Source: Taibaiella chishuiensis
Lineage (GTDB): Bacteria > Bacteroidota > Bacteroidia > Chitinophagales > Chitinophagaceae
Assembly: GCF_003014535.1 (NCBI RefSeq)
Contig: NZ_PYGD01000007.1
Span: forward strand, 186,001 to 250,000
Direction: 5' to 3'
Length of the DNA stretch: 64,000 nt
Positions 1 through 64,000 of this stretch are shown piece after piece (position 1 is the first letter of the stretch; every line of letters begins with the position of its first letter). A program made the position numbers and the translations under genes. The notes beneath the pieces were generated by a model, which worked only from the letters and a program-made list of their open reading frames with translations, ran no database searches and had not been told where the DNA came from.

Positions 1-1
1 A

Positions 2-559
2 GGCGATCCCTTTGGTGTGTATAAGGACGCCGATGCGCTGCTTATGTTCCTGCAGATCGCCTGGAACAATATCAAGGTATCCTTTCTCTGTTTTACCCTG
101 GGTATCTCCTGCTCCGTCGGCACCTTATGGATGTTGTTCAATAACGGGTTGATGGTAGGGGTATTCGAACAAATGTTTTTTGCACATGACCTCGGGTCCA
201 AGTCGATACTCGTGGTCTTTATTCATGGTACGCTGGAGCTGTCTTCCATTGTGATTGCCGGCGGTGCGGGTATGATCATGGGTAATGCCATACTTTTCCC
301 CAAAACCTATTCCCGTATCGAATCGCTCAAAAGGGCGGCCAAGGACGGGGTCAAGATCATCATAGCCCTGATCCCCATCTTTATCGTCGCTGCTTTTTTT
401 GAAGGCTATGTAACGCGGTATACCGAAATGCCGTTGCCGCTGAGCATCAGTATCCTGCTGCTGTCCCTTTCTTTTATTGTCTGGTATTTCGTGTTGTACC
501 CGCGTGCGGTATATCAGCGCATGAACATGCAGGAAGCTGCTTTTCAAGAAAAACAATGA
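2..559 (+). CDS. SpoIIM-family (DUF95) membrane protein, 5' end outside the window
   Basis: The frame is open to the left edge, so only the C-terminal ~185 residues are visible; full family members are usually about 320 residues. The visible part has at least four hydrophobic segments. The middle carries the family-typical stretch HGTLELSSIVIAGGAG, in which a helix begins with a His-Gly pair and Glu. This matches stage II sporulation protein M-like proteins, which are widespread in non-sporulating Bacteroidota and whose role there is not established. The internal Met at position 17 is not a credible start, because the family N-terminal helices lie upstream. It ends 74 nt before the next gene. 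Confidence 0.8.
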   Translation, partial: GDPFGVYKDADALLMFLQIAWNNIKVSFLCFTLGISCSVGTLWMLFNNGLMVGVFEQMFFAHDLGSKSILVVFIHGTLELSSIVIAGGAGMIMGNAILFPKTYSRIESLKRAAKDGVKIIIALIPIFIVAAFFEGYVTRYTEMPLPLSISILLLSLSFIVWYFVLYPRAVYQRMNMQEAAFQEKQ

Positions 560-578
560 ACGACTATTCATTTTTAGG

Positions 579-586
579 TAAATTTG
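579..586 (+). promoter_or_regulatory. Bacteroidetes-type -7 promoter element for the alpha/beta hydrolase
   Basis: The sequence TAAATTTG fits the Bacteroidetes -7 consensus TAnnTTTG and lies 48 nt before the ATG at 634. No clear TTTG -33 box is visible at the usual 19-21 bp spacing, so the call rests on the -7 box and the position in the gap. Confidence 0.4.
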
Positions 587-633
587 CCGCTTCAACCGAT
601 AAACGCGCCCTACAGGCAGTTTAATTTTTTTGC

Positions 634-1497
634 ATGACAACTACTTTTTCGTATCCCTACCCAGTACATCATACTTCCGTATTGTACAATGCGCTCGACA
701 TTGCCTATATGGACGAAGGGCAGGGAACAGACACTATTATATTTGTACATGGCCTGGGCCACTCCGCCCTGGGCTGGGTTAAGAATATCGATTACCTGAA
801 GCAACACTACCGCTGCATCGCCATAGACCTGCCCGGCAACGGGCTCTCGTCCAAAGGCGAGTATCCCTACAGCATGTTTTTCTTTGCAGAGGCTGTTGCC
901 GCATTGATCAGCGAATTAAAACTGACCAATGTATACCTGGCAGGCCACTCCATGGGCGGACAGATCGCCATGACCCTGGCACTGCACCACCCCGGGCTGA
1001 TCAAAGGACTGATCCTCTGCGCACCGGCGGGCTTCGAAACCTTTAGCGAATGGGAAAAAAGCCTGTACCGCAATACCATGTATTTTGTAGATATGGTAAG
1101 CAACGAAGAAACCAGCCTGCGTAAAGCCGTGCAGAACAGCTTTTACATTATGCCCGATAATGCCCCGGCCTTTATACAGCAACTGGTAGACCTGATGCAC
1201 CTGCAGGACCGCTCGCACTACCGGTATATGATCGAACGCTGTATCAGCGCGATGCTGGAAGAACCGGTATACGACCGGCTTACCGAGATCAAGCTGCCGG
1301 TACTTACCTTATTCGGGGAACGCGACAACCTGATCCCCAACCGTTTTATCCACCCGGTGTCCACCAGGAAACTGGCTACCGAGGTGGTGGCAAAATTTGA
1401 AAATGCCCGGCTCGAAGTGATTGCCCAATGCGGGCATTTCCTGCAATGGGAAAAAGCGGCACAGGTCAACAGCTTTATCCGCGACTTTATTAACTGA
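634..1497 (+). CDS. alpha/beta-fold hydrolase
   Basis: A 287-residue cytoplasmic hydrolase. The nucleophile elbow GHSMGG places the catalytic Ser at residue 106. The acid is probably D231 in GERDN and the base H268 in QCGHFLQWE, giving a Ser-Asp-His triad in the canonical order. An oxyanion-type FVHGLGHS stretch lies near the N-terminus. The spacing is typical of the broad hydrolase/esterase group, so the substrate cannot be assigned. The start at 634 is an ATG preceded by a T-rich stretch and a candidate promoter. It is followed 27 nt later by a DUF885 gene in the same direction and may be co-transcribed with it. Confidence 0.9.
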   Translation: MTTTFSYPYPVHHTSVLYNALDIAYMDEGQGTDTIIFVHGLGHSALGWVKNIDYLKQHYRCIAIDLPGNGLSSKGEYPYSMFFFAEAVAALISELKLTNVYLAGHSMGGQIAMTLALHHPGLIKGLILCAPAGFETFSEWEKSLYRNTMYFVDMVSNEETSLRKAVQNSFYIMPDNAPAFIQQLVDLMHLQDRSHYRYMIERCISAMLEEPVYDRLTEIKLPVLTLFGERDNLIPNRFIHPVSTRKLATEVVAKFENARLEVIAQCGHFLQWEKAAQVNSFIRDFIN

Positions 1498-1524
1498 CAA
1501 CCCAATTAAAAAAATATTACATTG

Positions 1525-3288
1525 ATGAGAAAAATACTTCCGCTCCTCCTGGCTACCACGGTAGCCATAGCCTCCTGTTCTTCGCCGGGCGGACAGCATA
1601 CTGCAGTCGCTTCGGATGACGACAGCCTGCAGATCCGCTTTTCGCAGTTTTCAGAACACTTTATCGAATCACTTTGGATCCAGGAGCCGGAATGGGCCAC
1701 ACAGCAAGGTTATCATAAATGGGACAGTATACTGACCGTACCGGATAATGCCAGCCGCAGCAAAACCCTTTTATTTGCCGGTAAAAACCTCGACTCGCTC
1801 AAAGCCTTTAAAGTAGCGCAACTCACCCCATCGCAACAAACCGACTACTACCTGATCCACGACTACCTCGAAGGCCGGAAATGGAACATCGAGCAGCAGC
1901 AGGACTATACCTGGAATCCGTCGGCCTATAATGTTACCGGCCTGCTGGCCTTTATGCTGAGCGAAAACTATGCCCCGCTGAGCCAGCGCCTGCAATATTG
2001 TTACAAACGTATGCTGCAGGTACCCGCTTATTACGCAGCAGCCAAGGTACAACTGCGTAACCCCGTGCCCGAGCTTACTGCGCTGGCCATAGACCAGAAC
2101 AGCGGCGGTTTATCCATACTAGAAAAAGACTTTACCGATTCCGTTAAACTGTGTATACTGCCCGCCGAAGAAAAAGACAAAATGCTCGCTGCCGCCAAAG
2201 CAGCATCAGCGGCTGTAAAGGATTATATTACCTTTCTGAAGGGCATCAAAACCACGCCCGAATCCCGGAGCTTCAGGCTGGGCAAGGCTTTGTACGAAGC
2301 CAAATTCAAATATGACATCCAATCTTCCTTTACCGCACAGCAGATCTTTGATTCTGCCGTGGCCCGCAAACGTTACCTGCACCAGGAAATGGCCAAGCTG
2401 AGCAAAAGCCTCTGGCCCAAATATTTTGGCACACAGGCGATGCCTGCCGATACCCTGGCACTGATCGGCCGGATGATCGATACCCTGTCGACACAACATG
2501 TAAAACCTGCGGAGTTCCAATCAGCGATCGAAAAGCAGATACCGGAGCTCATTGCCTTTATCAAAGCGAAAAACCTGCTGTACATCGATTCTACCAAACC
2601 CCTGGTTATCCGTAAAGAGCCTGCTTATATGGCCGGTGTGGCCGGCGCCTCCATCAGCGCTCCCGGGCCGTACGATAAAGGCGGCAATACCTATTATAAC
2701 GTAGGCAGCCTGGAAGGCTGGCCTGCCGCCAAAGCCGAGAGCTACCTGCGCGAATACAACCATTATATCCTGCAGATTCTCGATATCCACGAGGCCATAC
2801 CCGGGCACTATACACAGCTGGTATACGCCAACCGTTCCCCGAGCCTGGTAAAGACCATATTCGGCAACGGCGCTATGATCGAAGGCTGGGCCGTGTACAC
2901 CGAACAGATGATGCTCGAAAACGGCTATGGCAACAATGAGCCCGAAATGTGGCTGATGTGGTATAAGTGGCACCTGCGCACCGTATGCAACACCATACTC
3001 GATTACAGCGTACACGTCAACAATATGTCTAAAGAAGAGGCCCTGCACCTGCTAACCAAAGAAGCCTTCCAGCAACAGGCCGAAGCCGAAGGCAAATGGA
3101 AAAGGGTAAGCGTGACCAGCGTACAGCTGACCAGCTATTTTACCGGCTACAAAGAAATTTACGACCTGCGCGAAGCCATCCGCCAAAAAGAAGGCAGCAA
3201 GTTTAACCTGCGTATTTTCCACGAGAAATTCCTGAGTTACGGCAGTGCACCGGTCAAGTACATCAGCAAGCTGATGTTGGCTAATTAA
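1525..3288 (+). CDS. DUF885 family lipoprotein (putative metallopeptidase-like)
   Basis: A 587-residue protein with an N-terminal signal and a lipobox-like ASC near residue 18, so it is probably a lipoprotein. The DUF885 signature HEAIPGHYTQ starts at H422, with E423 and H428 as plausible metal ligands or catalytic residues; a second conserved block, EGWAVYTEQM, follows. The family is often described as putative Zn-dependent peptidases, but biochemical proof is sparse. The ATG at 1525 is preferred over the adjacent TTG at 1522 because it begins the typical signal MRKILPLLL. A strong hairpin terminator follows the stop codon. Confidence 0.88.
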   Translation: MRKILPLLLATTVAIASCSSPGGQHTAVASDDDSLQIRFSQFSEHFIESLWIQEPEWATQQGYHKWDSILTVPDNASRSKTLLFAGKNLDSLKAFKVAQLTPSQQTDYYLIHDYLEGRKWNIEQQQDYTWNPSAYNVTGLLAFMLSENYAPLSQRLQYCYKRMLQVPAYYAAAKVQLRNPVPELTALAIDQNSGGLSILEKDFTDSVKLCILPAEEKDKMLAAAKAASAAVKDYITFLKGIKTTPESRSFRLGKALYEAKFKYDIQSSFTAQQIFDSAVARKRYLHQEMAKLSKSLWPKYFGTQAMPADTLALIGRMIDTLSTQHVKPAEFQSAIEKQIPELIAFIKAKNLLYIDSTKPLVIRKEPAYMAGVAGASISAPGPYDKGGNTYYNVGSLEGWPAAKAESYLREYNHYILQILDIHEAIPGHYTQLVYANRSPSLVKTIFGNGAMIEGWAVYTEQMMLENGYGNNEPEMWLMWYKWHLRTVCNTILDYSVHVNNMSKEEALHLLTKEAFQQQAEAEGKWKRVSVTSVQLTSYFTGYKEIYDLREAIRQKEGSKFNLRIFHEKFLSYGSAPVKYISKLMLAN

Positions 3289-3293
3289 AAGTT

Positions 3294-3325
3294 AAGAAGG
3301 CATATCGGTAACGATATGCCTTCTT
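3294..3325. terminator. Hairpin terminator after the DUF885 gene
   Basis: A 14-bp perfect stem (3294-3307 with 3312-3325) with a GTAA loop begins just after the stop codon at 3288. The following T content is weak, but the stem is long and nothing else in the gap explains it. Confidence 0.75.
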
Positions 3326-3331
3326 CAATAA

Positions 3332-3362
3332 TTGGCAGAGCCGGGGATTTGCCTTATACTTG
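3332..3362 (+). promoter_or_regulatory. Candidate promoter for the small ORF and symporter
   Basis: TTGG at 3332-3335 is followed after 19 bp by TATACTTG at 3355-3362, a one-mismatch version of TAnnTTTG. Transcription from it would start almost at the ATG of the 32-residue ORF at 3368, which would make that ORF leaderless or nearly so. Confidence 0.45.
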
Positions 3363-3367
3363 CAGGC

Positions 3368-3466
3368 ATGAGTCCATCCTACTGGAAACGTTGGTACATC
3401 GCAGTTCTGCTTTGGCTGTTCCTCCTTATCTTATTGTTCACCTGGTTTACCTGTAGCTGGCAATGA
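3368..3466 (+). CDS. 32-residue single-pass membrane peptide coupled to the symporter
   Basis: This short ORF reads MSPSYWKRWYIAVLLWLFLL and continues hydrophobic, with a Trp/Tyr-rich start, one clear membrane helix and a final WFTCSWQ. Its TGA stop overlaps the ATG of the symporter gene in an ATGA junction, which usually signals translational coupling. It sits directly downstream of a terminator and a candidate promoter. It could be a small accessory subunit of the transporter or only a coupling leader. No homolog family is recognised. Confidence 0.6.
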   Translation: MSPSYWKRWYIAVLLWLFLLILLFTWFTCSWQ

Positions 3467-5181
3467 GTACACTGGACTGGATCATCATGCTGGTTACCCT
3501 CGTACTGATTATCGTGTACGGGATATGGCAGGGCCGCGGGCAAAGCGGGGCAGATACTTACCTGAGGGCCGGGCAACAAATGCCCTGGCATGTAGTGCTG
3601 CTGGGAATTATGGCTACACAGGCCAGCGCCATTACCTTTCTGTCGGGGCCGGGCCAGGCCTATACCGATGGTATGCGCTTTATCCAGTATTACTTCGGCC
3701 TGCCCCTGGCTATGATCGTCATCAGCGCGGTATTCGTGCCCATCTTCCAGAAGCTGAATGTATTTACCGCATACGAATACCTCGACAAACGTTTTGATCG
3801 CAAGACCCGCCTGTTTACCGGCATCCTCTTCCTGTTTTCACGGGGCGTATCTACCGGTATCAGCGTGTATGCGCCGGCCATCATCCTCTCCACCATTTTC
3901 GGCTGGAATATATACCTGACCAATATCCTGATCGGCGGTCTGCTGATCATTTATACCTATACCGGTGGCGCCAAGGCCATTGCCCATACGCAGAAGATAC
4001 AGTTCAGCATTATCCTGGTGGCTATGGCCATTGCCGGTGTCATGGTCGTGCTCCTGCTACCCAAACAGATCGGTTTTACCGATGCTTTGTACCTGGCCGG
4101 CAAATCGGGCAAGCTCAATGTCATCACCACCAATTTCGATCTCAAAGACAAATACAACCTGTGGTCGGGTATCCTGGGCGGTTTCTTCCTGGCCCTCTCC
4201 TACTTCGGTACCGACCAGAGCCAGGTAGGCCGCTACCTTACCGCCAAAGATCTGCGCGAAAGCCGGCTGGGCCTGCTGATGAACGGTATGGTGAAAATAC
4301 CGATGCAATTCCTGATCCTGCTGATCGGCGCCCTGCTCTTCTCCTTCTATACCATCAATAAGGCCCCGCTGTTCTTCAACGAATCGGCCGAAAAGAAAGT
4401 AGCGCGCATCGCACCGGAGGCATACCAGCCGCTTTATATCGAGCATGAGCTGACTACGGCACGCAACCAGGACATTGCCTTACAACTCGTAACCCTGCGC
4501 CACCAAAAGAACCCGGCCGATAGCAGCGCAGAAAGACTATTGCTGGGTAAGCTGAAAGCCGGTCAGCACACCGTGGAGCAGCAGCGCAGCGAAATGACCC
4601 AACTGATCAAGACACATAAAACTGCCGTTGCCGAACCCGACAACGACAGCAATTATATCTTCCTGCATTTCGTACGGAACTACCTGCCCGCAGGCATGAT
4701 CGGTCTTTTATTTGCCATTATTTTCCTGGCCAGCTGGGGTTCTATATCGGCTGCGATCAATTCGCTGGCCTCCTCTACCCTGGTCGATTTCCACCAGGTG
4801 TTTGCCCGGGAACCGCTGTCCGACAGGATGCAATTGCGTTATGGCCGGTACTATACCTTACTGTGGGGCATATTCAGTATTGCCGTGGCCATGTTCGCCA
4901 CCAAAATGGGATCGCTTATAGAAGCCGTCAACGAGCTGGGAAGCCTGTTCTACGGCGCTATTCTCGGCATTTTCCTCACGGCGTTTTTCCTGAAAAAAGT
5001 AAAAGGGAAGGCGGTGTTTTACGCCGCCATAGTTTCCGAAGTATTGGTATTAATGATCTATATCTTTAAATGGGTAGCCTTCCTCTGGCTCAACGTGATC
5101 GGCGCACTGCTGGTCATCGTTATCGCCTGGCTCATCCAGTACTTCAGCGACAGGGCCCGCCGCGCCGTTATCCCCGGATAA
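3463..5181 (+). CDS. Sodium:solute symporter (SSS family)
   Basis: A 572-residue inner-membrane transporter of the SSS family with about 13 predicted helices. The N-terminal half carries SSS features: the GIMATQASAITFLSGPGQAY loop of helix 1-2, an AYEYLDKRF segment and the IYTYTGGAKA stretch. A hydrophilic insertion around residues 300-390, rich in charged residues, separates the core from the C-terminal helices, as in other Bacteroidetes members. The substrate is not predictable. Its start overlaps the preceding small ORF, and its 3' end overlaps the convergent metallo-hydrolase gene by 14 nt. Confidence 0.92.
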   Translation: MSTLDWIIMLVTLVLIIVYGIWQGRGQSGADTYLRAGQQMPWHVVLLGIMATQASAITFLSGPGQAYTDGMRFIQYYFGLPLAMIVISAVFVPIFQKLNVFTAYEYLDKRFDRKTRLFTGILFLFSRGVSTGISVYAPAIILSTIFGWNIYLTNILIGGLLIIYTYTGGAKAIAHTQKIQFSIILVAMAIAGVMVVLLLPKQIGFTDALYLAGKSGKLNVITTNFDLKDKYNLWSGILGGFFLALSYFGTDQSQVGRYLTAKDLRESRLGLLMNGMVKIPMQFLILLIGALLFSFYTINKAPLFFNESAEKKVARIAPEAYQPLYIEHELTTARNQDIALQLVTLRHQKNPADSSAERLLLGKLKAGQHTVEQQRSEMTQLIKTHKTAVAEPDNDSNYIFLHFVRNYLPAGMIGLLFAIIFLASWGSISAAINSLASSTLVDFHQVFAREPLSDRMQLRYGRYYTLLWGIFSIAVAMFATKMGSLIEAVNELGSLFYGAILGIFLTAFFLKKVKGKAVFYAAIVSEVLVLMIYIFKWVAFLWLNVIGALLVIVIAWLIQYFSDRARRAVIPG

Positions 5182-5809
5182 AAGGATTCGTTTTCTTTTC
5201 ATGCCCGATATGCGTTGCCGGACCATGACCCGGATGTACGACTGTTGCATCAGGCAAGGTATAAAGCTGCGACTGGATACTCTGCATCAATACGTCCTGG
5301 TTGCCACCCGGCAGGTCGGTACGGCCTACACTGCCCAGGAACAATACATCGCCGCCAATGGCCCACTGGCCCGGCTCGTAATAGAATACGATACTACCCG
5401 GCGAATGTCCCGGTGTAAGCAATACGGTTACTTCGTCCTTACCCAGTTGCAGGGACTTGTTTTCTTCGATAAAGAAATCCACCACAGGCGTAGCGCCGAA
5501 GTTGAAGCCAAACATCATGGCCGAACCGCCCGCATTGGCCAGCACGGGTTCTTCCAACCGGTGCATGCCAAACTTGATGTTGTACTTCTGTTTCATCGCA
5601 TCGATACCCAGTACATGGTCGATATGCGCATGGGTATTGATGATCTGTTGTGGTTTCAATTCGTTGTCGGCGATAAAGCGGAACATAGCCTGTTCTTCAT
5701 CGACGCCATACATGCCGGGATCAACGATCCAGCATTCGTTATCATCATTGATCAGCAGGTAAGTATTTTCCTGGAAGGGATTAAAAGTGAATGTTTCTAC
5801 ACGAAGCAT
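5168..5809 (-). CDS. MBL-fold metallo-hydrolase (glyoxalase II-like)
   Basis: A 213-residue metallo-beta-lactamase-fold enzyme. The metal motif is THAHIDH with H60, H62, D64 and H65; further ligands fit the TPGHSPGS block and the C-terminal HPGHGPATHIG. The size and layout match the hydroxyacylglutathione hydrolase-like subgroup common in Bacteroidota, with a thioester or related hydrolase role inferred. The start MLRVETFTFNPFQ at 5809 is preferred over the upstream in-frame codon at 5875, since a TAATTTTG promoter box lies between them. The gene converges on the symporter. Confidence 0.9.
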   Translation of the reverse strand: MLRVETFTFNPFQENTYLLINDDNECWIVDPGMYGVDEEQAMFRFIADNELKPQQIINTHAHIDHVLGIDAMKQKYNIKFGMHRLEEPVLANAGGSAMMFGFNFGATPVVDFFIEENKSLQLGKDEVTVLLTPGHSPGSIVFYYEPGQWAIGGDVLFLGSVGRTDLPGGNQDVLMQSIQSQLYTLPDATVVHPGHGPATHIGHEKKTNPFIRG

Positions 5810-5848
5810 GAGATCCTGTTTTAATATGCTATGAGATTTGAAGGTGGA

Positions 5849-5856
5849 CAAAATTA
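5849..5856 (-). promoter_or_regulatory. -7 promoter element of the MBL hydrolase gene
   Basis: On the minus strand TAATTTTG matches TAnnTTTG about 40 nt upstream of the chosen start. It supports the start at 5809, because the longer frame would begin upstream of the transcript. Confidence 0.5.
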
Positions 5857-5889
5857 AGCCGTAATTTTTTTCCATTTTTCTTTAATTTT

Positions 5890-5921
5890 TTTGGAAGTTT
5901 AAAAACTGCACATTACCTTTG
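5890..5921 (+). promoter_or_regulatory. tRNA-Lys promoter
   Basis: TTTG at 5890-5893 and TACCTTTG at 5914-5921 match the -33 and -7 boxes of Bacteroidetes promoters with 20 bp between them. Transcription would start near 5929, about 20 nt before the mature tRNA. Confidence 0.8.
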
Positions 5922-5949
5922 CACTCCGTTCAACAAACGAACAACGGTC

Positions 5950-6022
5950 GATTTCGTAGCTCAGTTGGTAGAGCAATACACTTTTAATGTATGGGCCCTG
6001 GGTTCGAGTCCCAGCGGAATCA
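5950..6022 (+). tRNA. tRNA-Lys (anticodon TTT)
   Basis: A 73-nt cloverleaf can be folded by eye. The acceptor stem is GATTTCG with CGGAATC, the D arm is GCTCAGTTGGTAGAGC, the anticodon stem ATACA/TGTAT encloses loop CTTTTAA, and the T arm is CTGGGTTCGAGTCCCAG. The discriminator base is A and CCA is not encoded. The anticodon TTT reads lysine codons. An integrase gene follows 245 nt downstream, which marks the tRNA 3' end as the likely attachment site of the conjugative element. Confidence 0.97.
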
Positions 6023-6023
6023 C

Positions 6024-6050
6024 AAAAGGCGCACTAAGGTGCGCCTTTTT
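6024..6050 (+). terminator. tRNA-Lys terminator
   Basis: An 11-bp stem (6024-6034 with 6039-6049) with loop TAAG is followed by a run of T. It starts two bases after the tRNA, a textbook intrinsic terminator. Confidence 0.9.
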
Positions 6051-6059
6051 CGTTTTAAA

Positions 6060-6178
6060 TGCACTGAATCCGGGCATTTTCACTAATAAGGAGATCAATT
6101 CAAATCAAGGTAAACCAATTGAAATGGTGCCCCTTTCGGTGCCCAATTAAGTTTGGTAAATTTGGGGCACTGAATTTC
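6060..6178. promoter_or_regulatory. Candidate att-flanking region and integrase promoter
   Basis: The gap between tRNA and integrase contains a direct repeat GCACTGAAT (near 6062 and 6168), a tandem GGTGCCC pair around 6126-6144, and the inverted partner GGGGCAC at 6164-6170. TAAATTTG at 6157-6164 fits the -7 promoter box for the integrase. Short direct and inverted repeats beside an integrase gene are what arm-type integrase or excisionase sites look like, but binding is inferred only. Confidence 0.45.
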
Positions 6179-6266
6179 ATAAGGCTTGTGTGGTGTGAGT
6201 TTTAAGGAAATCGATGTGTTTCCAGTCAGAAGGCTGGAAATTTTTGATCACTTAAAAATGTGTAGG

Positions 6267-7571
6267 ATGAAAAACAACGAAAAGTTATCCCTTTTGATTT
6301 GGATACGCAGATCCAAACCGGGTAAAGATGGTGCGTGCCCCATAATCGCGCGTCTCACAATTAATGGTACTGAAGACGAAATCTCTGTGGGAGTTAAAGT
6401 GATCCCGGAAGATTGGGATTTAGAGAATAAACGAACTACAATCAACAGTGCCGAGGGCAAACGCGTCAACAAGGCTCTAACTTATTTCGAGGATGACATT
6501 GATAAGGTATTTAAGCATTTGCAGTTCCAATACGCTTTTGTAACTGCCACTATGATCAAAAATGTCTACTTAGGATTCCCACCTTACTATTTAGGGGCTA
6601 AAACGAAAAAGGCGAAAGTACAGCGGGCAGAACAATATACAAGCCTCCTTGGAGCATACGATAATTTTATCGCGGGGTTTGAGGTTGAGGTTAAGGCAAA
6701 ATTGAAATCAGACGGCACCCTTAGGCATTGGCGTTCCAACCGGCTTAAAGTAGCAACTTATATTAAGTCAAGATTCAATAAATCTGATATTGACCTCGCA
6801 GAAATTAAGTCGACATTTGCCACTGATTTCTTCACTTTTTTAACTACTGCAGTAGAAGAACCACTTTCTAAAGTTACTGCTAATGGCGAAATAAAACGAG
6901 TAAAGCAAATTCTCAAAATCTGTTCAGAAGCCGAGATAATTTCCAAAAACCCGATTGCTTCTTACAAATGTGGCGGTGAAAGCCAAGTCGTGATTCCTTT
7001 GGAGATGGAAGAGGTGCTTGCCATATTCAACAAGAAAATATCGATTAAACGACTTGAAGAAGTCCAGGACGCATACATATTTCAGTGTTTTACTGGTTTC
7101 GCTTATCAAGATGCATACGGGTTAGGTCCTGAAAATATAATTGTTTATGGCAACACGGGAGAACGCTGGCTCACGAAGCACCGTGGAAAGACCAACATTT
7201 ATGAAATGGTGCCAATATTACCCGTTGTCGAAGCAATTATTCAGAAATATAAAGATCACCCTTATTGCAAAGCCAATAACTGCCTTTTGCCAATCAACAG
7301 TAACTACCGCTATAACTGTTATTTAAAAGAGTTGGCCGACATCTGTGGCATTCGAAGGGAACTCAATACCCACCTTGCGCGTCATACTTTTGCAGATATT
7401 ATGCTAAATAACGGGGTTCCACTCGAAGATGTGTCGAAAATGCTTGGGCATAAAAATATCCGTACAACCCAGAGGTACTGCAGAGTAAATAAAGCTAGAA
7501 TAAGTGTCAATATGCAGGTTTTAAAAAACAAGTTGTTCACAAGGTCTGGTAGCTTTCGAACAGGCTCATAA
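6267..7571 (+). CDS. int: Tyrosine recombinase (integrase) of the conjugative element
   Basis: A 434-residue site-specific recombinase with an N-terminal arm/SAM-like DNA-binding half and a C-terminal catalytic domain. The C-terminus shows HLARH (H369, R372), LGHKN (H395) and the nucleophile Y404 in TTQRYCRV. The position of the first catalytic Arg reads CFTGFAYQDA, so that Arg is replaced by Ala, as in Bacteroides IntDOT-like integrases that also lack it. The ATG at 6267 is chosen because the protein then begins MKNNEKLSLLIWIRRSK, typical of this family; in-frame GTG/ATG codons at 6186 and 6258 are possible alternatives. It lies directly after tRNA-Lys and ends at a strong terminator. Confidence 0.92.
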   Translation: MKNNEKLSLLIWIRRSKPGKDGACPIIARLTINGTEDEISVGVKVIPEDWDLENKRTTINSAEGKRVNKALTYFEDDIDKVFKHLQFQYAFVTATMIKNVYLGFPPYYLGAKTKKAKVQRAEQYTSLLGAYDNFIAGFEVEVKAKLKSDGTLRHWRSNRLKVATYIKSRFNKSDIDLAEIKSTFATDFFTFLTTAVEEPLSKVTANGEIKRVKQILKICSEAEIISKNPIASYKCGGESQVVIPLEMEEVLAIFNKKISIKRLEEVQDAYIFQCFTGFAYQDAYGLGPENIIVYGNTGERWLTKHRGKTNIYEMVPILPVVEAIIQKYKDHPYCKANNCLLPINSNYRYNCYLKELADICGIRRELNTHLARHTFADIMLNNGVPLEDVSKMLGHKNIRTTQRYCRVNKARISVNMQVLKNKLFTRSGSFRTGS

Positions 7572-7613
7572 AAAGACTCCCCCAGTAAAAATTGATACTG
7601 GGGGAGTCTTTTT
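7570..7613. terminator. Bidirectional terminator after the integrase
   Basis: An 18-bp perfect stem (7570-7587 with 7596-7613) with A-run and T-run at its two feet sits between the integrase and the convergent leftward gene set. It can terminate both transcripts. Confidence 0.92.
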
Positions 7614-7623
7614 GCTTCCACTA

Positions 7624-8265
7624 CTAAGATTCTATTGAGAAAATATAATAAGAGTTATCTTTTGTTTCCGCAGATTCAGTCAAAACTACCTTATCGAAAT
7701 TCCCATCATCGGAAAATAAATCTGGATATTCTTCGATCAGTATCCTGACACATTCCGCATAAAAATCATCCTCATTTTTAAACTGGTAGCGAATTGCTAG
7801 TGCCAGAATAGGGACAAAATCCATGTCTGAGATTTCTATCGCATCCTGAAGAGTATTGTCCTGATTTGATTTAACCTTCTCAATCAATTCCTGAAAGTTT
7901 CCCCAGGATAGATTTCTCACTTTGGTGTAATGCGATTCATTGAGAAAATCTTTGCGTTTACTATCCCAATATAGTTTCCAAGCCTTATAAATGTCAATAA
8001 TCAAATCTTCCTGAGTAATCTCATTATGATCTTCAAGTAACGCTCCCCAGAGTTCAAATGGAGTTTCGGTATAAATTAGATCATAGTCATCGTTGAAATA
8101 CGTCTTGAACTCCCATAAAAGATCTGTATACCTGCAAACTCTAAACTCTTTATCGTCGTAATGGACATAAGCACCCTCTTTCCCGGTCAATTCAATGCTA
8201 AATTCACCTTCCTTAACACCAGCAAAACGTTTAAATGCCTCTATGTAGTTTGTCGTCTCTTCCAT
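7624..8265 (-). CDS. Hypothetical acidic protein, last gene of the leftward set
   Basis: A 213-residue soluble, acidic protein that I do not recognise. It has no signal peptide or membrane helix and is rich in Asp, Glu, Tyr and Phe, with a mostly helical look. The start at 8265 (MEETTNYIEAFKRF) is chosen over the longer in-frame reading to 8382, because the longer version would read through an 18-bp perfect inverted repeat and gives a lower-complexity N-terminus. It is separated from the excision/mobilisation genes by that repeat and may be independently controlled. It is followed by the shared terminator. Confidence 0.65.
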   Translation of the reverse strand: MEETTNYIEAFKRFAGVKEGEFSIELTGKEGAYVHYDDKEFRVCRYTDLLWEFKTYFNDDYDLIYTETPFELWGALLEDHNEITQEDLIIDIYKAWKLYWDSKRKDFLNESHYTKVRNLSWGNFQELIEKVKSNQDNTLQDAIEISDMDFVPILALAIRYQFKNEDDFYAECVRILIEEYPDLFSDDGNFDKVVLTESAETKDNSYYIFSIES

Positions 8266-8289
8266 TCCATGATTTAAATTGAAACTACA

Positions 8290-8330
8290 AAGGTTACGAT
8301 TTTTTAAGAATTTTAAAAAATCGTAACCTT
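8290..8330. repeat. 18-bp perfect inverted repeat
   Basis: Arms 8290-8307 and 8313-8330 (AAGGTTACGATTTTTTAA and its complement) enclose a 5-nt GAATT loop. It lies between the stop at 8348 of the small gene upstream and the start at 8265. There is no U-tract after the stem on the minus strand, so it is either a weak terminator or an operator or RNA hairpin in the leader of the 213-residue gene. Confidence 0.8.
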
Positions 8331-8347
8331 TCTGGACAACCATTGGT

Positions 8348-8575
8348 TTATATACGACCTGACCATATCCACTGCCACGCAAGGACCTTCCAATTGGAAA
8401 CCTCTTCCCCCTTCTGATTCTTCCATTCGCGAGAAGCGAAAAAATTAAAGAATCCTAAGGCCATCGTAAGTGGCTGACCTTTTTGAATAAACCAAATCTC
8501 GACCTGTAGTTTATTCGGTGCTATTGTTCTACCCATTCCTGAATACTTTACTGAACCTTTACCTCGCCCTGTCAT
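8348..8575 (-). CDS. Small hypothetical protein next to the excisionase-like gene
   Basis: A 75-residue basic protein starting MTGRGKGSVKYSGMG and rich in Trp and Lys near its end. Its ATG at 8575 overlaps the end of the HTH gene by 17 nt, so translation is probably coupled. I recognise no domain. Its position beside an excisionase-like protein suggests a role in recombination or regulation, but that is inference from location only. Confidence 0.55.
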   Translation of the reverse strand: MTGRGKGSVKYSGMGRTIAPNKLQVEIWFIQKGQPLTMALGFFNFFASREWKNQKGEEVSNWKVLAWQWIWSGRI

Positions 8576-8879
8576 TGTCTACTTTATTTTTTTCAAACAT
8601 CACCTCAATATCCCCCTGGTCATAATACAAAGTGCCACCAATTTTCATGAATTTAATCACTCCTGAATCTCTCATTGATTGCAGCGTACCCGGAGCAATA
8701 TCAAGAATTCTTCTAACCTCCGCCGACTTAAGCCAGCGTTTTGAAGGTTGGTTTTGCGCCTCCTTTAATAGTAGATTCAGGTCATTGAGCAGTTTCTCTC
8801 TAAATGTTTCGAGGTCATCAATTGTTATTAGCTGGTCCCTATTGATACCAGTCCTTCTTGCCTCCCTTGTCTCTTTCAC
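8559..8879 (-). CDS. Helix-turn-helix (excisionase/MerR-like) DNA-binding protein
   Basis: A 106-residue protein with an N-terminal helical segment and a C-terminal HTH_17-type domain. That domain reads WLKSAEVRRILDIAPGT, then SGVIKFMKIGGTLYYDQGDI, the standard excisionase-like fold in Bacteroidetes mobile elements. The only available start is GTG at 8879, which overlaps the upstream gene by 41 nt. Such proteins often act as recombination directionality factors or transcription regulators of conjugative elements; which applies here is not visible. It lies within 1.3 kb of the integrase. Confidence 0.78.
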   Translation of the reverse strand: MKETREARRTGINRDQLITIDDLETFREKLLNDLNLLLKEAQNQPSKRWLKSAEVRRILDIAPGTLQSMRDSGVIKFMKIGGTLYYDQGDIEVMFEKNKVDNDRAR

Positions 8880-9177
8880 TATTCCTCCCGCTTTTAACGA
8901 TCAAATAAACTATGCTTCTTTTTTTGTTGGATTTAGATGGTTCATACCTGATGTAACCATAAGAAGAAAGCGCTGACATGGCACGATGATAAGTAGCCTT
9001 ACCTGAAATCTTTGCCAATGGCATGATATCAGGACAGGATATTACAAAAGGATTTTTGCAACCCTCTTCAAGCCAGGTCTGAAATAGGGCGATGAAAACG
9101 CTTACAAGTATTGGATCAACTCGCGAATCATCCTTTATAGCCCTTAAGAAGTCATTTAATACTTTTAAAGCTTCCAT
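8839..9177 (-). CDS. Putative DNA-binding (winged-helix-like) protein of the element
   Basis: A 112-residue protein in which ISGKATYHRAMSALSSYGYI followed by Arg-Tyr-Glu looks like the recognition part of a winged helix, as in replication or transcription factors of Bacteroidetes plasmids and conjugative elements. The N-terminal half is helical and the C-terminal tail is Lys-rich. ATG at 9177 overlaps the TGA of the upstream gene (TGATG), so translation is coupled. A GTG three nucleotides upstream is less likely. The exact role is unknown. Confidence 0.6.
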   Translation of the reverse strand: MEALKVLNDFLRAIKDDSRVDPILVSVFIALFQTWLEEGCKNPFVISCPDIMPLAKISGKATYHRAMSALSSYGYIRYEPSKSNKKRSIVYLIVKSGRNSERDKGGKKDWYQ

Positions 9178-10205
9178 CACACCCTTACACCTCTTTTCTT
9201 AGGAGCTTTATCCACAGCCTTATTCTCAGTTAGTTTTTCAACTGTTTTATTTATTTCTTTCTTCCAATTTTCCGCCTTGACATCTAATATGCCCTGCTTG
9301 AATACCATAACTTCATTTTTCTGTGGATTAGCTTCTAGTTCAACCTTAACCTCGCCATCTGTTATTGCGATACGCTCACCATCCTTTAGGGCCAGTACCA
9401 ATTTCTCAATTAAATCCGGGTCTAATTTGGTCGATAAACTGAGCGCTTTAACACATTTTGAAACATCATAACCGTAGGTCAGTGGAAATTCTTTTAATTT
9501 AAAATTTCCCTCAGCATCCTTATCGGTGAAGTCCAACTGAATCCAACCCCTACCGTTAACCTGAACAGACCTTCCAGCCAATAGATTGTGTGCCTGTTTT
9601 GTAGATATTTCATCTTGCAATCCGTCATGAAAAATGCATGACCTGATTTCTGAGTGCTCACCGAGTTTACGATAGGTTGCCTGATAGCTTTCTATTTGAT
9701 ATGTTTCCAAATCATCTTTCTTAAATTTGATCTGGAACTCCATCTTTTCATTGGCTGTAACATAATGGGAAGAAACAGGGATTATAAATTCCCTGTTACC
9801 CATTTTTATTTGTTGCTCAATATTTCTTCCAATACCACTGAAGCCGGCCTTCCGTGCCTGACCTAGAACTGATGAAACCTTTTCCGCTTCTGCTCTTTTT
9901 AATTTTGCATTTCTTTGAGCAGAAAACACATTTTTAAATGTCTGGTAAATTAATCGCCTTAAAAAGCCAGGATAAAGTTGTCGAACAACTTTATCCTGCC
10001 GAACTCTAAGACCGATCAAAGCAAGCCTGTCTTCAGGTCCGCCGGAATTTCCAAACATAGATTGTAAAGATTCAAATCGACCAATCTTATCTTTCAAATA
10101 AGCAGGACTTGTGATAAATTCTTTACCAAACATTTTTTCATATCGGGCTTCTTTTTCAGTTAAGTCAGACAGTTCCCGCTCAAGAATATCCAGTTTGCTT
10201 TTCAT
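9177..10205 (-). CDS. Conjugative-element protein of unknown function (paralog of the next gene)
   Basis: A 342-residue soluble protein. An N-terminal coiled coil (about residues 1-25) precedes a basic middle rich in Arg and Lys. The C-terminal half contains GWIQLDFTDKDAEGNFKLKE and then YGYDVSKCVKAL. The same layout (D-F-x-x-x-D-A-x-G-x-Y/F-x-L-K, then GYDxxK) occurs in the protein encoded at 10243-11145, so the two share a domain, resembling the DUF3945/DUF4099-like proteins of Bacteroidetes elements. The Lys-rich tail suggests nucleic-acid contact. Its stop overlaps the next start. Confidence 0.6.
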   Translation of the reverse strand: MKSKLDILERELSDLTEKEARYEKMFGKEFITSPAYLKDKIGRFESLQSMFGNSGGPEDRLALIGLRVRQDKVVRQLYPGFLRRLIYQTFKNVFSAQRNAKLKRAEAEKVSSVLGQARKAGFSGIGRNIEQQIKMGNREFIIPVSSHYVTANEKMEFQIKFKKDDLETYQIESYQATYRKLGEHSEIRSCIFHDGLQDEISTKQAHNLLAGRSVQVNGRGWIQLDFTDKDAEGNFKLKEFPLTYGYDVSKCVKALSLSTKLDPDLIEKLVLALKDGERIAITDGEVKVELEANPQKNEVMVFKQGILDVKAENWKKEINKTVEKLTENKAVDKAPKKRGVRV

Positions 10206-10242
10206 CTCCTCTAGTTTTGTTTAATAGATTCATCCTGTTAAC

Positions 10243-11145
10243 CTAAGCAGGGCTTTTTCCTCTTTTCGTTTTAGCACGTACGGTTTTTTCCTTAGGTGGC
10301 GGAGTAAGCGATTCCTTTACCTTATTGTCTTTTATTTCTACCTGGTTCTGTTGCTGGTCTGGTACTAGCTCTTGGCCTTCCTTTATCTTTGGTCTTTTCA
10401 TGGAAAGGTTAATCCGGACCATGTTAGCATCGTATATTTTGAGTGATGTTTTAGATAATGGATGCGCTTCCACATACAATTTTTTCACAGCCCCATCAGG
10501 ATGAACATATGTGGCACTCTGACAGTTGCCGCGCTTTAGGCTATCAGAAAAATCCTTCACACCTTTTTCTGTAGCCAACTCCTTAAAGTTGTACTCTGTG
10601 AGAACCTTGTCAATATCATAGCCCGATATATTTTTTAATGGATATTTTCCGTTCGCATCAGGGTTTTTAAAATCTAATACTTGCCAGGTATTGTACTTTT
10701 CATTTTTAGACGGGTCTTCCTTGTTCACTTTCACATATGTCTTGTTTATTGCCCTTCCAAATCCAAGATTAGCCGCCTGAGCATAGGTGATGGTGTTATT
10801 GATCCATTCTTTTTGCTCATTGCCATGTTCATCTTTGACTGGAACACCATTTGCATCTTTAACTATAATCGGTTCTGCTTTCCGGACCCAATAGGACTGT
10901 ATGATTGGATCAAGTCCTTTTGGGGTTGTGACCATGTCAAAATTGTTGAAGAAATAGTTTCCTTTGTCCGACTGTCTGAAATAAGGAATTCCCTTTGCCT
11001 CACCGCTAATATTTTCTTTAATCAGTTCCATTACAAACCCGGGTTTTCCTTCCTGAATGTTCCTAACTAAACTCTCCTGAGGGATATCCTCCATCCCGGT
11101 ATAAAACAATTGTTTACCCAGATACTCTACATTTTTCTCGTTCAT
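10243..11145 (-). CDS. Conjugative-element protein of unknown function
   Basis: A 300-residue hydrophilic protein with no signal or membrane helix. It shares with its downstream neighbour the segment VLDFKNPDANGKYPLKNISG and then YDIDKVL. The C-terminal 60 residues are low-complexity and rich in Lys, Gln and Pro, and basic at the end (KTKRGKS). I infer a DNA-processing or regulatory role within the element; no catalytic motif is visible. ATG at 11145 is preferred over GTG at 11148. Confidence 0.6.
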   Translation of the reverse strand: MNEKNVEYLGKQLFYTGMEDIPQESLVRNIQEGKPGFVMELIKENISGEAKGIPYFRQSDKGNYFFNNFDMVTTPKGLDPIIQSYWVRKAEPIIVKDANGVPVKDEHGNEQKEWINNTITYAQAANLGFGRAINKTYVKVNKEDPSKNEKYNTWQVLDFKNPDANGKYPLKNISGYDIDKVLTEYNFKELATEKGVKDFSDSLKRGNCQSATYVHPDGAVKKLYVEAHPLSKTSLKIYDANMVRINLSMKRPKIKEGQELVPDQQQNQVEIKDNKVKESLTPPPKEKTVRAKTKRGKSPA

Positions 11146-11208
11146 CACTTTGCCTTTTCTGTATTTAATAAATAGTTTTTCTATTATCCTTAATCCATTC
11201 TTGGTTGA

Positions 11209-12063
11209 TTAACGGATTGCTTTAGCTGCTACGATTGTTTTATTTTGAATTTTAAGACCAAGGTGCCGGCCTCCGTTCTGCTCCTGTAGTTCAATGCAAA
11301 GCAGTTTTTTGTCGGGTACTGTAAACTTGGGAAGTGCGACCACAAAATTCTGGGATGATTGACCACGTATGATTTCTGTGTTTCCTGCCACCTGAACCGG
11401 ACTCAATTCAATTTCCTGAGTCGAAGTACGTTTTGATTTCTTTTTGTCCTTTATGAAGAACCGAATTGCTTCAGCAGAGTAATCTACATTCGAATTATTC
11501 TCGAGCCTGAACTGGAAATAGAGCTTGTCGTCCTTGATATAAACCCCATGTAAAAAGATGGCAACCTCATATCTACTGTCCCTGATGTTTTTTATAACAG
11601 GTTTCTTCGATGCGATCTGCTCAGTTATGTCATGTACTTTAGCTTCGTTGTCGCTTTTATAAGTGAAAAGGGCATCAGACCCAGGATAATTAATATTTTG
11701 TCCCACTTTTATATTCAACGCGGCCGGAAAGTCTGAATAGTTTAAAAGATAACTGTACAACTTACCATCACTCGTGACCACTGTAAGATTTGTTTCAGCA
11801 AAACCTTGTTTTGCCGCCTTTACCTGGAGAATATTTTCTACACCTTTAGCGATTTGAACAAGAACATCCTTGCTCCCCTTATCCACACTTTTTATTGGAT
11901 ATGGGAACATCAGGTTTGTAGTTTTTGAGAATGTAATTGTTAGAGGAAAAGAAGCAATTGTAGATTGCCTCACTCCATTTATCAAGCTTTGTGCTTGACT
12001 TTCGTATTGTGTAATAAACAGGATAATAAACGATATCCATACTGCGCTGATCTTTCTCATCAT
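11209..12063 (-). CDS. traN: Conjugative transposon protein TraN (DUF4138)
   Basis: A 284-residue exported protein with an N-terminal signal ending near SQAQS. The block TTNLMFPYPIKSVDKGSKDV followed by QVKAAKQGFAETNLTVVTSD is diagnostic of Bacteroidetes TraN/DUF4138, a VirB9-like component of the mating pore. It lies directly downstream of traM, as in CTnDOT-type tra operons. Two adjacent ATG codons begin the frame; the first is used. Confidence 0.93.
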   Translation of the reverse strand: MMRKISAVWISFIILFITQYESQAQSLINGVRQSTIASFPLTITFSKTTNLMFPYPIKSVDKGSKDVLVQIAKGVENILQVKAAKQGFAETNLTVVTSDGKLYSYLLNYSDFPAALNIKVGQNINYPGSDALFTYKSDNEAKVHDITEQIASKKPVIKNIRDSRYEVAIFLHGVYIKDDKLYFQFRLENNSNVDYSAEAIRFFIKDKKKSKRTSTQEIELSPVQVAGNTEIIRGQSSQNFVVALPKFTVPDKKLLCIELQEQNGGRHLGLKIQNKTIVAAKAIR

Positions 12064-12095
12064 CGTTCTTTTTATATGATTAATACTAATTGAAT

Positions 12096-13379
12096 TTACT
12101 TTTGCTTTTCGTCACGCAGGAGTATCTTATAGCCAGCCTTTATGGTTACTTTAATTAATTTCACCTTCTTACTAAAAAGAGATTTGGCGGCTTCCACTCC
12201 TGTGCTTGCTGCCTGGATGCCGATATTATCACTCATGGTACCAAAACTTACATCTTGGATTGCGCGGTCTGCTGACTCTTTGGCCACCTCCCTTGCAATG
12301 GCACCAGGTACGTAGATGCCTTCAAGACCATCTATATCCATAACCGACAATGTAACCGGGAAGACTGATTTCTTATATCTTATTCCGGGAATTTTAATTA
12401 TTAAGCGCTCACCGGAAACAGTGGCTGTGCCAAAAATGAAATTGTCCTTAGGAATTAACTTGCCAGCGATGTATATATCATCAAGCAGCCGAAGTTTGAC
12501 CGTAGAGCCATTAACAATGGTTTGCGTTTCATGAACAACCGCCGCGATCGCGTTTTCGTCGACTGCTTCCGGAGCGTAGTCATCAGCAGAGAAGAATCCG
12601 TTTTGATGATCGGATTTTTCCTGTTGGGACTGTTTCGGCAATTCAAGCAATGATATTAATTCGCGCTTTTTTGCTGAAGAAACAGCGTAAACCAAACCCT
12701 TATTTTCTTCAGATGTCTTGCGTAGCTTCTCCTGTACTCTTTCCGGATGTTGAATGTCTAAAATACGTTCAAGCATTCCATTTAGCTGAACGGTTTCCGG
12801 GTCCTGTTCCTGACCCCCAGCTTGCATACGCTCCATCATTTGCTCAAGCCGTTCCAGATCACCAGCGGATTTTGATATTTCATAATTCTTATTTTGCTGC
12901 TGAAAATTTGGTACGGAGGGCTGATTCAAAGACTGATTCAACTGTTGCAGTCTTTGGTATACTTTTGCTTCGTTCGGGTCATTGTAACCCTGCCCATTAT
13001 AAGGAGAGCCTAAAGGAGCTGTTGGTATTCCACCATTAAAAGGCGGTTGTTGGAAATATGCGTTACCTGCTGTTGAAATCTGCTCTGATGGTTGCACGGC
13101 ATAAGGGTCTTTTTTTAATAACTCAGCTTTTTTAGCAGAGTCTGAGGCGGCTTTATCATAATAACTCAGCTTATCAATGTCCTGATCATCTTTCAGATGA
13201 GCATCGGGTAGAACCTTATTAAGTCCTTTTTCTTCGTTACCCGCCTGCTTTGCTTCAACCGCACTACCTCCACCCAGCCCCCAAAAGAAAAGAGTTAGAA
13301 AGGGTACTACGATAAGAGGTAACACAAATTGGAATTTGCGTTGCCGTTCTTTTTTTAATTTCTGTTCTGGTGTTCCCAT
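12096..13379 (-). CDS. traM: Conjugative transposon protein TraM
   Basis: A 427-residue VirB10-like protein. A short basic cytoplasmic start (GTPEQKLKKERQRKFQF) is followed by one membrane helix at about 17-37, then a Gln/Asn/Pro-rich periplasmic linker (to about 260). The C-terminal beta-rich domain contains TIVNGSTVKLRLLDDIYIAG and a GTATVSGERL segment. This is the Bacteroidetes TraM arrangement; the protein would span the periplasm in the mating channel. It precedes traN and follows an inserted DNA methyltransferase gene. Confidence 0.92.
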   Translation of the reverse strand: MGTPEQKLKKERQRKFQFVLPLIVVPFLTLFFWGLGGGSAVEAKQAGNEEKGLNKVLPDAHLKDDQDIDKLSYYDKAASDSAKKAELLKKDPYAVQPSEQISTAGNAYFQQPPFNGGIPTAPLGSPYNGQGYNDPNEAKVYQRLQQLNQSLNQPSVPNFQQQNKNYEISKSAGDLERLEQMMERMQAGGQEQDPETVQLNGMLERILDIQHPERVQEKLRKTSEENKGLVYAVSSAKKRELISLLELPKQSQQEKSDHQNGFFSADDYAPEAVDENAIAAVVHETQTIVNGSTVKLRLLDDIYIAGKLIPKDNFIFGTATVSGERLIIKIPGIRYKKSVFPVTLSVMDIDGLEGIYVPGAIAREVAKESADRAIQDVSFGTMSDNIGIQAASTGVEAAKSLFSKKVKLIKVTIKAGYKILLRDEKQK

Positions 13380-13435
13380 GATTGTTGTTTTTAATTGTTA
13401 TCAAATGTTCACTTACTTACAGGTTTCCTTAACCA

Positions 13436-14260
13436 TTAATCGAATGAAAGTCGGGAGTTCATTTCCTGAAATGCAAGACGAATCCTCTTATTTGTTATTG
13501 CTACATAATCTACCTTTCGGCCAAAGTGATAGGAATGGTCATTTTTCTCGATGCCAATAAATTGCCGTTTTTCCATTATTGCGGCCACTAGAAAACTTCC
13601 ACTACCGCACGCGTTATCCAAAACGATCTGTCCTGGTACAGTGTATGTCTGAATTAACCATCTTCCAAGGTTTACCGGCTTCTGTACTGGGTGGAATACA
13701 CCTTCAGATTCAGCAGTTTTAAAAAAGATCCAATCTGTTAAACTTTCTTCTTCAAATGCGATTACATCTGTTGGAAAACGCTTGCCGTCCGTATTCAATG
13801 ATCGGGAGGAGTTGAACTTGCCATATGATCCACTACCTTTGTCTTTTCTTACACCTTTATCGTAAGGTTTCGCCTGTATTTTTTGAGGGTTATATATTGA
13901 CTGCTGCTGATAAAAAATGCAGATATCTTCATGCCTACGCAGTGGTTGTTTATTTGCGTTTAAGAAATTGGTTGCTTTTGATTTAATCCACACAATTTTA
14001 TATTTAAACCAGTCAGGATTGCTTTCAATGAGTTTGCCTGTAAACCGTCCCTGGCCTGTTAAAGCAATGACACCGGCGGGTTTGATAATCCTGCGGTACT
14101 GATACCATAAGCTGGGCAGGTCAATACATTTGTCCCATTTATTCTCAGTAATCTCGTAAGGCAGATCGCACAAAACCATATCGATGCATTTATCTGGGAA
14201 CTTAGTTAACACCTCGAGGCAATCACCCTCATACACTCTATTCATAAAATCATCTATCAT
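13436..14260 (-). CDS. Site-specific DNA methyltransferase (beta class) within the tra operon
   Basis: A 274-residue amino-methyltransferase. Motif IV reads DLPY (residues 32-35), a form of DPPY, and comes before the AdoMet motif I DNACGSGS near residue 220, the beta-class order. A FHPVQKPVNL block precedes motif I, as in CcrM/DpnM-like N6-adenine or N4-cytosine enzymes. There is no restriction partner beside it. Its ATG overlaps the stop of the upstream tra gene (ATGA), so it is translated as part of the conjugation operon. It could protect transferred DNA from host restriction. Confidence 0.88.
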   Translation of the reverse strand: MIDDFMNRVYEGDCLEVLTKFPDKCIDMVLCDLPYEITENKWDKCIDLPSLWYQYRRIIKPAGVIALTGQGRFTGKLIESNPDWFKYKIVWIKSKATNFLNANKQPLRRHEDICIFYQQQSIYNPQKIQAKPYDKGVRKDKGSGSYGKFNSSRSLNTDGKRFPTDVIAFEEESLTDWIFFKTAESEGVFHPVQKPVNLGRWLIQTYTVPGQIVLDNACGSGSFLVAAIMEKRQFIGIEKNDHSYHFGRKVDYVAITNKRIRLAFQEMNSRLSFD

Positions 14261-14736
14261 TGTTCCTTGATTAAATACATTTCTTCAACTCGTCTTATAC
14301 TGTCCAATAGTCCTGGTCTGGACCTCATGATACTATCAACTTTTATGCGGCCTTGAACGGTAGTGGACATGCTATCAAGCTTCAAGCGAAAAGCCCTTAT
14401 TCTTTCTAGGACGATTTTGGGGACTCCATTTTCCATCCCTTTTGTTTCCCTATTTTCAATTAATGGGATGCGTAAGTGTTCACTCTTGTGAACCGTTGTT
14501 TCTTGATCTCCAAAGCCACCTAAAATGCAATAAAGGCCGGCAGCGGTCATTATGATTAGGTAAGTAAAAAATACCAGCGCTTTTGCTCTCGATGTCATTT
14601 TCTCAGTCTTCCGTGACATCCAGGAGGCCCACCAGGATTGCGTAATATGGATTCTTTTCGCCATTGCCTCATTCGCTTTATCAGCCATAGGTGTAGTCCA
14701 ATTCAGGCGTTGTTTCTTTCTTCCAAATCCAAACAT
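14257..14736 (-). CDS. TraL-position membrane protein of the conjugation operon
   Basis: A 159-residue protein with a cytoplasmic basic N-terminus (FGFGRKKQRLNW), a single membrane helix at about 50-72 and a periplasmic helical tail. It lies between traK and traM, the place of traL in Bacteroidetes elements, but sequence resemblance to TraL is not strong enough for me to assign the symbol. Its stop overlaps the methyltransferase start, and its start lies 1 nt from the traK stop. Confidence 0.7.
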   Translation of the reverse strand: MFGFGRKKQRLNWTTPMADKANEAMAKRIHITQSWWASWMSRKTEKMTSRAKALVFFTYLIIMTAAGLYCILGGFGDQETTVHKSEHLRIPLIENRETKGMENGVPKIVLERIRAFRLKLDSMSTTVQGRIKVDSIMRSRPGLLDSIRRVEEMYLIKEQ

Positions 14737-14737
14737 G

Positions 14738-15355
14738 TTACCTATTTTTAATGGTGAGGTCAGCGTTCTCTATAGTGTGCCATTTTTCAATAAGGAATCC
14801 ATGACTGTTATTTTCACTTCTTGCCACATTCCTAAGTACCCCTTCGGTTATCAAGCTTCTAACTACTACGCTGGTAGGCCGGGTTATTTCCTGCTTTCCA
14901 AAGAAGCGAAACACGTGAGGATAGATGTTCAAATCCAGGACAATGCTATCCACAATGACGGCCTGGCTCACATTGCCACTAATTACGTTACTGTAATAGT
15001 TCTGTTCCCGTAAATTGTCGTACTCTTTTTTTGCAGTTTCATCCGCCAGATAGAGTGCTTTGTTTATATTGGATTTAATAAGTTTATCGTCCGGAGACAA
15101 GGTGAAGAAGAACTGATGGAATACCTTCACATGATCTTTAGCTTCTATCGGTATATTATCTTTCCTGTCCGATGAGTATGCTTCCAGGGCTTTACCGTTT
15201 GCTAAAACATAAATCTTACTTTGAAGAGTTTTGACGGTATCTAGTGACTTGTGTACGATAAAGCCACTCAAAAGTGTTACCCCAGTAATAAGTACCAAAC
15301 TGAAAGTCTTTATGTGCTTAAAAGCAGAGTCAATATTCTTAGCTTTCCTGAACAT
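14738..15355 (-). CDS. traK: Conjugative transposon protein TraK
   Basis: A 205-residue VirB8-like protein. A short cytoplasmic segment (MFRKAKNIDSAFKHIK), one membrane helix at about 18-38 and a periplasmic domain of about 160 residues fit the family. The motif VKVFHQFFFTLSPDDKLI followed by NINKALYLAD is characteristic of Bacteroidetes TraK. The gene overlaps traJ by 17 nt and belongs to the mating-pore module. Confidence 0.92.
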   Translation of the reverse strand: MFRKAKNIDSAFKHIKTFSLVLITGVTLLSGFIVHKSLDTVKTLQSKIYVLANGKALEAYSSDRKDNIPIEAKDHVKVFHQFFFTLSPDDKLIKSNINKALYLADETAKKEYDNLREQNYYSNVISGNVSQAVIVDSIVLDLNIYPHVFRFFGKQEITRPTSVVVRSLITEGVLRNVARSENNSHGFLIEKWHTIENADLTIKNR

Positions 15356-16595
15356 CTTTCGACCCTCCTTTCTGTTGTTGTGAGGAATTACCTGAAAGTT
15401 TGTCGCTCATGTATGCACCTGTACCACCAATCAATCTTCCAACACTACCTGACATGCCTGATCCTGAATCTTTGCCTGTATACCCCTCATTAAAATTCTT
15501 CTTTAAATCAGCCATGTTACTAAGACCTGAGCTGATCCGTCCAGTGCCTGTATTTACCGCAGAAGAAGACATACTGGTTACTTTTTGAGCTAATGATCCG
15601 GCACCACCTGAGTTAATGATGAATCCTGCAACCGAAGGCACAGTGAAGTATCCGATAATGCCTATAATCATGAATATCAGATAACCAGTATCCGTTGAGC
15701 TAAAGAAAGTGTCACCGTTTTGCGCGACTTGGGAAATGTCCAGCCGTAGCATGTTCTCCTGTATTTTCCCGATTATTGACCCAAATATGTTGCATACCGG
15801 AAGCCATAAAAAAACGTTAAGGTATTTTGCTATCCATGTGGTTAGGGTGTGTTGAAAGCCATCAAAGACTGCTATTCCAAAGACTAAAGGCCCTAATATT
15901 GCCAATACGATAAGCTGAAATGTCCTGAGGGTATTGATACAGAGCGAGGCTGCCTCATACAACACACGTAACACTTCACTCATCCACTGTTTTACAGAAT
16001 TTTTAAAACCGTAGTAGGCCTTATCCATTGCGAATGAAATATCGCTGCCTATACTCTCGAAAATATTCTCTCCAGGCGTTGGTTCGTTGTCTTTGATACC
16101 TTGCGTATAACGAAGCCATTTATCCTTGTCTCCGCTACCGTTTACGCCTACATACATTTCGTAGTGCTTGCTCCCTTTAATTTTTTCTTCTTTTATTTTT
16201 AGCAGTTCTTCAATTGCCTTATTCGAACCATCCATCATAGCAGCCGTTCCAGTTACCGTGGGCTTCATAATTCCGTTAATCAACGCTAGGATTAATCCAA
16301 AATTTAGTACACAAAACCCTAAGACAAAGGGTCGGAATAAAGGGTAAAAATCTACTGGCTCTGCATTTGCAATATGTTTCCACACTCTTGATCCGATATA
16401 CCAGAGCGCGGCGAAAGCTGCTATTCCTTTACCTACGCCTATCAGACTGCCACATAAGGGTATCATCTCATCATAGAGTTGATCCAATACTGATTGCAAG
16501 CTCTTAATTCTTTCGGCAACACCTTGTGCCTTGCTTATATAGGGCAATATCATCCCCACTACGATCAATAAGACCGTTCTCATCCACTTTCCCAT
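15339..16595 (-). CDS. traJ: Conjugative transposon protein TraJ
   Basis: A 418-residue polytopic inner-membrane protein related to VirB6. It begins with a signal-like segment ending SKAQG, then has about five or six membrane helices, with the typical WYIGSRVWKHIANAEPVDFY and PLFRPFVLGF block near residues 65-95. The C-terminal 70 residues are Gly/Ser-rich and hydrophilic. It forms part of the inner-membrane translocon. It is downstream of three TraI-like genes. Confidence 0.93.
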   Translation of the reverse strand: MGKWMRTVLLIVVGMILPYISKAQGVAERIKSLQSVLDQLYDEMIPLCGSLIGVGKGIAAFAALWYIGSRVWKHIANAEPVDFYPLFRPFVLGFCVLNFGLILALINGIMKPTVTGTAAMMDGSNKAIEELLKIKEEKIKGSKHYEMYVGVNGSGDKDKWLRYTQGIKDNEPTPGENIFESIGSDISFAMDKAYYGFKNSVKQWMSEVLRVLYEAASLCINTLRTFQLIVLAILGPLVFGIAVFDGFQHTLTTWIAKYLNVFLWLPVCNIFGSIIGKIQENMLRLDISQVAQNGDTFFSSTDTGYLIFMIIGIIGYFTVPSVAGFIINSGGAGSLAQKVTSMSSSAVNTGTGRISSGLSNMADLKKNFNEGYTGKDSGSGMSGSVGRLIGGTGAYMSDKLSGNSSQQQKGGSKDVQES

Positions 16596-16605
16596 CTTAT
16601 CTTTT

Positions 16606-17238
16606 TTAGTTTATGCCATAGATTCTTCTTGCTCTGGATGTCTCCTCAAACTCTTTTGCTCTTTGTATGGTGAGAATAGTTGTATTATTATTGAAGCTTC
16701 TAAGGAAGTTAAGTTTATCTTCCATGTCAGCATACAACCCATCAATAGTCTTCAGGCGTTCATCGTCGGACATTCTTAGTTTTCCTGTTGTAACCACATT
16801 TAATAATTCGTCAATATTTCTAAGACTTTCTGTAACCAGGTTCGAATACACTTTGCCGATATACTCAAGCTCAGATGGCCTCAGCATGTTTCCATTTCGA
16901 AACCGATTAAATGCTGATCTATGTTCTTTAATCAGTAATAACTGGAGTTCAACTATACCCGCCACCTTATAATATTTCTTGACTACCGGACTTGCTTCAA
17001 GTAATCCGTCTAAGAAAATCTTATGGATATTAAAGTTCCCTTCGGAAAGGTTCTTTATGGTATTATAGCCAGTACTGACTATTGTATATCCTTTTTTTAA
17101 ATCAGATAAAATTTGTTTCAATTGCGATAGCTTTTCTACATTTAGTAGTAATTGCACAACTTCCGTACTTTGTGCCTTTACTTTAAATTGCCCTAATCCA
17201 ATGAATAGGATCAACAGGATTATTAATTTCCTTTTCAT
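16606..17238 (-). CDS. TraI-like secreted helical protein, copy 3 of a tandem triplet
   Basis: A 210-residue exported protein with a signal peptide ending near KVKAQS and an otherwise helical body. It shares with the next two upstream genes the late motif (L/M)SDDERLKTIDGLYADMEDKL and the C-terminal ending RARRIYGIN. Such proteins are annotated variously as TraI-like or, misleadingly, TerB-family; tellurite resistance is not implied. The likely site is the periplasm, next to the mating pore. It lies 6 nt from copy 2. Confidence 0.75.
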   Translation of the reverse strand: MKRKLIILLILFIGLGQFKVKAQSTEVVQLLLNVEKLSQLKQILSDLKKGYTIVSTGYNTIKNLSEGNFNIHKIFLDGLLEASPVVKKYYKVAGIVELQLLLIKEHRSAFNRFRNGNMLRPSELEYIGKVYSNLVTESLRNIDELLNVVTTGKLRMSDDERLKTIDGLYADMEDKLNFLRSFNNNTTILTIQRAKEFEETSRARRIYGIN

Positions 17239-17244
17239 GATTTT

Positions 17245-17886
17245 CTATTTTATACCATATAAAATTTTGGTGTTTGTTGCCTCTGATCGCTCCATTTTCC
17301 GACTATGAATTAAGAGTTTCACTTCACCATTGAAATGTTTGGTGAAACCGTAGACATCGGTCATGCTTTTGTGTAATTTGTCAATTCGCTGGAGTCGTTC
17401 GTCATCCTTGAGGTTTGATTGACCATCTGTTGCCACGTTAAATAGCTCATCCATTCCTCTTCCACAATCTTCTATAATCCTTTCAATCACCTGACGACAA
17501 TAGTTTCGTTCAGTTTGACTTCCAGTGCCTCCGTCATCAATTATCTTTCGTGTCTGGTTATTCAATGAGATGATACTTAGCTGAAGAGATATGATATCCT
17601 TTACTCTGGAATATTTTTTAATCTCAGGATTGACATTTACCAGTGATGCAAAATAGCTGCCGTGCAACTTGAAATCTCCGTTTTTTACGTCACCAATAAA
17701 TGTCAATCCATCCTTGCCAATATCATAGCCTTTTTTCAGTACACCGGCATATAGTTTCAACGCTGCTATTTGTTCTATAAGGTATTTTTTTTGAGTAGCT
17801 TTTTGTCGAAACCATTCTGCGAATGTTTGTGCCCTTACTCCTATTCCGATGGAAAGGAAAAAAAGAATCATAAATAGTTTTTTCAT
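17245..17886 (-). CDS. TraI-like secreted helical protein, copy 2 of a tandem triplet
   Basis: A 213-residue exported protein with a signal ending near GVRAQT. It shows the same GYDIGKDGLTFIGDVKNGDF-type segment as copy 3 (GYNTIKNLSEGNFN), the conserved LKDDERLQRIDKLHKSM and the ending TKILYGIK. Together these show that copies 2 and 3 are closer to each other than to copy 1. Its role is likely structural in the conjugation pore and is inferred from operon position. Confidence 0.75.
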   Translation of the reverse strand: MKKLFMILFFLSIGIGVRAQTFAEWFRQKATQKKYLIEQIAALKLYAGVLKKGYDIGKDGLTFIGDVKNGDFKLHGSYFASLVNVNPEIKKYSRVKDIISLQLSIISLNNQTRKIIDDGGTGSQTERNYCRQVIERIIEDCGRGMDELFNVATDGQSNLKDDERLQRIDKLHKSMTDVYGFTKHFNGEVKLLIHSRKMERSEATNTKILYGIK

Positions 17887-17897
17887 AATTCAAATGT

Positions 17898-18578
17898 TTA
17901 TTGAAGTCCGTATAAATTTCTAATTTGATCAACTTCCTGTTGAGACTTGGCCCGCTGAAGACTTAGGATTCCATTTTCGGTATTGAATGCTCGCAGGTCT
18001 ATATAATTCTGATTTACATTTCCTGCCGCTTCATTTATAATTTCCAACCGCTTAGCATCACTCATTTGTGTTCTAAATGAATTGATAACCAGAAATACCT
18101 GATCTATATTTTTCACGCTTTCATTTAGTATACCTGTATATACCTGTCCTATTAGTTCAATTTCTTTAACTGTGAAATGTTTGTCATTCTTCACCAGCGA
18201 CCATGCCCGTCTGTACTCTTTTACAATTGCCTCCTGCTTTAATGTGATTTCCCGAATACGTTGATAGTAAGCTATAAGTGTTTTTACTTTTTTTAACTCA
18301 TCGAAATACTGCTGGTATAACTCTTTTTGTTTCGTGGTCCATTCTGAAATTTCATTAAGCTTTAATTTCGACATTGTGTTCTCTATAACCTTTTGGGCGT
18401 TCTGTAGCCAAATCACCTTGTTTTGTTGCCGTTGGATTTTTAAGTCAACAGCCTTGATCACCTTTTTTACCCCAGCTTTTATAATATCAATAATTGCCAG
18501 TTGAGCATGGGCCTGGCCTTTGGGAATTAATACTCCGGTACAGGCAATCATTAACACGATTAATAACTTTTTCATCAT
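17898..18578 (-). CDS. traI: TraI-like secreted helical protein, copy 1 of a tandem triplet
   Basis: A 226-residue exported protein with a signal ending near HAQLA and a long helical, coiled-coil-prone body (IQRQQNKVIWLQNAQKVIEN). It keeps the shared late motif MSDAKRLEIINEAAGN and the C-terminus QIRNLYGLQ. Of the three it best matches the TraI protein that follows traG in Bacteroidetes elements. It lies 20 nt downstream of traG and may bridge the channel in the periplasm. Confidence 0.78.
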   Translation of the reverse strand: MMKKLLIVLMIACTGVLIPKGQAHAQLAIIDIIKAGVKKVIKAVDLKIQRQQNKVIWLQNAQKVIENTMSKLKLNEISEWTTKQKELYQQYFDELKKVKTLIAYYQRIREITLKQEAIVKEYRRAWSLVKNDKHFTVKEIELIGQVYTGILNESVKNIDQVFLVINSFRTQMSDAKRLEIINEAAGNVNQNYIDLRAFNTENGILSLQRAKSQQEVDQIRNLYGLQ

Positions 18579-18598
18579 CTTTAGTTTTAGGTCTGCAA

Positions 18599-21043
18599 CT
18601 ACTTTAATTTTCTTTTGTCCTTAACCAACGCGGCAATTCCGGCTTCAATACCTCCATAGTCCTGAGCATATTGGGCCACCTCAACACGTTCTTTTCCTTC
18701 AGTTGTAAATGCGTAATATTCTTCAGGACACAGTTCATTTCTATATACACGCTGGATTTGTCCTCCTAGGTCAATGAATATCTCGCGGTCATCTTTATTG
18801 ACAGAGAGCAAGATGGTTTTACTTTTTTCTGATAACCCGAGCGCGTCCTGCAGCTTGTCAAACTTGTTGACAAACTTTCGCATGTCCATCAATATTTTGA
18901 TGTCTGCATTGTTAATAATTGCGTCTTTAATCACTGGGGAGGATATCAGGTCGTCCAGTTCCTGGGTAATAACAATCGGAACACCGTTAAACTTTCTAAT
19001 AGTCTTAAAAGCGTACTTCAGGAACTCCGCCATTCCAGATTTGGCTATAGCCTTCCAAGCTTCGTCAATACACAAAACCTTACGCAGCCCTTTTAACTTT
19101 CGCATCTTTGATATAAATAGCTCGACGATGATTAGTGTGACCACTGGGAAAAGGATGGGATGATCCTTAATATTGTCGAGCTCAAATACAATAAACTGTT
19201 GGGCCAGGAGATCAAGGTTTTCCGTAGCATTTAAAAGATAATCAAACTCACCCCCTTGATAATATGGCCTTAGAACGTAAAGGAAATTATCAACATCGAA
19301 GTCTCTTTCCTTTACTCGGTGCTCTTTTAATAGTGCTACATACTCCTTCTCGAGATACTCATAGAAGGTGTTAAAACATGGAAAGATCTCCGCATGGATG
19401 TTCAAAAAGGAATAATAACCACTTAAAGCATTTGACAAAGCCACGTACTCACTCCGGTTGAAATTTTCATTTTCTTGCTTCCATAAGGAAACAAGTAGAG
19501 ATTTTAGGCTTTCTTTCTTTTCAGTATCGAGTTGTTGGCCATCTGGCAGGTAAAAGGGATTGAAACGGATTGGGTTGGTTTCTTCATAGGTGAAGTAATA
19601 TCCTTTGAGCAGTTCACACAATCCTTTATAGCTTCCCCCGATATCAACTATCAAACAATGCGACTGTTGCCTGTATAGGGAACTTAGAATGTGATTGATC
19701 ACCATCGATTTTCCCGCACCACTACTGCCGCAACATAAAACTCCCATATTCGAGGTTACTCCTGCAGCCCGTGGAGCATCAAACATGTCAACGTATACGG
19801 GAACAGAAGACAACCGGTCACAGAACCGGATACCCTGGGATGGAAGTACACTTTTTGCCGCCCCTTCGAGATTCAGAAAGCAAGATGCCTGCTCCAAAAA
19901 GGTATCAAAGGTGTCATTAATGGGAAAATCAGCGGCATTTCCAGGGATTCCAGCCCAAAATATTTGTGCTGCCCCCGCCGTCTCTTCTTTCGCAACCGCA
20001 TCTATAATAGCAAAGGCTGAACTGACCTGGTTTTTAATCTCCTTCAGCTTTTCGTTGTCATCGGACCAGACAAGCACATTAAAATGGGCTTTGACGGCAA
20101 GACGTTGCATGCCTATTGCTTCGTTCAGAAAGTCATTAACCGAATCCCTCGATATCGTATTTTCTCTGCTATATGCGGAAAGGGACTGCAGGCGAAGTTT
20201 CTTGCTTTCCAACTTCTTCAACGTAGCTCTGTCGTCCTCAATAAAGATGTATTGATTGTAAATGTGATTACAGGGCAATAGCTGCCCGATAGAACTGGCA
20301 AAACCCATACTGAATTTTGTTCTGTCAGTGCTGTATTTATCGTAATTGATTCTGCTTCCACAAAGCCCTGGCAAATCAGCAACATCAGCTAGGGTATATA
20401 ATTGGCAGTGTTGGTTTCCAATTTTAATTCCGGAGCCGAACTCCATATCCCGAATCATAAACTCGTCCTGCTCATCCAACAGGTAACAATATCTTTCCAC
20501 GACCCCGGCCTTATCCTTGAAGCTGCCTAGTTCATCGTCAGTCAGCCTCTGCAATTTTAGAAAACCACTATCCTCCATGATCTTCTTAAACTGTCCGCAG
20601 CAATCAAGGAATTTCTGAAGCAGGTCGGTATTGATGGTCTGCTCAGGTACGATGGTTTTCCTGATCAGGTTTGAGAACATTGAGCTGCTAAGTTTACGTC
20701 CTTCCGGTTTCTTAGTTATAAAGATGTAGCAGCGATGCTTAACATACGGGCGATCTTTAAAATGTCTGGCGGAAGATTGACCAAGAAAATCTCCAGCGGG
20801 TACTTCTTGAGTGTTGTAAAAACATTTGGTTATCCAATCCTGCTTATGAAATACTGAAAATTTAGGGAGCAGTCTTATGGCGCGTACCCAGGCCTGGTGA
20901 AACGCCTCATATTCTACATCAGAAAGTGAGAATATCTCAGGCAATTCCACGCTATAGCCAATTGTAATGTCACCCTGGTCACTTAATATACTATCGTTTT
21001 CAATGCCCATAATAGGCACTAAATCATCTATCCACTTATCCAT
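18599..21043 (-). CDS. traG: TraG, VirB4-family conjugation ATPase
   Basis: An 814-residue ATPase that energises pilus and channel assembly at the inner membrane. Walker A is GSSGAGKS with K445; Walker B is VLCIDEAWK with D660 and E661. The N-terminal half has the Bacteroidetes TraG start (MDKWIDDLVPIMGIENDSIL). The C-terminal SLSVNKDDREIFIDLGGQ type block (here ILLSVNKDDREIFI) also fits. The size matches the family. In the Bacteroides nomenclature TraG is this VirB4 homolog, not a VirD4 coupling protein. Confidence 0.95.
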   Translation of the reverse strand: MDKWIDDLVPIMGIENDSILSDQGDITIGYSVELPEIFSLSDVEYEAFHQAWVRAIRLLPKFSVFHKQDWITKCFYNTQEVPAGDFLGQSSARHFKDRPYVKHRCYIFITKKPEGRKLSSSMFSNLIRKTIVPEQTINTDLLQKFLDCCGQFKKIMEDSGFLKLQRLTDDELGSFKDKAGVVERYCYLLDEQDEFMIRDMEFGSGIKIGNQHCQLYTLADVADLPGLCGSRINYDKYSTDRTKFSMGFASSIGQLLPCNHIYNQYIFIEDDRATLKKLESKKLRLQSLSAYSRENTISRDSVNDFLNEAIGMQRLAVKAHFNVLVWSDDNEKLKEIKNQVSSAFAIIDAVAKEETAGAAQIFWAGIPGNAADFPINDTFDTFLEQASCFLNLEGAAKSVLPSQGIRFCDRLSSVPVYVDMFDAPRAAGVTSNMGVLCCGSSGAGKSMVINHILSSLYRQQSHCLIVDIGGSYKGLCELLKGYYFTYEETNPIRFNPFYLPDGQQLDTEKKESLKSLLVSLWKQENENFNRSEYVALSNALSGYYSFLNIHAEIFPCFNTFYEYLEKEYVALLKEHRVKERDFDVDNFLYVLRPYYQGGEFDYLLNATENLDLLAQQFIVFELDNIKDHPILFPVVTLIIVELFISKMRKLKGLRKVLCIDEAWKAIAKSGMAEFLKYAFKTIRKFNGVPIVITQELDDLISSPVIKDAIINNADIKILMDMRKFVNKFDKLQDALGLSEKSKTILLSVNKDDREIFIDLGGQIQRVYRNELCPEEYYAFTTEGKERVEVAQYAQDYGGIEAGIAALVKDKRKLK

Positions 21044-21083
21044 CTCACTATCCTTTAAATGATTTACTATCTTAATTTCAATC

Positions 21084-22625
21084 CTAAATTCCTTTGCCTT
21101 TTCTTCTACGGGTCTTCTTGGCGGCCTGTTGTTGCATCTCCCTAATTTTCAATTTTGATTTATTATGTTCGATCAGCTCGGGGTAGATTGTTTTTTCCCA
21201 GGGAATGACTGTTGCTTGCAAGTCTGGCTTGATTGGGTATAGCCTGACAAAATTCTTAATGTCGTGATCTCTTAGTTTGGCGTAGCCTACAGGATCAATA
21301 AACCTATCTATCGGAAATTCAATACAGATTACATCTTTAGGTAAGGAGGTAATTTTATCCCGATCAATTCTTATTACCCTGTGGCGCTTGGTATCATACA
21401 ACCCATGGTAAATGCCATCGTGTTTTAATTTGGTGAATTCATCAAGTCGAAGGTTGATACAAAAGTCTTCGGTATGACTTAGTTGCCTTCCAAAAAGATG
21501 AACATAGTAACTCTCCTTTCCAATGTTCATTACAGGCTGCCGTCCGGCCATCCGAAGGTCGAATAGCTTTTTATCGACAATCAGATCAAAATCCTCCATC
21601 TGCTTTACCTTCTCTAAAGGGACATTGTACTTAAGTGCCATCCCTTCTGGATTAAGTTTTGTTAGATGGGGCACCTTTATTTTCAGGATATTGTTCCAGT
21701 CCGAATCAAAACCTTGTCGAACATTCTTGAATACCTTGTCATAGTCCAAAAGATAATGATCGTCTTTATAAACCATGTCCCTAAACGAGATTGAATTTTC
21801 GGGATTGGTTACCTGCCTGAGTTCATTCTTTATTACATCCACATAGAAAGCCGTATCATGAATTTTATAGGTAGGTTCTAAACCTTGTCCATGTCTATTT
21901 GCCGCTTTAATGTGTTCTTGTCTATATACCTCACTCAAAATCAAAGAATTTGAAATTTTTGCATTCAGTTCTTTAATATCGGAGACAACAGGATTGTCTG
22001 GGCACTGACGGTCAATAAACAAATCCCAAACCTCTTGGATAGATTTATCCTTAATGTCCTCGGGTATTTCCAGTTTAGCAATGTATGATGGAAATGGGTC
22101 GGCTAATTCATACTTAATTTCATACGGCACATTACCGACCAAATCAAAGAACAGCACATCCTCATCGAAAATATATCTGGCAATAAAATCATCAATGTTG
22201 ATGTTTTCCAGTTCACGATTTATCGATATCAACTTTTCTTCCAACTTGTTGACCGTATAATGTTCACCATTTAGCCGGATAATACATTCTCCATCCTCTA
22301 GGGCAAATCCCGCAGTTAGGAAACCATAGATGTAATCATAGTCATTTTCTGCTAATGGTCTAAACCCATACTTTTGTTCCATTCCCAGAAAATCCAAATC
22401 TTTTAACAAGGGCACTTTTACATGGACTAGATCATTGTTGTTCTCACCTGTCGCCACATTCTTGTTTACCTTATCATATGAAAGGTCATAATGATTTCCT
22501 TTATATTTCATCGCTTCTAAAGGAATCCTGTTCGTAGTATTCTTTTGTTCGATAAATTCCCCTGCATTGATATCAACAATAAACGTTGTTCCCTCAATTT
22601 CGTAGGTTGGCAGTGTCCTTTCCAT
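21084..22625 (-). CDS. Conjugation-operon protein with several copies of a ~90-residue repeat module
   Basis: A 513-residue soluble protein built of repeated modules. Each begins with a P-x-Y-x-I-x-x-T-x-F-x-V-D strand pair (LPTYEIEGTTFIVD, EPTYKIHDTAFYVD), then N-x-I-x-F/L-x-x-M, then a DHYxLxYDKxxKN segment, and ends with a K-V-P-L-L/H-x-x-L-D/N-P-x-G-M tail. I count two clear and one or two degenerate copies. The same module occurs in the proteins at 22952-23629 and 29720-30156. The C-terminus is Lys/Arg-rich (KKTRRRKGKG). Function is unknown. Its start overlaps traF by 32 nt. Confidence 0.72.
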   Translation of the reverse strand: MERTLPTYEIEGTTFIVDINAGEFIEQKNTTNRIPLEAMKYKGNHYDLSYDKVNKNVATGENNNDLVHVKVPLLKDLDFLGMEQKYGFRPLAENDYDYIYGFLTAGFALEDGECIIRLNGEHYTVNKLEEKLISINRELENINIDDFIARYIFDEDVLFFDLVGNVPYEIKYELADPFPSYIAKLEIPEDIKDKSIQEVWDLFIDRQCPDNPVVSDIKELNAKISNSLILSEVYRQEHIKAANRHGQGLEPTYKIHDTAFYVDVIKNELRQVTNPENSISFRDMVYKDDHYLLDYDKVFKNVRQGFDSDWNNILKIKVPHLTKLNPEGMALKYNVPLEKVKQMEDFDLIVDKKLFDLRMAGRQPVMNIGKESYYVHLFGRQLSHTEDFCINLRLDEFTKLKHDGIYHGLYDTKRHRVIRIDRDKITSLPKDVICIEFPIDRFIDPVGYAKLRDHDIKNFVRLYPIKPDLQATVIPWEKTIYPELIEHNKSKLKIREMQQQAAKKTRRRKGKGI

Positions 22626-22950
22626 ATTTTCCTCCTTTCATTTTCACGAATCTTTTTCTACTATTACTTTTGACCACTTTTGGAACACTTCTCTGAGCGA
22701 ACCTTTTCATCATGCCATGTTCCCCGTACTTGTTGCTCATGGCATACACCTTTTGAAAAAGCACAGCCCCTAATCCGCCGATAATTACCACACAGATAAT
22801 CTGATTAATTCCCAGTACATATAAAAAGCCAAATACCAAAAGCAATATGAGAATACCAATACCCAGATACCAGATGTACTGTGCCTTTAAGCCTTTAAAT
22901 TCAATACTCTTATTTATGCCTTTGTTGATTTCATAAACACTGTTTGCCAT
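22594..22950 (-). CDS. traF: Conjugative transposon protein TraF (DUF4133)
   Basis: A 118-residue inner-membrane protein with two adjacent membrane helices at about 27-70. It carries the DUF4133 start VYEINKGINKSIEFKGLKAQ and the basic C-terminus with RSVPKVVKSNSRKRFVKMKG. It corresponds to the VirB3-like TraF of Bacteroidetes elements, here preceded and followed by repeat-module proteins rather than lying directly next to TraE as in CTnDOT. Confidence 0.92.
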   Translation of the reverse strand: MANSVYEINKGINKSIEFKGLKAQYIWYLGIGILILLLVFGFLYVLGINQIICVVIIGGLGAVLFQKVYAMSNKYGEHGMMKRFAQRSVPKVVKSNSRKRFVKMKGGKYGKDTANLRN

Positions 22951-22951
22951 T

Positions 22952-23629
22952 TTACGTCCTCCTTCCTTTTTTATTTTTACGTTTTATTGCAGAATAAACT
23001 TTATGTTTTCTCTCGATAGCGATATCCTGCTTTGTTTTTATCCTTGTATAGATCTGTACAAACTCCTTGACAGGCGGTAGCTCTGCAAATACGATGTGTT
23101 CCGGTAGCGACTTTGGCGGGTCAAATGGATTTATGAGAAAGGCACTATTCTTGGAGCGTTTATCATAATAGATCCCATGCTTGTCATGGCTAACCACATC
23201 GTTAAAAGGGATAATGTTCCATCTGTTTTCAACCTCCCTAAATCCTTTCCGCTCTGGATCGATATAGAATAAGGTGTCATGAATTTTTACTGTCGGTAAC
23301 TCACCGGGATAATACTCTTCCCACTTGATCAAGCCCCCTTCCAACATGATATTCATTCCGTCTGGGTCTAATTGTGATACAGGTCTTAACCAGACATATT
23401 GTAGGTTTTCAGATTCAGGCGCCTCACTCCAGTTTCCCTCATAGGGTCTGCAGGTACTTTTATCGAATAGCATTTCTAAATGATTATCATGAATAATCAT
23501 ATCGAAAATTGAGAATTGATTTTCTGAATTTTCAACTTGGATAAATTCACCTGTGATGGAGTTTGCTAAAAATTTTGTTCCTGCAATGTCTGTCTGTGGT
23601 AGTGTTCTCTTTTCCAAATTCTTTATCAT
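22952..23629 (-). CDS. Repeat-module protein of the conjugation operon, two modules
   Basis: A 225-residue soluble protein with two copies of the module also seen at 21084-22625. Copy 1 starts LPQTDIAGTKFLANSITGEF and ends with LDPDGMNIML; copy 2 starts LPTVKIHDTLFYIDPERKGF and ends with LPPVKEF. The tail is strongly basic (AIKRKNKKGRR). No catalytic residues are apparent. Placement one base from traF suggests coupled expression with the pore genes. Confidence 0.7.
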   Translation of the reverse strand: MIKNLEKRTLPQTDIAGTKFLANSITGEFIQVENSENQFSIFDMIIHDNHLEMLFDKSTCRPYEGNWSEAPESENLQYVWLRPVSQLDPDGMNIMLEGGLIKWEEYYPGELPTVKIHDTLFYIDPERKGFREVENRWNIIPFNDVVSHDKHGIYYDKRSKNSAFLINPFDPPKSLPEHIVFAELPPVKEFVQIYTRIKTKQDIAIERKHKVYSAIKRKNKKGRRT

Positions 23630-23666
23630 GAGTTCTACTTTTTTTATTTAAACTGCGTAAATGATC

Positions 23667-26600
23667 TTATCTCCTTAGCCGGCGTCCCTGCCTCTTGGGT
23701 GTATCCACAAGAACTGAGGGCTTTTGACTATATGGAAGCAGCGTTAACACTTCTGCTTTTCCTTGCTTTACGATCACTGTATCTCCTGTTTCAAGTGGCG
23801 ACAACAGTTCGGGTAAAGCAATTCGCTCCTCTATCTGCTTCATCTTAATTCCCTCTGTTATTTGCCGCTCTAGTCTAATCAGCTCTGCTTTTTTTAGCTG
23901 AAGCTCATCCTCCTTACTAAATGCCTTTTCTGCTATACGTTTCAACTCAGGAATGTTTTTGTTAGCCTCGTTCAATTTTTTTTGATATTGATCCCTGATG
24001 GAGGACACCCGGTCTATTGCATAAAGAAAATGTCTTGATGTATAATGTGGATTATCCAGGGTCGGATGGCCATTGTTAATGGTGTGCCGTATACCGCTGT
24101 CTTTCCTTTCCGCATAAAAGGTGTTATAATATCGGTACTCATATCTCCCGTTGTTATAAAATTCATCCCGTTTTTGTTGAATCATTAGATTGAAGCCATA
24201 TAGAGTTCCTATTTTTTGTTCCTTTTGGTCCGCAGGTGGGACCCAACTCTTATACAGGCTGATGATATGGTTTCCCAGTTCTTCACTGTCACCGGAAGTA
24301 AAACCAATTAATTGCACAGGGTTCAATTTTTTTCCATCCTCATTATAAGCCAACACTTTTTTATAATGTTCCTCATCAGAATTTAAACTTGACAGAATAG
24401 CAGAGTCTTCGACCACCACTTTCTGGAGGTATTCCAGTTCCAACCGGGTTCGGCTCATTTCTCTTTGATGCGCCACCTTAAGACTTTCCAGTACAGTTAC
24501 CTGTTTCTCGACTTTGGTTTTCTCCAGTAGAGATGTGTCTCCAGATAAGATTGCGATATATTCGCTGAAGTTCATGCCACTTTGTTCATCCAATGCCCCT
24601 TCATCCAGGCTACGTACCTGCAATTCGTTGTTTTTCATCTGTGAAATGAAAAGCTGCTTATTCTTTAAAAGATTGAATTTGTAATTGTCAAGCGATTGCT
24701 CAACAGCGTAGATGAAATTCCTGACCTTATTACCAAAGATTAACTTAGCTAACCAGTTTCCTTGCCTGGCACCTCTTCCATTACGTTGATCCAGTTCACT
24801 TGGTTTCCATGGAATATCCAGATGATGCATCGCCACAATTCGTTCCTGAACATTCAAACCAGTTCCGGCCTTTTCAGTGCTACCAATTAAAACTCTTATT
24901 TCACCGGCGTTCATCTTATGAAACAGGTTCCTTCGACGATCACCTTCCCACTGTCTGTCATGGATAAACGTAATTTCCTCCAAACGGACATTATACTCTG
25001 AAACCAACTTATCCCTTAAGGCATCGTAAACGTTGAACCCTTCTGGTTTTGGTGTACCCAGGTCGCAGAAAATGATTTGAGTGCCTTTGTGTTCTGCCGA
25101 ATTAAGGTAAACCTCGGCTACATTCCTTGCGCAAACGCTTATCTTATTACCGTGATGATCACCATATACTTGTTCATCGACAAGACGCATATCCACCGCC
25201 ATCTTTTTAGCATAATTGGTGGCGATCAACATTTTTGCTTTTTCCTCTCCTTCAGAAAGCGGCGGTCTACCGAGTATCCTTGCATCACCATATTTTGCAA
25301 ACAGCATTAGTTTCTGGATAAAAACTTCCTGATCAGGTGTTGGCTTGATATTTACCAAAATCTCTTCTATACCAGGTTTATCAAGGGCTATGTGAGCTGC
25401 TGTTTTGTAGTCCGCAATTTCATTTAGGAAGACGGCCAACTCCGGAACTTTTATAAAATGCCTGAAACGTTCTTTTGCGATTATCTGGTTAGTAACAGAG
25501 AATTCGAAGTCCGTCGTTTTCCTCGCAAAAACGGCAGCCCAGCCGTCAAAATTCTCAATCCGCTGACGGGCCAACTCTCCTGGCCGCAGGTATTTGAATA
25601 TGAGGTACAGTTCAGTCAGGCTATTGGAAATCGGTGTCCCCGAAAGAAAAGTCACGCACAGGTCCGAATCGAATTTCTCCTGGAGCGTCCTTATTGCAAA
25701 TAGCATATTGAGTGCTTTTTGGCTTCCAGTAGCATTTCCCAGGCCTGCAACCCGGTTATGACGGGTGGTAAAAGTTAGATTCTTGAACTTATGAGATTCA
25801 TCTATAAAAAGATGATCAACACCAGTATCCAGAAAGGAAATGCCTATGTCCTTACGTTCTTCTATATTCCGCTCTACGGATTTCAATCGGCTGACAAGAT
25901 TCTTTTTTCGGATTTCCAGTCCCTTCAGCGCCTGTTTACTTAGCTCACCGCCTTGCTGTTTCAGGGTTTCAAGATCTCGGTCAACATTATCTAATTCGTC
26001 GGAGATGATCTTATGCTGAATTCCTAATGACTGCGGAATCTTTTCAAATTGATCGTGAGTGAGGATAACACAGTCCCAGTTATTATTTTTAAGTTCATGA
26101 AGAATACGAGTTCGCCTTTGGGGAGTAAAATCCTTCTGGCCCGGAGCAAGTATCCTTGCTTTTGGATAAGCTTTACGGTAGGTCTCAACAACCTGGAGTA
26201 CATTGGCTTTTAAAGCGAGGATCATTGGTTTGTTGCATACCGACAGCCTTTTCATTTCCTGGGCAGCAACAATCATCGTCAACGTTTTACCCAGCCCAAC
26301 CTCATGGTCTATCAAGCCGCCCCTATTTTGAATCAGTCTCCACGCAGCGTTACTCTGAGAGCTATACAATCCCGGAATATTAAGAGATACCAAATCAAGT
26401 CCTGGAAATGTTTGATGGCTACCATCATATTCCCTAAGCCGATAGCAATTAAATGTTTCGTTATAAAGCCGCTCCAGGAACCTTTTGTCGCCCTCATCAA
26501 TCCCCTCTAACCAATTAATAAAGCCTTGTCTTATATTGTCTATCTTTTCATGAGCGAGTTGCGTTGCTTCTACATCAGGTATTCGTTTAGTGGTTTCCCC

Positions 26601-29234
26601 ATCTTTAATGGTAATGGTAAAGAATGGACTTGTATTTTCCAGTGCATGCTCTAATATGGTGTAACCATACATTGGATGGCCTTCCTTTGGTCTGATTGCA
26701 TATTCCTGGGTAACCTTTGTACTCTTTTTATCCACGTCCACCTTGAAGCTGTCCACTGATCGCAGGTAAAAGACTTTAGTTTCCGAACCAAATAATTCTG
26801 TGGCATACCTGCAATAGAATTCTTCAGGAATCCAGCGTTCTCCAAGATTAAAATCTAATAATTCAAAAGGAACATATTCAGGCTGTACCTTTTCAATAGC
26901 TTCAAGACTACGTTTATGATGATAGCTGTCAGGATTGCTATCCAGTCCATAAATGGCCTGTTGAAGCTTTTCAATAACATTCCCGCTTAAATACTGATCT
27001 CTGGTTTCCCATTTTCCTGATTGAGGATTGAGGTAGACATGCTCTCCTAACATCTCTATGGCTTCGTTTGCGCTAACTGAAATAGCCGAAGCGATTTGTT
27101 CTATATCTACCTTTCCTTTGGAGTTAAGACAATGTGCAAGGGCTTCTACCGGGTCAGAAGTAGAGAAAGCCATTGCTGCCTTATTTAGGTTGGTATGGAA
27201 TATGTCTGAGCGTACAAAACTATTGCCCTCCCTCCTTTCTAGCGAAGACAGCAAGACTACCCCAGAGGCTTCATCGACAAGAATAAGTTTCTTGTTGTGT
27301 GGAGCATTGATAAGACCATAACTCGTGACAAACTCGTCATATTTCCTATTGAGCTGCTCCCTCAACTGGTGATAGCTCATTCGCATTTCGTCGGAACTTT
27401 CCTTGTCGAAGAGTTCAAAATAGTTATCTCTTAAGGCGATTAATGACTTATAAAAGCGCAGCTCCTTCGGGTTGTCAAGAGAAATATAATCAGCCTTGCC
27501 GGCTTTTTTATCGATCACTGTCAATCTGCAAACTTGCTCGTTATGGATGACCAGTGATCCGGTTTTATGGAATGAAGTAATTCGATCAAATTTATTGTGT
27601 ACCGGTGCCTGAACACTATTCAATTGTGTTTTAAAAAAGTGTTCTAAGGTCTGATCTCCCTGGTAGATGAAATCATAAGCATATCCTTTAAGGACATCAG
27701 ACAACAGGTTCACCTCTTTGCTTAAAAGCGAGGCGTTCAACCACTTGGCAGGGGTCTTAACTTCAGCAAGATTTGAACACAGTTTGTAAACATAAAAACT
27801 GCCTTTTTTTGCCTTTGCAGTGATCAGTACAATGCTGTCATGAGTTTTGCGCTCTTGTGTTTTAATTGTTGAAATAATCCTGGCAGAAGGTCTGTGAACT
27901 ATCTTTTCATCGCCATCTGTAATGTAAGCACCTGCTTTTGTTTGGATCTCTGCCGGAACCACATCAAACAATCCCAGTTGAAATGTTGCTTGCGGAGTTT
28001 CGGTTATTGGGACTTCTAAGAAAGTAAGAGTCTTTGTTCCAGCAGAGGCATTGGGGTGTTTCTTTCCATGAGAAGGGTAAAGACCAGGTCGTAAGTTTTT
28101 GGAGAAATCGAAACTTAATTTCTCCTTAAGCAACGCCTTTAATTCGTCAAAAGGTCCGTTATGGTAAACCACTTCATGTGCTTTTCCATATTGATTGGTT
28201 CCTGGTCGGGTTTCTCCAATTATAGAATAAACATTGTTTTCATTTACCAGATAGTGATTCCTGCTATATTGGCCGTATTCATTCTGCAAATTGCTTGTTT
28301 CGATTAAGTCCCTTTCTTCCGGGCTTAAAGTGGATTTCCCATTATTTTTCTGTACAATCAGCAAATGGCTTGGTGCCTGCGTTCCACCGGTGTCATACAT
28401 AAGTTGATCAGGCATGACCGCCAAGCTGATAAAGTCGGCATGATTAAACAGGTATTCCCTGGCTGCCCTGTTTGAAGGGCTATTTAAAAAGCCATCAGTG
28501 GTTAGGTACACGATAAGTCCACCATCTTCAAGTTTGTCAAGTCCTTTTACAAAAAAATAATTGTGAATCTTGCCAGATAAGTCCGCATTGCGGATTTCAG
28601 GATCAAATACAGAGAAGTCGCCAAAAGGAATGTTGCTTATCACCAGGTCATAAGTTCCATTATCATCATTGGGTGTTTCTTCAAACCCGCAATGATGAAC
28701 TTCCGTTTGAATAAGAAGATTTTTTGCAATTGCATCAAGGACTCTTGCTGTTACCAAGTCCTTTTCAACTGAAGTAATATGTTGCACAGAAAGCAATTGA
28801 TCTACTGCCTGAGTAATGAAAACGCCTGCCCCTGCACTAGGTTCATAGATTCGTGAAGGTTGAAGAAGGTTCTCCTGCAGAACCTCATAGATTGCCTGCG
28901 GTATAATCTCCGGGGTGTAAAACGCAGTCAGAACACTACTTTTTAATGAAGCAATTACTTCTTTATATGCTACAGGACTGAACTTCTCTTCAAGAATCAA
29001 ATGCAGATGCATTATGTCATCATACAAACGAAGGTCATTTTCCTTTGCACCACTATCAATCCAGCTTTCCTTGCTGCCTTTGTCAAACAGAATAGCTTTT
29101 ATGCCTCCGAAGCCTGCATACTTCTTTAGGCTTTCCAGATTAGCATCGGTAAGAGTGGTGCCTGCATCATGAGCTAAAGCAATTTGGATTGCCGTTATAT
29201 TGTCCCGTAACTTATGTAGAGCGTTATATGCCAT
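23667..29234 (-). CDS. N6-adenine methylase-SNF2 helicase fusion (DarB-like antirestriction protein)
   Basis: An 1855-residue protein. The N-terminal methylase domain has an AdoMet-binding block EPSAGAGVF (about 140-150) and the catalytic NIPF at 201-204. The middle and C-terminal part is an SF2/SNF2 helicase with GLGKT (K983), DESHK (D1145) and the motif VI-like GRGARQGN (about 1490). This matches the large methylase-helicases of Bacteroidetes conjugative elements and resembles phage P1 DarB, which protects incoming DNA from type I restriction. The helicase/methylase order and length are typical, so it looks intact. It lies within the transfer operon, so the DNA-protection role is a reasonable inference. 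Confidence 0.9.
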
Positions 29235-29267
29235 TTCTCAGTTTCTTTTTCACAGCTCTTAAATCGG

Positions 29268-29696
29268 TTAATTGAGGTAATCATGGATAGCGGCGATGAT
29301 GGCATACCGCATAAAGCGGTTGTCTTCATTCTCAACACTAAAGGAGAAAGCTTCAAATGTTTCCTTGCAACTGATCACGAGGTTTATCGTTTCGTATGTC
29401 AGTACGCCTAAATCCACCCACTGCTGATAATATTCTGAGAATTCCGTTTCGAGCACAGTCTGCAGATAGTTGAATCTTGATGGCTTCAGTTCAGCCGTCA
29501 TCTCGTTTAAGCTGAGTTCTTCGATAATATATCCAGGCTTTCCCTGTTCCAAAAGATTAAGGATTATGGGCATCACCTTGCTAACCTTATCCTCCAGATA
29601 ATTTGTTACTGAAAAATCCGAATGCAGTTCCGCCATTAATTCCGGATTGTTCAGTGTGATATAGGCTTGTAGCCTCTCCTTCAATAATTGTTGCAT
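29268..29696 (-). CDS. DUF1896-family protein
   Basis: A 142-residue helical, acidic, soluble protein. The order GKPGYIIEELSLNEMTAELK, then SRFNYLQTVLETEF and a C-terminal RFMRYAIIAAIHDYL matches DUF1896 proteins, which accompany the large methylase-helicase in Bacteroidetes mobile elements. The function is unknown. It lies 33 nt upstream of the methylase-helicase gene and may act with it. Confidence 0.75.
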   Translation of the reverse strand: MQQLLKERLQAYITLNNPELMAELHSDFSVTNYLEDKVSKVMPIILNLLEQGKPGYIIEELSLNEMTAELKPSRFNYLQTVLETEFSEYYQQWVDLGVLTYETINLVISCKETFEAFSFSVENEDNRFMRYAIIAAIHDYLN

Positions 29697-29719
29697 AACC
29701 TTAATTTTGGATTAGTCTT

Positions 29720-30156
29720 TTAGCGGGATATTCCCTTGCGTTTTTTTTGCTCTGTAGGTGCTTTTGATTTGCGAAACGTAATCAGCGATCCTATAATATC
29801 GGTGCGCTTTTCTTTGATATAATAATCGTCTTGTTTTCCTTGCCTTCTCGCTAAGCCTACCGGGTCCAGATCTTTTAAGGGTGGAACAATAATTAACTGA
29901 ACATGCCCAGGAAGATCCACTCCCTCCACATTTTCCAGAAATCTGTTTTTGGTTATGGTGTCATAAAGCAATATGCTAAACCCGTATTCCTCCTTTACAT
30001 CACCAAGACTTATCCTGTTATGGGGATTGTCTGCTTGCCGAAACTCGTGGTTCAGCAGATCAACTAGGAATTCCGAGGCTCCAAGCAAGTACCTGGGTAA
30101 CTCTCTATTCTGCCGCTGTTCATCTATTTCAGCGCGGTATCCCATATACTTCTCCA
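29720..30156 (-). CDS. Single-module repeat protein of the conjugation operon
   Basis: A 145-residue soluble protein with one copy of the module found at 21084-22625 and 22952-23629: LPRYLLGASEFLVDLLNHEF, then NPHNRISLGDV, then YDTITKN, then VPPLKDLDPVGLA. The tail is basic (RKSKAPTEQKKRKG). The ATG at 30156 is preferred because the longer frame starting at 30181 uses TTG and overlaps traE. Its role is unknown. Confidence 0.65.
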
Positions 30157-30167
30157 TTTTGAGATGA

Positions 30168-30509
30168 TTAGGATACAGCAAAAAACGCCGTAATAATACT
30201 TGCTACAACAACAAGGAAAATGCAACTCCCGAACCATGCGCTTGCGACTTTCGATGTATCCTGATCGCCTGAATTCCATTTCTGATAAACCTTTACGGCC
30301 CCAATTAATCCAACGAGTGCGCCAACCGCATACATAAGCTTTACACCCGATTTAAAATATCCTCTTACCTGTGTATCTGCTGCCTGTATGCCGGTATTTC
30401 CATCTTGGGCAAGAGCATAAACACTAATCATGATCATTAGCAAGGTCAAAATGCCTGCTTTGTTATTTTGGGAGAATCTCTTCCATCCCATCTTCTTCAC
30501 ATTTCCCAT
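30168..30509 (-). CDS. traE: Conjugative transposon protein TraE (DUF4134)
   Basis: A 113-residue membrane protein with a signal-like first helix ending YALAQD and two further helices. The stretch VRGYFKSGVKLMYAVGALVG and the following LIGAVKVYQKWNSGDQDTSK are diagnostic of DUF4134/TraE, a VirB2-like pilin candidate. Several in-frame starts are possible (GTG 30515, ATG 30509, ATG 30491); 30509 is used. It is the first tra gene after a structured 280-nt leader. Confidence 0.9.
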   Translation of the reverse strand: MGNVKKMGWKRFSQNNKAGILTLLMIMISVYALAQDGNTGIQAADTQVRGYFKSGVKLMYAVGALVGLIGAVKVYQKWNSGDQDTSKVASAWFGSCIFLVVVASIITAFFAVS

Positions 30510-30547
30510 CTTCACAATATTTTATCTCCTTCACAATGCTTTTCCTT

Positions 30548-30613
30548 AAAAAATACCGGTAGGCGTGGCGCTCCCATCACCTTATCAACCACGCTTGCCA
30601 CGCCTCCGGTATT
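30548..30613 (-). terminator. Intrinsic-terminator-shaped hairpin in the traE leader
   Basis: On the minus strand, 8 bp (AATACCGG/CCGGTATT) plus 9 bp (GCCACGCCT/AGGCGTGGC), with a single bulged base, enclose a loop of about 27 nt. A run of six T follows at 30553-30548. This ends only 33-39 nt before the traE start codons, so it could work as an attenuator rather than an end-of-operon terminator. Confidence 0.7.
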
Positions 30614-30632
30614 CTATTTTGTTTTCCCTGGC

Positions 30633-30656
30633 CCTCCTGCCAGTCAAGGCAGGAGG
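30633..30656 (-). promoter_or_regulatory. Second leader hairpin upstream of traE
   Basis: CCTCCTGCC and GGCAGGAGG pair perfectly over 9 bp around a 6-nt loop. It lies between the small leader ORF and the terminator-shaped hairpin and could compete with either as an RNA switch. Confidence 0.6.
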
Positions 30657-30680
30657 CGGGGAAATCTGTCGCGGGCGGTC

Positions 30681-30758
30681 TTAAATTGAACCAAAACCAA
30701 CCTTTAGAGCCACCGGCGACAATTTTGTAGCGGGGCAACCTCCACTACTCACGTTCAT
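30681..30758 (-). CDS. 25-residue putative leader peptide upstream of traE
   Basis: An ATG at 30758, preceded by AAGGGAG, opens a 25-residue frame that begins MNVSSGGCPATKLS and ends at TAA 30681. The start codon lies in the loop of an 11-bp RNA-consistent stem (30730-30740 with 30777-30787). Its place ahead of a terminator-shaped hairpin is that of a leader peptide controlling attenuation. The peptide itself has no recognised domain. Confidence 0.4.
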   Translation of the reverse strand: MNVSSGGCPATKLSPVALKVGFGSI

Positions 30759-30787
30759 CTCCCTTATTCAAATCCTGGCTGCCCCGC
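30730..30787 (-). promoter_or_regulatory. Long-range stem enclosing the leader-ORF start
   Basis: GGGGCAGCC-type and GGTTGCCCC-type arms form 11 bp. The single non-Watson-Crick position is G-U compatible only when the minus strand is transcribed, which favours a real leftward RNA structure. It begins 13 nt after the stop of the lipoprotein gene. Confidence 0.55.
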
Positions 30788-30799
30788 ATATCTTTTTGG

Positions 30800-31915
30800 C
30801 TATTGCCTTATGCTCCGTTCCACAATACGCCCCCGGTAATTCAGGTAGAAATGAAAATTGAAATGCTCCAGCAGTATTTCCGAGAATATTGGTGAGCCTA
30901 CCCATTTAAGTGTTTTTTCAAAGTTGTTCTCCGCATATTTAGTAAAGCCAGGCCATGTCGGCGAGGTTGAAGAAGTAAAAGGATAAGGGGCAATTCCCGC
31001 CTGTGCTGCATATCCTTTCACGCAAGCCTCCATGGTCATTTGATCTGCATAGGTAACAGACTGCCAGCCTGCGAACCTGGTATGTTTCCACATCTTCATC
31101 CGCACTCCTGTACTGGCGTAGAATATATATCCGACTCTCCAACGGTGATAGTTCAGTTTAACCGTTCTTCCATTGTGCTCAGGAAATGTATCTCCATTGT
31201 CTCCTGCATAGATATCGCCTCCGCTCTGTCCCCAAAAATTGGGCATCGATGGGCCTGATGTAGCGCAGATACTTAATCTTATCGGCCCGATATGTTCATT
31301 GCCTTGTTCTGGCCAACGGATAAACGGGATTTTAAGAAATGAGGTAAAGTGCAGCTTGCTCCCTTTGATATGAGCGGGGTGAACGTTATTCAATAACTCT
31401 TTAATACCTTTTACCGGAATTGCATATGCCTCTCCTTTTTCATTCCCAGGTTTAAAGCTGTAAACCGTATCTGCAATCTGGATAAATCCATCCTTACTGA
31501 GAACAGTGGCAAACCAGGAATCAGGACAATCCAGGAGCTGATTCGTTTTTATCAGTGAGTCAACTGTCGGCGCTTTCCTGTGTTCCGAAGTGTCAGCATC
31601 AATCTCTTCATATGTTTTGCGCAGTGAGCTAAAGCCCTTTTGGTTGTAGCCAGATTCCCATCCGGATAACTTTGCGGGTTCCTGAAACTTTTCATGCAGT
31701 ATATTCATTGTGTTATTAAAGCTTTCAATTGATGAAAACTTAAGCCAGCCATTGGAAACACCCAGGCCCTCTTTGGTGAGTATTTGTCCATGGACAGAGT
31801 TGCCGCTTCCAAGATCAAGAGATGGACTCATCTCGCCAGAACGCTTACAGGCGTAAAGAAGCCCGATAGCCACGCCAACCACTGCCAGCATTGTTAGATA
31901 ATTTTTTCTTTTCAT
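30800..31915 (-). CDS. Lipoprotein of unknown function
   Basis: A 371-residue lipoprotein: signal helix, then LLYAC with the lipidated Cys at residue 22, followed by KRSGEMSP. The mature part is rich in aromatic residues (SGWESGYNQKGFSSL, PSMPNFWGQSGGDIYAGD) and looks like a beta-rich surface domain. No family is recognised. The downstream gene set begins with traE, so it may be a surface component of conjugation or unrelated cargo. Confidence 0.7.
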   Translation of the reverse strand: MKRKNYLTMLAVVGVAIGLLYACKRSGEMSPSLDLGSGNSVHGQILTKEGLGVSNGWLKFSSIESFNNTMNILHEKFQEPAKLSGWESGYNQKGFSSLRKTYEEIDADTSEHRKAPTVDSLIKTNQLLDCPDSWFATVLSKDGFIQIADTVYSFKPGNEKGEAYAIPVKGIKELLNNVHPAHIKGSKLHFTSFLKIPFIRWPEQGNEHIGPIRLSICATSGPSMPNFWGQSGGDIYAGDNGDTFPEHNGRTVKLNYHRWRVGYIFYASTGVRMKMWKHTRFAGWQSVTYADQMTMEACVKGYAAQAGIAPYPFTSSTSPTWPGFTKYAENNFEKTLKWVGSPIFSEILLEHFNFHFYLNYRGRIVERSIRQ

Positions 31916-31985
31916 AATGATTTAAAAATTGGGTTTATAAGTACTCTTTTTTATTACAGGTTCGGATCATTTCCTGTCTTTAGCT

Positions 31986-32402
31986 TTAGCTGATTAGCCT
32001 GTCCCATGCAGCTTCCAATTCATCCTTGGTAAAGGATATTTCGCAAATTGTCTCCGCATTTTGAATGATGAAATTGGTGATCGCAATCCGGTAGGCGGGC
32101 TGGCGTAACCCGCCGTAGTGTGTCAGTCTGTTACAGAGTTGATCTAACAGCTCATCCTTGCTGACCTCAGTGCCCGCCTTTTCCAGAATGCTGTGGCGTA
32201 TATCATTTACCAGTTCTTCCAATTCATCGAAAGATGAAAAACCGGTAATTACTTCATCCTCATTTTCGTAATTTTGCCCCTGGCGCTTTCTGATCATTTT
32301 AATGATAGATTCCCTGTGTAAGAATCCAATGAACAGATAGTAGATGATGATCGCTATAAGTACGACGGTGAGATAAGTCTTCCAGGTAATTTGTTCCAAC
32401 AT
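31986..32402 (-). CDS. Small membrane-anchored helical protein
   Basis: A 138-residue protein with one N-terminal membrane helix (VVLIAIIIYYLFIGF at about 13-27) and a cytoplasmic or periplasmic helical, acidic domain. It is the first gene of the leftward transfer region and holds a place near where traA-traD would be in CTnDOT, but it shows no clear match to them. Function is unknown. Confidence 0.65.
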   Translation of the reverse strand: MLEQITWKTYLTVVLIAIIIYYLFIGFLHRESIIKMIRKRQGQNYENEDEVITGFSSFDELEELVNDIRHSILEKAGTEVSKDELLDQLCNRLTHYGGLRQPAYRIAITNFIIQNAETICEISFTKDELEAAWDRLIS

Positions 32403-32767
32403 TGCTTTTTCGTTTTAAGGTTTGTAATCGGGGATATTCATTCCCTTTGTCTTCGATAGCAAAATTGCAATGACCTGGAAGTCTTTATTCACAAGATGTC
32501 CCAAGCTTGGGAAGATTTATTTTTCGTTAAAATGCAGATGAATTTTCTGGCTTGGCTGCATCGACATTTTCAAATTACCGCATTAGAATAGCCTGGGTAT
32601 GGGGTAGCTGTCTATGATTGAAATTTGTTACGGAATTTTTCTAACCTAACTTCCACATATCACCCAAGTTGGATTTTTACGTTTGAGACAAAAAAAGACC
32701 GTCTCAAATGAGGCGGTCTTAAAAGAAGGATGATTTTGTTTTAAAATTGGGTTTTCATCGGTATCCT
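32403..32767. other. Intergenic region with a palindrome
   Basis: No gene is visible. The region holds a 14-bp perfect palindrome TCCCAAGCTTGGGA at 32499-32512, about 97 nt upstream of the leftward gene start at 32402, and the terminator of the first rteC gene at its right end. The palindrome is a candidate operator for the transfer region. Confidence 0.55.
32690..32720 (-). terminator. Terminator of the first rteC gene
   Basis: A 12-bp stem (32695-32706 with 32709-32720, one G-U) is followed on the minus strand by seven T. It is 48 nt past the rteC stop. Confidence 0.85.
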
Positions 32768-33607
32768 TTATTGCAGTTTATCGTCCATATACTGAAGTAG
32801 TAATCTATTAGCATCCCTTAAATAAGGAGTCCTATCTTTCTTGCGTATTGATAAATCCATAAATACTCTGTAAAAATTACCCAGATTTACATTAAAGGTC
32901 TGCTCAATTGCTGAAACAAGCTGTTTAATTTCAACCTTCCCAAAGTTCACCGAGCCTTTTGCGATTATGGCATATATAAGCTCTACAAGTGCAGCCTTGG
33001 TATCCGTCCAGGTAAGATGTCCAGCCTGAGCCTGCTTGGTGCTCGCCACACGGTTTTTTTTGCTTACCAAAATCAGTGCGCCAAGCGTATGGTCCATTAA
33101 TGCCTCATATGCTAAAAGCTTTGACAGCTTCAGGCTATGAACGGTAGTAAACCGGTCGTCAAGCTCTACTGCGTTCGTTGGATGGAAAGATATGTCTGTT
33201 TCGCTGCGTTTGAAAAACTGAATGTCGTTATAAGTTTTGTCGCTTTTATAATAGTTATAAAGAGATTTATTTCGCTCCAGGTACTGGTAGACCTTACTTT
33301 GAATGCCTATATAATATTTCCTGAGAATTTTCTTCCGGCCCATGGGCTTGTCTGACTCAAGATAATACAGCTCCTTAAAATATATGGCTTCTTTTACAAA
33401 CTGAGGCTTGACTTCCTTGAAAAATGAGATTTCTTCTTTGCTGTCCTTAAAATTGTAGTCTGCAATAAATTCGTTTAGTTTTCTGATGGTCAACACTGCT
33501 GAACGGTACGACTGCTCTGATCTGATGATGGCGTTTTCGGCATTTATGGTGATTTCATGAATTTCCTTTTCCATTGTCGCTAGCAATGAACGTGTGTAGT
33601 TAATCAT
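32768..33607 (-). CDS. rteC: RteC-domain regulator, copy 1
   Basis: A 279-residue RteC-domain protein. The family landmarks are KEEISFFKEVKPQFVKEAIY in the first half and the C-terminal LTWTDTKAALVELIYAIIAK, QTFNVNLGNFYRVFMDLSIR and KKDRTPYL blocks. In CTnDOT, RteC activates the excision operon after induction by RteA/RteB. Here no rteA or rteB is seen nearby. The second RteC copy at 33897-34727 has the same length and a clearly alignable sequence. Confidence 0.92.
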   Translation of the reverse strand: MINYTRSLLATMEKEIHEITINAENAIIRSEQSYRSAVLTIRKLNEFIADYNFKDSKEEISFFKEVKPQFVKEAIYFKELYYLESDKPMGRKKILRKYYIGIQSKVYQYLERNKSLYNYYKSDKTYNDIQFFKRSETDISFHPTNAVELDDRFTTVHSLKLSKLLAYEALMDHTLGALILVSKKNRVASTKQAQAGHLTWTDTKAALVELIYAIIAKGSVNFGKVEIKQLVSAIEQTFNVNLGNFYRVFMDLSIRKKDRTPYLRDANRLLLQYMDDKLQ

Positions 33608-33661
33608 GATTATTGGTTTGGTGTCAATCTTATCCTAGGATTTAGCCACCGGCAGTCTTCT

Positions 33662-33697
33662 AAACCCATTCTATGAGATCGATCATAAAATGGGTTT
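33662..33697. repeat. 15-bp inverted repeat between the two rteC genes
   Basis: Arms 33662-33676 and 33683-33697 (AAACCCATTCTATGA type, one mismatch) flank GATCGA. It lies 55 nt upstream of the copy-1 start and 200 nt after the copy-2 stop, so it may be an operator or leader hairpin of copy 1. Confidence 0.7.
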
Positions 33698-33896
33698 ATT
33701 GGCCTATATTGAAACAACTGGAAAACCAGTAATTATTATTAATTCGTGCCGGTCTTGTAACAATACCTAATGTAATGATACTTGATTGTAAATTCTTGAA
33801 GCTCCTAAAATGTATATTGTGGCCCTTTTTGACAAAATACGTCAGTAATATTCGCAAAAACGCTAATTTGTCTTACGTACTCCAAAAGTTTGCTTT

Positions 33897-34727
33897 TTAC
33901 CTATCGCCCTCAACGATATATCGATCAAGATATTCTTTCAAACTATCCAGAAACGGTGTTTTGTTTTTCTTGCGCAGACTCATATCAAGGTACATTCGGT
34001 AAAAGTTGTTCAATTCAACATTGAAGGTCTTTTCCAGGGTACGTATAAGCTGACTGATACCAGCTTTGCCGGAGTCAATCGCCCCTCTTGCATGTAACGC
34101 ATATGCAAGCTCAATTAGCGCAACTTTACTATCGGTCCAGTTTAGGTGGCTTTTATGGAGACCGTCTTTTACAAAGTTAGGATTCATCTCGTCGATGCAT
34201 CCAAGTATATACCTGTTCAGGCGTTCGTATGCCTGAATCTTCGCCAGTTTAAAACTATGTAGGGTAGAAAACCTGGGATCGATGTCAAGAGCATATTCTG
34301 TCCCGTAGCTTTTATTATTCTCATCTCTTGTAAAGTAAAGTGTGTCGAAGGATGTGTTGGCTGTCTTATAATAAGTATGAAACTGTTGATTCCTTTCAAT
34401 AAATAATCCAATATTGTTTAATGATGTATTGTAATATTCTAATAACCTATCCCGGCTTCCTAATGGCTTTTGGCTTTCGAGGAAGAAAACGCGCATGTAG
34501 TACATCAGGTCTTGTAAAAAGTGCGGTTTTACATCTTTGAAAAAATTAATTTCTTCTTCTACTGATTTAAATTCATGCCTAAGGATGTAGTCTTTCAATT
34601 TCTTTAGTGCTGTCTCAGTTGTTCTAAAGGACATGCTGGCAATTTGAATAATGTTCTCCCCGGTCCGCTCAATTTTTCTTAACTCGCGGTCTAAGTCTAA
34701 TCTAAGTTCTGTTGTGAATGTATTCAT
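33897..34727 (-). CDS. RteC-domain regulator, copy 2
   Basis: A 276-residue paralog of the preceding protein with the same blocks: EEEINFFKDVKPHFLQDLMY, LNWTDSKVALIELAYALHAR, KTFNVELNNFYRMYLDMSLR and KKNKTPFL. The copies diverge in the first 40 residues and in the middle, so duplication is not recent, or they were acquired separately. It may regulate excision or transfer of this or a second element. Its start follows a T-rich gap with no clear promoter. Confidence 0.92.
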   Translation of the reverse strand: MNTFTTELRLDLDRELRKIERTGENIIQIASMSFRTTETALKKLKDYILRHEFKSVEEEINFFKDVKPHFLQDLMYYMRVFFLESQKPLGSRDRLLEYYNTSLNNIGLFIERNQQFHTYYKTANTSFDTLYFTRDENNKSYGTEYALDIDPRFSTLHSFKLAKIQAYERLNRYILGCIDEMNPNFVKDGLHKSHLNWTDSKVALIELAYALHARGAIDSGKAGISQLIRTLEKTFNVELNNFYRMYLDMSLRKKNKTPFLDSLKEYLDRYIVEGDR

Positions 34728-35000
34728 GGTTTTAGGTTTGATTTTGCTTTGTTTTTGAAGCCAGACAAACCTAATGTCAAACAGGACCTAATGACGAGAC
34801 CTTCGCCTGCTAATAATATGAAAGCACTTATTATACAACTAAAAGCACCTTCTTTAGGAATGAACGCACTATGAAATGCTTTCAAATCCAGGACTAAACC
34901 AGATATGCTTAAGGAGGTAACCAATTTCGAAAGGATCTCAAACCTGGAATCGGAATAAGGATTGTGCAAAATGTTATAACATCACCAATTATCCCAAAAT

Positions 35001-35027
35001 AAAAAAGGATGCTTCAAAAGAAGCATC
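35001..35027 (-). terminator. Terminator of the small lipoprotein gene
   Basis: GATGCTTC and GAAGCATC pair over 8 bp around AAAA, followed on the minus strand by six T. Confidence 0.8.
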
Positions 35028-35055
35028 TCTTACCGGCTTAAGGCTTTACAAAGTT

Positions 35056-35637
35056 CTACTGCAGGCCCATCATCATAAGCTCGCCGCTTTTGTCGAGTTT
35101 CCAGCCGGTGTCATACCTGACGAAATAGGCTTTATGTTTTTCAGGTTTACTAAGGTCGCGTTTAATAACCTTAGAAAATGGTGTGATGTTTTTATAAACC
35201 AAAGTGTATTCCACCATAGCAGCCTTATTATCTTTGCCACCTTCAACTATGCCGGTAATTTCACCAAATTCCTGATCTGCCAATTTGATGTTTTGCCGGT
35301 TGTATTTCCGGTCTTCTTCTTTGGTGGGTAGCAGATAAGCTTTCCCTTTATCGGTAAAGCTCACCCACGGCGTACTGTCAACCAAACTTTTTGACTTTAA
35401 TATAATTACCAATCCGTCTTGTTCAAGGCCGAGGTCTAGAAGTCTTTTGGCCTCCTGCACATCGCCGCAGAAAATCTCCCAGTCATAGGGTTTAGGATAG
35501 CTGTTTTGCTCAACAATAAGCTTTTCTGCTGTTGCTTTATCTATTGATTTATTGCCACAGGAACTTAACAATAGAGCGGCGGTGAGCGCAAATGCGGTAC
35601 TGGATTTCAATAATGGCTTTAAAATAAATGATTTCAT
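35056..35637 (-). CDS. Small lipoprotein
   Basis: A 193-residue lipoprotein: signal with LLLSSC lipobox (Cys at about 27), then a domain that includes DWEIFCGDVQEAKRLLDLGL and a C-terminal strand-rich part ending LDKSGELMMMGLQ. Not recognised. It is monocistronic, with a terminator 29 nt downstream and its own gap upstream. Confidence 0.72.
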   Translation of the reverse strand: MKSFILKPLLKSSTAFALTAALLLSSCGNKSIDKATAEKLIVEQNSYPKPYDWEIFCGDVQEAKRLLDLGLEQDGLVIILKSKSLVDSTPWVSFTDKGKAYLLPTKEEDRKYNRQNIKLADQEFGEITGIVEGGKDNKAAMVEYTLVYKNITPFSKVIKRDLSKPEKHKAYFVRYDTGWKLDKSGELMMMGLQ

Positions 35638-35805
35638 GGGTCAGGTTTTGAATTTATAAGTGAGCTCAAAACTAAGTCAATCTTCATTTTGGGACATGAA
35701 TAATAAATGTTAAGATTGCCAGCGCACTGAAATTAACACTGAGCGCACCAAAATCATGAATGAATCATCAAGGACTACATGCGGCATTAAGCATCAGGTT
35801 GGTGA

Positions 35806-36810
35806 TTATCGCTCTACCCAAACTCTAAAAGCCTGGGACCTGTCCTCACTAACCATTACAAAAGGTTGGTCTACCATTTTGTTTTCATAATCAGCATGCT
35901 TAGGCTCAATAATTAATTCTAACGTTTTCCCTTTGCCATTGCGAAAGGATACACAGGAATTGAAGCTAATTATCATCTGTCGGTTGATCCTAAAAAACTG
36001 CGAAGGATTGATTTGCTCTTCAACTTCTTTAAGGGTCTGTGTTATGACGTAGGCGTCACTTGCCTTTTGGTCATAGGTTCTCAGAAAATTCACTCCGTTG
36101 ACACGGTAAAAGCTACAAATATCATCCATCCTGATCGGGATGGTACGAAGCGGAGTTATCACCATGAAGACCTCACGATAAGTAATCTCGTTTTGCGCTG
36201 CGGCGGCAGGTTTACTATGACTTCCTTCTTTGCTTTGTGAATTTGCAACGGCTTCTACAAGCACCTCCTGCGAACTCTCTGCAACCGTTTTAGAATGGCC
36301 ATTCTTTGAGAAAGACATGGCACTGTGGTTGCTCTCCTGAAGATTCTTATAGTATGCCTTTTCCGCAACTACGTAGCGTAGGTAATAATAGGCATTGAAT
36401 AATGTAATCAGCACGGCGATGAATGGAAGCGCGTACAAATGATAGTTATAATCGGTAATGTCATACCCCTGAACACCAAAGTACACAGCTGCCAGCAAGT
36501 AAGAAGTAACTGTTGGCATGACTACACCCAATAAGAATTGCAGAAAAATCCTTTGCGGTAATGATTCATTCCAGGGATACCGGAGATCAAGAAAACAGGT
36601 GACCCGGTAAATAGATTCGACAAGAAGGGTTGTGATAAGAAGTGTCGTTCCGAATTCAATGTAGTACATAAGCGTAAGCAGCCTTGGAAGCCAAGGACTG
36701 CTCCCACCGTATTCTGTTATGATGTGTGCTGCAAGGATGATAGCGATGATCCTGATTTTTCGGTCGTTGTATTTGATTCGTTTAGGGAAGGGATGAGCGT
36801 GGGTTTCCAA
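35806..36810 (-). CDS. Membrane-anchored LytTR transcription regulator
   Basis: A 334-residue protein with about four membrane helices in residues 20-160 and a C-terminal LytTR DNA-binding domain (VFMVITPLRTIPIRMDDICS, FYRVNGVNFLRTYD, FFRINRQMIISFNSC). A Ser/Ala/Asn-rich linker separates the parts. No receiver domain is present, so it probably senses a membrane signal directly. The start is TTG at 36810: an in-frame TAG lies upstream and no ATG precedes the first helix. Confidence 0.82.
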   Translation of the reverse strand: METHAHPFPKRIKYNDRKIRIIAIILAAHIITEYGGSSPWLPRLLTLMYYIEFGTTLLITTLLVESIYRVTCFLDLRYPWNESLPQRIFLQFLLGVVMPTVTSYLLAAVYFGVQGYDITDYNYHLYALPFIAVLITLFNAYYYLRYVVAEKAYYKNLQESNHSAMSFSKNGHSKTVAESSQEVLVEAVANSQSKEGSHSKPAAAAQNEITYREVFMVITPLRTIPIRMDDICSFYRVNGVNFLRTYDQKASDAYVITQTLKEVEEQINPSQFFRINRQMIISFNSCVSFRNGKGKTLELIIEPKHADYENKMVDQPFVMVSEDRSQAFRVWVER

Positions 36811-36964
36811 TTCGTTAAGTCTAGTTCGCGGACAATTACAGGAATAAATTTAAACAAAATTAAATGTATTAACTATTTTAATTCAATATGATATTTCCAT
36901 TACATTACAAATGTTGTGCATTTAATTATTAAATTCCTCTTTATTTAAACCTAATCCCTAACCA

Positions 36965-37360
36965 ATGTCGTATCCATTCACCCCTGACGGGGTAACCTTA
37001 AAAACTGCTGACTTGTACGTTCTTGATGATTCCGATTTACTGATTGAAGCAAAAGAAATGGTCAAAGACTTGTACGCATGGACAGCTTTAAATTTTACAC
37101 TGAGCACCAAACAGCACACCTACTTTTCATTGCTGCCACCTAATGTTTTATTTGCCTGGGGAGCCTTGCTTGCTACTGCCATCCTTCACCGGTCGGTAAT
37201 TGTAATGCAGGATGTTCCGAATAATTATGGACCGCCACGCAGAACTAAGCAGGTCGCCATTGAATTTTGTGGAGTGACAAATTATTTTCCCCCTATTTCA
37301 GGAATTGATCCAATTGGTGGTTCATTTACCACTTCGATCAAATACGATCTCGTAGATTAA
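36965..37360 (+). CDS. Hypothetical protein with a hydrophobic centre
   Basis: A 131-residue protein, divergent from the LytTR gene. A hydrophobic stretch PPNVLFAWGALLATAILHRS lies in the middle, flanked by polar segments that include Pro- and Gly-rich parts near the end. No family is recognised and the cellular location is unclear. Confidence 0.5.
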   Translation: MSYPFTPDGVTLKTADLYVLDDSDLLIEAKEMVKDLYAWTALNFTLSTKQHTYFSLLPPNVLFAWGALLATAILHRSVIVMQDVPNNYGPPRRTKQVAIEFCGVTNYFPPISGIDPIGGSFTTSIKYDLVD

Positions 37361-37406
37361 ATACTAAGTTGAATTAACGCTCTCTCATTAAGGAAAGGAA
37401 CTCAAT

Positions 37407-37532
37407 TTACAACTGTGGTGGATCTCCGGATATAAGCGCTAACAGCGCAAGAGCAATGATGATCATGATTGTCCATTCAATCTGCTCCTTTCTTTTCCCC
37501 TCATAACTTTCAGATATTTTATTTCGAGCCAT
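37407..37532 (-). CDS. 41-residue single-pass membrane peptide
   Basis: ATG at 37532 opens a 41-residue frame beginning MARNKISESYEGKRKEQIEW, then a membrane helix TIMIIIALALLALISG and a short DPPQL tail. The charged start followed by a clean helix is unlike random AT-rich sequence. It lies alone between two rightward genes on the opposite strand. Small tail-anchored proteins of this type are common but unnamed in Bacteroidota. Confidence 0.55.
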   Translation of the reverse strand: MARNKISESYEGKRKEQIEWTIMIIIALALLALISGDPPQL

Positions 37533-37637
37533 AGCAATAAAAATAGTTTATTTCAAAAAAACACAAGCTGCCATAAAATGACAAAGTTTTTAATATTTAA
37601 AACACTTTGCCATATATTGTGACAAATCCAAATCATA

Positions 37638-38648
37638 ATGAATTTTCTGGAAATACTTAAAGAGGTACAATCGACTAAAAAATCAATTAAGACCACTCCG
37701 CATGTCGCTTTAAAACATTTAGGTTTTGCAAAAAGAGGATGGCGAGTTAACGAAAAAGTTTATAAACTGTTAGAGGATCACGACGTCATGTGTGAACCAA
37801 CCTTTGAACATGTTTATATTTATGGAGAGATTGAGATTTCAGCTAGACCTAAAGCTTCAATCAAAAAATCTACAGAAGAGAATGAAGATTCTGATCCTAT
37901 ACCAAGACTTAGTTTACTCAAGGCATCTGACTTAACAGTGGAGATAGATGGTGCGCCGAATCCCAATAAATTAATATTCGTTAACAGAGATACGACTGTG
38001 GAAAAAGCAGTGACTTTAATGTTATACCATGATTTTTCACAGTTACCTATATTAAGTGGTAAAACAGTAGAGGGAATGATTAGTTGGAAGTCAATCGGTA
38101 AAGCAATGTCTTTAGGTCATCCTTGTGAAACAGTAAACCAATGTAAAGAAGACGTTCGTGTGTTAGAGTTGAATGTACCTTTATTTGATGCAGTCAAAAC
38201 AATACTAGAGAAAGAAGTAGTACTTGTTAAGAAAAGAGATCAGTCAATTTGCGGTATTGTAACAATTACCGATATAGGGGAACAATTTATTTCAATGGCT
38301 GAACCTTTCTTAGTACTTGAACAAATTGAGAACCACATTAGGAAAATCCTAGATAAGAAGTTCAGTGAGGAAGAATTAAATGCAATTTGCAATCCTGATG
38401 CAACTCGGAAACCATTAGAAGTTCTTTCAGACCTAAATTTTGGAGACTACCTAAAGCTCATTGAGGGAGAAAACAATTTTAAAAAACTCGGACTCAAAGT
38501 TGATAGGGTGATGTTTCTAAATCAGCTTGATGATGTTAGGCAAATTCGAAACGATGTAATGCACTTTGATCCTGACATTAAGAATTCTGAATTAATGATC
38601 ATTTTGAGGCGAACTGTTAAATTTTTATCTAACCTTTTACATCCCTAA
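37638..38648 (+). CDS. CBS-domain protein with a C-terminal HEPN-like motif
   Basis: A 336-residue protein. An N-terminal region (about 1-75) looks like a winged helix (VALKHLGFAKRGWRVNEKVY). Residues about 105-235 form a CBS pair: NRDTTVEKAVTLMLYHDFSQ with LPILSGKTVEGMISW, then ILEKEVVLVKKRDQSICGIV with TITDIGEQ. The C-terminus has QIRNDVMHFDPD, with R304 and H309 fitting the HEPN R-x4-H ribonuclease motif. CBS pairs bind adenosyl nucleotides, and HEPN domains are frequent RNases in conflict systems. The nucleotide-gated effector role is an inference. Confidence 0.75.
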   Translation: MNFLEILKEVQSTKKSIKTTPHVALKHLGFAKRGWRVNEKVYKLLEDHDVMCEPTFEHVYIYGEIEISARPKASIKKSTEENEDSDPIPRLSLLKASDLTVEIDGAPNPNKLIFVNRDTTVEKAVTLMLYHDFSQLPILSGKTVEGMISWKSIGKAMSLGHPCETVNQCKEDVRVLELNVPLFDAVKTILEKEVVLVKKRDQSICGIVTITDIGEQFISMAEPFLVLEQIENHIRKILDKKFSEEELNAICNPDATRKPLEVLSDLNFGDYLKLIEGENNFKKLGLKVDRVMFLNQLDDVRQIRNDVMHFDPDIKNSELMIILRRTVKFLSNLLHP

Positions 38649-39036
38649 CGTGAAATCTAATAGAAGAGCTTTTTAATAACGAAGGGCACAGCCGAAGCCG
38701 TGCCTCCCCTTTTTAAAATTAACGCTCTAGTCAAATATAGGTTTCTGAAACAATTACTTCCAAAAATTTATTTTGATGTTTTGTGCAGTATTTTTTGAGT
38801 ACAGTCAATCCTGTGCAAAGTACCATCAAAAGCTGTTACAATACCAGCATTAGAATAGCTTTAAAAGCTTTTAGTCACAGTACTATAAATTCAAAACGAA
38901 TCTCTTCTAATCTGTATTAATTGTGGATTCGTAACTCAGAATTTACATTTCTACATACCTTTAAATCAAATAGAAGTTTGGTTCAAACCTATAATAATCA
39001 CTAGATTAGTGTCAGGGAATTATGGAGGGATAAAAA
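38649..39036. other. Intergenic AT-rich region
   Basis: Apart from the terminator at 38685-38713, I see no gene or convincing repeat. The last 15 bases contain the ribosome binding site of the sigma factor gene. Confidence 0.6.
38685..38713 (+). terminator. Terminator of the CBS-HEPN gene
   Basis: GGCAC and GTGCC with an inner GC pair enclose a CGAA tetraloop, followed by CCCC and five T. It is about 36 nt past the stop. Confidence 0.75.
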
Positions 39037-39627
39037 TTGAAGTTGTACCAAAAGCTTCCGGACAGTGATTTGTTTAAACTTTTAAAGTCTGACGATCAAA
39101 AGGCACTATCGGCTTTGTATTATCGGTATTGGGATAAGCTATTTATCATAGCGACTCATCAGCTGAGTAATCCGGAAATAGCTGAAGAATGTGTCCATGA
39201 TATCTTTATAAGCTTATGGAATAAAAGACACGAATTGGAGCTAAAATATACTTTGGCCACTTACTTGGCCGTATCTGTAAAATACGTTGTAATACGCCAG
39301 CGAAGTAACATTCACCGGGCAAAATACCACCTTGATCAATCTGCCAATGAAACCGCTGAATCACTGTCCCCTTCAGCTGATCACCTTATTTTGGAAAAAG
39401 AATTGTTTGCGACCATTGAAGCGGCAATTGAAAAACTACCTGAAAAATGCAGGATCGTTTTCCGTTTGGCAAAACAACAGGGCAAAACTCATAAACAAAT
39501 ATCCGCTGAACTTGGTATTGCAGAAAAAACCATTGAGGCGCATTTGTCTAAAGCTATGAAAGATCTCCGTAGCAACCTATCTGCCATACCTCCAGCTATC
39601 ATTATTTTGTTGATTGGAAACAATTAG
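39037..39627 (+). CDS. ECF-type RNA polymerase sigma factor
   Basis: A 196-residue sigma-70 family ECF protein. Region 2 is represented by LSALYYRYWDKLFIIATHQL and the EECVHDIFISLWNKR block; region 4 by LPEKCRIVFRLAKQQGKTHK with a QISAELGIAEKTIEAHLSKA recognition part. The start is TTG at 39037, supported by a GGAGGG ribosome site 8 nt upstream and no ATG before region 2. Such factors pair with FecR anti-sigma factors to control SusC/SusD genes. The fecR gene lies 760 nt downstream, beyond an inverted yfbM-like gene. Confidence 0.92.
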   Translation: MKLYQKLPDSDLFKLLKSDDQKALSALYYRYWDKLFIIATHQLSNPEIAEECVHDIFISLWNKRHELELKYTLATYLAVSVKYVVIRQRSNIHRAKYHLDQSANETAESLSPSADHLILEKELFATIEAAIEKLPEKCRIVFRLAKQQGKTHKQISAELGIAEKTIEAHLSKAMKDLRSNLSAIPPAIIILLIGNN

Positions 39628-39633
39628 TCAGAC

Positions 39634-39712
39634 GACTACGGGCATTCCCTTCGGGACGGGCTTTCCGCTTTACCTTCATTCTGAAGGATACCGCTTTCTA
39701 TCCCTAATGCAG
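39634..39712. repeat. REP-like repeat of Bacteroidota
   Basis: The stretch contains GGGCATTCCCTTCGGGACGG, GGCTTTCCGCTTTACC, and a repeated ATACCGCTTTCTATCCCTAA type unit. It looks like the intergenic repetitive elements common in Sphingobacteriia and Chitinophagia genomes. Only one copy is visible in this window, so the call rests on resemblance. Confidence 0.35.
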
Positions 39713-39748
39713 CTACCAAAGATTGTTAGGGGATACAATCTTTGGTAG
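39713..39748. terminator. Bidirectional hairpin between sigma factor and DUF1877 genes
   Basis: A perfect 14-bp stem (39713-39726 with 39735-39748, CTACCAAAGATTGT and complement) sits in a convergent gap, 8 nt before the leftward gene's stop codon. Confidence 0.75.
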
Positions 39749-39755
39749 AATCAAG

Positions 39756-40253
39756 CTAGGTGGTTACCACAACAACTGCTTTTGATTCCTGGGCAGCTTT
39801 GTCTATGAAGTTACGTAAGCCAATAAAATAAGAATGTAGGTAATCGTACGACTCTTTACCATAACTCCATATATCAGGATAGACCCCGGATGCCATCATT
39901 ACCAGCGGATCATAATTCTTATACAGGGTTGTTATATCAACACCAATGAGCGAATCTTTGATTTCTCTAACTTCCTCAGGAGTCAGTACGTGGTAAACTA
40001 CTTCATCTCCTTCTTCCATTGGAAAATCTATGACTGCTCCGTTAAAGAGTTTCTCATAAGTTTCCTCTTGATTTACTGACTCAGAACTCCCCTTAAGCAA
40101 AAACAGAATCCCTTCCCGGCTTTTGTCAATATCTATAATACTGTCGTTGCCCGTCTCGCTGCTGTCTCTGAAAAACCGGGAGAAGAGCGTCTGCCGATTC
40201 TCGATTGCTAATTTCTCAGGGCTGAGTTGGAGAAGTTTGGTGTAATGGCCCAT
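39756..40253 (-). CDS. YfbM/DUF1877 family protein
   Basis: A 165-residue protein. The pattern DIDKSREGILFLLKG, then FNGAVIDFPMEEGDEVVYHV, LTPEEVREIKDSL, MASGVYPDIW and the closing LHSYFIGLRNFIDKAAQESK matches the YfbM fold. The biochemical role of the family is unknown. It is inserted in reverse between the sigma factor and its FecR partner. Confidence 0.82.
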   Translation of the reverse strand: MGHYTKLLQLSPEKLAIENRQTLFSRFFRDSSETGNDSIIDIDKSREGILFLLKGSSESVNQEETYEKLFNGAVIDFPMEEGDEVVYHVLTPEEVREIKDSLIGVDITTLYKNYDPLVMMASGVYPDIWSYGKESYDYLHSYFIGLRNFIDKAAQESKAVVVVTT

Positions 40254-40388
40254 GTCATATGGTAGTTATAAATTGAAATTGTTGCCGAATCCCTTGCAGG
40301 AAAATGGATTTATAAAAATAAATAAAAATTTGAACTCGGACTAAGGGTTTTGCTAATGAGATGACACTATAGGCAAAAGTGATCAGCA

Positions 40389-41570
40389 ATGGAAGACAAT
40401 TTCGATGAGGATTTAATAAATGAATTGGCTTATAAATGGCTTAATGGTACAATTACGGAAGAGGAAAAAGCTGTCTATGTTAAGTGGACACGAAGCTTTG
40501 ATAATACTTTGCTGGAATTGCCTGCCGGTTACTCCTCATCTGTGTCTGCTCTTCGGGATCGTGGCCATGCTAAGCTGATGCAACACCTGGCGATCATTGA
40601 AGGCATCGAGCCGAAGCGCTATCGGTTGACACGAAATTGGTGGAAAATTTTTGCTGCTGCTTTCATAATGGTAGTGACCTGCCTGATATTTTTGTTGGTA
40701 TACCTGAATAAAATTACGCCAGTTGACCTGCAGAAGGTATCTCAGGAGATCGATGTTGCCGCAGGTAGTAATAAAGCAACGCTGATTCTTTCGGATGGTC
40801 GCAAAGTAGATGTTGAAAATGCAGGTGCTGGCCTATTAACTTCAGACGGTGGTATACAAATAGATAAAGCTGCTGACGGTCAGCTTATATATCAAAGCGC
40901 AAACAACAACGCACCTGCAAAGATCAATACCATAGTTATTCCATGGGGTGGTCAGTACCGGGTTCAACTGCCCGATGGTACTAAAGTATGGCTTAATGCC
41001 GCGTCAACTCTAAAGTACTCGACTTCTTATACAGGGATGAAGGAGCGTCGGGTAGAGTTGATCGGCGAAGCCTACTTTGAAGTAGCACACAATAAAAAGC
41101 AGCCTTTCATAGTACAAACCTCAAATCAGGTGGTGAAGGTCTTAGGAACGCATTTCAACATAAATTCTTATGCCGATGAGAAGAGAACCGTTACAACCCT
41201 TGCTGAGGGTTCGGTGAAAGTGACCACCGGAGGAACGAGTAAAACCATCAGACCAGGTGAACAATCAATTGTATCCTCAAATAAAATCATGGTGCAGCCA
41301 GCGGATTTAAAAGTTTCGCTTGCCTGGAAAGATAATAAAATGACGTTCAAAGACACCGGCATCGCTGAAGTCATGAGGCAAATATCCAGATGGTACAACG
41401 TGAAAATTGAGTATCAGGGGGCCATACCAGAGGATACGATCACTGGAACCATCCGGCGCGACTCTAACCTATCATCTGTCTTGAAAATGTTTGAGGCTAT
41501 GCAAATCAAATTCACTCTTGTGCAAACTACCCAGGGAAGTAAACTAATAATAATGCCCAACCATAATTAA
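40389..41570 (+). CDS. FecR-family anti-sigma factor
   Basis: A 393-residue inner-membrane regulator. The N-terminal cytoplasmic anti-sigma part (about 1-85) leads to one helix at about 90-112. The FecR domain follows with VAAGSNKATLILSDGRKVDV and the LPDGTKVWLNAASTLKYSTS block, then RRVELIGEAYFEVAHNKKQP. A C-terminal DUF4974/STN-like domain contains FKDTGIAEVMRQISRWYNVK. It transduces a signal from the SusC STN domain to the sigma factor at 39037. Confidence 0.93.
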   Translation: MEDNFDEDLINELAYKWLNGTITEEEKAVYVKWTRSFDNTLLELPAGYSSSVSALRDRGHAKLMQHLAIIEGIEPKRYRLTRNWWKIFAAAFIMVVTCLIFLLVYLNKITPVDLQKVSQEIDVAAGSNKATLILSDGRKVDVENAGAGLLTSDGGIQIDKAADGQLIYQSANNNAPAKINTIVIPWGGQYRVQLPDGTKVWLNAASTLKYSTSYTGMKERRVELIGEAYFEVAHNKKQPFIVQTSNQVVKVLGTHFNINSYADEKRTVTTLAEGSVKVTTGGTSKTIRPGEQSIVSSNKIMVQPADLKVSLAWKDNKMTFKDTGIAEVMRQISRWYNVKIEYQGAIPEDTITGTIRRDSNLSSVLKMFEAMQIKFTLVQTTQGSKLIIMPNHN

Positions 41571-41640
41571 TCAAATGTTCCATTTAACCCTTAACCTATG
41601 AATTAAAAGCGTTCCAAATTAAAATTTAGGTTTTTAGTTA

Positions 41641-41697
41641 TGCCAGACATAAAAAAGCCGGAGGTGCTGTTCAGAGCACTTCCGGCAAAGTCTGGCA
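41641..41697. promoter_or_regulatory. Nested inverted repeat between fecR and susC
   Basis: An outer pair TGCCAGAC/GTCTGGCA (41641-41648 with 41690-41697) encloses an inner 12-bp stem (41657-41668 with 41675-41686, one G-U). On the minus strand the inner stem is followed by six T. In the rightward direction it is a leader structure 60 nt before susC, so it may control read-through from fecR. Confidence 0.6.
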
Positions 41698-41758
41698 CTT
41701 AACGAAAAGCCCAGTCAACAGTTCAGTCAATCTTACATAACCAAACCGAAATAAAAGT

Positions 41759-44700
41759 ATGAAATTTTTTTCAGCCTATGGTAATTACCATGGCAAAGAA
41801 AAGCTGCGCGTCCTGTCCTGGTATTCAGGACTACACCCGGCAATTAAAAGAAAGGTCATCATGAGGATAAACTTCGTTGCATTTCTTTTGTTCATGAGCC
41901 TTATCAATGCCCATGCTGCAACGTACGCCCAAAGTGTAACGCTATCTGTGCGTAACAAGCCTTTGATAGAAGTCCTCAACGAGATCAACAAGCAAACAGG
42001 ATACGAGCTGATTTACAATACCAGGCACTTTGCAGCGGCGAACAATGTTACATTAACTGTAAAGAGCAAAAGCCTGGTTGAAACCCTCGACAAATGTTTT
42101 GCAGGACAACCTCTGCAATACGAGATTATTGATAAAACCATTGTCATCAAACCCAAAGCTCCAACGTCAAAGGAAAAAGTAAAAGGCACTTTAAAAAAGA
42201 TTCTTATAACAGGCAAAGTGCTGGATGAATCAGGAAAACCTTTGTCTGGAGTGAATGTGTCTGTTAAGGCTACGAATATTAAGACGTCAACGGATGAACA
42301 AGGCACATTCAGCATTGATGTTCCTGATATCGGAACTGTACTTAGGTTCTCTTTCGTGGGGTTTCAAATCTTTGAACATACGGTAATAAATAGCTCACCC
42401 CTTTCCATAAAGCTTAGACAAGAATTTGCCCAATTAGAAGAAGTCGGGATCATCAGCACCGGGTATCAGTCTTTACCGAAGGAAAGGGCTACAGGTTCTT
42501 TTGTTCAAATTGACAATGAATTATTGAACCGAAGAACTTCAACCTATATCCTTGAGCGACTTGATGGAATTACCAGCGGATTTCTATTCAATGGCACAGC
42601 CTCTAAGAACATTAGAAACTTACCAACAACTAATAGAAACCTTGGTATCAGTATCAGAGGGGAAAGTACTATTCTTGGTGCAAAAGATCCGCTTATTGTG
42701 GTTGATAACTTTCCATATGACGGCGATATCAGAAATATTAACCCTAATGATGTAGAATCTGTAACCGTGCTTAAAGATGCTGCTGCTGCTTCAATTTGGG
42801 GAGCAAGAGCTGGAAATGGTGTAATCGTAATTACTACTAAGAAAGGGAAGATAAATGAAAAAATGCAGGTTGAGCTTAATACTAACTTGACTGTTGCTAA
42901 TGAACCAAATTTATTTGCAGACAAAAATTTCATGAGCTCCATGGAATTTATTGAAGCAGAAAAATTCCTATTTGACAAGGGCTACTTCAATTCCGACATT
43001 TCGAATAATACGGCTATGACGGCTGTATCACCGGTTGTTGATATTCTGTCGCTGCAAAGGTCTGGCTTAATTTCAGCAGTCGAAACAGAAACTCGTTTAG
43101 ACTTGCTGCGCAACAGTGATGTAAGAAACGACTTTGAGAACTATGTATACCAGAAAGCTGTTAGCCAGCAATATTCCCTGGGTGCCCGCGGCGGTGGAGC
43201 TAATTCGACGTATGCGCTTTCCATAGGTTATGATCAAAACACCGACGCTGTGAAACGCAACGGTTATAATAGAATTACAATAAATTCCTTCAACACCTAT
43301 ACTCCGGCTAAAAACCTTGAAGTGTCTGCTGGGCTTAACTATAGTCTTAATAACACATTACTCAACAATACTACTAACTTGTTTGGGACTACGTTTTCTA
43401 TGACCCCCAGATACAATCGAATTTTCCCATACTCAAGTCTTCGAGATGAAAACGGAAGTAATTCGATATTACTACGATCATTTAAACCATCCTATCTTGA
43501 ACAAGCGGCGGCTAAAGGGTTTTTAGATTGGGCCTACCGCCCATTAGACGAAATCGCATATGCCGACAATAGCACGAAGATAAGGGCCCTACTTTTTCGT
43601 GTTGGTGCAAAGTATAATATTGGCTCTAACTTTAATGCTGAAGTCAACTTTCAGAGCGACCAACAAACGATTGCCGGCCGCAATTATCAAAGCCAGTTGA
43701 CATATTACACCCGTGACCTAATCAACAAGTTCTCACAAATTGATCCTACGACCAAAACACTAAATTATATATTTCCTTTGGGAGGAATAATGACCACCAA
43801 TAACAATGATTGGCGAACAAATAGTTTAAGGGGCCAAATTAATTATAGCGAAACTTTTCAACAACATCAGGTCGTAGCCTTGGTCGGTGCAGAAGTTAGG
43901 GAAACAAAAGCTACGGGAGTCGGAAGAACATCGTATGGATACGATGAACAATTTGGCACTAGTATCATGAATTTGAACTACACGACCTCATATCCCGCAA
44001 ATCCATCGGGAACGGCTAGGATTGCAAGCCCAGATGGAAGTATAAATACCTACCTAAACAGGTTCATTTCTTACTACGCTAATGTTGCGTATGTATTTAG
44101 ACATAGGTACACCTTAAATCTCAGCGCCCGAAAAGATGGTTCTAATATTTTTGGGGCAAGTGCCAACAACCGGATTACACCACTTTGGTCGGTGGGTACA
44201 TCCTGGGCAATTGATAAAGAGGATTTTTATAAACTGGTCTGGCTACCTTATTTGAAGTTGAGAGCCACCTTTGGATACAATGGTAACATTGGTAATGCAA
44301 TAGCGTTATTAACCGGAAGGTATGCGACCAACAATATTACAGGGCAACAGTATCTTAATATTTTGACAGCCCCTAATCCCGAACTTAGATGGGAAAGGGT
44401 CAGAAATATTAATCTAGGGCTAGATTTCAAAAGTCAAAGCGATATCTTGAGCGGAACCCTAGAGTTCTTTAGAAAAGATGGAGTCGATCTTTTACAGCCC
44501 ACACCTTTAGCCGCCCAAACAGGATTTTTGACTTATACAGGCAACGCGGCGAGTACAAGAACTTCTGGAATTGACTTCACCTTGCAAAGCCGCAACATTA
44601 ATTCCCTGTTCAAGTGGAATACCTCATTGTTACTTTCAAGAATTGTCGATAAAGTCCGTCGCTATGATGTGAAGCAGACGTCGACTTCTATTCAGACAAC

Positions 44701-45373
44701 GGGAGCGCCCGTTGCGTTAATAGGGAAACCTATGTATAGCATTTTTAGTTACAAATGGACAGGTCTTGACCCACTCAATGGCGATCCCCAAGGCTATTTG
44801 AATGGCGTAATGAGTAAAGACTACGCTGCAATAATAAATAACTTTAGTCCGGACAGCCTTATTTTTCATGGCTCTGCAAGACCAACCGTGTTTGGTTCCC
44901 TGCGTAATGATTTCTACTACAAGGGTTTTAGTCTTTCCGTTAATGTGGTTTATAAGTTTGGTTATTATATTCGAAAACCGACGATATCGCTTAACTACTC
45001 GGACATTGTCAGTCAAAATAGGAATACCGATTATGGGTCTCGATGGAAGGTGCCGGGTGACGAATTACACACTAATATACCCTCTATCGTATATCCTTCC
45101 AACTCAGCCCGAAATAATTTTTACCAGTATTCCGAGTCCCTGGTTCAACGCGGTGACCATGTTCGCCTACAGGATATTAGCCTAGGCTATCTGGTGCCTC
45201 AGAAGCTTATTAAAGGAATTAACCGTATCCAGTTGTATGCGTATTTGAACAATATTGGTATTTTATGGAGAAAGAATGATTCTGGAATCGACCCTGATTC
45301 CTACAGTACTGGCGGGGCGTCGGTATTTCCCAATCCGCTCTCTATTTCATTTGGTGTAAATGCTAACTTTTAA
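41759..45373 (+). CDS. SusC/RagA-family TonB-linked outer-membrane receptor with STN domain
   Basis: A 1204-residue outer-membrane transporter. After a signal peptide (ending HAATYAQS near residue 55), an STN signalling domain covers about 56-120 (PLIEVLNEINKQTGYELIYN). A carboxypeptidase-regulatory-like domain follows at about 145-225 (ITGKVLDESGKPLSGVNVSV), then the plug (DPLIVVDNFPYDGDIRNINP, DVESVTVLKDAAAASIWGAR) and the beta barrel ending VFPNPLSISFGVNANF. The STN domain links it to the FecR and sigma factor upstream. Its stop overlaps the susD start. Confidence 0.95.
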   Translation: MKFFSAYGNYHGKEKLRVLSWYSGLHPAIKRKVIMRINFVAFLLFMSLINAHAATYAQSVTLSVRNKPLIEVLNEINKQTGYELIYNTRHFAAANNVTLTVKSKSLVETLDKCFAGQPLQYEIIDKTIVIKPKAPTSKEKVKGTLKKILITGKVLDESGKPLSGVNVSVKATNIKTSTDEQGTFSIDVPDIGTVLRFSFVGFQIFEHTVINSSPLSIKLRQEFAQLEEVGIISTGYQSLPKERATGSFVQIDNELLNRRTSTYILERLDGITSGFLFNGTASKNIRNLPTTNRNLGISIRGESTILGAKDPLIVVDNFPYDGDIRNINPNDVESVTVLKDAAAASIWGARAGNGVIVITTKKGKINEKMQVELNTNLTVANEPNLFADKNFMSSMEFIEAEKFLFDKGYFNSDISNNTAMTAVSPVVDILSLQRSGLISAVETETRLDLLRNSDVRNDFENYVYQKAVSQQYSLGARGGGANSTYALSIGYDQNTDAVKRNGYNRITINSFNTYTPAKNLEVSAGLNYSLNNTLLNNTTNLFGTTFSMTPRYNRIFPYSSLRDENGSNSILLRSFKPSYLEQAAAKGFLDWAYRPLDEIAYADNSTKIRALLFRVGAKYNIGSNFNAEVNFQSDQQTIAGRNYQSQLTYYTRDLINKFSQIDPTTKTLNYIFPLGGIMTTNNNDWRTNSLRGQINYSETFQQHQVVALVGAEVRETKATGVGRTSYGYDEQFGTSIMNLNYTTSYPANPSGTARIASPDGSINTYLNRFISYYANVAYVFRHRYTLNLSARKDGSNIFGASANNRITPLWSVGTSWAIDKEDFYKLVWLPYLKLRATFGYNGNIGNAIALLTGRYATNNITGQQYLNILTAPNPELRWERVRNINLGLDFKSQSDILSGTLEFFRKDGVDLLQPTPLAAQTGFLTYTGNAASTRTSGIDFTLQSRNINSLFKWNTSLLLSRIVDKVRRYDVKQTSTSIQTTGAPVALIGKPMYSIFSYKWTGLDPLNGDPQGYLNGVMSKDYAAIINNFSPDSLIFHGSARPTVFGSLRNDFYYKGFSLSVNVVYKFGYYIRKPTISLNYSDIVSQNRNTDYGSRWKVPGDELHTNIPSIVYPSNSARNNFYQYSESLVQRGDHVRLQDISLGYLVPQKLIKGINRIQLYAYLNNIGILWRKNDSGIDPDSYSTGGASVFPNPLSISFGVNANF

Positions 45374-46782
45374 TGGGACCTAACATGAAAATTAATATGC
45401 AAATAATATATTCAGCATTCCTGATCGTACTTGTAATGGCAGTAGCGGGCTGTAAAAAACAAAATGATTGGCTGGATGCAAAGAGTCAGAATTCATTTGT
45501 TGTTCCGGAAACCTTAAAGGATTATCAAGCTTTATTGGAGAATCCAATCACAGTCCATAACGCGTTTTCAATATTTGGGCTTGTGGGCGCGGACAACTAT
45601 TATTTAAGAGAATCTGATTTTCCGGGTTCTGCTGAAGATGTGCGTAATGGTTACATCTGGAGGCCTTCAATTTGGGTTGACGGAAATTCTCCTGACTGGA
45701 ATAGTTTCTTCGCCATTATAGAACTTTCCAACATCATACTTGACGGATTAAGCAAAAAGGGACTCAATAATGATCAGGCAACTTTCAATAGCATAAAAGG
45801 GCAGGCTTTGTTCTATAGAGCGATCAGTTATTACAACCTTTCGCAGTTATTCTGCAAAACTTATGACGCTGGTTCCGCATCATCAGACCTCGGCTTACCA
45901 ATTCGATTAAACTCCAATGTCAATATTATCTATCAAAGAAGTTCGATTGAAGAAACCTACAAACAAATGGTAGCGGATACAAAAGCAGCTATTGAGTTGC
46001 TTCCTGCGACTCAGGTAAACAACCGTAGACCAACAAAAATTGCTGCCAACGCTTTACTCGCAAAAATATACCTGTGTATGGAAGTTTATGCTGAGGCAGA
46101 GTACTATGCTAGCGAGTCACTAAAATTGAATAGTACACTGCTTGACTTTAACAGCAGTTATGCTTCTCTGAACCTCACTTATCGTTTTGCGGAAGCCGGA
46201 ATAAATCATCCTGAAATATTGTTTTATGCTCAAGGCGTAGGGTACTCTCCAGTAATACCTCATGCTTTCGCGAATGGTAGAGTATCGATGACGCTTATTA
46301 ATCTTTATAATGCCAACGACCTAAGAAAGTTGTTTTTTTTCGCCTCAAATGGTAATGAATTTCAGTACAGGGGAACGTATACAGGAAACACCAGCACATT
46401 TTGTGGAATTGCCAATAACGAAGTTTTTCTTATAAGTGCGGAAGCAAAAATTCGTACCGGTGATATTAATGGCGGAGTAACGGATGTCAATACGCTTCTC
46501 AGTAAAAGATACAAAACTGGAACCTTCGTGCCATATACCATAACTGATGGCGAGCTGGCATTGAGCCTTGTTCTTGAGGAAAGAAGGAAAGAATTACCGT
46601 TTGTTGCAAATCTAAGGTGGGAGGATCTTAGACGACTGAATAAAGATCCAAGGTTCAAAATTACTTTAACCAGGCAGGTCGCAGGAGTAAACTATATTTT
46701 AGAGCCCGGCAGTAATAAATATGTACTTCCAATTCCAGATAATGAAATCCAGATAAGCGGCATATCCCAAAATCCCAGATAA
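45373..46782 (+). CDS. SusD/RagB-family nutrient-binding lipoprotein
   Basis: A 469-residue surface lipoprotein; the lipobox-like VAGC lies near residue 26. A helical TPR-type core (ALFYRAISYYNLSQLFCKTY, KIAANALLAKIYLCMEVYAE) and the C-terminal ELALSLVLEERRKELPFVAN with LRWEDLRRL are diagnostic of SusD. It caps the SusC barrel. Its ATG overlaps the susC TAA (TAATG). An alternative start is ATG 45385. Confidence 0.95.
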   Translation: MGPNMKINMQIIYSAFLIVLVMAVAGCKKQNDWLDAKSQNSFVVPETLKDYQALLENPITVHNAFSIFGLVGADNYYLRESDFPGSAEDVRNGYIWRPSIWVDGNSPDWNSFFAIIELSNIILDGLSKKGLNNDQATFNSIKGQALFYRAISYYNLSQLFCKTYDAGSASSDLGLPIRLNSNVNIIYQRSSIEETYKQMVADTKAAIELLPATQVNNRRPTKIAANALLAKIYLCMEVYAEAEYYASESLKLNSTLLDFNSSYASLNLTYRFAEAGINHPEILFYAQGVGYSPVIPHAFANGRVSMTLINLYNANDLRKLFFFASNGNEFQYRGTYTGNTSTFCGIANNEVFLISAEAKIRTGDINGGVTDVNTLLSKRYKTGTFVPYTITDGELALSLVLEERRKELPFVANLRWEDLRRLNKDPRFKITLTRQVAGVNYILEPGSNKYVLPIPDNEIQISGISQNPR

Positions 46783-46808
46783 AATTTGCACACTTAATTT
46801 GATTAGAA

Positions 46809-48329
46809 ATGAATAATATATTATCCGCATTAGCTTCCGTATCGCTATGTTTTGCCTTACTATTTACAAGTAGTATCAGTAAGTCGGGGACTAAAAGTAA
46901 GGCCATTTCAATTGCAAAAGCAGGCACCGTTATTATTAATCTTGAATACAGTCAATATCAGCCGGGGGACACCTTAATGATCAGAAAAATAGATCTGATG
47001 AACACTACTGATCACAAGAACTACTATCCAGTAAAAGACCTAAATGGGATGTTTCGATTTGAATTTCCGGCCGTCGAAAAATGTGGCTATTGGGAGCTCA
47101 TTGAAATAAATAGGAATTTCGATAAACGAGGACAATTTATCGAACAAGCCCTTTCGATGTCTTACTTTTGGGAAACTGGAGATAGTATTACTTATTACCT
47201 TTCTAAAACCCGGCTTGCTCCTTTTGCTTTTGCAATGGCCCAGTTCATCGGCCGTGGTGCCTTTAAGTACAATGTTAGCCGGGCAATCAATGATTTAAGT
47301 ATCGTTAACGGGCTTCCACAAAAAAAACGTTTAAATCCCTGGTTTAACGATCGTTTTGAATTTATAAGACAAACAGATACGCTACTCCAAATGAAATTGG
47401 ATTTACTTCTGTCACTTAAGCCGGGGCTATCCTCTTTGTCATATGAAGTACTAAAAGCTGATGCTATTTATTCCAATGATTCGCCAGAATATTTTACTCG
47501 TAAATATTTCGATGATTATGTTTCGAAACTTCCCAAGTCTAATAGAGAAAAGTTGGTTGCAAATTATTTCAGAACATTTGGTAATGTTTCCCTATCTGCG
47601 ATTAGTATTGATGGAATTGAAAACTCTGCTTATTCAGCTTCTTACTTGCGGAAAAAGCTTTCAACATCAGCGTATTTGTTATCCGGCAAGGAAGATCAAG
47701 TTGGTACATACAACCAGATTAAACAAAATACCGGCGGTTATATTCGGGAGCGAATATTATCAGGATATTTTTTGGGATCAAGACTGGTGGAAAATATTGA
47801 TAGCCTAATAGTTGACGCTAAGAACTTGTTTGTTTCAAATTCGGGTAAGATTATTTATGAAAAGAAGATCTTACCAATGACCTTCAAAAAGAAATTTAAG
47901 AATTACGAATTAGTAAACCGTGAAGGTAGTACGGTCACTTTAAATAAATTCCTTGGTAAAATTCAGGTACTGGATTTTTGGTTTTCTGGCTGCGGAGGCT
48001 GTATGCTGTATTATACTACTGCGCTATCAAAGGCGGAGGAACATTTCAAGAACGACCCGGAGGTTGAATTCATTTCTATAACATCAGATCGCAATGCAGA
48101 CATTTGGGAGCAGGCCATAAAAAGCAAGAAATACACAAACGAAAGAGTTACGAATCTGAGTACCAAAGGAAGTGAGCATGCTATTTATAAAGAGAATAAC
48201 ATTCATTCTACTCCAACAGCATTGTTACTGGATAAGGACGGTACGGTTGTATTCAACAACACCTCCAATTTGTACAATGTCGATGGGTTGATTAAGGCAA
48301 TTGCTGAACTTAAAAGTAAAAAAAGGTAA
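46809..48329 (+). CDS. TlpA-type thioredoxin-fold protein
   Basis: A 506-residue exported protein. A signal segment and a long N-terminal domain of about 360 residues precede a thioredoxin/AhpC-TSA domain (about 370-500). The redox motif is C395-G-G-C398 within VLDFWFSGCGGCMLYY, and the cis-Pro loop is NIHSTPTALLLDKDG. TlpA-like proteins often follow SusC/SusD in Bacteroidota. Its own substrate is unknown. It is 26 nt from susD and ends at a shared terminator. Confidence 0.88.
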   Translation: MNNILSALASVSLCFALLFTSSISKSGTKSKAISIAKAGTVIINLEYSQYQPGDTLMIRKIDLMNTTDHKNYYPVKDLNGMFRFEFPAVEKCGYWELIEINRNFDKRGQFIEQALSMSYFWETGDSITYYLSKTRLAPFAFAMAQFIGRGAFKYNVSRAINDLSIVNGLPQKKRLNPWFNDRFEFIRQTDTLLQMKLDLLLSLKPGLSSLSYEVLKADAIYSNDSPEYFTRKYFDDYVSKLPKSNREKLVANYFRTFGNVSLSAISIDGIENSAYSASYLRKKLSTSAYLLSGKEDQVGTYNQIKQNTGGYIRERILSGYFLGSRLVENIDSLIVDAKNLFVSNSGKIIYEKKILPMTFKKKFKNYELVNREGSTVTLNKFLGKIQVLDFWFSGCGGCMLYYTTALSKAEEHFKNDPEVEFISITSDRNADIWEQAIKSKKYTNERVTNLSTKGSEHAIYKENNIHSTPTALLLDKDGTVVFNNTSNLYNVDGLIKAIAELKSKKR

Positions 48330-48355
48330 ACAAGGAATTTCCTTGTTTACCTTTT
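48321..48355. terminator. Bidirectional terminator of the TlpA and DUF6520-like genes
   Basis: A 15-bp perfect stem (48321-48335 with 48341-48355) with A and T feet overlaps the tlpA stop codon and ends 5 nt before the end of the convergent gene. Confidence 0.9.
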
Positions 48356-48359
48356 GCCG

Positions 48360-48644
48360 TTAAAAAGCAGGCCTTTTGCTTACGATTGTTGTTAAGCCAG
48401 GGTTGTTTGCTTCCGAAATGGAAATCTGAAGATCGGAATGTTCTTCTGTTGTAACGATTTCACATGGCACAGCGGTTCCTTGGTCACAAAGTGGACTTGG
48501 CGAAGTTGACAATAAGTAGTCAGAGCCACTTACACCTACGACATAGTAGGTATAGGTATCTTCCTGGGTTGTTTTGTTTTCGCGAGCAAAAGAAGCGTTA
48601 GCAACTGCCATGAGGATGACAGCGGAAAAAAGTACTTTTTTCAT
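48360..48644 (-). CDS. Small exported two-cysteine protein (DUF6520-like)
   Basis: A 94-residue protein with a classical signal (MKKVLFSAVILMAVANASFA). The mature part has the LCDQGTAVPCEIVTTEE two-Cys segment, which resembles DUF6520-type small periplasmic proteins of Bacteroidota. It is encoded near a lanthipeptide-type precursor on the same strand; a joint function is not shown by the sequence. Confidence 0.65.
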   Translation of the reverse strand: MKKVLFSAVILMAVANASFARENKTTQEDTYTYYVVGVSGSDYLLSTSPSPLCDQGTAVPCEIVTTEEHSDLQISISEANNPGLTTIVSKRPAF

Positions 48645-49025
48645 AAAAAATGGTTTAAGAAATTAAGAAAATGATTAAAATGAAATGAAAAATGAAAGTG
48701 GGCTTCTGCTGCCTCATAAAGGAGCCTTTACAAGCGGTGAGGGAATGTGTTTGAGTATTGGGAATGCTTATCTGGACGGCCTGGAAACAAGGCCTAGTGT
48801 GATGTTTTCTATGGTGATAGAATCTGGATTCTTTTCGAGAGCTTATACTTCTAAATCCTGGAATTGGACAATATTTAAATAAATAGCGTTTTGACACTAA
48901 GTGTTTATGAATAGTTTATAAAGAAAATATTATAACTTATGATTAAAGTTTAAATTTATTTTCGGTATTTTTAATTACAAAAAGTATCAAATGAACCGGG
49001 CGAATTCGCCCGGACTCATAGCTTC
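48645..49025. other. Intergenic region with terminator of the precursor gene
   Basis: I see no convincing gene. A 65-residue rightward frame at 48685-48882 lacks features. The right part holds the palindromic terminator at 48996-49013. Confidence 0.55.
48996..49013 (-). terminator. Terminator of the lanthipeptide precursor gene
   Basis: CCGGGCGAATTCGCCCGG is a perfect 18-bp palindrome 13 nt past the precursor stop, followed on the minus strand by a T-rich stretch. Confidence 0.65.
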
Positions 49026-49175
49026 TTACTTCAAACAAGTTTTACTTACGGTTGTAGCTGTGAGCAATGAAGAAGTAGGGTCTGACTTCCCTCCTTTTAC
49101 AGAGTCATTTGAGTTTTTCTCAAATTTGTAAGTGGTTTTCCTCATGATTGGAAATGTTAATGATCTTGTTTTCAT
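49026..49175 (-). CDS. Putative class I lanthipeptide precursor peptide
   Basis: A 49-residue peptide. The leader (MKTRSLTFPIMRKTTYKFEK, then NSNDSV) ends in a KGGK segment, and the C-terminal 19 residues (SDPTSSLLTATTVSKTCLK) are rich in Ser and Thr with one Cys at position 47. Size, charge pattern, Gly-Gly boundary and Ser/Thr/Cys-rich core fit a RiPP precursor. A LanB dehydratase is encoded 1.9 kb away on the same strand, and a LytS/LytTR pair is divergent. The -7 box TATCTTTG lies 44 nt upstream. An internal ATG at 49145 could give a 39-residue form. No LanC gene is visible, so the mature product could be a dehydrated linear peptide or cyclised elsewhere. Confidence 0.65.
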   Translation of the reverse strand: MKTRSLTFPIMRKTTYKFEKNSNDSVKGGKSDPTSSLLTATTVSKTCLK

Positions 49176-49218
49176 CTTGTTACGGTTTGTGTTAATATTT
49201 GTTTTGTTGTTGGTATGT

Positions 49219-49226
49219 CAAAGATA
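49219..49226 (-). promoter_or_regulatory. Promoter -7 box of the precursor gene
   Basis: TATCTTTG on the minus strand is a perfect TAnnTTTG, giving a leader of about 40 nt. The -33 TTG is uncertain (spacing about 24). Confidence 0.6.
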
Positions 49227-49258
49227 ATATCCCTTGCTGACGCTATTTTTCAATTTAT

Positions 49259-49297
49259 GTGAAATCCGCTTTTCACGATGTGAACCCCGCATTTCAC
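49259..49297. promoter_or_regulatory. Two 21-bp-phased inverted repeats in the precursor/kinase divergent region
   Basis: Two units of GTGAA(A/C) followed by TTTCAC lie at 49259-49276 and 49280-49297, exactly 21 bp apart, or two helical turns. Each unit is itself a dyad. They sit 17 nt before the kinase start and about 33 nt from the precursor -7 box. Two dimers bound on one DNA face is a likely reading, with the neighbouring LytTR regulator as the obvious candidate. Confidence 0.7.
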
Positions 49298-49313
49298 TTT
49301 TTATGCTAAAAAA

Positions 49314-50360
49314 ATGAACACCGAAAAAGGAACTAATTTTAAAACAATTGGATTGCATGCGCTGGCAGTACTGACGTTTGTAGCCTATGAAATCACGACT
49401 ATGGTTTTAACACAAAAGCCATTTAATCCTTGGGTTTTGCTTTGCTTTTATTCAATGCATATAGTTTTCTTCTACATTACTGCGTTTTATTTCCTTTCCT
49501 ATATCAACTCTAAAGTCTATTATCGGTTAGTAAGAATCCTGATGTGCGTCTTGGAAATAGTATTGTACAGTATAATTACCGTGGTAGTCTATAAAGTTAT
49601 AGAGCTAATCCTGAAGGGGAAATACACGACAGATAATCTTATCGGGGAATTCGTTGACAATGCCTGGAGGGGCTTTTACTTTTTTTTCCTTGCGTTGTGC
49701 TTTTGGTATGCCAGGTATAGCGTATTAAAGAAATTAGAGGCTAGGAATCAAGAAATTTTGAGATTACAAGCACAGGAAAATGAACTTAGAATGGAAGGCG
49801 CCTTTCTTCGCTCTCAGGTTAATCCCCATCAGCTTTTCAATACTTTCACTGTACTCTACTCGCGGTTACTTAGTAAAGCACCGGAGGAAGCCAAAATCAT
49901 GCTTCTTATATCTGATATGATGGAATACTCTTTGGATGCGGACGTAATAAGTGGTCAGGTCAGGTTGGGTGAAGATCTGTTACAAATTGACAGAGAAATC
50001 AGACTGCAGCAGGTTTTTTACAATGCGAACCTTAAAATAAAGTATGAGATAAAAATCGATGACCAGATTAAAGACATTAAACTGCCTCCCTTACTATTCA
50101 TGAATTTCGTGCAGAACATATTTAAACATGGCGATCTTAACGACCCGCTGGAACCTGCGACCATTACTATTGATAATATTGGAAACGTGCTTCACTTTCG
50201 CACAAGCAATAAAATCGCACCATCACCTAATGCCCCGAGTAAAAATACTGGATTAAATAACACACGGACCCGCTTGGAGAGACATTATCCGGACAGATTT
50301 GAATTGCTAACACACCAGGAGTCCGGTTTATTCTTGGTGGACCTAAAAATTTCATTATGA
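49314..50360 (+). CDS. LytS-type sensor histidine kinase
   Basis: A 348-residue kinase. Four membrane helices (about 10-150) are followed by a coiled-coil linker and a His-kinase domain with SQVNPHQLFN (H172 the phosphoacceptor) and a C-terminal ATPase region with PLLFMNFVQNIFKHG and NTGLNNTRTRLERHYP. It is the sensor half of the pair with the gene that overlaps its stop codon (ATGA). The signal is unknown; the place beside the peptide precursor suggests peptide or cell-envelope sensing. Confidence 0.92.
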   Translation: MNTEKGTNFKTIGLHALAVLTFVAYEITTMVLTQKPFNPWVLLCFYSMHIVFFYITAFYFLSYINSKVYYRLVRILMCVLEIVLYSIITVVVYKVIELILKGKYTTDNLIGEFVDNAWRGFYFFFLALCFWYARYSVLKKLEARNQEILRLQAQENELRMEGAFLRSQVNPHQLFNTFTVLYSRLLSKAPEEAKIMLLISDMMEYSLDADVISGQVRLGEDLLQIDREIRLQQVFYNANLKIKYEIKIDDQIKDIKLPPLLFMNFVQNIFKHGDLNDPLEPATITIDNIGNVLHFRTSNKIAPSPNAPSKNTGLNNTRTRLERHYPDRFELLTHQESGLFLVDLKISL

Positions 50361-51061
50361 GTATACGTTGTTGCCTCATTGACGATCAGCCCGCAGTAAT
50401 GGAATTGATCGAAGGTTATCTGACCAAAATGCCAGGATACGAAGTGGTCGCTAAAGAAACAGATTCTTTAGAAGCTTTCCGAAAGTTTGTAGCTGATGAA
50501 ATAGTTGCTGATCTAACTTTTATGGACATCGATATGCCGAGAATGAACGGCATAGAGTTAGGTTCTAAAATTAAGGATATGACTTCAATTATTTACTTGA
50601 CTGCTCACAGAAACTACGCACCGGAATCCTATGAGAATGGTGCAATAGATTATCTTGTAAAGCCTGTATCATTCCAGAAATTTCAATCGTGTATTGAAAA
50701 GGCTAGGCAAAAGCTTGACGCTCAGGAGCGTGAGGCCGAAAAAGAATCGATTATTTTCATCCCCGGTAGTGGTAGAACAAAGATCAGAGTAAATAAGCCC
50801 GAGATAGTCCGCATTCAGGGAGCTTCAAATTACATCTGGGTTATCACTCATGAGCATCATCACTTGGCCTATATTTCAATGGCCCAAATGGCATCGTACC
50901 TACCTAAGAAAAATTTTGTCAGAATTCATAAGTCCCACATCATTAATCTGGCGCACGTTATTCAGCTCGACCCAAATACGGTCTATATGCCTGAAAATCA
51001 GGAATTACCTATTTCTGAATCCTTCAAGAAAGAGCTTGCGGCCAGGATAAGACCTCGCTAA
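50357..51061 (+). CDS. LytTR response regulator
   Basis: A 234-residue regulator with an N-terminal receiver domain (LIDDQPAVMELIEG; phosphoacceptor D57 in FMDIDMP; YLVKPVSFQKF loop) and a C-terminal LytTR DNA-binding domain (EIVRIQGASNYIWVITHEHH, NFVRIHKSHIINLAHVI). It overlaps the kinase by 4 nt. It probably controls the precursor and its own operon via the repeats at 49259-49297. It converges on the LanB gene. Confidence 0.94.
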   Translation: MSIRCCLIDDQPAVMELIEGYLTKMPGYEVVAKETDSLEAFRKFVADEIVADLTFMDIDMPRMNGIELGSKIKDMTSIIYLTAHRNYAPESYENGAIDYLVKPVSFQKFQSCIEKARQKLDAQEREAEKESIIFIPGSGRTKIRVNKPEIVRIQGASNYIWVITHEHHHLAYISMAQMASYLPKKNFVRIHKSHIINLAHVIQLDPNTVYMPENQELPISESFKKELAARIRPR

Positions 51062-51077
51062 TCCTGGAGAAATTGCC

Positions 51078-53897
51078 TCATTTTCTGAGCATTTTAAATG
51101 CACTCTCACGCTGAAGGTCCTTAAGCATGAAGTTATAGATGAGCATCTCATGGGTCCTTTGGTTGCTGTTAAACAACCTGTTTACATGCATATGGAACAG
51201 GTCCGTAAACAGATTGTATCTCCTGGTTAGTGCACAGTCTCGTAGCGTATCCTTAAATGATTCCTTGAAATCATGACAGCTGCGGTTGGTTTCACGATTC
51301 ACATCATTTTGGTTACTTTCAAGATATTTCGAGTAGTATCTGTTGGCCTTTTTAAAATCATCCATATTCATGGAATGCTCTTTATTAAAGGAATCCCGCA
51401 TTTTTTTAAGGGTATCATGAAAATTATCCTGGGGTTGGAAGACTTCCTTTGCAACCGCTGTTATAAACTGCGAACACAAACGATACTTTACCTGATCGGT
51501 TAAAGATTGGCGTAAAAGAATGAGCACATATGCGCTATCTTTTTGAAAATGGGATTCGACAAGATCTATTAGGTCGTTTCCATATCTTTCGACCTCCCTC
51601 CTATAGGTCTTCACCTGCAGATCAGATATTATTCCTAATGCGAATTCTTTGGCAAAAGAAACATTGAGTGCTTGTATTATTTTTTGACCGTCGCTAAACT
51701 TCTTGAATTTTACTCTCAACCTGATATGATCACCATTTTCGTTGTACCGGATAAAGAACCAACTTTCGATATATGCCTTATAATTTCTGAGCAATCTGGA
51801 TATGGGTTCAAGCAATAATCCGTCAGCACGCTGAGGATGGCAGTAGATTTCAAAGTATAACCAGTCATATGCAGGTGGATACGCAGGCGTATTTGTGATG
51901 TTCAGATTGCGATTCTCAATCGACACGTCTTTATAAATCTCTTCGGTGTGCGTCATCGTGAGTAATACCTGTCCGCAAAACTGCTTGCCCTTTCTGTCAA
52001 AGAATGGGCTTCGGTCAGGAATCAGAGCCTCCTCAATATAGAGCGAACTGACCTTTTTGCTATATTGAATAAACATCCGAATATCTGAAGCATTGTTGAC
52101 ATTGAAACAAAGAGTCTGATCCAATTGGCCTGTTTTAAAATACGCGCCTATACCAATGTCCTTTAGATATTGAGTGCAGGCATCGATATTTTGTTGTTCG
52201 TCTTCATGTTCGAGAAAATCGTTAGGCACAATCTTCCACGATGCTGGTGAGACTATGATGTTTTTATATTGCACTCGCGGATAGAACTTCAGGTTAGGAA
52301 TGCTATTTTGTATTCTTATGGAAAAACCGGATTGGATTCCCTGGTGTTGAAGATCACAAAGGAACCGGAATGCAGGCAAGTCAGAGCGAGAATAATTATA
52401 GGCTGAAGCCAGACGTGGGATAACTCGTTTATTGTTGATTTTAGACCGTAAAATCAGCTCATCTCCCTGCAATCTTATTACAAGGTCGTTTAATGAAACT
52501 GGAGCGTCGCAAGCGCTGTAATTTTGAATATTCAATTGATGCTCGTAGATAGATTTCCTTCTATTCACATTGTCAACAGTAACCTCGGCCATGTAAGCAA
52601 TGTCAAAAAATATAACCTCGGGGTTACTTTGGCTTTCTATGTTTGCTATGTCTCTGCAAAAATTCAACAATTCATTACTGGCAAGTGTAAACCTTCCAGC
52701 AAGTGCGTTGGCGGTGCACCCGCCTAGGTGGTCTATCTGAATCAGCCCGTCTGAAACCGAAAGCATTGCGCTAAAGGAATTGGGTAGCATTGTCTTTTTA
52801 GTACCTGGCTTAAATTTATGATCGTCCAGAAGAATAACCTTACGCTGAAAACCTTCTGTATCATTAAACCGGTCGATAAGCAAAGACTTTAAAGGCAGAT
52901 CTACATCCTCTAGGTTATTTTTCTCTTTTGCAATAAAATCGGTTACTTTAAATTCCGTGCTTTCAGTTTGAGCGAATGTCCCATATTCTATACCAAGCTC
53001 CGGGTCCAGGGCTTCGAGCAACGACACCTCTTTCTGATCGTATTTCCTTCTGAAGCTTTGCTTGAATTTTTTCATAAGATTTGGCTCCAGGTCTTCACCA
53101 CTGATATCTTGCAGTATTTCAGTAAGCTGCGGCAGTGCTTTGAACAGATCCGCAGGCAAATGACCCGCTTCCTTTGCCCGCTGGCTAATGATGTATTTCT
53201 GTTCTGCCTTATTTAAGGTAATTCCATTTCGTTGAAAAAAATCGATCCCTACGATATTTCGGTGCTGATCGCTGAAGATCAGCTGTAGATTGACCAGTTC
53301 ATTGATCAACAGGTGAAGATCTCTCCAGCTCAAACCGAGGGCATCGACTTCATTTCTTAAAAGACTAAATCTGATTGGTATGCGGCAGGCATTTAAAATT
53401 GTTTCGATAGTTTTATCATACCCGATATCTGTTAACTCAAATGTTCCTGAGTCCTTGTAGATATAACGTATAATGTCATCAATACGATAATAGCTGCTGT
53501 TTGATATCACAAGTCCATCCTCTGCAAGCAGCGTAGAGAAACTAAACTGCGGGTCGTTTTGATATGCCCAATCAACAAACTCATGTGCTTCCTGCTGATC
53601 TTTTAATAGGATTCCAGAAGAAAAGTCATTGCTTATTTCACTTATTCCAATGCTCGCAAAAGTGCCATAGGGGACTGCTCTTAACCTTGCACGATTGAAG
53701 TATTTAAAAATAGAAAAAAGGACTTTGGGGGAAAGTCCTTTAAGTTCTTCTGCTGTAATGTCTTTTATCTCTTTGTAAAAATCCTTCGAAGATATTGAAA
53801 TAGCATCTTTTAAATCCTCCCAATGCCATTTCAACTCTGCATCTATTGGAAATTTAGGAATTCGGTATAGTACTGTTTTTTCAATTTTCAATTTCAT
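51078..53897 (-). CDS. lanB: Full-length class I lanthipeptide dehydratase (LanB family)
   Basis: A 939-residue LanB-type enzyme that activates Ser/Thr of a precursor with glutamyl-tRNA and eliminates glutamate to give dehydro residues. The N-terminal glutamylation domain carries the family block RARLRAVPYGTFASIGI near residues 70-87 and a GGCTANALAGRF loop near 388. The C-terminal elimination (SpaB_C/thiopeptide-type) domain starts at about 675, with WLYFEIYCHPQRADGLLLEP and SWFFIRYNENGDHIRLRVKF. Both halves are in one chain, unlike the split enzymes of some Chitinophaga clusters. The length is close to NisB. It lies convergent to the LytTR gene; no LanC or transporter is next to it. Confidence 0.92.
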   Translation of the reverse strand: MKLKIEKTVLYRIPKFPIDAELKWHWEDLKDAISISSKDFYKEIKDITAEELKGLSPKVLFSIFKYFNRARLRAVPYGTFASIGISEISNDFSSGILLKDQQEAHEFVDWAYQNDPQFSFSTLLAEDGLVISNSSYYRIDDIIRYIYKDSGTFELTDIGYDKTIETILNACRIPIRFSLLRNEVDALGLSWRDLHLLINELVNLQLIFSDQHRNIVGIDFFQRNGITLNKAEQKYIISQRAKEAGHLPADLFKALPQLTEILQDISGEDLEPNLMKKFKQSFRRKYDQKEVSLLEALDPELGIEYGTFAQTESTEFKVTDFIAKEKNNLEDVDLPLKSLLIDRFNDTEGFQRKVILLDDHKFKPGTKKTMLPNSFSAMLSVSDGLIQIDHLGGCTANALAGRFTLASNELLNFCRDIANIESQSNPEVIFFDIAYMAEVTVDNVNRRKSIYEHQLNIQNYSACDAPVSLNDLVIRLQGDELILRSKINNKRVIPRLASAYNYSRSDLPAFRFLCDLQHQGIQSGFSIRIQNSIPNLKFYPRVQYKNIIVSPASWKIVPNDFLEHEDEQQNIDACTQYLKDIGIGAYFKTGQLDQTLCFNVNNASDIRMFIQYSKKVSSLYIEEALIPDRSPFFDRKGKQFCGQVLLTMTHTEEIYKDVSIENRNLNITNTPAYPPAYDWLYFEIYCHPQRADGLLLEPISRLLRNYKAYIESWFFIRYNENGDHIRLRVKFKKFSDGQKIIQALNVSFAKEFALGIISDLQVKTYRREVERYGNDLIDLVESHFQKDSAYVLILLRQSLTDQVKYRLCSQFITAVAKEVFQPQDNFHDTLKKMRDSFNKEHSMNMDDFKKANRYYSKYLESNQNDVNRETNRSCHDFKESFKDTLRDCALTRRYNLFTDLFHMHVNRLFNSNQRTHEMLIYNFMLKDLQRESAFKMLRK

Positions 53898-54008
53898 TTT
53901 TCAGGTTTAATTCCGAATTATAATGAAACAAATCTTTTGAAAATCTGAAACTATGTGAAATGGCCGATTGACTATGTATAATGCCGTTCTATGTCCGCTT
54001 ATTAGTAT

Positions 54009-54380
54009 CTACTTTTCAGCCAGTTTCTTTTCCAGTACTTGAATCTTTTCCCTTTCCAGGCGTAAAAGATCTTCATACAGCGCCACAATTTTATCTACTG
54101 GATTAAAGTTGTAATGATAGACACTTGCCTGCTGGTTCATATTCTGGATATTGATGTTTACAGCATCATCATTAAAGGTTCTGATTGATTCTGCTGTTAC
54201 GCCCAGCGCATTAGCGATTTTTCCCAGCGTTTCATCGTCAACGGTTTCACTCTCTTCTAAAGCTTCTACATCTGCGACTGAAAGCCCCAATTCTTTGGCG
54301 AACATTTCTGGACCAATACCTCTTAATCCCCTGATTTTAGCAATTCTTCTACCTAATGGGGCGGCAAATGGCTGGTGCAT
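54009..54380 (-). CDS. XRE-family helix-turn-helix regulator
   Basis: A 123-residue DNA-binding protein. Its HTH reads LGRRIAKIRGLRGIGPEMFA, then KELGLSVADVEALEESETV, then LGKIANALGVTAESI. The tail NQQASVYHYNFNPVDKIVAL ends in a Leu/Glu-rich coiled coil that likely dimerises it. This arrangement is common in Bacteroidota. The target is unknown. Confidence 0.87.
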   Translation of the reverse strand: MHQPFAAPLGRRIAKIRGLRGIGPEMFAKELGLSVADVEALEESETVDDETLGKIANALGVTAESIRTFNDDAVNINIQNMNQQASVYHYNFNPVDKIVALYEDLLRLEREKIQVLEKKLAEK

Positions 54381-54459
54381 AGTATTGATGTTTAATGTAA
54401 ATAAATTATTTGATTATTGAGTAACAATAAATATTAAAGCAAATTTAAGCATTTATTCT

Positions 54460-55995
54460 TTATTTTCTGGAAAGCCCTGAGTACCAAGCAGCGGCCACCT
54501 TGCTGTAAGGCTCATTAGCCAACATGCTATCTATCCATATCAAATACCTTGAATAATGCTCCTGAAAATTATTCGCCCCCTTCAACCCGGAAATGAACTT
54601 TTGAATAACTCCTCTGATCTCCTTCAAAACTTTTGCCAGTGCAGCAGGATTATCATAGTCGATATTTTTCGTTAACAACATGGATAATGGAAGTTCTACC
54701 TGATAGACGGTCTTTGCATCATCAAACTTCTTGTAATACCTGCTTGCTGAAAGGGCAGCGGACGGCAATAAAACGTAAGTTTTATTATATAGTAAGCTAA
54801 ACAATCGGAATAGATATAGATCTGCATAAATGTCTCTTCGGAGTGTTTTTGTTTGCTTGTTAAATATGGAATCCCAGATAACATCGGCACTTTTAATATC
54901 GCCGATCCCGACATATGCATTCATCAGGTTTCCCATTAAAATCTGTTTTAGTTCCAGGGATAGTGAGTTTTCGTATAATTTCAATTTGGCTTCGGTGGTC
55001 TTTATCGCATCCTTCAGCTTACTTTTTCTGCCCATATAGTTGTAAATGATAAGCTGATAAGTCGCATGGTAGGCAAACATCAGTGTATTGTAGGTTGGGG
55101 ACTGATTCAAATGATATTGATCTATGTAGGCCTCGCTCAATTCGATTCCCTGAAGAGCAGTTTTAAATTCACCAATACAAACACTGGAAGTGATGTGCTG
55201 CAGCAAAGCGCTAATGTGAATGCTTGGAAGTATCGTGCTGCTTCCAGGATTAATTAAAGTCCCACTGAACATGTAAGCCTGTTTGTGCTCATAGATCATC
55301 CAGTGGTAGATCGAATTAATAAAGTTATGGTAGAATCTGGCTTCATTACTACGACACTCCTCTAATAGAGGCATTTCTTTCGAACCGACTGTTTCTTTTT
55401 CAAGTTGCGTCTTTAGATCACCCTTTGCATATCCGTAAAGCTTTTTAAACTCCATGATTCTACCATAAATACTCTCCAGGGTACTGATCTGTACCAATTT
55501 GCCTAATGTGTTCTTTTCATCATCAGCGATTTCTGGTTGCGATCTTGAAGGAGTATCGATCACAATATTTATCCTCTTTTCCCATTTGAGTAATTGCAAC
55601 ACCAGGCCAAATTTCTCATGATCATTGGCTAGGGCAAGGCTTTTAGATAAAATTTCGTTGGCCTGCGCTGGTAATGCCCGCTTATACAAAATCTCAATTT
55701 CTGTTAGCATATTTTGGATATCGATTTCAACTGACATCCCCTCATAGAAGATCCTTAATCCCTTCAACAGATTGTTATAAAGACGCTGTTTGGTCTTTGC
55801 AAGAGCCATCGGCGTAAATTCAGTCTCTAAATCTGAAGATTCAGAAACATTTCCATCGAGTAGTTCAAAGAGCTTAACATAGAGACTCTTGTTTTCTTTC
55901 TTACCAAAAGCAGCAGAAAATAAGGAAAAATGCCGTTTCTCTGCCATTGAAAGGCTTCCAATTAAGTCTGTTAAGGCATTTTTCTTTCGGTTCAT
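54460..55995 (-). CDS. Large helical protein of unknown function
   Basis: A 511-residue soluble, all-helical protein that looks TPR-like, with repeated alternating helices and many Leu, Lys and Tyr. The start MNRKKNALTDLIGSLSMAEK is typical of a Bacteroidota group I cannot name. No catalytic motif is visible. It is divergent from the type IX cargo gene, 181 nt apart. Confidence 0.7.
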   Translation of the reverse strand: MNRKKNALTDLIGSLSMAEKRHFSLFSAAFGKKENKSLYVKLFELLDGNVSESSDLETEFTPMALAKTKQRLYNNLLKGLRIFYEGMSVEIDIQNMLTEIEILYKRALPAQANEILSKSLALANDHEKFGLVLQLLKWEKRINIVIDTPSRSQPEIADDEKNTLGKLVQISTLESIYGRIMEFKKLYGYAKGDLKTQLEKETVGSKEMPLLEECRSNEARFYHNFINSIYHWMIYEHKQAYMFSGTLINPGSSTILPSIHISALLQHITSSVCIGEFKTALQGIELSEAYIDQYHLNQSPTYNTLMFAYHATYQLIIYNYMGRKSKLKDAIKTTEAKLKLYENSLSLELKQILMGNLMNAYVGIGDIKSADVIWDSIFNKQTKTLRRDIYADLYLFRLFSLLYNKTYVLLPSAALSASRYYKKFDDAKTVYQVELPLSMLLTKNIDYDNPAALAKVLKEIRGVIQKFISGLKGANNFQEHYSRYLIWIDSMLANEPYSKVAAAWYSGLSRK

Positions 55996-56176
55996 TGATG
56001 GGTGTTTTGTCCAAATTACATCATTTTTCGGGATAAAAGTGTTAATCTGAAAGTTCAGAAAGCGTTCAAAACTGTCCTGTGTTTTACTATTCTATTAATT
56101 TACTTTGTAGGCATCAATATCAGAAAAAACTTTTTTCAACACTACTGCCGCTCCGGTAGAGCAAACCTGAATCCAC

Positions 56177-58453
56177 ATGAAGAACTATTTATTCCAATTT
56201 GCTTTCCTCCTATTGAATTCCTATTTATCATTTGGACAAGGGGAAAATAATATTTGTGCTTATGGCTTTGAATCTAACAATGGTATCAATTTCGGTTCCG
56301 GCGCACCGGGAGTAACAACCCTCCCTTACGTTCCCTATAATCAATCAGGATGGGCAAGTGTGGTATGTGATCCAAGCGGACAGCTTCGTTTTTTCGTACG
56401 GTTGAAATACAATTTTAGCGGTGACCCTGAGTTTTATGTTTTTGACCACTTAGGTACACCTATTGCCGGTAGTGATCTTATGACCGACGCCGGGATGCTT
56501 GACAATTCAATGCCTGTGGTTATTCCAAGGCCGGGAAATCCTGATCAGTATTACATCTTCCATTCTCAGGACTACGGTCTGTTTTATTCCCTTCTGGATA
56601 TGAGCCTGAATTCAGGCGCCGGTGCTATAGTCGCAGCTGAGAAAAACATTCAGATAGCCGATTTTGGCTCAGTATATACCCGTTTAATAAGCCCGGTAAA
56701 AGCCTGTGATGGGGCTTGGTTAGTAATCCGTTCGCAAATTGCAAACGAGTACTACAGCTACCACATCACCACTGCCGGAATCGACACACATAAAGTAATA
56801 TCCTCCATTGGGAATTTCCCTGAGCCGGATTACAATTCTTATGGTTCCTTAAAAGCCTCACCTGACGGAACTATGCTTGCAACTACAAATTGGGCCGGTG
56901 TTGAATTATATAGCTTTGAGCAGTGTAGCGGTATTTTGAAAAATGCTGTAGTTATAGAGTCCTCTGGAAATCCGCCTATGTTCCCAGGTGCGGGAGCTGT
57001 GCTTCCCTCCTATAGTTATTTTACTGGGGTAGGTTTTTCTCCTGATAACGGAAAACTTTACATAACCAGAAATTCACACACGAATTTCATGGTTGATCCG
57101 GGAGAACTTTATCAGTTCGATTTGAATCTGCCCTCTACAGCAGCTATAATTGCCTCAAGAACCTTGATACTTACAAATTATCCTTCCTTATTTGAAAATA
57201 TTAACTGGATGTGTGATGTGATTGTACAAAACCCATTGGGTGAAATAAAAAGAGGTCCTGATGGGAAAATGTATGTTGATAACGGCTCCTATACTTGTCT
57301 GGATACTGCGTCTGTACCTGCAGGCTTTAACCCTGGCCCTGCATTCCATTCGATAGACTTCCCCAATCTTGCAGGTAGTGCCTGCAGCCCCTTTCGGAAC
57401 CGAATTAAAACCCCGGTTACCTATCCGTTTTTTGTATCTGGTGATGGTGGTGTATCACTACTGCAAAATGAAATTGTTACCCCCGGCATTTCTCCGGATA
57501 CGATAACCGGCTCTTCCATTATCGTTTCGGCTTGTTTTGTTGACAGCATAGAGTTACATGCAGATACTTCAGGGCGTTGTCTGACTTGGAATGATGGTTC
57601 AACAGGGTATAAAAGAATGGTTTACTTTCCTGGCAAGTATTACGCAAGCTTTATTAAAGACTGCAGTTTTATCACTGACACTTTTCTTGTTTCCTTTAGC
57701 GGCCTTCCCACAATTCAAGTCGTTAGTAACAGCTGTGAAGGAAAGCCATCGGGCAGGATTGCCATAGCTTCTGAAGGGGATTTCACAGCACTATGGATTG
57801 GCCCAGACAGTGATACTGTTAAGGTATCAAATAATTTCAATGTTGATACTGTTAATGGCCTTAGAAAAGGAGCTTACACAGTATATATCTTAACCGCTAC
57901 CGGATGCGATACGGTACTAACGGCAACAGTTGGACAATATCCTGCACCGATCATCACCACTTCGCCAGCAGATACAATGATTAGGTATGGCGACAGCGTG
58001 CAATTATTTGTTTCGGGTGCTTTATTTTACACATGGACACCTTCAGGTTTGTTGGATTCTGCTATCAGCGCAACACCTTTCGCAAGGCCAATTGAGCCTA
58101 CAAATTTTTACGTTCTAGGCCTTGATGAAAATGGTTGTATCGATACAGGCATGGTTCGGATAAGGATAGACTATACTATGCCTGACTTTGTCCCAAATGC
58201 ATTTTCCCCAAATGGGGACGGTTTGAATGATGAATTTATTATTTCGAACCTAACTTTTCAAAAAATAAAGCAGTTCAGTGTTTTTAATAGGTATGGGCAA
58301 TTGGTATTTAGTACAACTGATCCCAAAAAAGGATGGAATGGCACCTTCAACGCTAAGCCAAGCGATCCCGGCACATATTACTATTTGATACAGCTCGAAT
58401 ATCCCGACAAAAATGAGAAAACATATAAAGGCGACGTTCTTCTTATCCGGTAA
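56177..58453 (+). CDS. Type IX secretion (gliding-motility type) C-terminal domain protein
   Basis: A 758-residue exported protein. Signal peptide (SFGQGE near residue 20), then a beta-propeller-like part (about 30-430) with repeated strands (GFSPDNGKLYITRNSH, LKASPDGTMLATTNWAGVEL), two Ig/PKD-like segments and the type B sorting domain starting VPNAFSPNGDGLNDEFII and ending YKGDVLLIR. It would be exported by the type IX system and attached or released at the cell surface. Ligand unknown. Confidence 0.9.
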   Translation: MKNYLFQFAFLLLNSYLSFGQGENNICAYGFESNNGINFGSGAPGVTTLPYVPYNQSGWASVVCDPSGQLRFFVRLKYNFSGDPEFYVFDHLGTPIAGSDLMTDAGMLDNSMPVVIPRPGNPDQYYIFHSQDYGLFYSLLDMSLNSGAGAIVAAEKNIQIADFGSVYTRLISPVKACDGAWLVIRSQIANEYYSYHITTAGIDTHKVISSIGNFPEPDYNSYGSLKASPDGTMLATTNWAGVELYSFEQCSGILKNAVVIESSGNPPMFPGAGAVLPSYSYFTGVGFSPDNGKLYITRNSHTNFMVDPGELYQFDLNLPSTAAIIASRTLILTNYPSLFENINWMCDVIVQNPLGEIKRGPDGKMYVDNGSYTCLDTASVPAGFNPGPAFHSIDFPNLAGSACSPFRNRIKTPVTYPFFVSGDGGVSLLQNEIVTPGISPDTITGSSIIVSACFVDSIELHADTSGRCLTWNDGSTGYKRMVYFPGKYYASFIKDCSFITDTFLVSFSGLPTIQVVSNSCEGKPSGRIAIASEGDFTALWIGPDSDTVKVSNNFNVDTVNGLRKGAYTVYILTATGCDTVLTATVGQYPAPIITTSPADTMIRYGDSVQLFVSGALFYTWTPSGLLDSAISATPFARPIEPTNFYVLGLDENGCIDTGMVRIRIDYTMPDFVPNAFSPNGDGLNDEFIISNLTFQKIKQFSVFNRYGQLVFSTTDPKKGWNGTFNAKPSDPGTYYYLIQLEYPDKNEKTYKGDVLLIR

Positions 58454-58455
58454 AA

Positions 58456-58488
58456 TTAAAGGCATCCGAACTGATCGGATGCCTTTTT
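58456..58488. terminator. Bidirectional terminator between the two surface-protein genes
   Basis: A 12-bp stem (58458-58469 with 58475-58486) is followed by a run of T; it is between convergent genes. Confidence 0.88.
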
Positions 58489-58491
58489 AAG

Positions 58492-59943
58492 CTAAATACA
58501 ATAGTTAACGTCACCAGGACAAGGCGCTATCCAACCTTGTGTCCAGTCGGTGCTTCCAAATGCGCCACGGTAATTTGGGTGAGCAAAAGCGCTTCCTGTA
58601 TCCCATGAGTATACTGGCGCCAGTAAAGAACTTGCACCAAGAACAAGATTAGGACTGAACCCAGAAGCACAGAAATTACCGCAGAAAGAGGCATCATAGC
58701 CTAATGTGGCTACAGACAATTGATTTCCTGTTTCACGGCAAGCAACAGGGCCTGTTCCATTTATCCAACTTGCAATTGAAGTACCACATCCTCCTGACAA
58801 ACTCCATGAAGTTCCTGAAATAAAATTGAAGGTGGATGCAGCTGAATTGTGGAACGAATTATAAGAGAACTGCAGATTATTTAATCCAGTTTGGTTTACG
58901 GCCTGCTGGCCGTCTATAAGCAATCCCTTGCCGTTAAACGATGACAAAACCGAATTATACATTTCTGCTGCACCATTATTAAAGAACCTTACGGCATACT
59001 GGTAGTTTGTGCTTACACTGGTTGCTCCACAATAGTTGGGTCCCAGGATTGTAAGGTTTGAAATAACCGGTTTAGTAATTGGAGTTGCGCTGAGGCTGCT
59101 CGGATGATTGCTAATATTCATTCCATATACACTCAATGGCGGTACTATAGATGGTGTAAAACGTAAGGCCGCGATAAACTGCATGTTTCCTTGATAGCCG
59201 TAAGACAGCTGGTAGTCCATCCTTCTTTGATTGTAACTGAAAATATTATCCAATTTTACCTTGCCTCCGAAAACTGCAAGCCCGTCATTTAGGGAATTAG
59301 TGATCTGGATATGATCAATGGCGGTTCCGGTTCCGACAGAATTCAGAAGTAGAGCACTTCTGGTAGTGGTCGTTGCATTAGCAGGTGATCCTGCAAAATG
59401 AACCTGAACGTATTTAAAAATTCCTGAGTTGTCTGCATTATTTGTACCTCCGCCGATATATGGCGCGCAACCCATGTCTACAGATAGCGAATTTGAATTG
59501 TTGTTGTTCGAATTTCCAAAAAACGCAATTCCTCCCCAGTCGCCGGGTGCTCTTGACCCTACGGGTTGATCACTGGTAAAGATAATCGGATTTGTAGCCG
59601 TTCCATTGGCAACGATTCGACCGTTCCTTTCAACAATTAGAAAGGCTTGGGCACCGGTAGTTTTAATGCCTTGCAAAATTGTACCAGCCGGGATGGTTAA
59701 CGTTACTCCTGACTTGACCGTCACACACCCATTAAGCTTATAGACGTTCGCAGCTGATAGAGTCATGTTGGATGTAATATCACCGGATAGGGTAATAAAA
59801 TCACAAGCTACAGCATCCCTTACAGAAGCTGAACGGTTATCATTTGATTCAAAAGTTGAATTATTTTCCCCCGCTTTTTTACATGCGAAGATCAGCACAG
59901 TAGTAAATAGCACTACTGCAGCTACGGTTAATAGTTTTTTCAT
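58492..59943 (-). CDS. Beta-helix lipoprotein
   Basis: A 483-residue lipoprotein (LIFAC lipobox, Cys about 21) with a right-handed beta-helix pattern: GCVTVKSGVTLTIPAGTILQ, then PGDWGGIAFFGNSNNN and IKYVQVHFAGS-like turns, and a C-terminal RGAFGSTDWTQGW segment. Such proteins are frequent in Bacteroidota but of unclear role, perhaps polysaccharide binding. It is convergent with the type IX cargo gene. Confidence 0.85.
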   Translation of the reverse strand: MKKLLTVAAVVLFTTVLIFACKKAGENNSTFESNDNRSASVRDAVACDFITLSGDITSNMTLSAANVYKLNGCVTVKSGVTLTIPAGTILQGIKTTGAQAFLIVERNGRIVANGTATNPIIFTSDQPVGSRAPGDWGGIAFFGNSNNNNSNSLSVDMGCAPYIGGGTNNADNSGIFKYVQVHFAGSPANATTTTRSALLLNSVGTGTAIDHIQITNSLNDGLAVFGGKVKLDNIFSYNQRRMDYQLSYGYQGNMQFIAALRFTPSIVPPLSVYGMNISNHPSSLSATPITKPVISNLTILGPNYCGATSVSTNYQYAVRFFNNGAAEMYNSVLSSFNGKGLLIDGQQAVNQTGLNNLQFSYNSFHNSAASTFNFISGTSWSLSGGCGTSIASWINGTGPVACRETGNQLSVATLGYDASFCGNFCASGFSPNLVLGASSLLAPVYSWDTGSAFAHPNYRGAFGSTDWTQGWIAPCPGDVNYCI

Positions 59944-60363
59944 GGTTGTTTAGAATTGAATTTTTAATTGGACATTTTATTTGTCCCCCCTAAAAATTCA
60001 TCAAGGTGGTAAGCCGTGGAAATGCGCACATGGGCAGCAGTTCCAAAGGCGTTTAAAAGTGAGAGGTTCCATAAACAATAGGATTACATCCATTCAAGAT
60101 TATTCCTGTTTGGAATACTAAAGTTAGATACCCAAAGGGCTGGATGGAGAATAAACCACCTTGGGAAACCCTGAAAGCACTAAATTGGTTTATGAGCGCA
60201 CTGTTTGAAGCATTGAATGCCCCTAGATTTGAAATGAGTGATTTTGGCATCCCTGCTTATTTTCAAGATGGGGGCCTTGGCCGGATTGTGAATTACCAAG
60301 GATTGTGAAAGATTGAATTGGATTTTTAATTTTATCCAGAATTATCGTACTAAATCGCTTACC
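59944..60363. other. Region with a possible decayed coding fragment
   Basis: There is no complete gene. One rightward frame at 60071-60308 reads as protein over 78 codons (described separately). Otherwise I see AT-rich spacer. Confidence 0.5.
60071..60308 (+). pseudogene. Possible remnant of a coding region
   Basis: The frame after an in-frame TAA reads protein-like text (TIGLHPFKIIPVWNTKVRYP, then WMENKPPWETLKALNWFMSA and GLGRIVNYQGL) to a TGA at 60308. A start exists only at ATG 60144, giving 54 residues. The protein-like run upstream of that ATG suggests a 5'-truncated gene rather than a small one. No homolog is recognised. Confidence 0.35.
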
Positions 60364-60711
60364 ATGTATGCAGAAATTATCGCGGCAGAGCAATGCCCTC
60401 AACAAAATAACCGGTGGGTAGTTATTGAAATGCATGAAGATGTTAATCTGAAGAATTTTATCCTTATCTACACCCATTTGCCCAAGTCTAATAGTAGTGT
60501 TGGATATCCAGTTATGATCTATGACTTCCCTGACCTGGCTGTTAAAAAAGAGGATATCATTTTTATTTCTGATAAACAAGGTATATATAAGTCGGCAACA
60601 CCAAACGGCTTCACCTTTCATTACCTTTTCAATATGGACTGTTATCGATGTAATTTTAATCTGGGAACACTCTCCCTTGTTAGTTTTCGAACCTTTCTTG
60701 ATAAGGGTTGA
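60364..60711 (+). CDS. Hypothetical protein
   Basis: A 115-residue protein that I do not recognise. It reads MYAEIIAAEQCPQQNNRWVV and ends in an aromatic, Cys-containing part (YLFNMDCYRCNFNLGTLSLV). No signal or membrane helix is clear. ATG at 60364 is preferred over an upstream TTG at 60313. It lies 117 nt upstream of tssD and may be a related cargo gene. Confidence 0.45.
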   Translation: MYAEIIAAEQCPQQNNRWVVIEMHEDVNLKNFILIYTHLPKSNSSVGYPVMIYDFPDLAVKKEDIIFISDKQGIYKSATPNGFTFHYLFNMDCYRCNFNLGTLSLVSFRTFLDKG

Positions 60712-60779
60712 GCTTGGTCATTAACCATTTAAGCATTTGTAATAAAAGCAATCCGGCATTCTCAACTGATGACACAAAT

Positions 60780-60787
60780 TATTTTTG
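60780..60787 (+). promoter_or_regulatory. Candidate -7 promoter box of the tssD cassette
   Basis: TATTTTTG fits TAnnTTTG and lies 42 nt before the tssD ATG. A convincing -33 box is not visible. Confidence 0.45.
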
Positions 60788-60828
60788 TAGTGGCATGTTT
60801 ATTGTGATTATTAAAAAAATCTCACATC

Positions 60829-61230
60829 ATGTCCTCATTTAACGCCAAATTACATTTTACAGATAATCCAGGTAAAGAATACTCGGTATTACAATGCAAT
60901 TATTCTTTCGTTCAAAAAACAGATGATAAAGGAAGACCCAGCTCTCCTGCTCTTGGTGGTAATGTCTATATCACGCTGACAACGCCACCCGATAACTTTT
61001 TACTAAAATGGATGGTAGATAGTTATAAAAGAAGATCTGGTTTTATCAATTTCTTCAAAATAGATGAAGAAGCTACTTTTCAAAAAGTATTTTTCACAAA
61101 CGCCTACTGTGTAGAATATCATACAAATTTCAGCGCCGAAGGCTCTGCCAGTATGGTTACATCCATTGTACTTTCTGCACAGAAGTTGCAAGTCAACGGA
61201 GTTGATCACAATAATGATTGGCCAGATTAA
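60829..61230 (+). CDS. tssD: Type VI secretion tube protein TssD (Hcp)
   Basis: A 133-residue protein of the Bacteroidetes (T6SS subtype iii) TssD family. The pattern MSSFNAKLHFTD, then VLQCNYSFVQKTDDKGRPSS, then LKWMVDSYKRRSGFINFFKI and the FTNAYCVEYHTNFSAEGSAS block is diagnostic. TssD forms hexameric tube rings and can carry effectors. It is an orphan here: no sheath, baseplate or ClpV gene is in the window. It is followed 11 nt later by a lipase-like gene and then a membrane protein. Confidence 0.9.
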   Translation: MSSFNAKLHFTDNPGKEYSVLQCNYSFVQKTDDKGRPSSPALGGNVYITLTTPPDNFLLKWMVDSYKRRSGFINFFKIDEEATFQKVFFTNAYCVEYHTNFSAEGSASMVTSIVLSAQKLQVNGVDHNNDWPD

Positions 61231-61241
61231 TCAAGACACAT

Positions 61242-62183
61242 ATGATTAACAAAGGGAAAATTATATTTATTAACGGCTATTGGCAAAACACTGTACTTGG
61301 CAGGATAGTTATCGGTTCCAGTGCACCTAACAAAGGATATTGGAATAATGGAAATTTTGACGGATATGCGAAGGCCGCAATGAACTTCTTCGGACTAAAT
61401 GAAAACATCCAGGAAGCTTGCGTATGTTTAGATGCATCGAGCCTTATCGTTTTGGATGATACTGGTGCTGCTAGAGCGCAACGCGGTGCAGATGACTTCA
61501 CAACCTACCAATGGGCAGGAACCCTTTATAGAAAAGTTAGTGATCAATTTGGTTACGGATTACCTGAGACATCCGGGCTAAGAAATAAGGTATTATCCTC
61601 TCAAATACATGAAAGAAACCTTAACAGCCTTACTAAAGACATGAACAAGGAAAATCATGCTTTTTATCTGGTAGGCCACAGCGAGGGCTGCGCTTATGCA
61701 GCCGGATTAGGTCGATTACTAAAAGAGCAAGGCTGGCAGGTGAATTTCATTGTTTACCTTTCTTCCTACGATAGTGGTTCATTCAGTAATCCGCAGGGAA
61801 TTAAAGCATATCAATTGGGTTATGCGGGAAAAACATTTGGTGACTGGGCAACGAATAATAACCCTGTTCATAGTGGAGTTGAGAAGGTAGCAATAGTCTA
61901 TAAGGATTTCGGAAGTCAATGGAACAATTTTTCAAGAATGCACGGATCAACTAAGGGGGAGGAAGTTTGGATTCACCTATCCGATTTGCGTACACTGACG
62001 ATCAGAACTGGAAGAACCTATGGGACGAAATGGGCAAGTCAGGTTGCTCATTCTACTCCCAATCACACCGTCTTTGCCATGTATAATGGCATATCGCTTG
62101 ATCCGGAGGAATACATAAACGAAGAAAACTCAAAAATTAATCAGTATAATTATAAGACAATGCATAAGTATAAAAATTACTAA
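61242..62183 (+). CDS. Putative type VI effector, GxSxG alpha/beta hydrolase (lipase-like)
   Basis: A 313-residue protein without a signal peptide. It contains an N-terminal FINGYW strand and the nucleophile elbow GHSEG, with the catalytic Ser in YLVGHSEGCAYAAGLGRLL, preceded by the strand HAFYLVG. A likely His lies in VAHSTPNHTVF near residue 280; the acid is uncertain. The order Hcp, lipase-like gene, membrane protein matches type VI effector-immunity cassettes. The ATG at 61242 avoids overlap with tssD. I infer a phospholipase effector; a housekeeping hydrolase cannot be excluded. Confidence 0.72.
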   Translation: MINKGKIIFINGYWQNTVLGRIVIGSSAPNKGYWNNGNFDGYAKAAMNFFGLNENIQEACVCLDASSLIVLDDTGAARAQRGADDFTTYQWAGTLYRKVSDQFGYGLPETSGLRNKVLSSQIHERNLNSLTKDMNKENHAFYLVGHSEGCAYAAGLGRLLKEQGWQVNFIVYLSSYDSGSFSNPQGIKAYQLGYAGKTFGDWATNNNPVHSGVEKVAIVYKDFGSQWNNFSRMHGSTKGEEVWIHLSDLRTLTIRTGRTYGTKWASQVAHSTPNHTVFAMYNGISLDPEEYINEENSKINQYNYKTMHKYKNY

Positions 62184-62185
62184 TT

Positions 62186-62545
62186 ATGTTTTCAGAGCAG
62201 ACCCTTCAAGAGATGATTTATCCAGTCGGTAGAGTAATCATTTTTATATTTAGCACTTTACTGATCTTGTTATTCATAACCCCTTTTCTTGGTTATGGTG
62301 AAAGCTATCACACCATGCTGGTGGAAGATGGTGTTGCTTTTTTCGTTTGGATAAGGTTCCTGGTATTACTCACTATTACAGCACTGTCATTTGGTATGCT
62401 TTTCATCCTGGGCAGAATCTGCAAACGAGCGACAACTAAAAAGACTTACTTATTAATGTTTTTCATTTTACTCTCAATCGCAATCTACGCAACACTCGCA
62501 TTTCTGGATGGCAATCTTTGGAGTTATCCCCAGGAAACGACATAA
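62186..62545 (+). CDS. Three-helix membrane protein, candidate immunity protein
   Basis: A 119-residue inner-membrane protein with three helices (about 12-38, 50-75 and 88-108). It starts 2 nt after the effector candidate, so it is expressed with it. Membrane immunity proteins are known for some lipid-targeting type VI effectors. No family is recognised, so the role rests on context. Confidence 0.55.
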   Translation: MFSEQTLQEMIYPVGRVIIFIFSTLLILLFITPFLGYGESYHTMLVEDGVAFFVWIRFLVLLTITALSFGMLFILGRICKRATTKKTYLLMFFILLSIAIYATLAFLDGNLWSYPQETT

Positions 62546-62588
62546 ACAATAATCCTTTGCGAATTTTAGATCAATTAATTATCTGGCG

Positions 62589-62726
62589 TCAGCTTTTCAT
62601 TTGCTGAACATCTACCTGCTGCAAATGCTGAATTATCATTTTTAATTCGTTGAGGTCAATCAAGGCCTCAGGAAAGGCTACAGTCTGGTAGCTGTAAAAC
62701 TTCCGAATTTCAAAATAAGTTTTCAG
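62589..62726 (-). pseudogene. Possible C-terminal gene fragment
   Basis: A leftward frame reads LKTYFEIRKFYSYQTVAFPE, then ALIDLNELKMIIQHLQQV, to TGA at 62589. An in-frame TAA at 62727-62729 precedes it and no usual start exists except a late ATG. The codon pattern looks coding, so it may be a decayed remnant, but it is short. Confidence 0.3.
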
Positions 62727-62811
62727 TTACTAACAGAACTATTTTTGGAAAGGATAACAGGATTACTGACGGTCTGCTACTCACCACCCAAAATTCAAAA
62801 GCAACAAAAGT

Positions 62812-64000
62812 TTACCAGCTGCCCGCAAACATATCCTTATTCAACGGTATTGCATCACCATAGGATGATGGTGAGGAAGGAACCTTGAAAAGCTCATCAA
62901 CCATGAATTCTTTTGCATAATTACCATGATCGGTAAAAACTGTAATCGTTACCGCTGTTCCCAATATCCGATAGATTGATTGCCCTGTGATTTTGACATT
63001 AACAGAGTTGCCATTAATGATTAGATTGGGATATATCTTTTTCGATACTTCTTCATTAAATACAAAATATCCATCTTCAATTGGCTGACTATAGTGTTCA
63101 GGTGCCATTTCAGTTTTAATCTTTAAACTATATGCAAATCCATCAATAGTCTTCCCAGAAGCATTACGAAAGGTAGGTCTTAGTGTAAATTCGATTGATT
63201 TATATACTCCAGCAATACTTGATGTATTTCCCTTTTTTATTGATGGTACTTCTATTTTTATAATTGATTCAGGGCTAACAGCCATAAATTCTCCTATTTG
63301 CACTGGCTCAAAGCTTGGCTTATCCGGCGATACCTCGGAAAATACATATTCATCCTGATCAAGCAATTTTCTGAATAGCTTTTCCTCACCATCGGGTTTG
63401 GAAAGGTCAATAATATCTCGTCCAATAAAACCAAATGGTATAATTTCATCTGGGCGGCCATCAAAGCTTACCAGAATATATTTTTTGCCTTGTTTGTTGA
63501 TGTCGTTTATGATCAGCTGGTATTCTGTCCCCACGCCGCCGTTAAATGTATCTGCACTAGTCTTATAGCCTTTTGACAACACCACAATTACCTTTGGATA
63601 CATCATTGCCTTGTGCATCATGGCGCCAAAATTGGTAGCGGTTTCCTTCTGACTCAGCATTTTATCGATCTCTGCGTCAATTCCACTTTTCCGCAAATGT
63701 TCCGTAAACTCAACTACTTTTTTTTCGTGTTCCGGTGTATCCCAACGATATGATATAAAAACTTTTGACATAGATTCTTTTTGAGTAAAGATATTAATTT
63801 CTGTTGTTGATTTAGTAGCTGATTCAGTACGATATGCCTCTTTAGAATCCCCGGAAAACCCACCTCGAGAAAGAAAAAGATCGGTTTCGGTAGAATAAGC
63901 CAGGTATCTATTACCGACCACTCTTACATTCCCACTACTAAGAATCTTGCTATGTAAGTGCTTTGCCTCTTCTAGGGTGATTTCTTTATTGAAAATATAC
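62812..64000 (-). CDS. SEFIR-domain protein, open to the window end
   Basis: A SEFIR domain (TIR-like) covers the block KVFISYRWDTPEHEKKVVEF to about HLRKSGIDAEID, with EIDKMLSQKETATNF and YPKVIVVLSKGYKTSAD downstream, at residues about 1-160 after the Met at 63771. The rest (about 165-320) is a beta-rich domain with unknown role. The frame stays open from 63771 to 64000 with protein-like sequence (EITLEEAKHLHSKIL and NRYLAYSTETDLFLSR), so the gene may be longer and continue past the window; the ATG at 63771 is the alternative start. SEFIR proteins occur in bacterial immunity-type signalling, but no partner is visible here. Confidence 0.75.
   Translation of the reverse strand, partial: YIFNKEITLEEAKHLHSKILSSGNVRVVGNRYLAYSTETDLFLSRGGFSGDSKEAYRTESATKSTTEINIFTQKESMSKVFISYRWDTPEHEKKVVEFTEHLRKSGIDAEIDKMLSQKETATNFGAMMHKAMMYPKVIVVLSKGYKTSADTFNGGVGTEYQLIINDINKQGKKYILVSFDGRPDEIIPFGFIGRDIIDLSKPDGEEKLFRKLLDQDEYVFSEVSPDKPSFEPVQIGEFMAVSPESIIKIEVPSIKKGNTSSIAGVYKSIEFTLRPTFRNASGKTIDGFAYSLKIKTEMAPEHYSQPIEDGYFVFNEEVSKKIYPNLIINGNSVNVKITGQSIYRILGTAVTITVFTDHGNYAKEFMVDELFKVPSSPSSYGDAIPLNKDMFAGSW

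Follow-up and report, generated by a model that had tools for sequence, protein, structure and literature searches.

A LanC-free locus of precursor peptide, LytS/LytTR pair and LanB in Taibaiella chishuiensis, and a related peptide family proposed as linear dehydrated signals in Bacteroidota

The LanB dehydratase is usually read as one half of a ring-making pair, and LanB products are often antibiotics. LanB-related dehydration without lanthionine is known from the dehydratases of goadsporin and the thiopeptides (GodF, TbtB), systems with a split enzyme and azole formation, whereas the PEARL enzymes contain a LanB-like fold, add amino acids and are devoid of the elimination part. Among the peptide signalling systems, the peptide of Agr undergoes an AgrB-type cyclisation, and direct repeats 21 bp apart are known for ComE-type sites. 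The portion of the survey PMC8895600 used here places Agr in alphaproteobacteria, clostridia and bacilli and ComD-ComE in clostridia, and names no Bacteroidetes for either. According to the portion of the mining study PMC7268733 used here, LanC was the start of the search and Cys-less precursors were discarded, and for these reasons such a design would miss the peptide family reported below. The preliminary description of the present locus recognised no matching published cluster; we likewise found no description of this family in the literature searched, and an earlier notice is possible.

In our study, a window of 64,000 nucleotides of Taibaiella chishuiensis (contig NZ_PYGD01000007.1, positions 186,001 to 250,000) was analysed. 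The precursor gene, the LytS/LytTR pair and the LanB gene named in the preliminary description were all found in place, as follows.

48360-48644, 94-aa open reading frame resembling DUF6520, below cut-off in the Pfam scan, within the 48360-53897 range
48996-49013, minus strand, terminator-like hairpin formed by a perfect 18-nt palindrome with a T-rich stretch behind it (sequence and fold z-score)
49026-49175, minus strand, precursor peptide gene, 49 aa, one Cys (ORF list, leave-one-out profile and family alignment)
49257-49298, two 21-bp direct repeats (ATGTGAAATCCGCTTTTCACG / ATGTGAACCCCGCATTTCACT) in the intergenic region of the divergent precursor and LytS genes (sequence; proposed LytTR site)
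49314-50360, plus strand, LytS-type sensor kinase, 348 aa (His_kinase PF06580 over cut-off)
50357-51061, plus strand, LytTR-type response regulator, 234 aa (Response_reg PF00072 and LytTR PF04397 over cut-off)
51078-53897, minus strand, LanB dehydratase, 939 aa (Lant_dehydr_N and Lant_dehydr_C over cut-off)
53951-53992, two 21-bp direct repeats (CTATGTGAAATGGCCGATTGA / CTATGTATAATGCCGTTCTAT) upstream of LanB (sequence and spacing across loci)

The start codon of the regulator gene (50357) overlapped the LytS stop, and with both proteins over their Pfam cut-offs the locus does possess a two-component pair of its own, as had been proposed. The peptide and LytS genes of the window were arranged head to head. 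The hairpin was located directly past the precursor stop and had a fold z-score of -3.74, with 1 of 200 shuffles equally stable. The 94-aa frame was outside the conserved unit, judged by the neighbour counts across the family loci.

The 49-residue precursor, said earlier to be an overlooked gene, was found to be a real one. A profile built from 45 relatives, with the window sequence excluded, matched this frame alone among the 667 open reading frames of the window (E 2.9e-6), and the frame was conserved in relatives, where dN/dS ranged from 0.09 to 0.32 in four groups, one of them near-saturated at synonymous sites, which indicates purifying selection. A chance frame was ruled out by the profile match and the dN/dS values together. 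The window precursor contained the leader MKTRSLTFPIMRKTTYKFEKNSNDSVKGGK and the core SDPTSSLLTATTVSKTCLK, with the boundary set by family alignment; an alternative start at an inner ATG (Met11) is possible. The family was marked by a leader around LxKKTLFVFK and by a core beginning at DPT. The KGGK boundary proposed earlier was not common to the family, in which the conserved feature where the core starts is D-P-T, and KGG as a processing site was rejected from the alignment. The one Cys reported for the window core was seen, and it was an exception within the family: a core Cys was present in 12 of 120 distinct precursors (the window peptide and 11 others), so that most of these peptides, the 108 without a core Cys, cannot form lanthionine. 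Among 46 diverse precursors no known lanthipeptide leader family was found in NCBIfam or Pfam, where one weak NCBIfam and eight weak Pfam matches each concerned a single member.

The comparison of homologous loci proposed in the preliminary description was made on 89 loci. LytS was found near 87, LytTR near 88, both near 87, LanB near 38 and LanC near none; the LytS and LytTR gaps fell at contig ends (L084, L217). The peptide gene was divergent from LytS in 86 of 87 loci, and the constant unit was peptide-LytS-LytTR. The neighbourhood covered 6 kb on both sides for 74 of the 89 loci and was shorter on one side for 15. The loci were collected from all places of one genome search except G933:C90:42299, and extra places from a wider profile were omitted, as were the duplicates L238 and L239 (equal to L011 and L012) and four weak matches (L086-L089) whose short loci looked chance-like by eye; in an early profile search at E<=1 the matches below the first nine or so were mostly chance. 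L235-L237 were LanB-centred loci added by choice, L236 being counted as a precursor locus. The 128 precursor genes, with starts set by rule, included a 31-aa fragment (L211) and an odd copy without DPT (L236). The search for a further constant neighbour had no success: TlpA was found in 14, SusD in 10, MauE in 4 and DUF6520 in 2 of the 89 loci, against 1, 1, 0 and 0 of 26 other loci. In the 97 peptide-positive genomes of the genus holding Pedobacter caeni, 306 precursor matches were present, with a median of 3 and a maximum of 9 per genome, arrays included. The peptide was rare in broad samples (4 of 395 genomes of the class and 3 of 395 of the phylum).

The AlphaFold2 model of LytS (pLDDT 81.9, pTM 0.51) contained four N-terminal helices joined to the kinase core and no extracellular domain, and a hydropathy scan showed three membrane segments. 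The solved-structure matches listed for it include the kinase cores of GanS, DesK and AgrC. Across the family, similarity between peptide cores followed the membrane half of LytS beyond its kinase half (partial r 0.29, and 0.26 after controlling for the leader; neither value was reached in 300 permutations, in a test that ignores shared ancestry). This covariation, together with the many precursors per genome and a sensor of their own in 87 of 89 modules, fits signals better than a small antimicrobial, in which dehydro residues or one ring would make a bacteriocin and LytS/LytTR would only switch on production in the manner of nisin autoinduction. A bacteriocin could explain why eight loci (L118, L119, L185, L204, L209, L211, L216, L220) contain 5-7 nearly identical precursor genes in tandem, an arrangement that could serve high yield, and why exporter-like genes are present near a few loci. 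However, no constant exporter or leader protease was found across the 89 loci, with matches to the profile of one C39-type exporter within 6 kb in 4 of them (L120, L191, L196, L249) and a further piece, cut by the stretch end, at L201; nor was an immunity gene noticed, short of a profile search. We consider the bacteriocin explanation unlikely, and the family product is probably, as judged from sequence comparison, a linear dehydrated signal peptide and not a ringed antibiotic.

The LanB of the window was full-length, as previously described, with both Lant_dehydr domains and the NisB-type residues. Besides its glutamylation and glutamate-elimination parts, the protein contained a winged helix at about 142-203, presumably RRE-like. 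The NisB positions R83, R87, R784, R786, E823, R826, H961 and R966, presumably the catalytic residues, corresponded to R69, R73, R726, R728, E768, R771, H902 and R907, and all 38 LanBs at peptide loci retained these residues, with K in place of R826 in one of them. The nearest solved structures were MadB, NisB and MibB. A PEARL-type enzyme was rejected, as Lant_dehydr_C and the elimination residues were present. In quick trees with flagged long branches, the LanBs of peptide loci and four orphans were separated from the LanC-group LanBs by one branch with a support of 99, a value that was unchanged when the five longest rows were removed. Next to the LanBs of L039 and L041 we recognised no family peptide; the contig of L041 has two modules further off.

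The preliminary statement that LanC is missing holds for the locus only. The LANC_like profile gave no match within about 6 kb, or within the fetched stretch, at any of the 89 loci, and the same profile matched near 14 of 16 LanBs of the LanC group; the genome-wide search that had been suggested found six LANC_like genes elsewhere in the source genome, with two further full-length LanBs. A single ring is possible for the window peptide, through a LanC acting in trans: LanB would dehydrate, and one of the six LanCs would close a thioether at the only Cys, as in a one-ring class I lanthipeptide. Two precursors of G001, a genome of the same genus, also end in Cys. Against this, the two other LanBs of the source genome are located on the other side of the tree and each has a LanC nearby (one also C39-type exporter genes, by eye), and no LANC_like gene was found in 51 of the 97 peptide-positive genomes of the genus holding Pedobacter caeni. 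The one-ring explanation is accordingly rated as quite improbable. With 108 of 120 cores Cys-free, no LanC at the 89 loci and 51 of 97 genomes free of LanC, the earlier label of a class I lanthipeptide-type locus does not describe the family, whereas the linear dehydropeptide offered as its alternative gains support.

The pairing of precursor and LanB assumed earlier was supported by co-occurrence, with LanB linked at 38 of 89 loci. In the genus of Pedobacter caeni, the LanB type of about 940 aa was present in 94 of 97 peptide-positive and 7 of 48 peptide-negative genomes, an association whose Fisher test ignores shared ancestry. The tallies were made from per-genome rows, and 14 genomes with a LanB match weaker than 1e-140 were picked by eye, the match of G922 among them being a contig fragment. 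One peptide-positive genome (80% complete) was without LanB, and seven genomes contained the LanB type with no detected peptide. The 51 of 89 peptide loci without a nearby LanB could suggest that the small frame is no substrate, only a regulatory or membrane micropeptide of LytS/LytTR, while LanB acts on something else. This is very improbable in view of the co-occurrence, of the one leader common to linked and unlinked modules, of the precursor core, which is 36% Ser/Thr, and of the repeat spacing common to peptide and LanB promoters.

The repeats of the precursor promoter and those upstream of LanB had TATGTGAAAT in common, and exact TATGTGAAATS was found in the window only at those two sites; with up to one mismatch there were 4 matches in the window against 3.7 in shuffles, which is no excess. 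Repeats spaced by 21 bp were present in 41% of 87 peptide promoters, compared with 3-21% for 21 alternative spacings and 12% after shuffling. They were present in 39% of the 38 peptide-locus LanB promoters and in 1 of 14 LanC-type LanB promoters. Compared locus by locus, peptide and LanB promoters matched weakly (mean 13.9 vs 13.5 of 18, p 0.035), and the individual promoter pairs listed are the best 16 of 38. The Bacteroidota -7 box, TAnnTTTG, was not enriched upstream of the precursors (3% of 87 vs 7% shuffled), and the window contained one match. We propose the repeats at 49257-49298 as a candidate LytTR site.

Taken together, we judge it fairly probable that the locus is one of a family of Bacteroidota modules whose peptides are modified by LanB without LanC, the products being linear dehydropeptides that act as LytS/LytTR signals. 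The short leader would bring the precursor to LanB, which would use glutamyl-tRNA to glutamylate the Thr and Ser residues of the DPT core and would then eliminate glutamate. The resulting peptide would be linear, with a high content of dehydrobutyrine and dehydroalanine; in most members ring closure would have no step in the pathway. The leader would be removed and the peptide exported, and it may then act on the LytS of the adjacent head-to-head gene, at its membrane part. This kinase would phosphorylate the LytTR regulator, which is predicted to bind the repeats of 21-bp spacing in front of the peptide and LanB genes and so raise its own signal in a positive loop. One LanB, acting in trans, could serve several unlinked peptide/LytS/LytTR modules per genome. 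More tentatively, and with slightly less than even confidence, we suggest a separate form of peptide quorum sensing in Bacteroidota, with linear dehydro pheromones, one LanB in trans, several insulated channels per cell in which each sensor membrane part reads its own core, and LytTR feedback on peptide and LanB. Within at least two families of Bacteroidota, this branch of LanB seems to work without LanC, its peptides being mostly Cys-free. Should these peptides prove to be signals, Bacteroidota would possess a modified-peptide language of several channels in each cell, on which it could be studied how one RiPP enzyme serves many substrates.

Compared with known systems, the locus resembles the class I lanthipeptide clusters (nisin, pinensin, PedA15.2 of Pedobacter lusitanus) in its full-length LanB with both parts, and the LanC-type clusters of the source genome and of G010 also have a two-component pair nearby (by eye). 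It differs from them in that the family loci are without LanC, mostly Cys-free and without a constant exporter, and in the short leader, which is devoid of the GG site seen by eye in the other precursors of the source genome. The likeness to goadsporin and the thiopeptides is found in the structural matches of LanB (6ec7, 6ec8, 9jhq), whereas here both parts are present in one protein; a scan of ten window proteins around the locus found no YcaO or azole-forming gene and no AgrB-type processing protease. As in Agr and ComDE, a membrane kinase and a LytTR regulator are encoded next to the gene of a small peptide, and the direct repeats are 21 bp apart, as at ComE-type sites. The locus differs in its sensor, which belongs to His_kinase PF06580, and in its peptide, which is proposed to be modified by LanB instead of undergoing AgrB-type cyclisation.

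The window peptide locus was found to comprise four genes, and all of them lay where the preliminary description had placed them, as judged from the sequence for the precursor and from Pfam matches for the three proteins.

49026-49175, minus strand: precursor gene, 49 amino acids (sequence)
49314-50360, plus strand: LytS (Pfam His_kinase)
50357-51061, plus strand: LytTR regulator (Pfam Response_reg and LytTR)
51078-53897, minus strand: LanB (Pfam Lant_dehydr_N and Lant_dehydr_C)

The precursor had no match in any Pfam or NCBIfam family. Among the 667 ORFs of the window, a precursor profile built with the window left out matched the precursor only (E 2.9e-6), and the precursor profile search found a single copy of the family peptide in the window genome. 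The stop codon of the precursor was followed by a perfect 18-nt palindrome with a T-rich tail (fold z-score -3.74), which looks like a terminator. The locus was bordered at 41759-48644 by SusC, SusD, a thioredoxin-like protein of 506 amino acids and a DUF6520-like small protein; neighbours partly like this set were present at three collected loci (L040, L083, and L231), and the set was not constant. Conjugative-transposon genes (DUF4138, TraM, TraJ, TraG P-loop, and RteC) were present on the minus strand at 11209-33607, and amid them, at 23667-29234, was a 1855-aa protein with helicase and methylase-like matches. About 15 kb separates the peptide locus from this region, a predicted integrative element. 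The plus strand at 37638-38648 encoded an anti-phage protein with a CBS domain, assigned to the DS11 family by its match to NF053863 of NCBIfam (355.7 bits against a cut-off of 260).

Pedobacter caeni and Pedobacter sp. N36a, whose LanBs are related to that of the window, were found to contain LanB, LytS, and LytTR, with a Cys-free, Thr-rich small ORF between the regulator genes, and more loci of the same make-up were found in the window's own family. Profile A2, built from eight peptides of these loci, found clear or likely members in about eight of the 394 genomes of the window's family, on sequence alone. Larger profiles detected the peptide in four genomes out of 395 from the class. In the phylum sample, also of 395 genomes, it was present in three: the window genome and two genomes of the P. 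caeni genus, which belongs to another family. One genome of this genus (G842) encodes a LanB identical to that of P. caeni. In that genus, the peptide was found in 59 of 145 genomes with profile A3 and in 97 with the later profile A6; these 97 genomes contained 306 precursor matches, arrays included (median three, maximum nine).

The surroundings of the matches from the family search, the class search and the A3 search of the genus were searched with profiles made in this analysis, and after removal of two duplicate loci the survey contained 128 precursor genes (120 distinct) at 89 loci. LytS was present within about 6 kb in 87 loci and LytTR in 88, the exceptions (L084 and L217) lying at contig ends; LanB was near the precursor in 38. 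In all but one of 87 loci, the precursor was divergent from LytS. LytTR was convergent, beyond the peptide, in 76 loci; 11 loci had the window layout, in which LytTR is in line with LytS. Tandem precursor arrays had five to seven copies in eight loci and two copies in two more. The earlier proposal of an overlooked precursor paired with LanB and a two-component pair was supported. At two loci (L043 and L085), the peptide/LanB genes preceded a NusG-like ORF and nonribosomal peptide synthetase-like ORFs, identified by eye.

Alignment of 46 diverse members placed the leader around KLxKKTLFVFK and the start of the core at DPT; F16, D32, P33, and T34 (alignment numbering) were nearly invariant. Ser and Thr made up 36% of core residues. 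Cys was present in the core of 12 of the 120 distinct peptides and anywhere in 16; the twelve include the window peptide, two of one genome (G001) and two sharing a YPTCP motif. Purifying selection was clear in four precursor groups, with dN/dS of 0.32 (n = 9), 0.16 (n = 3), 0.10 (n = 31), and 0.09 (n = 7); in the group of 31, synonymous sites were almost saturated. On these values and the match of the leave-out profile, a chance ORF was rejected.

In the P. caeni genus, 115 of the 145 genomes had a LanB match. Any LanB was present in 96 of the 97 peptide-positive genomes and the ~940-aa type in 94, against 19 and 7 of the 48 peptide-negative genomes (Fisher p 1e-16 and 3e-25, respectively, uncorrected for ancestry). 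The only peptide-positive genome without LanB was 80% complete (G932). Since 51 of the 89 precursor loci had no LanB near, LanB probably acts in trans there; such a layout was seen in one genome (G086), where the contig with the single LanB also carried two peptide/LytS/LytTR modules at other places.

No LanC was found near any of the 89 precursor loci by profile search (74 with 6 kb on both sides); the same profile did detect a nearby LanC for 14 of the 16 LanBs in the LanC group. The absence of LanC in the earlier description held for the window locus; elsewhere in the genome, six LANC_like genes were found. Two further full-length LanBs of the window genome, both on contig C1, had LanC near, so the window LanB is the sole one of three without an adjacent cyclase. 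One of these two LanBs, that of L045, also had a C39-type ABC transporter and a HlyD-like gene, with small ORFs bearing GG-type leaders close by (all by eye). In the P. caeni genus, no LANC_like gene was found in 51 of the 97 peptide-positive genomes; the peptide system does not require LanC.

Both parts of the window LanB aligned with NisB; the alignment with MibB covered mainly the second part. The counterparts of eight catalytic or important NisB residues were intact in all 38 peptide-locus LanBs, except for one Lys in place of R826. In the AlphaFold2 model of the window LanB (pLDDT 83.3), residues near 142-203 formed a winged-helix element in a position like that of the leader-binding RRE. 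MadB, NisB, and MibB were the nearest solved structures, with TbtB and GodF next. In a quick tree of 58 LanBs, in which the program flagged long branches, 38 peptide-locus LanBs and four orphans were separated from 14 LanC-linked LanBs and two others with support 99, and the split persisted in a second quick tree without the five longest rows (again 99). A LanB branch without LanC thus exists, including forms of about 1000-1025 amino acids. Within the LanC group, two same-genus LanBs (L097:5904-9095 and L102:6394-9618) had no LanC in the fetched stretch.

Direct repeats exactly 21 bp apart (8 or more of 10 bases identical) were found in 41% of 87 precursor promoters; the other spacings between 12 and 33 gave 3-21%, and shuffled sequences gave 12%. 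They were present in 39% of 38 peptide-locus LanB promoters, against 1 of 14 LanC-type LanB promoters. The window precursor and LanB promoters both contained TATGTGAAAT, each with a second half 21 bp further; in the P. caeni relatives the letters differ and the spacing is the same. Matching of peptide and LanB promoters locus by locus was weak overall (p 0.035). The model of LytS showed four helices at the N terminus and lacked an extracellular domain; by hydropathy scan, the window LytS has three membrane segments, and 79 of 87 LytS have two to four. Across 86 loci, core similarity tracked similarity of the LytS membrane half when the kinase half was controlled for (partial r 0.29) and when the leader was controlled for as well (0.26). 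None of 300 permutations reached either value; because permutations leave ancestry in, this covariation is suggestive.

The analysis shows the genes and their order, their conservation, the intact LanB sites, the association of LanB with the peptide and the spacing of the repeats. LanB biochemistry as outlined in PMC7268733 comprises glutamylation by glutamyl-tRNA and then elimination to Dhb/Dha, and by analogy the LanB of this system would modify its peptide in these two steps. From the anatomy of the loci, the product would be linear in most members, LytS would sense the peptide and LytTR would feed back. At L249 and L201, LanB was directly preceded on its own strand by the end of an ABC-transporter gene matching the exporter profile and by a HlyD-like gene (by eye); this arrangement hints at export by the route usual for lanthipeptides. 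ORFs that by eye resemble mobile-element genes (DUF932-like, single-strand-binding-like, and RadC-like) were near family LanBs or a peptide module of other genomes at L039, L041, and L120, and the system may therefore be carried by elements of this type.

A description of the peptide family was not found in the literature searched, two key Pedobacter lanthipeptide papers lying outside its reach. The mining study of Walker et al., as its method is outlined, started from LanC and discarded Cys-free precursors (PMC7268733), and a Bacteroidales survey is reported to have found no LanB in that order (PMC10352776). The chemistry of LanB is already known, as is peptide/LytTR signalling; what appears to be new is the joining of the two around a shared enzyme and peptides that mostly lack Cys.
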